From: Candidatus Eiseniibacteriota bacterium
Lineage (GTDB): Bacteria; Arandabacterota; Arandabacteria; JAGLYR01
Reading direction: 5' to 3'
Length of the DNA stretch: 24,669 nt
Assembly (NCBI GenBank): GCA_023132135.1
Contig: JAGLYR010000224.1
Location: 1-24,669 of the forward strand
In this document: piece after piece, positions 1 through 24,669 of the stretch
How the letters are laid out: the number at the start of each line of letters is the position of its first letter
Numbering within the stretch: position 1 is the stretch's first letter
Position numbers and translations under genes: made by a program
The notes under the pieces: generated by a model
The model's input: only the letters and a program-made list of their open reading frames with translations
Database searches by the model: none
What the model was told of the DNA's origin: nothing

Positions 1-259
1 CTGCCTCATCCTCTCCGACCACGCCCAAGGCCATGGGACGCGCGCCCAGGGCCCGCAGGTTCGCCAGAGCATTGGCTGCCCCCCCGGGCCTCATTTCCGA
101 CCTCTGGTACTTCAGGATCAGGACCGGGGCTTCCCGGGAAACGCGCTCCGTATCTCCGATGATATACTCGTCGGCAATGAGATCCCCGACCACCGCGACG
201 CGTTTCTCGCTGAAGTGACTGACAATGTCGCGGAGCCTGTCCGCGTCAAGACCTTTCAT
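1..259 (-). CDS. rfaE1: D-glycero-beta-D-manno-heptose-7-phosphate kinase, N-terminal part (cut by window edge)
   Basis: The first 86 residues of a PfkB/ribokinase-family sugar kinase are visible and the gene runs off the left edge. Seen in the sequence: VAVVGDLIADEYIIGDTERV near residues 21-40, then SREAPVLIL, then RPGGAANALANLRALGA around residues 57-73. In the HldE/RfaE kinase domain these correspond to the conserved start strand, the acidic substrate-binding loop and the GGAxN motif. The known family role is phosphorylation of heptose 7-phosphate at C1 on the way to ADP-heptose, the donor for LPS inner core. The ATG overlaps the stop of waaF as ATGA, so the two are probably translationally coupled. 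Whether this is a kinase-only protein (HldA) or the bifunctional kinase/adenylyltransferase (HldE) cannot be told because the C-terminus lies outside. The neighbouring heptosyltransferases support the heptose assignment over other PfkB sugars. Confidence 0.86.
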   Translation of the reverse strand, partial: MKGLDADRLRDIVSHFSEKRVAVVGDLIADEYIIGDTERVSREAPVLILKYQRSEMRPGGAANALANLRALGARPMALGVVGEDEA

Positions 260-1284
260 GCCTGTCCGTTTGTCCTTTCCGCCGCTGTCTCTTCCAGAAG
301 CTCCCGGCATACCTCCCACACCTCATCCACCGTGATCTCCCGCAGGCAACGGTAGTTCCGGTCGCAGTCCTTCCGGTAGCAAGGAGCGCAATCAACAGCT
401 TTCCGCACCACCCGCACAGATGGCCCGCGCGGGCCGGTCCATCCCGGGTCCGTGGAACCGAAGATCGCGACCACAGGCGTTCCCACGGCCGCTGCCAGAT
501 GGGTCGGCCCGGTATCGTTTCCCACTACCAGAGAACACCTCTCAAGGCACGCTGCCAGAACCTGCAGATTCGTGCGTCCCGCAAGAACCACCGACCTGGA
601 ACCCATCTGGGATGCTATGAACTCGGCCAGGAAGCGCTCCTGGTCCGACCCGAACAACACGACCTCGGCATCCTCAAACCTGGACCCCAACTCAGCGAAT
701 CGTTCGGGAAGCCACCGCTTGGCCGGGCCAAAAGCCGCTCCCGCCACCAGGCCAATGCGGAGCAGGCCGCTCTCAGCCGGAAGAAGCACGGCCGCGCGCT
801 CTCTTGCGGCCGCCACGGTACCCAGCCGCGGGGCAGTTTCGACGGCAACCGCCCCTGCCGCCGTTACCAGCTCGACATACTCATCCACCAGGTGCCGGGT
901 CCTCGCGGGCGCCGCATACGGCACGCGCCCCGTCAACAGTGCCCCCCGCCACTGGCTTGGTCTTCCCACACGAATCCTCACACCCGTTAACCCCAGTTCC
1001 ATGGCAGAAGAAAAGGACTCCGGGAAAACCCATCCTATCTGCGGCTGCCACACGCGCAACCGCCTGGCCTTGGCAAAACGCTGTCCCCTTCCTCTTCCTC
1101 TCTCCACCGGAAAACCGGCCGAGCGGATCCTCCCGCCGATACCCAGGAGCACTTCACAGATCGCACGCGGGCCCAGCAGAGTCACTTCGGCCTCCGGGCA
1201 GCCGGCGACGATGGCCCGCAGGGCCGGGACCGAGAACACTGCATCCCCAATCCAGTTGGGCACCCGAACGACCACCCGTTCCAT
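256..1284 (-). CDS. waaF: ADP-heptose:LPS heptosyltransferase II (GT9 family)
   Basis: GT9 (GT-B fold) glycosyltransferase of 342 residues, predicted to add the second heptose to the LPS inner core on the cytoplasmic face of the inner membrane. Visible motifs: VRVPNWIGDAVFSVPAL near the N-terminus (acceptor-side loop), FGPAKRWLPERFA around residues 185-197, and GNDTGPTHLAAAVGTP around 255-270, the ADP-heptose site. FGPAKRW is the WaaF-type form rather than the WaaC form. A C-terminal cysteine cluster (C299, C302, C307, C313) is also common in WaaF relatives. An ATG at 1311 would add nine residues (MPLNVHLRE) and overlap the upstream gene by 26 nt. The ATG at 1284 was preferred because it sits in TGAGATG with the preceding stop and places the first strand right at the N-terminus. 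The 1311 start does have a GGGGA upstream and cannot be excluded. Confidence 0.9.
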   Translation of the reverse strand: MERVVVRVPNWIGDAVFSVPALRAIVAGCPEAEVTLLGPRAICEVLLGIGGRIRSAGFPVERGRGRGQRFAKARRLRVWQPQIGWVFPESFSSAMELGLTGVRIRVGRPSQWRGALLTGRVPYAAPARTRHLVDEYVELVTAAGAVAVETAPRLGTVAAARERAAVLLPAESGLLRIGLVAGAAFGPAKRWLPERFAELGSRFEDAEVVLFGSDQERFLAEFIASQMGSRSVVLAGRTNLQVLAACLERCSLVVGNDTGPTHLAAAVGTPVVAIFGSTDPGWTGPRGPSVRVVRKAVDCAPCYRKDCDRNYRCLREITVDEVWEVCRELLEETAAERTNGQA

Positions 1285-1285
1285 C

Positions 1286-2434
1286 TCACGAAGATGAACA
1301 TTCAGAGGCATGGTCGCATTCCCCGGCGCTGGAGCCTGGGTTATTCAGGCTCACCAGTATTTCCTGTAACTTGCCCTGCACCTGCTCGACACTGAGCGAA
1401 TCCATCCGGTTGCCTTCTCCCCTCAACCAGTGAAGCGCCGGCGACAGTGGCGCCCACAGACGCGGGTCCGTGGGTCCGAACAGGGCCAGCGTGGGAGTCG
1501 ACAACGCTGCCCCAATATGCATCACACCGGTGTCATTGCATAGAAAGAAATCCAGCTCCCCTATGAAGGCCGATGCCTGCCGCAGGCTGAGCCCTGACAC
1601 AACCATGACCTCATTGGGGATGTGGTCCCGGATCTCTTCGACAAGGGGCTCCTCGCGCGGTCCTACCATGACCATGACCCGGTTCGCGGGACTCCCGGCC
1701 AACGCGGCCGCAATCCGCGCAAAGCGTTCAACGGGCCAACGGTTGGGAATCTTGCCGGCGCCGAGATGGATCCCGATCAAACGTTGCCCTTCGTTGCGCA
1801 GAAGTTCCAGCTCCGCGCGCGCCCAGCATCGTTCCTCATCTCTGAGCCCCATCACTGGCTCACGACTTTGCACGGTCACGCCGGCCGCGCGCGTGAAATC
1901 GAGATTCCGCTCCGTCTGGTGTTCCGCGGTCCAGACGCAAGGTACATGAATGTGGAACACGGCCTTTCCCAGACTGCGCCCGTAGGCCCGCCCATCGCAG
2001 CCGATCCGCACACGGCCACCCGCCAGCCATGCGATTATGCAGGATGTCACCGAGAACGACACTGTGGTGGGCATGATGACAACATCCCAGCGCGTGCCCC
2101 GCAGGGATCTCCAGAAACCAAGCAGATCGCCTGGCCGCGTGCGGAACTTCTTCTTCTCAAAAACGAGACAACGATCCACATCCGGATGCGCTATCATGAT
2201 CTCATAGTTGTCCGGCGATGCCATCAGGGTGATGCGCGCTTTCGGGAACCCGCGCCGCAGAGCGGAAAACATGGGGGTTGAAAGGAGCATGTCCCCCATC
2301 TGGTTGTGAGGACGGACGACCAGAACCTCGCGAACTTGCCCGGGGTCAATCCGGATCCCCGTCGTCGCGGGTCCCCGCACAAGTCCGAGGACACGATCGA
2401 TGATTCCCTTGCCAAGACGCTCCAGCTTCTTCAC
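1286..2434 (-). CDS. GT9-family heptosyltransferase
   Basis: GT9-family glycosyltransferase of 382 residues. The GT9 N-terminal motif is VLVVRPHNQMGDMLLSTPMF (residues 37-56), the mid motif HLGAGKIPNRWPVERFA (223-239) and the nucleotide-heptose motif CNDTGVMHIGAALSTPT (299-315). About 35 residues precede the first Rossmann strand, longer than WaaC or WaaF of E. coli; the segment is basic with hydrophobic residues (LGKGIIDRVLGLV) and could touch the membrane. The start is GTG, chosen for its AGGGG Shine-Dalgarno five bases upstream. The C-terminal tail (after about residue 360) is Ser/Cys-rich and probably disordered. It lies between waaF and the heptamer-repeat spacer, in line with an LPS core operon. 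Whether it adds heptose I, heptose III or another sugar cannot be read from the sequence. Confidence 0.85.
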   Translation of the reverse strand: MKKLERLGKGIIDRVLGLVRGPATTGIRIDPGQVREVLVVRPHNQMGDMLLSTPMFSALRRGFPKARITLMASPDNYEIMIAHPDVDRCLVFEKKKFRTRPGDLLGFWRSLRGTRWDVVIMPTTVSFSVTSCIIAWLAGGRVRIGCDGRAYGRSLGKAVFHIHVPCVWTAEHQTERNLDFTRAAGVTVQSREPVMGLRDEERCWARAELELLRNEGQRLIGIHLGAGKIPNRWPVERFARIAAALAGSPANRVMVMVGPREEPLVEEIRDHIPNEVMVVSGLSLRQASAFIGELDFFLCNDTGVMHIGAALSTPTLALFGPTDPRLWAPLSPALHWLRGEGNRMDSLSVEQVQGKLQEILVSLNNPGSSAGECDHASECSSS

Positions 2435-2452
2435 TCGAACCCCTAGCCTTCG

Positions 2453-2569
2453 CCCTATTTCCTATTTCCCATTTACTATTGCCTATTTCCTGTGGGTGCC
2501 TGGCGACGCCATCTGCCGCTGGCGAAGATCAGTGAATGGGAAATCGGAAATCGTGAATCGGAAATAGGG
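2453..2569. repeat. Inverted pair of degenerate 7-bp tandem-repeat arrays
   Basis: The left arm (2453-2492) is a run of CCTATTT-like heptamers. The right arm (2530-2569) is a run of GGAAATC/GGAAATA-like heptamers. Aligned as reverse complements, the 40-base arms match at about 30 positions, including a perfect 10-base outer end (CCCTATTTCC). The 37-base centre is GC-rich and holds a small stem TGGCG-ACG-CCA. The arms are AT-rich against a GC-rich background. The rest of the 186-bp spacer (about 2583-2613) is a low-complexity stretch of GCGAGA-type repeats when read on the minus strand. Heptameric short repeats are known between genes in other bacteria (for example the STRR repeats of cyanobacteria); kinship with those is not shown. 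As RNA the arms could form a long imperfect hairpin between two GT9 genes. Confidence 0.8.
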
Positions 2570-2620
2570 TCATGTCCCCGATCCTCGCCCTTTCGCGCTC
2601 TCGCTCTCGCCCCGTCGCCG

Positions 2621-3658
2621 CTACTCGATCTCCGCCATTGCCCGGTAAACGCGGTCCACGGAGATCTTGTCCATGCACGCGAAGTTGCCCCGCGGGCACT
2701 CGTCCAGCCCGTGGAGACTGCAGGGCCGGCAGTCCATCGGCACGGAGAGGATCCGGTCTCGCTCACCCAGCGGATAGAATCCCAGAGACGGTGTGGTGGA
2801 TCCGAAGATGGCTGTCACCGTGGTACCGGCAGCCACCCCGAGGTGCATCAGGCCGGAGTCATTCGTGGCCAAGGCGGAAACCCGGGAAAGAAGCGCCCCC
2901 TGCAACATCAGATCCGAACAGACGTGTGGAAAGACCCCGTCGACACCTGCCTGCTCCACGATACTACAAACCAGATCCGCTTCCCCGTCCGACCCGATCA
3001 CCGCAACCCGGAACGATCTCTCTTCGGCAAGCCTGCGGGCCAGCGCAGCAAATCTCTCGGGAAACCATCGCTTGGTTCCCCGCCCCGCCCCTGGCGCAAT
3101 AGCCGCAAATCGCGACTGTCCATTCGCGCCCCCGGCCCTGAGAATTTCCTCAGCCCGCGTCCGGACACCCGCAGGCACTTTCAGGTGAGGTATACGGTCC
3201 AGCGGAGGAGCGACGCAAGGCCCCGCGGCTGCGCTGGCGGCTGCCAGGTACCGTTCGGCCGCATGCCCCGGATACCCAAGGAGCGGCTTCTTGAAATGGA
3301 CAAGGGCCTGCCGCCGGAGGCGATGCTGGGAAACACGAAAAACCCGGGGCCCTCTCAGGAGGTGTGTCAGGAAACGGGATCTGACAGACCTGTGCAGATC
3401 TACAATCACATCGAAGGACTCTTTGCGAAGCTCGTCAGCGTACTCTCGCAGGCCGCGAAATCCCCGATGCTCTCCCTCATGATCCAGGCAAGTCACCTGG
3501 TCCACGGCCGTGTTCCCTGTGAAAAGGCTGCCGTACTCTTTCTTTACGGACATGGTGATCCGCGCTGTGGGCGCCGCGTCCCGCAGCAACTGAATCGCCG
3601 GAAGGGTCAGAACAACATCGCCCAACGATCCGAACCGTATGACCAGTATGTTCACCAT
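2621..3658 (-). CDS. GT9-family heptosyltransferase (WaaC/WaaF-like)
   Basis: A 345-residue GT9 enzyme. The start MVNILVIRFGSLGDVVLTLP carries the classic family opening strand and loop. GAGRGTKRWFPERFAALA (about residues 190-207) and TNDSGLMHLGVAAGTTVTAI (265-284) form the donor-binding half. The C-terminus has a cysteine group (C310, C313, C321, C328) placed like that of WaaF, and ends at a TAG after MAEIE. The predicted job is transfer of a heptose (or similar ADP-sugar) to Kdo2-lipid A or the growing core, in the cytoplasm at the inner membrane. It follows msbA by 25 nt and is separated from the next GT9 gene by the repeat-bearing spacer. The exact step is unassigned. The SLGD motif near the N-terminus resembles WaaC-type enzymes, while the cysteines resemble WaaF. 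Confidence 0.86.
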   Translation of the reverse strand: MVNILVIRFGSLGDVVLTLPAIQLLRDAAPTARITMSVKKEYGSLFTGNTAVDQVTCLDHEGEHRGFRGLREYADELRKESFDVIVDLHRSVRSRFLTHLLRGPRVFRVSQHRLRRQALVHFKKPLLGYPGHAAERYLAAASAAAGPCVAPPLDRIPHLKVPAGVRTRAEEILRAGGANGQSRFAAIAPGAGRGTKRWFPERFAALARRLAEERSFRVAVIGSDGEADLVCSIVEQAGVDGVFPHVCSDLMLQGALLSRVSALATNDSGLMHLGVAAGTTVTAIFGSTTPSLGFYPLGERDRILSVPMDCRPCSLHGLDECPRGNFACMDKISVDRVYRAMAEIE

Positions 3659-3683
3659 TATAATCCGGGCTCGCAGCAGGGAT

Positions 3684-5564
3684 TCATGAATTCTGAGCAG
3701 TTCGCTGCCGGAACTGCGTCTCGTGCAGACGCCGGTAGATGCCCGGCCGGGCCAGGAGGCTTTCGTGGTTTCCGACGGCTACAATCCGCCCGGTGTCCAT
3801 CACCACAATCTTGTCGGCGTTCTGGACGGTTGAGAGGCGGTGCGCAATCACGAGCGTGGTCCGGTCCTCCATCAGCCGATCCAGGGCTTCCTGGACCAGG
3901 AACTCGGACTCGGAATCGAGAGAGGATGTCGCTTCGTCCAGAATGAGAATGGGGGGATTCTTCAGGATGGCCCGGGCGATGGCGAGACGCTGCCTCTCTC
4001 CCCCGGAGAGCTTCACGCCGCGATCGCCGATCACAGTCTCATAACCCTCCGGAATCTCCTCAATGAAGTTATGCGCATTCGCCGCGATTGCCGCCTCAAC
4101 AACGGCTTCGTGAGTTGCTCTCTTCAGTCCGTACGCGATGTTGTTCCAGATCGTGTCGTTGAAGAGGATTGTTTCCTGTGTGACAATGCCCATCAGCCTG
4201 CGGAGAGATTGGACATTGAGGTCGCGGAGATCGCGGCCATCCAGCGTGATGCAACCCGAGGTGGGATCGTAGAACCGCGGTACGAGATCAACTAGGCTGG
4301 ATTTGCCCGCGCCCGAGGGGCCCACGATCGCAACGACTTCGCCCGCGCTGACCCGGAGACGGATATCCCGAAGAACCAGACGTTCCTCTTCGTAGCCGAA
4401 GGAGACATCATGAAACTCCAGATTCTCCCGGAGATTCCTGATCTCTCCCGCCCCGGGTTTCTCAACAATGTCCGGTTCCCTATCCAGGAAGTCAAACACT
4501 CGCCGCGCCGCTACCAGACCTTCCTGAAGCTGCGTGTTCACCTGGGTCAGCTTCTTGATGGGGCTCATGGCGGAAATCATGGCCGCGACAAAGATAATGA
4601 ACCAGTCCGGAGAGAGCCCCGTACCCTCAAGCACCTGGAGACCGCCGTACCAGAGGACAATCAATGCACCCACAACCGCCATGAACTCGGCCAGTGGCGT
4701 AGCGAGCGAGCCCACGCGTTGAAGTTTCACGAGCGATCTGTAGTACCCGTCGGTCCGGCCCCGAAATCTCTCGATCTCCCGTTCCTCCATGGCGAAGGCT
4801 TTCACAATACGGATGCCGGACACGGTCTCCTGGAGGATGGTCGTAAGGTCCGCCATCCGTTGTTGTGACAGAGCGCTGTATTTCCTGAGTTTCCGGCTCA
4901 CGCGGGCGATCACCCACATCATGGGAGGCAGAACCACGAATGACACCAGAGCAAGCTGCCAGCTGATCCACAGAACCAGGCTCAGGTAGAACACCACCAG
5001 AAACGCGTCCCGCACCAGGTTGGTGAACACTGCGGACACCGCTTGGCGAACGAGGGTCACATCGTATGTGATGCGTGAGATAATCTGCCCCGTCCGCCGG
5101 CCGTGAAAAAAGGACAGCGAGAGCCGGTGAATCTGTTCATAGAGATCATTTCGGAGATCGCGCACCACCGCCTGTTCCACGGAGATCAGGAGGAATCTCT
5201 GCCCGTAGGCGAAGACTCCCTTGAGGAAGGTGAACGCCAGAAGTCCGATGCAGACCCTCCCGAGAGATGCGACCGCCGATTCCCTCAGGAACAGTCCCAT
5301 GATCCACTGCTTGACCTCATCCCGCAGCTGGCCCACCTTCTCCGGAAGGGACTCTTCAAGGGTTTCGAGATCCTCCACCGATGTAACCGGGGAAATTGCC
5401 ACCGGACCAGCCGATGACTCCAGGAACAGGACATTCAGAAATGGCAGCAGCATTCCTACCGAGAAGACGCTGGTCACGGCAAAGAGCATCATGCACAGAA
5501 CGGCGCCCGTCATCTTGAACCCGTACGGCCGGATGTATCGCAGTAATCTGTAGTAGGTTTTCAC
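3684..5564 (-). CDS. msbA: Lipid A export ABC transporter, MsbA-like
   Basis: A 626-residue half-transporter: an exporter-type membrane domain (residues 1 to about 340) fused to an ATPase domain. In the ATPase domain are Walker A GPSGAGKS (415-422), the Q-loop glutamine in VTQETILF (Q463), signature LSGGERQR (519-526), Walker B ILILDEATSSLD (539-550) and H-loop AHRLS (H575). MsbA flips lipid A-core from the inner to the outer leaflet of the inner membrane. The assignment rests on its place among lipid A and heptosyltransferase genes; other exporters share the same architecture. An unusual feature is a predicted extracytoplasmic loop of about 50 mostly polar residues (about 48-98) between the first two membrane helices, longer than in E. 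coli MsbA. The start is GTG, overlapping the upstream stop as GTGA, so translation is probably coupled. Confidence 0.85.
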   Translation of the reverse strand: MKTYYRLLRYIRPYGFKMTGAVLCMMLFAVTSVFSVGMLLPFLNVLFLESSAGPVAISPVTSVEDLETLEESLPEKVGQLRDEVKQWIMGLFLRESAVASLGRVCIGLLAFTFLKGVFAYGQRFLLISVEQAVVRDLRNDLYEQIHRLSLSFFHGRRTGQIISRITYDVTLVRQAVSAVFTNLVRDAFLVVFYLSLVLWISWQLALVSFVVLPPMMWVIARVSRKLRKYSALSQQRMADLTTILQETVSGIRIVKAFAMEEREIERFRGRTDGYYRSLVKLQRVGSLATPLAEFMAVVGALIVLWYGGLQVLEGTGLSPDWFIIFVAAMISAMSPIKKLTQVNTQLQEGLVAARRVFDFLDREPDIVEKPGAGEIRNLRENLEFHDVSFGYEEERLVLRDIRLRVSAGEVVAIVGPSGAGKSSLVDLVPRFYDPTSGCITLDGRDLRDLNVQSLRRLMGIVTQETILFNDTIWNNIAYGLKRATHEAVVEAAIAANAHNFIEEIPEGYETVIGDRGVKLSGGERQRLAIARAILKNPPILILDEATSSLDSESEFLVQEALDRLMEDRTTLVIAHRLSTVQNADKIVVMDTGRIVAVGNHESLLARPGIYRRLHETQFRQRTAQNS

Positions 5565-6658
5565 GGCCGCTCTTCCCTCACTCGTTCCCCGCTGCGCTCG
5601 CTGCGCAGGCGCGGTACCAGAATCTCCACAAGCCCGAGCAGTTCATCCTCGGAGAAGTGTTCCGCGGAAATCACTTTCAGTCGGGCCGATTCCGGAGGAA
5701 CCATGCTACGGGGCATCGTTGGGGGAAGAGACGCCAGGGTCGGTACCCCCATAGCCACAGCAAAATGCAGGAGGTTCGTTGCTCGGCAGAGAAAGATGTC
5801 GCAGCTGGCGAGGATCGACAGCACGTCCCTGACAGTCCGGCAGGCCAAGTCCTCGGCCCCCTCGACAGCGGTCGGTTCCCCTCGTTGCCAGCAGGCGGCC
5901 GGGGGATCCTCCTGGAATACCACGAACTTGGCGCCGAATGCTCGCTGAAGCACCCGGCCCATCCGGGCCATCTCAGGCGGCTCCTCCATGAGAGTACCTG
6001 CCGCCTCGAGTCCCACCAGAATCCCGCCTTGCCCCAGGCCCCTCAGATGGACCAACTGCCCGGCGATCTTCCTCTCGTTCTCTGTGGGCAGCCACCCTGT
6101 CCCGATTCCCGAGACGTCGATGCCCACGGATCGAAGCAGTGTCAAACCTCGAGTCGCCACGTAAGGGTTTGCCGTCGGGGCATCCACAACCACGTTGTAG
6201 AGGCCGTGCCCATCCCCATCTCTGAACGACACGCGGGCCGTGGCCCCCGACAGGTAGCCGACGAGGGATTTCACCGAGTCGTGCGCATGGTCCAGCGAGA
6301 AAAGCGTGTCGAAACCTCTGGTGCGCAGTTCCGAAACAATCTGCCGAAACGCTCTCCAGTTGGACGGCGGATCCAGTGGATAGCACAGGATAGCCTCATC
6401 CAGCCCCGGAGCATCCGCCAGGAGATCAGACGCCGCAGAACTCGCCAGCATGGATATCCGCGTATCGGGATAAGCCCGTCTCAGAGCACGGACAACAGGC
6501 AGGGCATGGACCATGTCCGCCAAGGACTCCGAGGGAATGAGAAGGATCCCGCGCGGGTGCCGGAGGGTTTCGCTGAGGGCAACCACACCACTGGGATACC
6601 GGGCTCGCGCCCCACGAATCACCAGATTCAGGAACCACTCTCGAAAAAGTGAGCGCAT
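5561..6658 (-). CDS. Degenerate GT9-like (heptosyltransferase-fold) protein
   Basis: A 365-residue protein with the overall layout of GT9 enzymes but weak motifs. Residues 38-61 (GILLIPSESLADMVHALPVV onward) match the GT9 opening strand and helix, followed by the usual YPDTRISMLASS second strand. In the donor half the normal GNDTGxxH motif is replaced by CRATNLLHFAVAMGVPTLAS (291-310): the His and the following helix remain, the Asp-Thr-Gly does not. The PGA...KRWP segment is also unrecognisable (GLEAAGTLMEEPPEMARMG, about 216-234). It may be an altered-specificity or non-catalytic relative. An AGGGGAT Shine-Dalgarno precedes the ATG. The gene overlaps msbA by 4 nt, suggesting linked expression with LPS export. 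The true substrate is unknown. Confidence 0.6.
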   Translation of the reverse strand: MRSLFREWFLNLVIRGARARYPSGVVALSETLRHPRGILLIPSESLADMVHALPVVRALRRAYPDTRISMLASSAASDLLADAPGLDEAILCYPLDPPSNWRAFRQIVSELRTRGFDTLFSLDHAHDSVKSLVGYLSGATARVSFRDGDGHGLYNVVVDAPTANPYVATRGLTLLRSVGIDVSGIGTGWLPTENERKIAGQLVHLRGLGQGGILVGLEAAGTLMEEPPEMARMGRVLQRAFGAKFVVFQEDPPAACWQRGEPTAVEGAEDLACRTVRDVLSILASCDIFLCRATNLLHFAVAMGVPTLASLPPTMPRSMVPPESARLKVISAEHFSEDELLGLVEILVPRLRSERSGERVREERP

Positions 6659-6735
6659 AGAACGATCCCCTGCAACTACTCCGCCTCGACAATCGGGAAG
6701 GCCGCACAGAACCCATGCGTCGTCCCGGCAGGAGG

Positions 6736-7176
6736 CTATTCAATGTCGATCGTGATCTTTTTCGGGGGAGGCTTGTCGCTCTTGGCCATTCTGAGCTCGA
6801 GGAATCCGTTCTCGTAGCTCGCCGTCACTCCCTCTGCATCAAAAGGCACCGGGATCCGAATCCGGCGCTCGAAGGGGCCGACGTTGATTTCCATCTTGTA
6901 GAAGTGCTTCCGTCCGGGCGGGGTGGGATCCTTGCGCTGGCCGCGAATCAGCACGTCATCCCCCTCGACCGTGATCTCGAAATGGTCCCGGCCCATCCCC
7001 GAAACATCCATCCGGATCACCATGGCATCTTCCGTCTCGTAGACATCCGTGGCCGGTCGCCAGACAGCCTTTGCGCTGACCATGACGGGGGTACGGGGCA
7101 ACGCATAGTGCGAGAGAAGCCCTTCGACAAAATCCTCCATGTCGGCGCCTTCGTCCCTCTTCTTGGGATCCGACAT
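6736..7176 (-). CDS. Small heat shock protein, Hsp20/alpha-crystallin family
   Basis: A 146-residue small heat-shock protein. A short variable N-terminus (1 to about 37) precedes an alpha-crystallin domain: PATDVYETEDAMVIRMDVSG (41-60), DHFEITVEGDDVLIRGQRK (64-82) and the hallmark ASYENGFLELRM (119-130). The protein ends in KKITIDIE, whose I-x-I triplet (I141-I143) is the usual C-terminal oligomer-anchoring motif. The family holds unfolding proteins in an ATP-independent, refoldable state in the cytoplasm. GAGGGGAAGG just before the ATG is a strong Shine-Dalgarno. It lies 24 nt after the Minf_1886-like gene and shares its promoter (7621-7649). No CIRCE (HrcA) element was seen upstream, so heat control, if any, is not evident from the sequence. 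Confidence 0.93.
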   Translation of the reverse strand: MSDPKKRDEGADMEDFVEGLLSHYALPRTPVMVSAKAVWRPATDVYETEDAMVIRMDVSGMGRDHFEITVEGDDVLIRGQRKDPTPPGRKHFYKMEINVGPFERRIRIPVPFDAEGVTASYENGFLELRMAKSDKPPPKKITIDIE

Positions 7177-7200
7177 TCGGCCTTCCCCTCTCCGGGCCGG

Positions 7201-7581
7201 CTAGCCCCTGTTGTGCCACGGGTACTTCCGTTCAAAAACCTCTTCGAAATCGTACACATCCGTGAAGTCGTCGCGCCTGTCGGATTCCGTCTTGCTGAGG
7301 AGACCCGCCTCAATCATGTTGAACACGATATCCCCGAAGTCCTGCGTGCGATGGACTCCCCAGTGGTCCATGACCGTCTTTGCCATCGGCCCATATTGCT
7401 CGACCGCCATGAGCCGGATTCCCTCCAGCAGCTGCCGACCTGTCAGATGCCCCTGAATTCCGAAGTGCGAAGCAGCAAAGTCCAAACTCCCGCGCACGAA
7501 GTCATAGGCCTCCGGGCGGTACCGCGGATCCTTGGCTACCATCTCCCGTACTTTCTCCAACACTTCGGCGTCCTTGCTCAT
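7201..7581 (-). CDS. Small conserved protein resembling the Minf_1886 family
   Basis: A 126-residue acidic soluble protein without signal peptide or membrane segment. Its pattern YRPEAYDFVRGSLDFA (about residues 21-36), then HLTGRQLLEGIRLMAVEQYG (45-64), AKTVMDHWGVHRTQDFGDIV (67-86) and a DFTDVYDFEEVFERKYPW tail (105-122), resembles the uncharacterised Minf_1886 family, which I recall as mostly reported from Planctomycetes, Verrucomicrobia and relatives. This is recognised from memory of the conserved pattern, not from a search. No function is known. It is the first gene after a good promoter, and the hsp20 gene follows directly. A link to stress response or proteostasis is therefore conceivable, but is inference from position only. 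GAGGGAA precedes the ATG. Confidence 0.72.
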   Translation of the reverse strand: MSKDAEVLEKVREMVAKDPRYRPEAYDFVRGSLDFAASHFGIQGHLTGRQLLEGIRLMAVEQYGPMAKTVMDHWGVHRTQDFGDIVFNMIEAGLLSKTESDRRDDFTDVYDFEEVFERKYPWHNRG

Positions 7582-7620
7582 CGACTCAGTTCCCTCGCGC
7601 TTTTGACCCTCTCATTTTCT

Positions 7621-7649
7621 ATGTTAGCCCCGAAGCCAGGTACTGTCAA
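7621..7649 (-). promoter_or_regulatory. Predicted sigma70-type promoter for the Minf_1886-like/hsp20 block
   Basis: Read on the minus strand, TTGACA (7644-7649) is followed after exactly 17 bases by TAACAT (7621-7626). The -35 box is a perfect consensus and the -10 box has four of six matches, including the leading TA and final T. The first start codon is at 7581, about 40 bases downstream. The -35 box overlaps the stop codon of nadB (7646-7648), so the promoter is squeezed into the end of the preceding gene. It would give the chaperone/msbA/heptosyltransferase block its own transcription apart from the lipid A genes upstream. Confidence 0.65.
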
Positions 7650-9289
7650 GGGTTCTCGCCGCCCACAGACTGCGAACCGTAATGCGGCGTCGCGGGTTTC
7701 TGGAGAACTGTATCGTGCTGCCAGTGAACGTCGTCACGCTCGGTGTAATCGAGGTTGCAGTGAAGACCCCGGCTCTCCTTGCGGGTCAGGGCACAGCGAA
7801 CGATCAGGAGCCCTACGGTCACTATGTTCCTGAGCTCCACAAGATCGGGCGCAACGCGGAACCTGCGGTAGTAGCCCTCTATATGCCGGCTGAGTAGTCT
7901 GAGCCGGCTCTCGGCCAGTTCGAGTCTCTCATCCCTGCGGACAATCCCCACGTAGTCCCACATCAGCGTTCGGACGCTGTCCCAGTCGTGATCCAGAACT
8001 ACCGATTCGGGCATGGGCGTATTTCCACCCTCTACCCACTCCGGGATCTTCTCCGTGGCCACCCGAGTGCGGCAGAGCTCTGCGCCGGCCGCTTCGGCGG
8101 CGCGCGCGGCAAAAACCACAGCTTCGAGAAGAGAGTTGCTGGCTAGGCGGTTGGCCCCGTGCACTCCCGTACAAGCCACCTCGCCCGCCACGTACAGCCC
8201 GGGGATGTTGGTCCTCCCGTGCAGGTCGCTCACAACCCCGCCGCACATGTAGTGAGCGGCTGGGACCACGGGTACGAGATCCCTGGAAATGTCAATTCCG
8301 TACTTGAGGCACCCGCGGTAGATATGGGGAAAGCGGGAGCGGATGACCTCCGGCGATCCCACTGGAGCCAGATCCAGCCATACGTGTTTCTCGCCGCGTT
8401 GCTTGATTTCCTGGTCGATGGCCCGGGCCACGACGTCCCGTGGGGCAAGGCCACCCTCCGGGTGGTAGCGCTCCATAAAAGTCGCGCCGTCCAGAGTCCG
8501 CAGGACAGCGCCCTCGCCCCTCACAACTTCCGAGATCAGAAAGGACTTCGCCTCGGCATGATACAGACACGTGGGATGGAATTGAACGAATTCAAGATTG
8601 GCCACCTGCGCGCCCGCCCGGTAGGCCATCGCAACCCCATCGCCCGTAGCAACGTCCGGATTGCTGGTATAGAGATATATCTTGCCGCACCCGCCTGCAG
8701 CCAGGAGAGTCACCGCTGCTTCGTACTGCTCTATCTCCCCGGTGCATCGATTGAGAGCCCAGACGCCTCGGCAAGGATGCCGACCTGACCTGGGTTCCCC
8801 CTCCCCCTGCTCCACCGCCAGTTCGAGCGCCAAGCGGTCCTCGAAGACCGTGATATTGGGATGCGCCTTGGCTGCGTTGACCAGCGCATTCTCAATCTCG
8901 GCGCCTGTGAGATCCTCCGCATGTACAATGCGCCGCCTGGAATGCCCCCCCTCGCGCCGCAGGTCGGGCAGGCCATTGCTCTGGTTGCTGAAGCGAACTC
9001 CTGTTTCCATCAATTCCCTGATCGCCTGGGGGCCGGATCGGACCATCAGCTCCACCGCGTCCCTGTGGCAGAGTCCTGCTCCCCCGCGTAGAGTATCCTC
9101 GATATGTAGATCGAAGGAATCGTCCTTGGCCAGCACGGAAGCGATTCCCCCTTGCGCGTAGTTCGTGTTCGAGTCGGATTCCTTCTTCTTCGTAACCAGA
9201 ATCACGCGACCGTGGGACGCTGTCTTGAGAGCGAACCAGAAACCGGCAATGCCGGAACCAATGACCAGGAAATCCGAGTTGCCATTCAT
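7646..9289 (-). CDS. nadB: L-aspartate oxidase
   Basis: A 547-residue flavoprotein that oxidises L-aspartate to iminoaspartate, the first step of de novo NAD synthesis; the product normally goes to NadA. Visible: FAD-binding FLVIGSGIAGFWFAL (7-21), NYAQGGIASVLAKDDS (43-58), the substrate-loop REGGHSRRRIVHAEDLTG (112-129), ANLEFVQFHPTCLYH (230-244), LAPRDVVARAI (281-291), AAHYMCGGVVSD (344-355) and EVACTGVHGANRLASNSLLE (370-389). The helical C-terminus ends with ESRGLHCNLDY. These separate it from the related SdhA and FrdA flavoproteins. An upstream ATG at 9319 would add ten residues unlike the family. The ATG at 9289 was chosen because it overlaps the stop of waaA-lpxK as ATGA and places the dinucleotide fold at the N-terminus. 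nadA and nadC are not in the window. Confidence 0.95.
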   Translation of the reverse strand: MNGNSDFLVIGSGIAGFWFALKTASHGRVILVTKKKESDSNTNYAQGGIASVLAKDDSFDLHIEDTLRGGAGLCHRDAVELMVRSGPQAIRELMETGVRFSNQSNGLPDLRREGGHSRRRIVHAEDLTGAEIENALVNAAKAHPNITVFEDRLALELAVEQGEGEPRSGRHPCRGVWALNRCTGEIEQYEAAVTLLAAGGCGKIYLYTSNPDVATGDGVAMAYRAGAQVANLEFVQFHPTCLYHAEAKSFLISEVVRGEGAVLRTLDGATFMERYHPEGGLAPRDVVARAIDQEIKQRGEKHVWLDLAPVGSPEVIRSRFPHIYRGCLKYGIDISRDLVPVVPAAHYMCGGVVSDLHGRTNIPGLYVAGEVACTGVHGANRLASNSLLEAVVFAARAAEAAGAELCRTRVATEKIPEWVEGGNTPMPESVVLDHDWDSVRTLMWDYVGIVRRDERLELAESRLRLLSRHIEGYYRRFRVAPDLVELRNIVTVGLLIVRCALTRKESRGLHCNLDYTERDDVHWQHDTVLQKPATPHYGSQSVGGENP

Positions 9290-11685
9290 GTTGCAGTCCT
9301 CATGGTTTCCCGCGGCCACTCCCGAAGCATTCCGTCCAGGGCCTGTTCCAGGTCCTTCTCACCGGCGAGGAACTCGGGAACCACGCTCAGGACCAACCAG
9401 CTTTCCGCCGTGACGGAAAGGGACTCCAGACGGACTCCATCCTTTTCGGTCGTAACAATCCAGCGCGCTCTGGAAAGCGCCCGGCGTGTGATCGATTCGA
9501 CCTCGGCACGCGTGAAAACATGGTGATCGCTATAGCGCCAGCGGTCATCAACTCTCGCACCCAGGTTTTCGAGCGTTTCCTCAAACCTCGCCGGCGCGGC
9601 CAGTCCGGACACGGCGGCCACACTCTCGCCGCTCAGAGCCTCCAGGGGCACCGGATCCCCCGAACAGAGGTGTCGAAGACCGGTAGCGCGATACCGGCAC
9701 TCCGCCACAGGGAGGTGCGGAAACCGGTTCTCAAGGTACCGCCGAAACGGCAAGGGGTCCGAGGAATTCCGATGCGTCAGGATCAGCACGTCGGCGCGAG
9801 AGAGTGCGGCCAGCCCCTCGCGCAGCCAGTGCTCTCCCATGAACCGGCCTTGGTCCGACCAGGAGCGGCTGTCCAGGAGAACGATGTCCAGGTCCCGCTC
9901 CAGAGCCAGGTGCTGGAACCCATCATCCAGAACCAGGAGATCGCACCCAAGGATCTGCTCCGCATGGCGTCCGCTCCGAACACGACTCTTCCCCACCAGC
10001 ACAGGGACATCCGGGACCATTCTCGCCAACCAGCAGGGCTCGTCACCCAGTTCAGCCCAATGTGTCCGCGAGAGAGCCTCCGGGGTAACCACGCTCACTC
10101 CGTCGGACCGGACGCTGCTTCCATATCCCCGGGTCAGAATCCCCACACGTCGCCCCAACCCAACGAAGCGGGCAGCCAGGTATGCAACCATGGGAGTCTT
10201 GCCGGTTCCTCCCAGGGACAGATTCCCCACCGATAGAACAGGCACATCCAGCCGCGTACCGCGGCGGATTCCACTGCCGTACAACCACCGGTTGACCGCC
10301 GACACCCCCTCGTGAACGACCGAGACAGCACTCACGACCGCCCGCGGGGCTACCGGGCGCCCGGATGAAAGGACCCGCCGGTCCGCCCGGCTTTCCTGCG
10401 CCGCCGCATCGCGCGGGAGGATGTCGTGCTCGTCCATCGCCTGGACCGCGCGCCGGGCCGCCCCTCTGAACCCGGCTACGACGCGAAGGGCCTGGTCCCC
10501 CGCATGCTTTCGATCATCCGGGTTCTTGAGCCAGCGATCCACAACATCGGCGATGTCCTGCGCGACCTCGACTTCCACACCGCCTCCAGCCTCGACCAGG
10601 CGGTCCGCCTGGATTCGGTAGTTGTCCATGTGCTTGCCGAAAATCACCGGTACACCAAGAGCCGCGGGTTCCAGAGGATTGTGCCCGCCCAGAGGCGCTA
10701 TGCCTCCCCCCACGTAGGAGAAGGCCGCCAGTTTGTAGAATCGGCCCAGGTCCCCGATGGTGTCCAGGAGAATCACCTGCACCGGCATTTCCGCAGACGT
10801 TCCCTGCCGGACCCGGGTCCACCGGACCCAGCGGAGATTCCTGCGGGAGACCTCACGTTCCAGACCGTCGACTCGCTCAAGGTGCCGCGGCGCCAGGACC
10901 AGCACATGGGGCCGTTTGCCCTCCACCTGCTGGTAGCCATCCAGGATCGGAGACTCCTCCCCTGGTCTCACGCACCCGGCCACCCATACAGGAAGCGAGG
11001 AGCGATCACCCAGGAGAAACCGCAGTTCCTCCGCCAGCGCGCCGTCTCCCTGCGGCGGGATGGCGTCATACTTGGAACTGCCCAGCACCAGCACCCGGCG
11101 CGGGTCCGCCCCCAGAGCCAGGAACCGTCTCCGGTCCGTGTCGGACTGGACCCCGAACAGATCCACATGCTCCAGGACCTCGGCCAGAAACCCCCGGAAC
11201 GGACGATACCTGCGGAAACCGGTTCCCGATATTCGCGCATTCAACATCGAGATTTTCATCCCTCTCCGTCCGGCTTCCCTGAAGAGGTTGGGCCAGATCT
11301 CCGTTTCCATGACAATCAGCGTCTGGGCCCCCACCTCCTCGATACTCCGGCGCACAACCCGGCCGATATCCAACGGCAAGTAGAACGTCCCCGTCACGCC
11401 CGCGATCTCCCCGGCCGTCCTCTGCCCGGTGCGGGTCATCGTCGACACCACAATTTCGCAGGAGGGATGCGTGGACCGAATGCTTTTCACCAGTGGACCG
11501 ACGCCCGTGAGCTCTCCCACCGAGGCGGCATGGATCCAGAGCCTCGGTCCCGACGGCGGAGCGATCTCCGGATGCCCCATGCGTTCGCCCCACTCACCCG
11601 GGTTCCTGACCCTCAGAGCGTGAAGCACTGGGGCCGCGGCCCCATAGGCAATGGATGCCAACACGTTGTAGAGCAAGTAGCTCAT
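9286..11685 (-). CDS. waaA-lpxK: Fused Kdo transferase (WaaA) and tetraacyldisaccharide 4'-kinase (LpxK)
   Basis: One uninterrupted 799-residue reading frame with two complete enzymes. Residues 1 to about 420 are a Kdo transferase: N-terminal membrane anchor MSYLLYNVLASIAYGAAAPV, catalytic-Glu loop AASVGELTGVGPL (E58), METEIWPNLF (126-135), and donor site GGGIAPLGGHNPLEPAALG (326-344). Residues about 445-799 are LpxK: VPVLSVGNLSLGGTGKTPMV with Walker A GGTGKTP (492-498), GDEP (547-550, region of the catalytic base), LVLDDGFQH (584-592), DHH (720-722) and TTEKDGVRL (745-753). Between them is a polar Ala/Arg/Asp-rich linker (about 420-445). LpxK phosphorylates the lipid A disaccharide and WaaA then adds Kdo to that product, so the fusion joins consecutive steps, though in reverse order along the chain. 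The true start is the ATG overlapping the lpxB stop (ATGA); the same frame stays open to 12153 but is there only a shadow of lpxB. Confidence 0.93.
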   Translation of the reverse strand: MSYLLYNVLASIAYGAAAPVLHALRVRNPGEWGERMGHPEIAPPSGPRLWIHAASVGELTGVGPLVKSIRSTHPSCEIVVSTMTRTGQRTAGEIAGVTGTFYLPLDIGRVVRRSIEEVGAQTLIVMETEIWPNLFREAGRRGMKISMLNARISGTGFRRYRPFRGFLAEVLEHVDLFGVQSDTDRRRFLALGADPRRVLVLGSSKYDAIPPQGDGALAEELRFLLGDRSSLPVWVAGCVRPGEESPILDGYQQVEGKRPHVLVLAPRHLERVDGLEREVSRRNLRWVRWTRVRQGTSAEMPVQVILLDTIGDLGRFYKLAAFSYVGGGIAPLGGHNPLEPAALGVPVIFGKHMDNYRIQADRLVEAGGGVEVEVAQDIADVVDRWLKNPDDRKHAGDQALRVVAGFRGAARRAVQAMDEHDILPRDAAAQESRADRRVLSSGRPVAPRAVVSAVSVVHEGVSAVNRWLYGSGIRRGTRLDVPVLSVGNLSLGGTGKTPMVAYLAARFVGLGRRVGILTRGYGSSVRSDGVSVVTPEALSRTHWAELGDEPCWLARMVPDVPVLVGKSRVRSGRHAEQILGCDLLVLDDGFQHLALERDLDIVLLDSRSWSDQGRFMGEHWLREGLAALSRADVLILTHRNSSDPLPFRRYLENRFPHLPVAECRYRATGLRHLCSGDPVPLEALSGESVAAVSGLAAPARFEETLENLGARVDDRWRYSDHHVFTRAEVESITRRALSRARWIVTTEKDGVRLESLSVTAESWLVLSVVPEFLAGEKDLEQALDGMLREWPRETMRTAT

Positions 11686-12839
11686 CCCGTTCGGCCTGCT
11701 CCGCTTCTCGCGAGCGACAGTGCGATCGCCGCAGCGCGGCGCGATGCGTCCCTGTATCCCAGGCGACCGCGGACTCTCTTCAACGCTTCCCTCATCTCCC
11801 GTTGTCTCTCCGGCGATTCCAGTATCCTCAGCGCCTCGTTCGCTATCCTCTCCGGCGTGGCATCGTGCTGAACCAGCTCGGGCACGACCTGCTCTCCTGC
11901 CACCAGATTCGCCAGAGCAATGTGTGGAACCCGCACGACCGCGCGACCGATCAGCCACGACAATAGCGAGAGTCGATAGAGCACAACCATGGGAGTCTCG
12001 AGACAGGCGGTTTCCAGGGTGGCGGTTCCCGAAGCGACGAGCACCATCTCCGATGCCCGAATCACCGTACGGGCATCTCCCGTGACGATGTCCAGCCATG
12101 ATGATGAACTCCCCGACAGACGGGCCAGCTGCCGAGCGCGAACGTCCGACCACGCCGCGGCCACGAAGCGAAGCTCGGGAAAGGCTCTCCGGATCCGGTC
12201 CGCCGCGCTCAGCATCACCGGAAACATCCGGCTGATTTCACTCTCGCGAGATCCCGGCAGGAGTCCGATAAGCCGCTGATCCGCCACCATCCCCAAACTC
12301 TCGCGGAGAGCCCCTGAGTTGTCTTCGTCTTCGTCAAGGGATTCCAGCAGGGGGTGTCCTACGAACTCGACATCGACGCCCGAGCCCGCGTAGAAGGCTT
12401 CTTCAAAAGGAAGAATCGTCACCATTCGGTCCACCAGCCGCGCAATCTTCTTCACTCTCGCCCGTCCCCAGGCCCAGACCTGCGGACTGATGTAGTACAT
12501 GACGGGGACCTCATGCCGTCTGGCAGTACGGCACATCCGCAGGTTGAAACCCGGATAGTCCACCGGGATGAAGAGATCGGGCGGCTCGTCCCGGAAGAAG
12601 CGGCCCAGCTGCTGCTGAAGGCGTCTCAGGGCCGGAAGGTGCCGAACCACTTCGGCGAATCCGATCACCCCCAGATCCACCTCCGCCAGAAGATGAACGC
12701 CCGCCTCGCGCATGGCCGACCCGCCGACCCCGAACAGCCGGCAGTGGGGATCCTCCGCTCTGAGCGCCCGCGCCAACCGGGCCGCATGATTCTCTCCCGA
12801 AGGTTCTCCGGCCACTATCAGTATCCGGGGTCCTGTCAC
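11682..12839 (-). CDS. lpxB: Lipid-A-disaccharide synthase
   Basis: A 385-residue GT19 enzyme that joins 2,3-diacyl-glucosamine 1-phosphate to UDP-2,3-diacyl-glucosamine, giving the lipid A disaccharide at the inner face of the cytoplasmic membrane. Visible motifs: ILIVAGEPSGENHAARLARA (6-25), FIPVDYPGFNLR (90-101), MYYISPQVWAWGRARVKK (114-131), LIGLLPGSRESEI (190-202), LVASGTATLETACL (267-280) and PHIALANLVAGEQVVPELVQ (305-324). Length and motif order are normal for LpxB. The start codon is GTG, with a TGAGGA Shine-Dalgarno about eight bases upstream. It lies 18 nt after the Gfo/Idh gene, and its stop overlaps the start of waaA-lpxK (ATGA). Confidence 0.96.
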   Translation of the reverse strand: MTGPRILIVAGEPSGENHAARLARALRAEDPHCRLFGVGGSAMREAGVHLLAEVDLGVIGFAEVVRHLPALRRLQQQLGRFFRDEPPDLFIPVDYPGFNLRMCRTARRHEVPVMYYISPQVWAWGRARVKKIARLVDRMVTILPFEEAFYAGSGVDVEFVGHPLLESLDEDEDNSGALRESLGMVADQRLIGLLPGSRESEISRMFPVMLSAADRIRRAFPELRFVAAAWSDVRARQLARLSGSSSSWLDIVTGDARTVIRASEMVLVASGTATLETACLETPMVVLYRLSLLSWLIGRAVVRVPHIALANLVAGEQVVPELVQHDATPERIANEALRILESPERQREMREALKRVRGRLGYRDASRRAAAIALSLARSGAGRTG

Positions 12840-12857
12840 CAGCAGTTCCTCACCAGG

Positions 12858-13820
12858 CTATCGCTTGAGGGCAACCCCGCGGCGACGTTCGATGTCCTCG
12901 AGCACCCGCAGCGCGAGTTCAAGAGCAGCTCTTCCATCTACCCCGCCAACAACGGGTTGTGAGCCATCCCTAATGCACCTTGTGAAGGCCCTGATCTCTT
13001 CTTTCAAGGGCTCTTTCGCCTCCATCCCCATGCATTCATGCTCAATGGAGAAACCCTCCGGCCCCGCCCCGGCAACGGCCAACCGCCGGAACACCTCGGT
13101 CTTGCCAGCCAGGCAATCCACCGACACGTAGGCATTGGACTGGAAGAAGCGGATCTTTCTCATCTTCTCCCTCGAAACCCTGGAAGCCGTGAGATTGGCA
13201 ATAGCCCCGTTGCGGAACTCCAGCCTGGCGCTGGCAATATCCGTGTATTCCGTGAGAACCGGAATCCCGACGGCATCGACCCTGTCCACTTCATCCGCAA
13301 TCAGATGCAGCACGATATCCAGATCATGAATCATGAGGTCCAGAACCACGGCTACGTCACTTCCCCGGGGACTGAAACCGGCGAGCCGATGACACTCCAC
13401 AAAGCGGGGATCTTCCGCGATCTCAAGCGCTGCCCGGACAGCGGAGCTGAAGCGCTCCACATGCCCCACCTGGAGCACGACACCTTTGCCCCGCGCCGCA
13501 TCGATCAATGCGTCGGCCTCCTGGAGACTGGCAGCGATAGGCTTTTCCACCAGAAGATGCACGCCTCTCTCCAAGGCTGCGAGTCCCTCTCGGTAATGCC
13601 AGGGGGTAGGCACTGCTACGGAGACAGCTTCCACGTGCCCCAGCAGTTCGCCGGGCGTATCGTACGGCCGGCACTGAAACCGGGATGCGGTTTCCCTCGC
13701 CCTTTCGCAGTTGCTGTCGGCAACTCCAATCAGATCCGTCTCGTCCAGCTCGCTGTAGATCCGGGCGTGCAGACTGCCCAGGTGTCCTACACCGATCACA
13801 CCCACCTTCAGTGGCTTCAA
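12858..13820 (-). CDS. Gfo/Idh/MocA-family oxidoreductase (possible UDP-GlcNAc 3-dehydrogenase, GnnA-like)
   Basis: A 320-residue NAD(P)-dependent oxidoreductase. The Rossmann motif VGVIGVGHLGSLHARIY is at residues 6-22, the family hallmark EKP at 92-94 inside LLVEKPIAASLQEADALID, and VVLDLMIHDLDIVLHL (158-173) holds the catalytic-region HD. Similar genes sit between lpxA and lpxB in several diderms. In Acidithiobacillus and Leptospira the related GnnA oxidises the 3-OH of UDP-GlcNAc so that GnnB can aminate it, giving amide-linked lipid A. No GnnB-like aminotransferase is in this window, so the reaction is unproven. The start was taken as TTG (13820) with GAGGGGGA seven bases upstream. An in-frame ATG at 13880 would force the terminator hairpin to be translated (EPAFWRKPACLF), which looks artificial. 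Confidence 0.85.
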   Translation of the reverse strand: MKPLKVGVIGVGHLGSLHARIYSELDETDLIGVADSNCERARETASRFQCRPYDTPGELLGHVEAVSVAVPTPWHYREGLAALERGVHLLVEKPIAASLQEADALIDAARGKGVVLQVGHVERFSSAVRAALEIAEDPRFVECHRLAGFSPRGSDVAVVLDLMIHDLDIVLHLIADEVDRVDAVGIPVLTEYTDIASARLEFRNGAIANLTASRVSREKMRKIRFFQSNAYVSVDCLAGKTEVFRRLAVAGAGPEGFSIEHECMGMEAKEPLKEEIRAFTRCIRDGSQPVVGGVDGRAALELALRVLEDIERRRGVALKR

Positions 13821-13827
13821 CGAAGAT

Positions 13828-13835
13828 TCCCCCTC
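13828..13835 (-). promoter_or_regulatory. Ribosome binding site supporting a TTG start
   Basis: GAGGGGGA on the minus strand lies seven bases before the TTG at 13820 and directly after the T-rich tail of the hairpin at 13836-13870. It is the main reason for choosing TTG over the upstream ATG for the Gfo/Idh gene. Confidence 0.7.
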
Positions 13836-13870
13836 AAATAAACAAGCCGGCTTTCTCCAGAAAGCCGGCT
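13836..13870 (-). terminator. Rho-independent terminator-like hairpin after lpxA
   Basis: On the minus strand, AGCCGGCTTTC and GAAAGCCGGCT pair perfectly over 11 bp around a TGGA loop, followed by TGTTTATTTG. This is the classic form of an intrinsic terminator. It lies 26 bases after the lpxA stop and 16 bases before the TTG start of the next gene on the same strand. It may end the bamA-to-lpxA transcript, or act as a partial terminator that lowers expression of the Gfo/Idh-lpxB-waaA/lpxK-nadB genes. A weaker 7-bp stem (13914-13932) sits just before it, inside the end of lpxA. Confidence 0.85.
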
Positions 13871-13895
13871 CCCGCGCCAAATCGCTCTTGGTCTG

Positions 13896-14702
13896 TCACG
13901 AAATACCCCGGCCGGAGTTCTCCACGAACTCCGCCAGGTGCCGAACTTCGGGGAACGGTTCCAGCTCCTTCCGGACAGCCTCCACTGCCTGCCGTACATT
14001 GAATCCGCTCCTGTACAGCAACCGGTAGACTCTCTTCAGTTCCAGCCTCACCTCGGAGGGAATCCCCCGCCTCCTCAGTCCGACCGCATTGATCCCTGCG
14101 ACCTTCAGGGGATTGCCCGCCGCGAGAAAATACGGCGGGACATCCTTGGCCACCCGCGACAGCCCGCCAACGAACGCCATTCTACCGATCCGGACAAATT
14201 GGTGAACGGGTGTGAGCCCCCCAACAGCAGCGCAATCCTCGACTTCCACGTGTCCGCCCAGCTGCACACCATTGGCCAAGACAATGCCGTTGCCCAACAC
14301 ACAGTTGTGAGCAAGGTGAACGTAGGCCATCAGGAGACAGTCATTTCCTATGACCGTCTCACCGTCGGCTTCGGTCGCCCGATTGACGGTCACGTACTCC
14401 CGAATGGTGTTCCGATCCCCGATGACTACGCGGCTTGGGGCGCCATCATACTTGAGATCCTGCGGCACTCCGCCCAGAACCGCCATGGGGTAAATCTGGC
14501 AGTCGCTGCCAATCTGGGTGCCCGCCTCGATACACACATGCGACGACACCTGCGTGCCGTCACCAATCGCCACATCTTCGTGGATTACCGAATACGGACC
14601 AATGGAAATCCCAGATCCCAGCTCGGCCTTGGGATGGACAATCGCTGTCGGGTGAATGCTCGTCAGCCGAGCAACACTGCCCAACCCCTCCGGTGGGGTC
14701 AT
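13896..14702 (-). CDS. lpxA: UDP-N-acetylglucosamine O-acyltransferase
   Basis: A 268-residue left-handed beta-helix acyltransferase that starts lipid A synthesis by moving a 3-hydroxyacyl chain from acyl carrier protein to UDP-GlcNAc (or its 3-amino analogue). Hexapeptide repeats run from about residue 17 to 190. The catalytic histidine lies in YVHLAHNCVLGNG (H132, equal to H125 of E. coli), followed by ANGVQLGGHVEVEDCAAVGG (143-162) and LTPVHQFVRIGRMAFVGG. The family signature NAVGLRRRGIP (205-215) opens the C-terminal helical domain. About ten extra residues precede the first repeat. The start is kept because AGAAGGAG lies about eight bases before it and the gap to lpxC-fabZ is only 26 nt. 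O- versus N-acylation preference cannot be judged by eye. Confidence 0.96.
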   Translation of the reverse strand: MTPPEGLGSVARLTSIHPTAIVHPKAELGSGISIGPYSVIHEDVAIGDGTQVSSHVCIEAGTQIGSDCQIYPMAVLGGVPQDLKYDGAPSRVVIGDRNTIREYVTVNRATEADGETVIGNDCLLMAYVHLAHNCVLGNGIVLANGVQLGGHVEVEDCAAVGGLTPVHQFVRIGRMAFVGGLSRVAKDVPPYFLAAGNPLKVAGINAVGLRRRGIPSEVRLELKRVYRLLYRSGFNVRQAVEAVRKELEPFPEVRHLAEFVENSGRGIS

Positions 14703-14728
14703 CTTGCCACTCCTTCTCCCGGGCCTTC

Positions 14729-16051
14729 CTACCGCTTGACAATCATGGACAGCAGTTCAGCTTCCGCCACCAGCTCGCCATCGACAAAAGCCCTTCCCTT
14801 CATCTTGCAGGTCCGGGATCGCAGTTTAAGCAGGTTCAATTCAAATCGCAGCTGGTCACCCGGAATCACGGGCTTGCGGAATCTGGCTTTGTCAATGCCC
14901 ATGAAGTATACCAGGCGTTCCTGCGGGTTTTCCACCGTGCTCAGGAGCAGCACACCACCAACCTGGGCCATGGCCTCAACGATCAGAACAGCCGGCATGA
15001 TTGGATGACCGGGGAAATGGCCAACGAAGAAGGGTTCGTTGACGGTGACGTTCTTGATGCCCACCACCCGCTCTCCCTCCACCAGCTCCAGAATCCTGTC
15101 CACCAGCAGGAACGGGTACCTGTGGGGCATGATTTCCTGGATAGCACGGATGTCCCAGCTGGTGGACGCCTTGGGCCGTACCGACGGAATTGGATGCCTG
15201 GAGGCCAGATCGGCCGCTTCCCTCATTTTCCGCACCAGCCTGACATTGCTGGCATGGCCGGACTTGACGGAAATGATATGACCCAGAATAGGCATGCCGA
15301 GGAGCGAGAGATCGCCCAGCAGGTCCAGAATCTTGTGGCGGACGAACTCGTTCTTGAATCTCAGCGGTTCCTCGTTCAGGATTTGCTCATCGCTGACCAC
15401 TACAGCGTTGAGCAGGCTCCCCCCCTTGATCAGACCTGTTTTCCGCAGTTCCTCAACCTCTTCAATCAGAGAGAAGGTCCTCGCTGGTGCAATCTCGCTC
15501 TCGAAGGTCTTCTCATCTATGTCGAACGACGCATACTGCGTCCCCACCACAGGATGGTCATATTCCAGGGTAAAACTGATCCTGAACCCGTCGTGGGGCA
15601 GGGCCATCAGCTCAACCCCGTTCTTATGGAAACTGATCGGGTGCGTAACCCGGAAATATCGCTTCGGAGCGTTCTGCTTCACAGTTCCCGCGCGCTTCAG
15701 CACATCAACGAAGGGCTGCGAGCTCCCATCCGGCTCTGCCGGTTCCAGCGAGTCAATCTCTATGAGTACATTGTCGATACCCAAACCGGCCAGAGCGGCC
15801 AGGACGTGCTCGACCGTGCTGACCTGCGCATCTCCGACCTGCAGTGTAGTGCGGCGGATACTGTCCTTGCTGCTGGGAGTGTTGCGGATGTCTGCCTGAA
15901 TGACGGGCTTGCCGGGTAGGTCTATCCGAACGAACTTGACGCCGTGGTTCACCGGGGCCGGCTTGAAGGTCAGTGTGCTCTCTTCGCCGCTATGCAGGCC
16001 CCTGCCGGTGAACGAAACCGCCTCTGCGATGGTTCTCTGCGAAGGGCTCAT
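14729..16051 (-). CDS. lpxC-fabZ: Fused UDP-3-O-acyl-GlcNAc deacetylase (LpxC) and 3-hydroxyacyl-ACP dehydratase (FabZ)
   Basis: A 440-residue two-domain protein. Residues 1 to about 290 are LpxC, the zinc deacetylase that commits the cell to lipid [20 protein letters not shown] (5-23), [18 protein letters not shown] (78-95, Glu81 and zinc ligand His82), [17 protein letters not shown] (236-252, ligands His239 and Asp243) and [10 protein letters not shown] (264-273, His266). Residues about 300-440 are Fab[18 protein letters not shown] (307-323), [20 protein letters not shown] (340-359, catalytic His345 and Glu359) and [10 protein letters not shown]. FabZ commonly reads MPGV where this has MPAV. 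The fusion places two enzymes that use the same 3-hydroxyacyl pool in one chain; such fusions are known in Bacteroidetes and other non-proteobacterial diderms. The ATG overlaps the lpxD stop as ATGA. Confidence 0.96.
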
Positions 16052-17094
16052 TTGTCATCACTCTCGCCGCGCCCGCCTTCCAGCTCCAGGACACGGCGCT
16101 CCAGTTCCCGGAGCTTCTGCAGAAGTTCCGGGAGTCTCTGCATCGTAGCATTGATCCGTGCGGACTGGGCATGGGGCCGCGCCGGATAGCCCGACACGCA
16201 CGTACCGGGAGAAACCGACTTGGTCACACCAGCCTGAGCTCCCACCACCGCGTTGTCACCGATCTTGATATGCCCCACAACACCCGACTGCCCGGCCAGC
16301 GTGACGTTGTTGCCGATTTCCGTGGACCCGCTGATTCCAACCTGCGCAACGATGATAGAATTCTCACCAATGACCACATTGTGGCCGATCTGCACCAGAT
16401 TATCAATCTTGGTCCCCCGCCCGATACGAGTTGTCCCCGTTGTGGAGCGGTCTATGCAGACATTCGCACCGATCTCCACATCATCTGCCACAACCACGTT
16501 TCCAACCTGCGGGACCTTCTGGTATTCATCGCCGTCCTTGGCAAAGCCAAAACCGTCCGAACCGACGACCGCGCCACAGTGAATGATCACGCGCTTGCCG
16601 ATCGAAACGTCCTCCCGCACGCTGACGTTGGGATAGATCAAGGTGTCGTCACCGATCCGGGTGCGATCACCCACGTAGCAACCCGCCAGAAGGACCGCCC
16701 GATCTCCGATCTCGGCTCCATCCCCCACCACCACATGCGCCCCGATGGCAACTGCCTTTCCCAAACGGACATTCTCCCCGATAACGGCTTTTGGATGAAT
16801 ACCATCAGGGAAGTTCCCCCGATCGGGGAAAAAAATCTTCACCACTTTGAGGAAAGCCAGGTACGGATTATCGTCGTAGATGACCGGACTGCTTGGCTGG
16901 AACGAGTTCCGGCTCATGATCACGGCCGAAGCCCTCGTCGTCCGCAGGTACCCCTCGTACCTCGGATTCGCCAGGAAGGTGACATCACCCTCCTCTGCCT
17001 CCCGGATTCCGGAGACCCCGCGAATTTCGATCGAGCCGCTACCCACCAGCTCTCCACCGATGCGCTCGGCGATCTCCCCCAATGTAACTACCAT
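16048..17094 (-). CDS. lpxD: UDP-3-O-acylglucosamine N-acyltransferase
   Basis: A 348-residue acyltransferase adding the second, amide-linked 3-hydroxyacyl chain to UDP-3-O-acyl-glucosamine. An N-terminal uridine-binding domain (1 to about 97) contains [20 protein letters not shown] (27-46). A left-handed beta-helix follows, built of hexapeptide repeats (about 100-300), with [20 protein letters not shown] (178-197) and the catalytic His238 in [18 protein letters not shown]-terminal charged helix (about 317-342) may be a coiled coil that aids trimer formation or carrier-protein binding. AGGAGAT lies about ten bases upstream of the ATG. It follows ompH by 51 nt, and its stop overlaps the start of lpxC-fabZ. 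Confidence 0.96.
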
Positions 17095-17145
17095 GAGAAA
17101 CCGATCTCCTGTGTGTTGCCGCGCGCGGCCCTATGGCAACCGCGT

Positions 17146-17700
17146 CTATTCCAATTCCTTGTTCAGTTCTTCAAGGACGCGCTCGGTCATGTCCAGCGAC
17201 GCCTTACCGTAGGCAATGCTGCCATTGGCCGCGTCGAAAATGATGTCGAAGTCTTCCTCTTCTCCAATCCGGGCAAGAATCTCGTTGATCTTCTCTATAA
17301 TTGGACGTGTCAGCTCCACGTTCCGCTGAACGGCTTTCCCATCCTGTCCCCATATCGACTGAACGAACCGCTCGTAGTCCATCTGCCTCTGGCGCAGCTC
17401 GGCATCCCTCTCTTGCAGCTTTGCTTCACTTAGCATGAGGCGCTGAGACTCGAGCTCGTTGGCCATGGACATGATCTCTCCATGCATCTGCTCAGCCTCT
17501 TCTTCCCACGCCTTCAGTTCTTTGTCAAGTGTTTGTTGCGCCTCATCTGCAACCCCATATTCCGCCAGAAGACGGACCGAGTCAATGTACCCCATCTTTA
17601 TGTCCGCCGCAAGTATTCCGTGAGGAAAAACAAGCGCAACCAGAAGCACCCCGGCCAACCCCAAACCCGCCTGCATCACTCGCATCCTGAACCTGTCCAT
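17146..17700 (-). CDS. ompH: OmpH/Skp-family periplasmic chaperone
   Basis: A 184-residue protein with a signal peptide (about 1-31, hydrophobic core GLGLAGVLLVALVF, likely cut after ILA) and a mature part dominated by long charged helices (about 50-140), as in the tentacles of Skp. The mature N-terminus IKMGYIDSVRLLAEY matches the usual start of this family, where a first strand reads like IGYVDxxR. Skp-type proteins hold unfolded outer-membrane proteins in the periplasm before assembly by BamA, whose gene lies just upstream. The start at 17700 was preferred to an in-frame ATG at 17754: it has GGGAGGGAG five bases upstream and gives a clean signal peptide, while the longer form would overlap the end of bamA. 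Confidence 0.88.
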   Translation of the reverse strand: MDRFRMRVMQAGLGLAGVLLVALVFPHGILAADIKMGYIDSVRLLAEYGVADEAQQTLDKELKAWEEEAEQMHGEIMSMANELESQRLMLSEAKLQERDAELRQRQMDYERFVQSIWGQDGKAVQRNVELTRPIIEKINEILARIGEEEDFDIIFDAANGSIAYGKASLDMTERVLEELNKELE

Positions 17701-17714
17701 GCCGACTCCCTCCC

Positions 17715-19997
17715 TCAGAACTGCACAGCACCCAGTTGGAAGTGCCATTCCCAACCCGGCCCACCAAACATCTCATCTTTGTCAAAACCGTACCCGTAGT
17801 CGAGTCCGATGGTTCCGATCATCGGGGCTTCAAACCGGACCCCGAACCCGGCTCCCTTCTTCAGAGTACTGGGCTGCGCTTCCGCCACGCAATTCCACGT
17901 GTTCCCCGCATCCAGGAAGAACAGGCCGAAAAACTGGGGCCCCCCGATCGGGAACTTGAGCTCGGTCTTCAGAATGGTCATCACCTTGCCGCCATTGTCC
18001 CGCTGGTTTCCCTCGGGGACGATCTCGAAGTCCGAGTACCCCCTCAATCCGTCGCGCATGGTTCCTCCCAAGCGGAATTTCTCGTAGATGGGCACTTCCT
18101 CGAGCGCCGAGTGGCCCCTCAGGAATCCGCTCCGGGACTGGACCGCCAGGACAAAGGGACCCACCACCGATTTGAACCACTGCATTCCCAGCTCCACTTT
18201 TGAGTATGGCTGGAACAGCGACCCGCCCTCGGACTGCCGCCATACGCCGGCAACCTCGTAGCCCAGCGTCGAGATGGACCCGAGTGTCGGGAAGAACGGT
18301 GAGTCCGTGCTGTTTCGGATGAGCATGAGGCGAACACTGGCGGTCTTTCCCGTGCCCGCCAAGGCTTTCACTGTAGCACTTGCGTCGGAGAATGCCTGAA
18401 TGTCCCACTGCTCCAGACGGGTCCGGCCATAGATCCGCGTGTAGTCCAGCCACGGGAAAGGGCGCCCGATATTGATCGACGCTCCCGCCGCTTCCTCCGC
18501 AAAAGCATCCCCCCGCCGCCGCCGCCGGGTGTGATAGAGTTGAACGCCCAGGGAGGTCGGGGTATCAAACAGCCATGGCTCGTTGAAACCAATCCGGAAC
18601 TGCCCCAGACGGCCGAATTCCCACATAATATCAATTGTCTGCCCCGTGCCCCGAAAGTTCTGCTTTGCCAGCTGGACGGACCCCGTCATTCCATACTGGT
18701 TGCTGTAGCCCGCCCCCATCATGGCCTGGCCCGTCTGCCGCTCCTCTACGGTGAACAGCAGGTCCATTTCGCCTTCACCGGACCCAGCCATCGGTGTCAG
18801 CTGAACATCCTCGAAGAAACCTAGACTGAACACCTCCCGCTGGGAGCGCATCAGGGCCGACCGTCTGAAAACGTCCCCCGGCCGGACCACCAGATCCCGG
18901 CGCACGACCTTCTCGCGGGTGAAGTAGTTGCCCGATATCTCAATCCGCCCGATGTGAGCCTGCACACCCTGATCGATCTGAATATCCAGATCAACACGGT
19001 TCCCATCGCGCTCTTCCGCCGGGACCACACGGCAATACACGTATCCAGCTTCCGAGTAGGCTCCGTAAATCGCGTCGAGACCCATCCTGTAGGCGGTCCG
19101 GTCAAGCACCTCGCCGGTTTCCAGTCCCAACAGAGCGAGGATCCTGGCATCGCCGAAGAGCGTGTCACCCTCGACACTCACATGGCCCACGTGGAAAAGA
19201 TCTCCCTCGTCCACGACGATCACGACGGTCAGGTTCTTCTGCTCCTCGTCGTAGTCCAGGCGATAGTTTGCAACCTCCGCGTCCAGGTAGCCGTGCTCGC
19301 CATACAGGTCCTCGATACGTCCGATGTCCTCTTCGAACTCATCTTCCTTGAAATCTCCCCCGCGAAATAGCCGCCGCTTCCGCGTCTTCAGTACCGAGCG
19401 TACTTCCTTGTCGCTCAGGGCCTTGTTTCCGTCGATTTTCACTTCGCGGACGCGCGTCTTCTCTCCCTCCCGGATCCGGTAGGTCACCACCCAGCGGCCC
19501 TCTCCCACCTCACTGATCTCCACCTCAACGCTGGCCTGGCGATATCCCTTTTTTCCGTACAGGGCTTCGATCTTCCGAACGTCATAGTAGATGGCCCGTT
19601 CACTGACCCTCGCCGCGTGGGGCTGCTCCGTTTCCTTCTCCAGATCATCTCTGGAGATCTTGTCGTTGTCCTTGAAGACCACCCTCTCAAGCCGCCGTTT
19701 TTCCACCACATGCACGGTGAGAACAACGCCGTCCTCTCTCTGGAATCCCTCCACCCGGATGTCCTCGAGCAGACCACGGGCGTACAACCGGCGAATACCC
19801 TGCCGGATCTCTTCGGGCGAGAATGGCCGCCCTGCCTCCGCGCCCAGCAGAGACCGGATGAGCCGGGCCTCCGTGAAGTCGTTTCCCACCACCCGGACCT
19901 CGACAATCCGGGGCTCGGGCTCGGCAGAGATCGAGCTCGACAGGCCTACAACCAGCACGGCCGCCAGAACCATTCCCACGCCACGCGCAACAAGCAT
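17715..19997 (-). CDS. bamA: Outer membrane protein assembly factor BamA
   Basis: A 760-residue Omp85 protein, the central pore of the beta-barrel assembly machinery in the outer membrane. It has a signal peptide (1 to about 25, cut near SISA), five POTRA repeats (about 29-99, 101-178, 181-265, 266-343, 346-418) and a C-terminal 16-strand-type barrel (about 425-760). GGTMRDGLRGYSDFEI (644-659) carries the conserved RGY of the lid loop, and the chain ends in phenylalanine as typical outer-membrane barrels do. A run of five arginines (491-495) encoded by a CGG-rich repeat sits between early barrel strands. AGGA precedes the ATG. It is the first gene after the 212-bp spacer and heads bamA-ompH-lpxD-lpxC/fabZ-lpxA, a widely conserved order. 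Confidence 0.96.
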   Translation of the reverse strand: MLVARGVGMVLAAVLVVGLSSSISAEPEPRIVEVRVVGNDFTEARLIRSLLGAEAGRPFSPEEIRQGIRRLYARGLLEDIRVEGFQREDGVVLTVHVVEKRRLERVVFKDNDKISRDDLEKETEQPHAARVSERAIYYDVRKIEALYGKKGYRQASVEVEISEVGEGRWVVTYRIREGEKTRVREVKIDGNKALSDKEVRSVLKTRKRRLFRGGDFKEDEFEEDIGRIEDLYGEHGYLDAEVANYRLDYDEEQKNLTVVIVVDEGDLFHVGHVSVEGDTLFGDARILALLGLETGEVLDRTAYRMGLDAIYGAYSEAGYVYCRVVPAEERDGNRVDLDIQIDQGVQAHIGRIEISGNYFTREKVVRRDLVVRPGDVFRRSALMRSQREVFSLGFFEDVQLTPMAGSGEGEMDLLFTVEERQTGQAMMGAGYSNQYGMTGSVQLAKQNFRGTGQTIDIMWEFGRLGQFRIGFNEPWLFDTPTSLGVQLYHTRRRRRGDAFAEEAAGASINIGRPFPWLDYTRIYGRTRLEQWDIQAFSDASATVKALAGTGKTASVRLMLIRNSTDSPFFPTLGSISTLGYEVAGVWRQSEGGSLFQPYSKVELGMQWFKSVVGPFVLAVQSRSGFLRGHSALEEVPIYEKFRLGGTMRDGLRGYSDFEIVPEGNQRDNGGKVMTILKTELKFPIGGPQFFGLFFLDAGNTWNCVAEAQPSTLKKGAGFGVRFEAPMIGTIGLDYGYGFDKDEMFGGPGWEWHFQLGAVQF

Positions 19998-20032
19998 AAT
20001 GATTCCTGATCTCCCATATCACGGGGCATCGA

Positions 20033-20066
20033 AATACGCGCCCTGAAATCCGAATATTCGCGTATT
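20033..20066. repeat. Inverted repeat in the bamA leader
   Basis: AATACGCG (20033-20040) and CGCGTATT (20059-20066) form an 8-bp perfect inverted repeat around an 18-base AT-rich centre that contains CGAATATTCG, itself a 10-base palindrome (20051-20060). It lies about 36 bases before the bamA start. It could be an operator or an RNA structure near the ribosome binding site; nothing in the sequence decides between them. Confidence 0.5.
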
Positions 20067-20080
20067 CGAACAGCGGACTA

Positions 20081-20101
20081 CGCGAGACCACAGGTCTCGC
20101 G
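20081..20101. other. Perfect 9-bp stem-loop in the clpC-bamA spacer
   Basis: CGCGAGACC and GGTCTCGCG pair perfectly around a three-base loop. On neither strand is a clear T-run next to it, so it is not a textbook terminator. It may still contribute to ending the clpC transcript or act in the bamA leader. Confidence 0.55.
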
Positions 20102-20131
20102 ATTTGCCTCAGGTTATTCTCTCACAAGGGG

Positions 20132-20160
20132 AGATTAGTAGACCCGCCACCACCCGTCAA
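20132..20160 (-). promoter_or_regulatory. Weak candidate promoter for bamA
   Basis: Minus strand: TTGACG (20155-20160), 17 bases, TAATCT (20132-20137). The -35 box is strong and the spacing ideal, but the -10 box matches at only three positions (T1, A2, T6). It would give a leader of roughly 130 bases containing both stem-loops. The remainder of the 212-bp spacer (19998-20209) holds no open reading frame that looks real. Confidence 0.38.
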
Positions 20161-20209
20161 CCCTGCAAACGAAGAAACCCCGCCCGCATTTCACACCGGT
20201 GTGCTCTTG

Positions 20210-22678
20210 TTACTCCGTCTTCCCACCCACAGACTCGTGGGTCTCCGCCGGATCCAGCTCGAACTCGATGCCCCCGGCGCCACGCCGGACTTCCACCACG
20301 GCGCCGCTCTTCAGATTGGCCCGCAGGACCTCTTCCGAGAGCGGATCCTCCAGCAGACGCTGGACAACTCTGCGCAGCGGCCGCGCGCCCAGGTTCGGGT
20401 CAAAGCCCTCATCCACCAGGTACTGTTTGGCCTCGTCCGTCATCCGGATCGTGATCCCATGCGCCTCCAGACGGTCCGTCAGCTCACCCAGCACTATGTC
20501 CACGATCTGCTCGATATCATGGCGCTCCAGGCTGCGGAAAACGATCACTTCCTCCACCCGGTTCAGGAATTCAGGATTGAAAACCTTCTTCACTGATTCC
20601 ATGATCTTGTTCCTCATGGAGCTATGAGCATCCGCGCCCGACGCCTTCTGGAATCCCAGAGACGTGCCGCCCTTGATCTCCCGCGTCCCCACGTTGGACG
20701 TCATGATCACAACCGTGTTCTTGAAGTTCACCTTTCTCCCAAAAGAGTCGGTGAGCGTGCCGTCTTCGAGGACCTGCAGCAGAATATTGAACACGTCCGG
20801 ATGGGCCTTCTCGATCTCATCCAGAAGAACCACACTGTATGGACGGCGCCGGACCTTCTCGGTAAGCTGCCCGCCCTCTTCGTAACCAACATAGCCCGGA
20901 GGGGCCCCGACCAGTCGCGAGACGGCGAACTTCTCCATGTACTCGCTCATGTCGATGCGCACCAGCGCATCCTCGTTATCAAACATGAACTCCGCCAGCT
21001 TGCGGGCCAGTTCCGTCTTGCCCACGCCGGTCGGGCCCAGGAAAATGAACGAGCCAATGGGCCGCATTGGGTCCTTCAGGCCCGCCCGATTCCGGCGCAC
21101 AGCCCGGGCGACCGCCCCCACCGCCTCTTCCTGACCGATGATCTTCTTTCCGATCTCCTCCTCCATCCGGAGCAGTTTTCTCGTTTCCTGTTCCTCAATC
21201 CGGGCTATCGGGATGCCGGTCATCCGCGCAACCACAAAGGCAATGTCATCAACACCGACTTCCGCCACCCGCTCGGCGCTGGACCCTTTCCACTTCCGTT
21301 CGAGATCCTCGATCTCGCGCCGGAGGTTCTTCTCGCTGTCGCGGAACCCGGCCGCCTTTTCGAATTCCTGCGCATGGATTGAAGACTCCTTCTCGCGGGT
21401 CAGGTCCCGGAGTTTCGCCTCCATGTCCAGAAGCTCGGGCGGCAGGGTCGAAACCATCAGGTGAGCGCGGGATCCTGCCTCATCAATCACATCTATGGCC
21501 TTGTCAGGAAGGTGGCGATCGCTGATGTAGCGATCCGAGAGCTGGACAGACGCTACGATGGCCTCGTCCGTGATCTTGACCCGGTGGTGAGCCTCATACC
21601 TGTCTCTCAGGCCCTTCATGATCTCAATACTCTCGCTCATCGAAGGAGATTCCACCACGATGGGCTGGAAACGCCGCTCCAGCGCCCCGTCCTTCTCGAT
21701 GTGCTTCCGGTACTCGTCGAGCGTGGTTGCGCCGATACACTGGAGCTCGCCCCGCGCCAGCGCCGGCTTCAGCATGTTGGAGGCGTCGATAGCTCCCTCC
21801 GCCCCTCCGGCTCCCACAATGGTGTGAAGCTCATCGATGAAGATGATGATATTCTCCGATTCCCGGATCTCGTTCATCACGGCCTTCAGCCGCTCCTCGA
21901 ACTGGCCGCGGTACTTCGTCCCCGCCACCATGGAGGCCAGATCCAGCGTCAGGAGCCTCTTGTCCTTCAACCCCTCCGGAATACGCCCGCTTTCAATGAT
22001 CATCAGTGCCAGGCCTTCGACAATGGCCGTTTTCCCGACGCCCGGTTCTCCGATCAGGACGGGGTTGTTCTTCTTTCGCCGGGACAGGACCTGGATCACC
22101 CGCTCGATCTCCTCTTCGCGCCCGATCACCGGATCCAGTTTCCCCTCCCTTCCCAGTGCAGTCAGATCGCGCCCAAACTGATCCAGGGCCGGCGTATCGC
22201 TCTTCTGCTCGCCCCGGGGCTTGGCGGGCCCCGCGGAAGTCGCCTCTCCCAGAATACGCAGCGTCTCCTCTCGAACCTTCTTCCGGTCCAGACCCAGGTT
22301 GGTCAGTACGCGGGCCGCCACACCCTCCCCCTCGCGTATCAAACCCAGGAGGAGATGCTCGGTTCCGACATAGTTGTGTCCCAGAAGGCGAGCCTCATCG
22401 ACGGCCAGCTCCAGCACTCGCTTGGCCCGGGGAGTAAAGGGGATTTCTCCAACCGTGAGCGTTCCCCCTCCCTGAGACACCATCCCCTCCACTGTTTTCC
22501 GGGCTACATCCAGATCCACGCCCAGGCTCTGGAGGACGCTGGTGGCAATACCCTCACCGTCGCGGATGATCCCCAGCAGGAGATGCTCGGTACCAATGTA
22601 GTCATGGTGAAGACGGCCTGCTTCCTCCCTCGCCAGGTACATCACCTTCTTGACTCTCTCGGTAAACCGGTCGTGCAT
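20210..22678 (-). CDS. clpC: ATP-dependent Clp protease ATP-binding subunit ClpC
   Basis: An 822-residue Hsp100 unfoldase that feeds substrates to ClpP. It has a double Clp-N domain (1 to about 145, repeats [18 protein letters not shown] and [18 protein letters not shown]). The first AAA+ domain has Walker A GEPGVGKT (210-217) and Walker B IIIFIDE (277-283). A short middle domain with a UVR-like helix pair (about 415-465, [20 protein letters not shown]) is the feature that marks ClpC rather than ClpA or ClpB. The second AAA+ domain has GPTGVGKT (548-555) and VVLLDE (616-621). SLGF (673-676) fits the ClpP-docking loop. In Firmicutes the N-domain binds phosphoarginine made by McsB, and mcsB lies immediately upstream. 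GGGAGGAT precedes the ATG; the stop is TAA. Confidence 0.97.
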
Positions 22679-22694
22679 CTGGATCCTCCCGCGA

Positions 22695-23756
22695 TCAGCA
22701 GGCGTTACAGTTCTGGAGGAGTTTCCTCACCAGATCCGCGCGCGCCGCGTTGCTTTCTGACTCACTCAGGCTCTTGCCCGCGATTCTCTCAATATGTGCA
22801 GGCTGCGAAAGTACCATCAGACTGTTGATCAGGCTGCAGGAAACCCCGCTCAGCAACCCCAGGCCCAACCCCATCCGAACAGCGGAACACAGGTTGAGCA
22901 CCTCGTCCGGGCGCATCAACCGCCCGGACCTCAGCAATCCGAACGCCCGCCACACCTTATCTTCGATCTGCGGCTTCGCATCCTTGAGCAAAATCCGTCG
23001 CGCGGTGCCCTCATGCTCAATAACTTGCCTCGTCACCCTCTCCAGTGAACCGATGATATCCGGTTCGGACTGGCCCAGGGTGGTCTGGTTGGAGACCTGA
23101 AAGAAGTTCCCCATCGCCTCGGTTCCCTCACCGTAGAGCCCGCGAACGGCCAGTCCCACCTGTGCGATCCCCTTGAGTGCCCTCCCGATCTGGCCGGTAA
23201 GGCCCAGGCCCGGCAAATGGAGCAACACCGAGATCCGCAGTCCCGTTCCCGCATTCGTGGGACATGCCGTCAAGTAGCCGTACTGATCGGAAAAAGCGTA
23301 CTCGAGCCGTGATTCCAGACAGCTCTCAATCTCCTCAGCCATCACCCAGGTTGCGCCGGGCTGAAATCCCGACTGCATAACCTGAATCCGGAGATGATCT
23401 TCCTCGTTCACCATCACGCTCCGGCACTCATCGTCTCCCACAATCACCGCTGTCGGCCAATCCGAGGATACAAGCTCGTTGCTCACAAGGTGCCGTTCCA
23501 GCAGGAACCGGCGATCCTCCTCCGAGATCTCCCGAATCGAGATTACTGTGGACTCACCCAGCGCCTGTGTTTCCTCGACGGCGGTCGTCACCTCCGTCAG
23601 GATCTGCTGGAGCTCGTCCTTCTCCGCCCGGTGGGAAAACCGGCGCTCCTTGAGATTTCGAGCCAGACGAACCCGGGTCGACATCACGATCTCAGGATTC
23701 GGACCTGAACCGTCCAGCCAGCACCCTAAACGATTCTGCATGTCCTCGAGCGTCAT
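22695..23756 (-). CDS. mcsB: Protein-arginine kinase McsB
   Basis: A 353-residue ATP:guanido phosphotransferase-like protein kinase that phosphorylates arginine side chains and so tags proteins for ClpC-ClpP. Visible: VMSTRVRLARNL (24-35), catalytic-acid region MVNEEDHLRIQ (115-125), GYLTACPTNAGTGLRISVLL (160-179) with the active cysteine C165, and RGLYGEGTEAMGNFFQVSNQ (205-224) followed by TTLGQSEPDII. The bacterial type and the clpC neighbour make creatine or arginine kinase unlikely. In the C-terminal helix, where Firmicutes McsB has the phosphoarginine-sensing RDxxRA motif, this protein reads SNAARA (335-340), with the first Arg and Asp replaced. GGGGGAT lies about ten bases before the ATG; the gap from mcsA is 6 nt. 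Confidence 0.95.
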   Translation of the reverse strand: MTLEDMQNRLGCWLDGSGPNPEIVMSTRVRLARNLKERRFSHRAEKDELQQILTEVTTAVEETQALGESTVISIREISEEDRRFLLERHLVSNELVSSDWPTAVIVGDDECRSVMVNEEDHLRIQVMQSGFQPGATWVMAEEIESCLESRLEYAFSDQYGYLTACPTNAGTGLRISVLLHLPGLGLTGQIGRALKGIAQVGLAVRGLYGEGTEAMGNFFQVSNQTTLGQSEPDIIGSLERVTRQVIEHEGTARRILLKDAKPQIEDKVWRAFGLLRSGRLMRPDEVLNLCSAVRMGLGLGLLSGVSCSLINSLMVLSQPAHIERIAGKSLSESESNAARADLVRKLLQNCNAC

Positions 23757-23762
23757 GGACGT

Positions 23763-24278
23763 CTATCCCCCATTCTCAACCGGGCCGACCTCCAGTTCAC
23801 GAAGCTGGTCCCGGATCTCAGCCGCCCGTTCGAATTCCTCAGCGTCAATGGCTCTCTGGAGAAGGTCCTTCAAGCGCCGCACCTCCCGCTTCTCGTCCAC
23901 CATTTCCTTGTGAGAAACCGGCGCCTTCCCCTCATGCAGGTTGCTCCCGTGGATGCGGCGGAGCAGATGACGAAGACCGGCCGAGAAGCAATCGTAGCAG
24001 TTGGGACAGCCCAACCGCCCGCCCGCCTTGAAATCGGCATATGCCAATCCGCAGATGGAACAGGTGGAATCGGATTCGGCGTCGTCCAGCGAGGCTCCCC
24101 CGTCCAACATGCCCGCCAGAAGGTTCGAAACAGCGAGGTTTGCCCCCGAGGATGAGGAGTGCGTCACTCCGATCGCCTCAGCGCATTCCTTGCAGAGGTG
24201 CAACTGGGTCACCTTGCCTTCCTCGATATCGGTGTAGAACACCGTGGCCGTCCTCTTGCCGCATTTCTCGCACAGCAT
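23763..24278 (-). CDS. mcsA: McsA, zinc-binding activator of the McsB arginine kinase
   Basis: A 171-residue protein with two pairs of zinc-binding CxxC motifs: C3-x-x-C6 with C29-x-x-C32, and C73-x-x-C76 with C91-x-x-C94 (C97 nearby). The two halves are joined by a Ser/Gly-rich linker. The C-terminus (about 130-165) is a UVR motif, LKDLLQRAIDAEEFERAAEI and following, as in UvrB, UvrC and ClpC. This is the standard architecture of McsA, which binds and activates McsB. AGGAGAG precedes the ATG by about seven bases. It lies 34 nt after lolD and 6 nt before mcsB, so all are probably in one transcript. The usual fourth member of the Firmicutes operon, the CtsR repressor, is not here. Confidence 0.94.
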   Translation of the reverse strand: MLCEKCGKRTATVFYTDIEEGKVTQLHLCKECAEAIGVTHSSSSGANLAVSNLLAGMLDGGASLDDAESDSTCSICGLAYADFKAGGRLGCPNCYDCFSAGLRHLLRRIHGSNLHEGKAPVSHKEMVDEKREVRRLKDLLQRAIDAEEFERAAEIRDQLRELEVGPVENGG

Positions 24279-24312
24279 TTCCGCTCTCCTGCTATAGGCA
24301 AGTACTCAGGTT

Positions 24313-24669
24313 TCAGACGTCAATTCCCTCGTACAGACTGCCATCTCTGAGTGTCAGCGCTCGATCGGCCCTCTCGGCGAGACCGAGATCATGCGTTGCC
24401 ACCACAAAGGTCTGGTTTTTCTTGTCCCGCAGTTCCCACATCAGATCGTGAAGACTCCGGCTGTGGATCCGATCGAGATTACCCGAGGGCTCATCGGCCA
24501 GGACTACCTCCGGGTTGTTCACGAGGGCGCGGGCCACAGCCACGCGCTGCTGCTCACCTCCGGAGAGCTCGGACGGCCGGTGATGCGCTCGTTGCCGGAC
24601 TCCCACATCCCGCAGCAGTGCTTCGGCCCTGTCCCGTGACGAATCCCGGTCTTCCCCGGCAATCAGCGC
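24313..24669 (-). CDS. lolD: Lipoprotein-releasing ABC transporter ATPase LolD, C-terminal part (cut by window edge)
   Basis: The last 118 residues of an ABC ATPase; the Walker A half lies beyond the right edge. Visible: [20 protein letters not shown] with the ABC signature, [20 protein letters not shown] with Walker B, and [20 protein letters not shown] with the switch histidine. [17 protein letters not shown] and the DEPSGNLD wording, together with the ending [11 protein letters not shown], match LolD of the LolCDE complex that hands lipoproteins to LolA. MacB- or FtsE-type ATPases are the main alternatives. The surrounding outer-membrane genes favour LolD. The frame is open to the window edge and an internal GTG (24606) is not the real start. 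Confidence 0.85.

Follow-up and report, generated by a model that had tools for sequence, protein, structure and literature searches.

A probable single-chain WaaA-LpxK protein in the lipid A operon of a Candidatus Eiseniibacteriota bacterium, and its counterparts in Acidobacteriota

The window, the whole stretch of 24,669 nucleotides of DNA analyzed here (contig JAGLYR010000224.1), from an uncultured Gram-negative bacterium of Candidatus Eiseniibacteriota, contains a lipid A operon on the minus strand (7646..19997) with the gene order bamA, skp/ompH, lpxD, lpxC-fabZ fusion, lpxA, Gfo/Idh oxidoreductase, lpxB, waaA-lpxK and nadB, supported by Pfam and NCBIfam matches and by synteny with relatives of the same class. 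In the penultimate gene of this operon, waaA (Kdo transferase) and lpxK (tetraacyldisaccharide 4'-kinase) occupy one reading frame (9286..11685, minus strand; 799 aa). ATGA overlaps tie this gene to both of its neighbors, to the lpxB stop at its own start (11682..11685, minus strand) and to the nadB start at its own stop (9286..9289, minus strand); by the latter overlap nadB, the gene for L-aspartate oxidase (7646-9289, minus strand), adjoins the lipid A genes. The operon includes another fusion, LpxC-FabZ (14729-16051, minus strand), which scores above the cut-off of the NCBIfam model NF009667. Beyond nadB follow a small heat-shock protein (Hsp20) gene (6736-7176, minus strand), placed between nadB and a diverged glycosyltransferase, and, around msbA (256-6658, minus strand), three genes of the Glyco_transf_9 (heptosyltransferase) family together with a diverged relative.

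The fused frame runs unbroken from an ATG at 11685-11683 to a TGA at 9288-9286 and comprises 799 codons plus stop; an earlier note, made from the letters of the window, had described this frame without giving its strand, which is the minus strand. The WaaA half (residues 1-424; 10414..11685, minus strand) contains a complete Glycos_transf_N domain (PF04413; profile positions 2-179 of 179, E = 2.8e-52), aligns by sequence with the solved Aquifex WaaA (2xci), and is covered at residues 7-421 by NCBIfam WaaA models, with scores under the strict cut-offs of those models. Its N-terminal hydrophobic helix and its HxxSxGE and GHNPLEP motifs are all intact; HxxSxGE, whose glutamate is catalytic in WaaA, is invariant in the alignment and also aligned to 2xci. 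The LpxK half (9286..10347, minus strand) carries a near-complete LpxK domain (PF02606; profile positions 5-327 of 328, E = 6.9e-77, 259 bits against a cut-off of 27), reaches 179.7 bits with TIGR00682 (lpxK; cut-off 91.95), and aligns by sequence with the solved Aquifex LpxK (4ehw/4ehx). It retains an N-terminal helix, the P-loop GGTGKTP, and the motifs GDEP, DDGFQH and DHH; the P-loop, the GDEP aspartate and the DHH histidine line up with 4ehw, and the latter two are presumably D99 and H261 of the Aquifex enzyme. Each half thus matches its Aquifex aeolicus counterpart (2xci, 4ehx) and keeps its motifs, but the Aquifex enzymes are separate chains. The Pfam and NCBIfam matches, the uninterrupted frame and the alignments to 2xci and 4ehw bear out what the earlier note had read from the letters, a complete Kdo transferase and a complete 4'-kinase in one open frame with the active-site motifs intact in both halves. 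A second copy of LpxK or Glycos_transf_N was not detected in the rest of the source genome, and KdsA is present there; since the two halves are the sole detected WaaA and LpxK copies of a genome that also has KdsA, both are expected to be functional.

In the predicted structure, both halves are well folded and connected by a short joint that is disordered at model residues 429-450 (pLDDT under 50), in a numbering that begins two residues before the ATG; the relative placement of the two halves is not fixed by the model (pTM 0.53). In the same numbering, helices are predicted at 2-29 (the WaaA anchor) and at 447-472 (the N-terminal helix of LpxK), which suggests two candidate membrane contacts, rather than the single WaaA anchor that had been proposed for this protein. 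The joint corresponds to a polar junction of about 22 residues (10348..10413, minus strand), at the site where WaaA ends in unfused relatives, and agrees with the short polar linker of roughly 25 residues noticed earlier.

In four relatives of the same class, all from another family, the order waaA, lpxK, nadB is kept, and the upstream operon genes also match in the three relatives with enough sequence; waaA and lpxK are two abutting genes in all four. The WaaA proteins of these relatives stop at '...LLP' or one to two residues later, where the fusion reads '...DILPRDAAAQ'. The earlier note had regarded two separate genes at this site in related genomes as speaking against the fusion; such gene pairs do exist in the same class, but the relatives that carry them are distant and belong to a different family, and the window is devoid of a kinase ATG. 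From the WaaA motif to the kinase P-loop, the fusion counts 158 codons, compared to 154-157 in three unfused class relatives and to a median of 157 at 55 separate-pair loci (some of them sharing a genome); this equal spacing indicates that no linker was added. It also rules out a truncated LpxK N-terminus, and with it the former view that the kinase lacks its usual longer N-terminal membrane part. The tandem waaA-lpxK pair of other genomes, usually abutting or overlapping, shares genes, order and spacing with the fusion but yields two proteins.

The junction itself looks coding in the fused frame. Over 30 codons, its codon score is +3.9 in this frame vs. -8.2 and -6.0 in the other two, against backgrounds of 9.6 +/- 4.7 in frame and -8.5 +/- 4.9 for the best off-frame, so that it sits low in the coding range (11th percentile). 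An in-frame ATG was not found between residue 417 and the P-loop of the fusion, whereas in the class relatives, and in most of the other separate kinases inspected, an ATG stands 61-68 codons upstream of the P-loop. The sole GTG near a plausible kinase start, at 10335, lies just before the N-terminal helix of the kinase; its ribosome-binding energy (-3.1) is no better than the background mean (-4.2), and the other window starts tested range from -5.6 to -10.3 with a single exception at -3.3. As a caveat, the separate kinases L033, L008 and L010 also have weak ribosome-binding sites or GTG, and L033 shows GTG only; the ribosome-binding argument is therefore weaker than the argument from the missing ATG, and absent start or ribosome-binding signals do not amount to proof.

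These features of the locus make it very probable that waaA-lpxK codes for a genuine single-chain enzyme, derived from co-transcribed neighboring genes and presumably bifunctional. The frame could also be real while the kinase is additionally or mainly produced from the internal GTG at 10335, or while the chain is cut, and the two enzymes act apart; the position of this GTG directly ahead of the kinase helix and the predicted disorder of the joint would suit such an arrangement, which we nevertheless regard as very unlikely, given the background-level ribosome-binding energy at 10335 and the tolerance of the joined form evident from the conserved fusions in other bacteria.

Such fusions are not restricted to the window. 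A scan of genome contigs yielded 11 further WaaA-LpxK proteins in a single frame (L013-L015, L017-L019, L021, L023 and L026-L028); for ten of them the record title reads Acidobacteria, Bryobacterales or Bryobacteraceae. The eleventh, L028, comes from a record titled Arcobacter sp.; its fused protein is Bryobacteraceae-like and a tree neighbor of L023, and the title of the record is probably wrong. Within one Acidobacteriota order, apparently Bryobacterales, 59 of 61 genomes gave a match, and 58 of these 59 matches span both domains in one frame. No stop occurs in the matched span of 45 of the 58, and one or two stops were flagged in the other 13; the DNA was read for three of the latter (L088, L160 and L162), each of which proved to be one unbroken frame of 768-826 aa with both domains. 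Since whole-genome search frames read through stops, spanning matches were also checked by reading the DNA in a survey of Acidobacteriota, conducted on an even sample of 396 genomes. It contained four true fusions, three from the apparent Bryobacterales order and one (G301, 826 aa) from a separate order; the remaining 24 of 28 apparent spanning matches turned out to be two genes with an intervening stop. The Nitrospirota sample (118 genomes) contained no fusion; all four spanning matches include a stop, and the 816-aa frame of G584 (Nitrospirota) represents two genes. The idea that the fusion might be unique to the window could thus not be upheld: almost all genomes with a match in one Acidobacteriota order carry it, and it is present in a third lineage. 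In many Acidobacteriota (L090-L094, L103, L104, L108-L114), waaA and lpxK share a frame with little beyond one stop between them, a condition of near-fusion.

The Bryobacterales-type proteins (about 780-830 aa) share both enzymes, their order and the single frame with the window protein, but they are only 31-34% identical to it, their WaaA motif-to-P-loop distance is shorter (131-145 codons), and they hold a separate position in the trees. Mapping of the fused state required two changes on a tree of 50 rows and three on a tree of 85 rows, where the three changes are forced by the starred branches; a single clade of the window protein and the Bryobacterales-type set was rejected (AU test, p = 0.005). 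The exact placement of the window protein is unsure, since it forms a long branch; yet the difference in junction length (158 vs. 131-145 codons) and the synteny with unfused relatives point in the same direction as the trees, toward a separate origin. Based on these sequence comparisons, the fusion apparently arose independently in three lineages. Descent of the window fusion from a Bryobacterales-type fusion, by shared ancestry or horizontal transfer, would account for the identical domain order and enzymes; it is highly improbable in view of the AU test, the three changes on the larger tree, the longer junction, and a locus that is syntenic with unfused class relatives, with some doubt left by the long branch.

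An assembly or consensus error is a further alternative. The fusion in the source lineage comes from one metagenome-assembled genome, the lone member of its family among the genomes searched, and the true sequence could, like that of the class relatives, contain a stop (or else an indel) between two abutting genes. With a spacing equal to that of unfused relatives, one base could switch between the two states, and in the class relative L004, where waaA and lpxK share a frame with a lone TGA between them, a single stop codon separates the pair from a fusion. However, a single-base error is unlikely since the stop and the kinase ATG are both gone (the sole nearby GTG has background ribosome-binding energy) and the junction is coding-like only in the fused frame; frameshift noise is argued against by the ATGA overlaps at both ends and the intact neighboring genes, all remaining window genes being unbroken; and many independent assemblies elsewhere carry the same fusion, all of which makes an artifact very unlikely.

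A genuine WaaA-LpxK fusion unites consecutive steps of one pathway, both of which take place on the cytoplasmic side of the inner membrane: lipid IVA is the product of LpxK and the Kdo acceptor of WaaA. In the fusion, the C-terminal LpxK half would use ATP to phosphorylate tetraacyldisaccharide-1-phosphate at the 4' position, and the N-terminal WaaA half would transfer Kdo from CMP-Kdo onto the resulting lipid IVA. The domains stand in the order of the genes and opposite to that of the pathway, as would be expected from a fusion of neighboring genes; the protein probably originated when a tandem waaA-lpxK pair, an arrangement that is widespread, lost the stop and the kinase start between its abutting genes. 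The WaaA anchor and the N-terminal LpxK helix could hold the protein at the cytoplasmic side of the inner membrane, and such tethering of both enzymes is plausible. Likely benefits are a fixed 1:1 ratio of the two activities and their co-localization, which would leave the lipid intermediate just a short diffusion within the membrane. The substrate hand-off suggested in the earlier note is conjectural, as the predicted structure leaves the mutual placement of the halves free (pTM 0.53). Whether selection for a direct passage of lipid IVA from kinase to Kdo transferase lies behind three independent fusions, in the sense of a minimal lipid A metabolon on one chain, is a more speculative proposition that we consider doubtful.

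The gene pair waaA-lpxK has been listed as an "often found gene cluster," and a fused lpxC-fabZ is known (Opiyo et al., 2010; PMC3087551); the passages located in that article do not mention a waaA-lpxK fusion. A description of a WaaA-LpxK fusion, including the Bryobacterales type, was not found in the open-access literature, and within that literature the earlier statement that no characterized example is known still holds. LpxC-FabZ is likewise a fusion of neighboring genes in the same type of operon, but it joins different enzymes and is already curated (NF009667) and described; in contrast, NCBIfam has no model for WaaA-LpxK, which is matched only by the separate WaaA and LpxK families. 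The fusion consists of two textbook enzymes that were joined more than once; it varies what is already well known and is not a new kind of system. Its significance is that, in at least three lineages, one chain combines two successive steps of lipid A assembly. This provides a natural tool for asking if kinase and Kdo transferase come together at the membrane, and annotation pipelines gain a fusion that is yet unnamed in NCBIfam.

Several other features of the locus and its relatives were observed. The Gfo/Idh oxidoreductase gene between lpxA and lpxB (12858-13880, minus strand) codes for a protein with weak likeness to UDP-GlcNAc 3-dehydrogenase (GnnA-like), and may signal a 3-amino lipid A sugar, given a partner aminotransferase. 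In the class relatives L164 and L165, lpxB and waaA are separated by a gap of 700-850 bases, which in L164 holds a gene for a 225-aa protein (7321-7998) resembling, as read by eye, a DUF374 acyltransferase; the single DUF374 match of the source genome lies at another place (G000:C319). Just upstream of bamA and the lipid A operon, clpC, mcsB (protein arginine kinase) and mcsA are adjacent (20210-24278, minus strand); these genes are best known from Gram-positives and occur here in an LPS-making bacterium.
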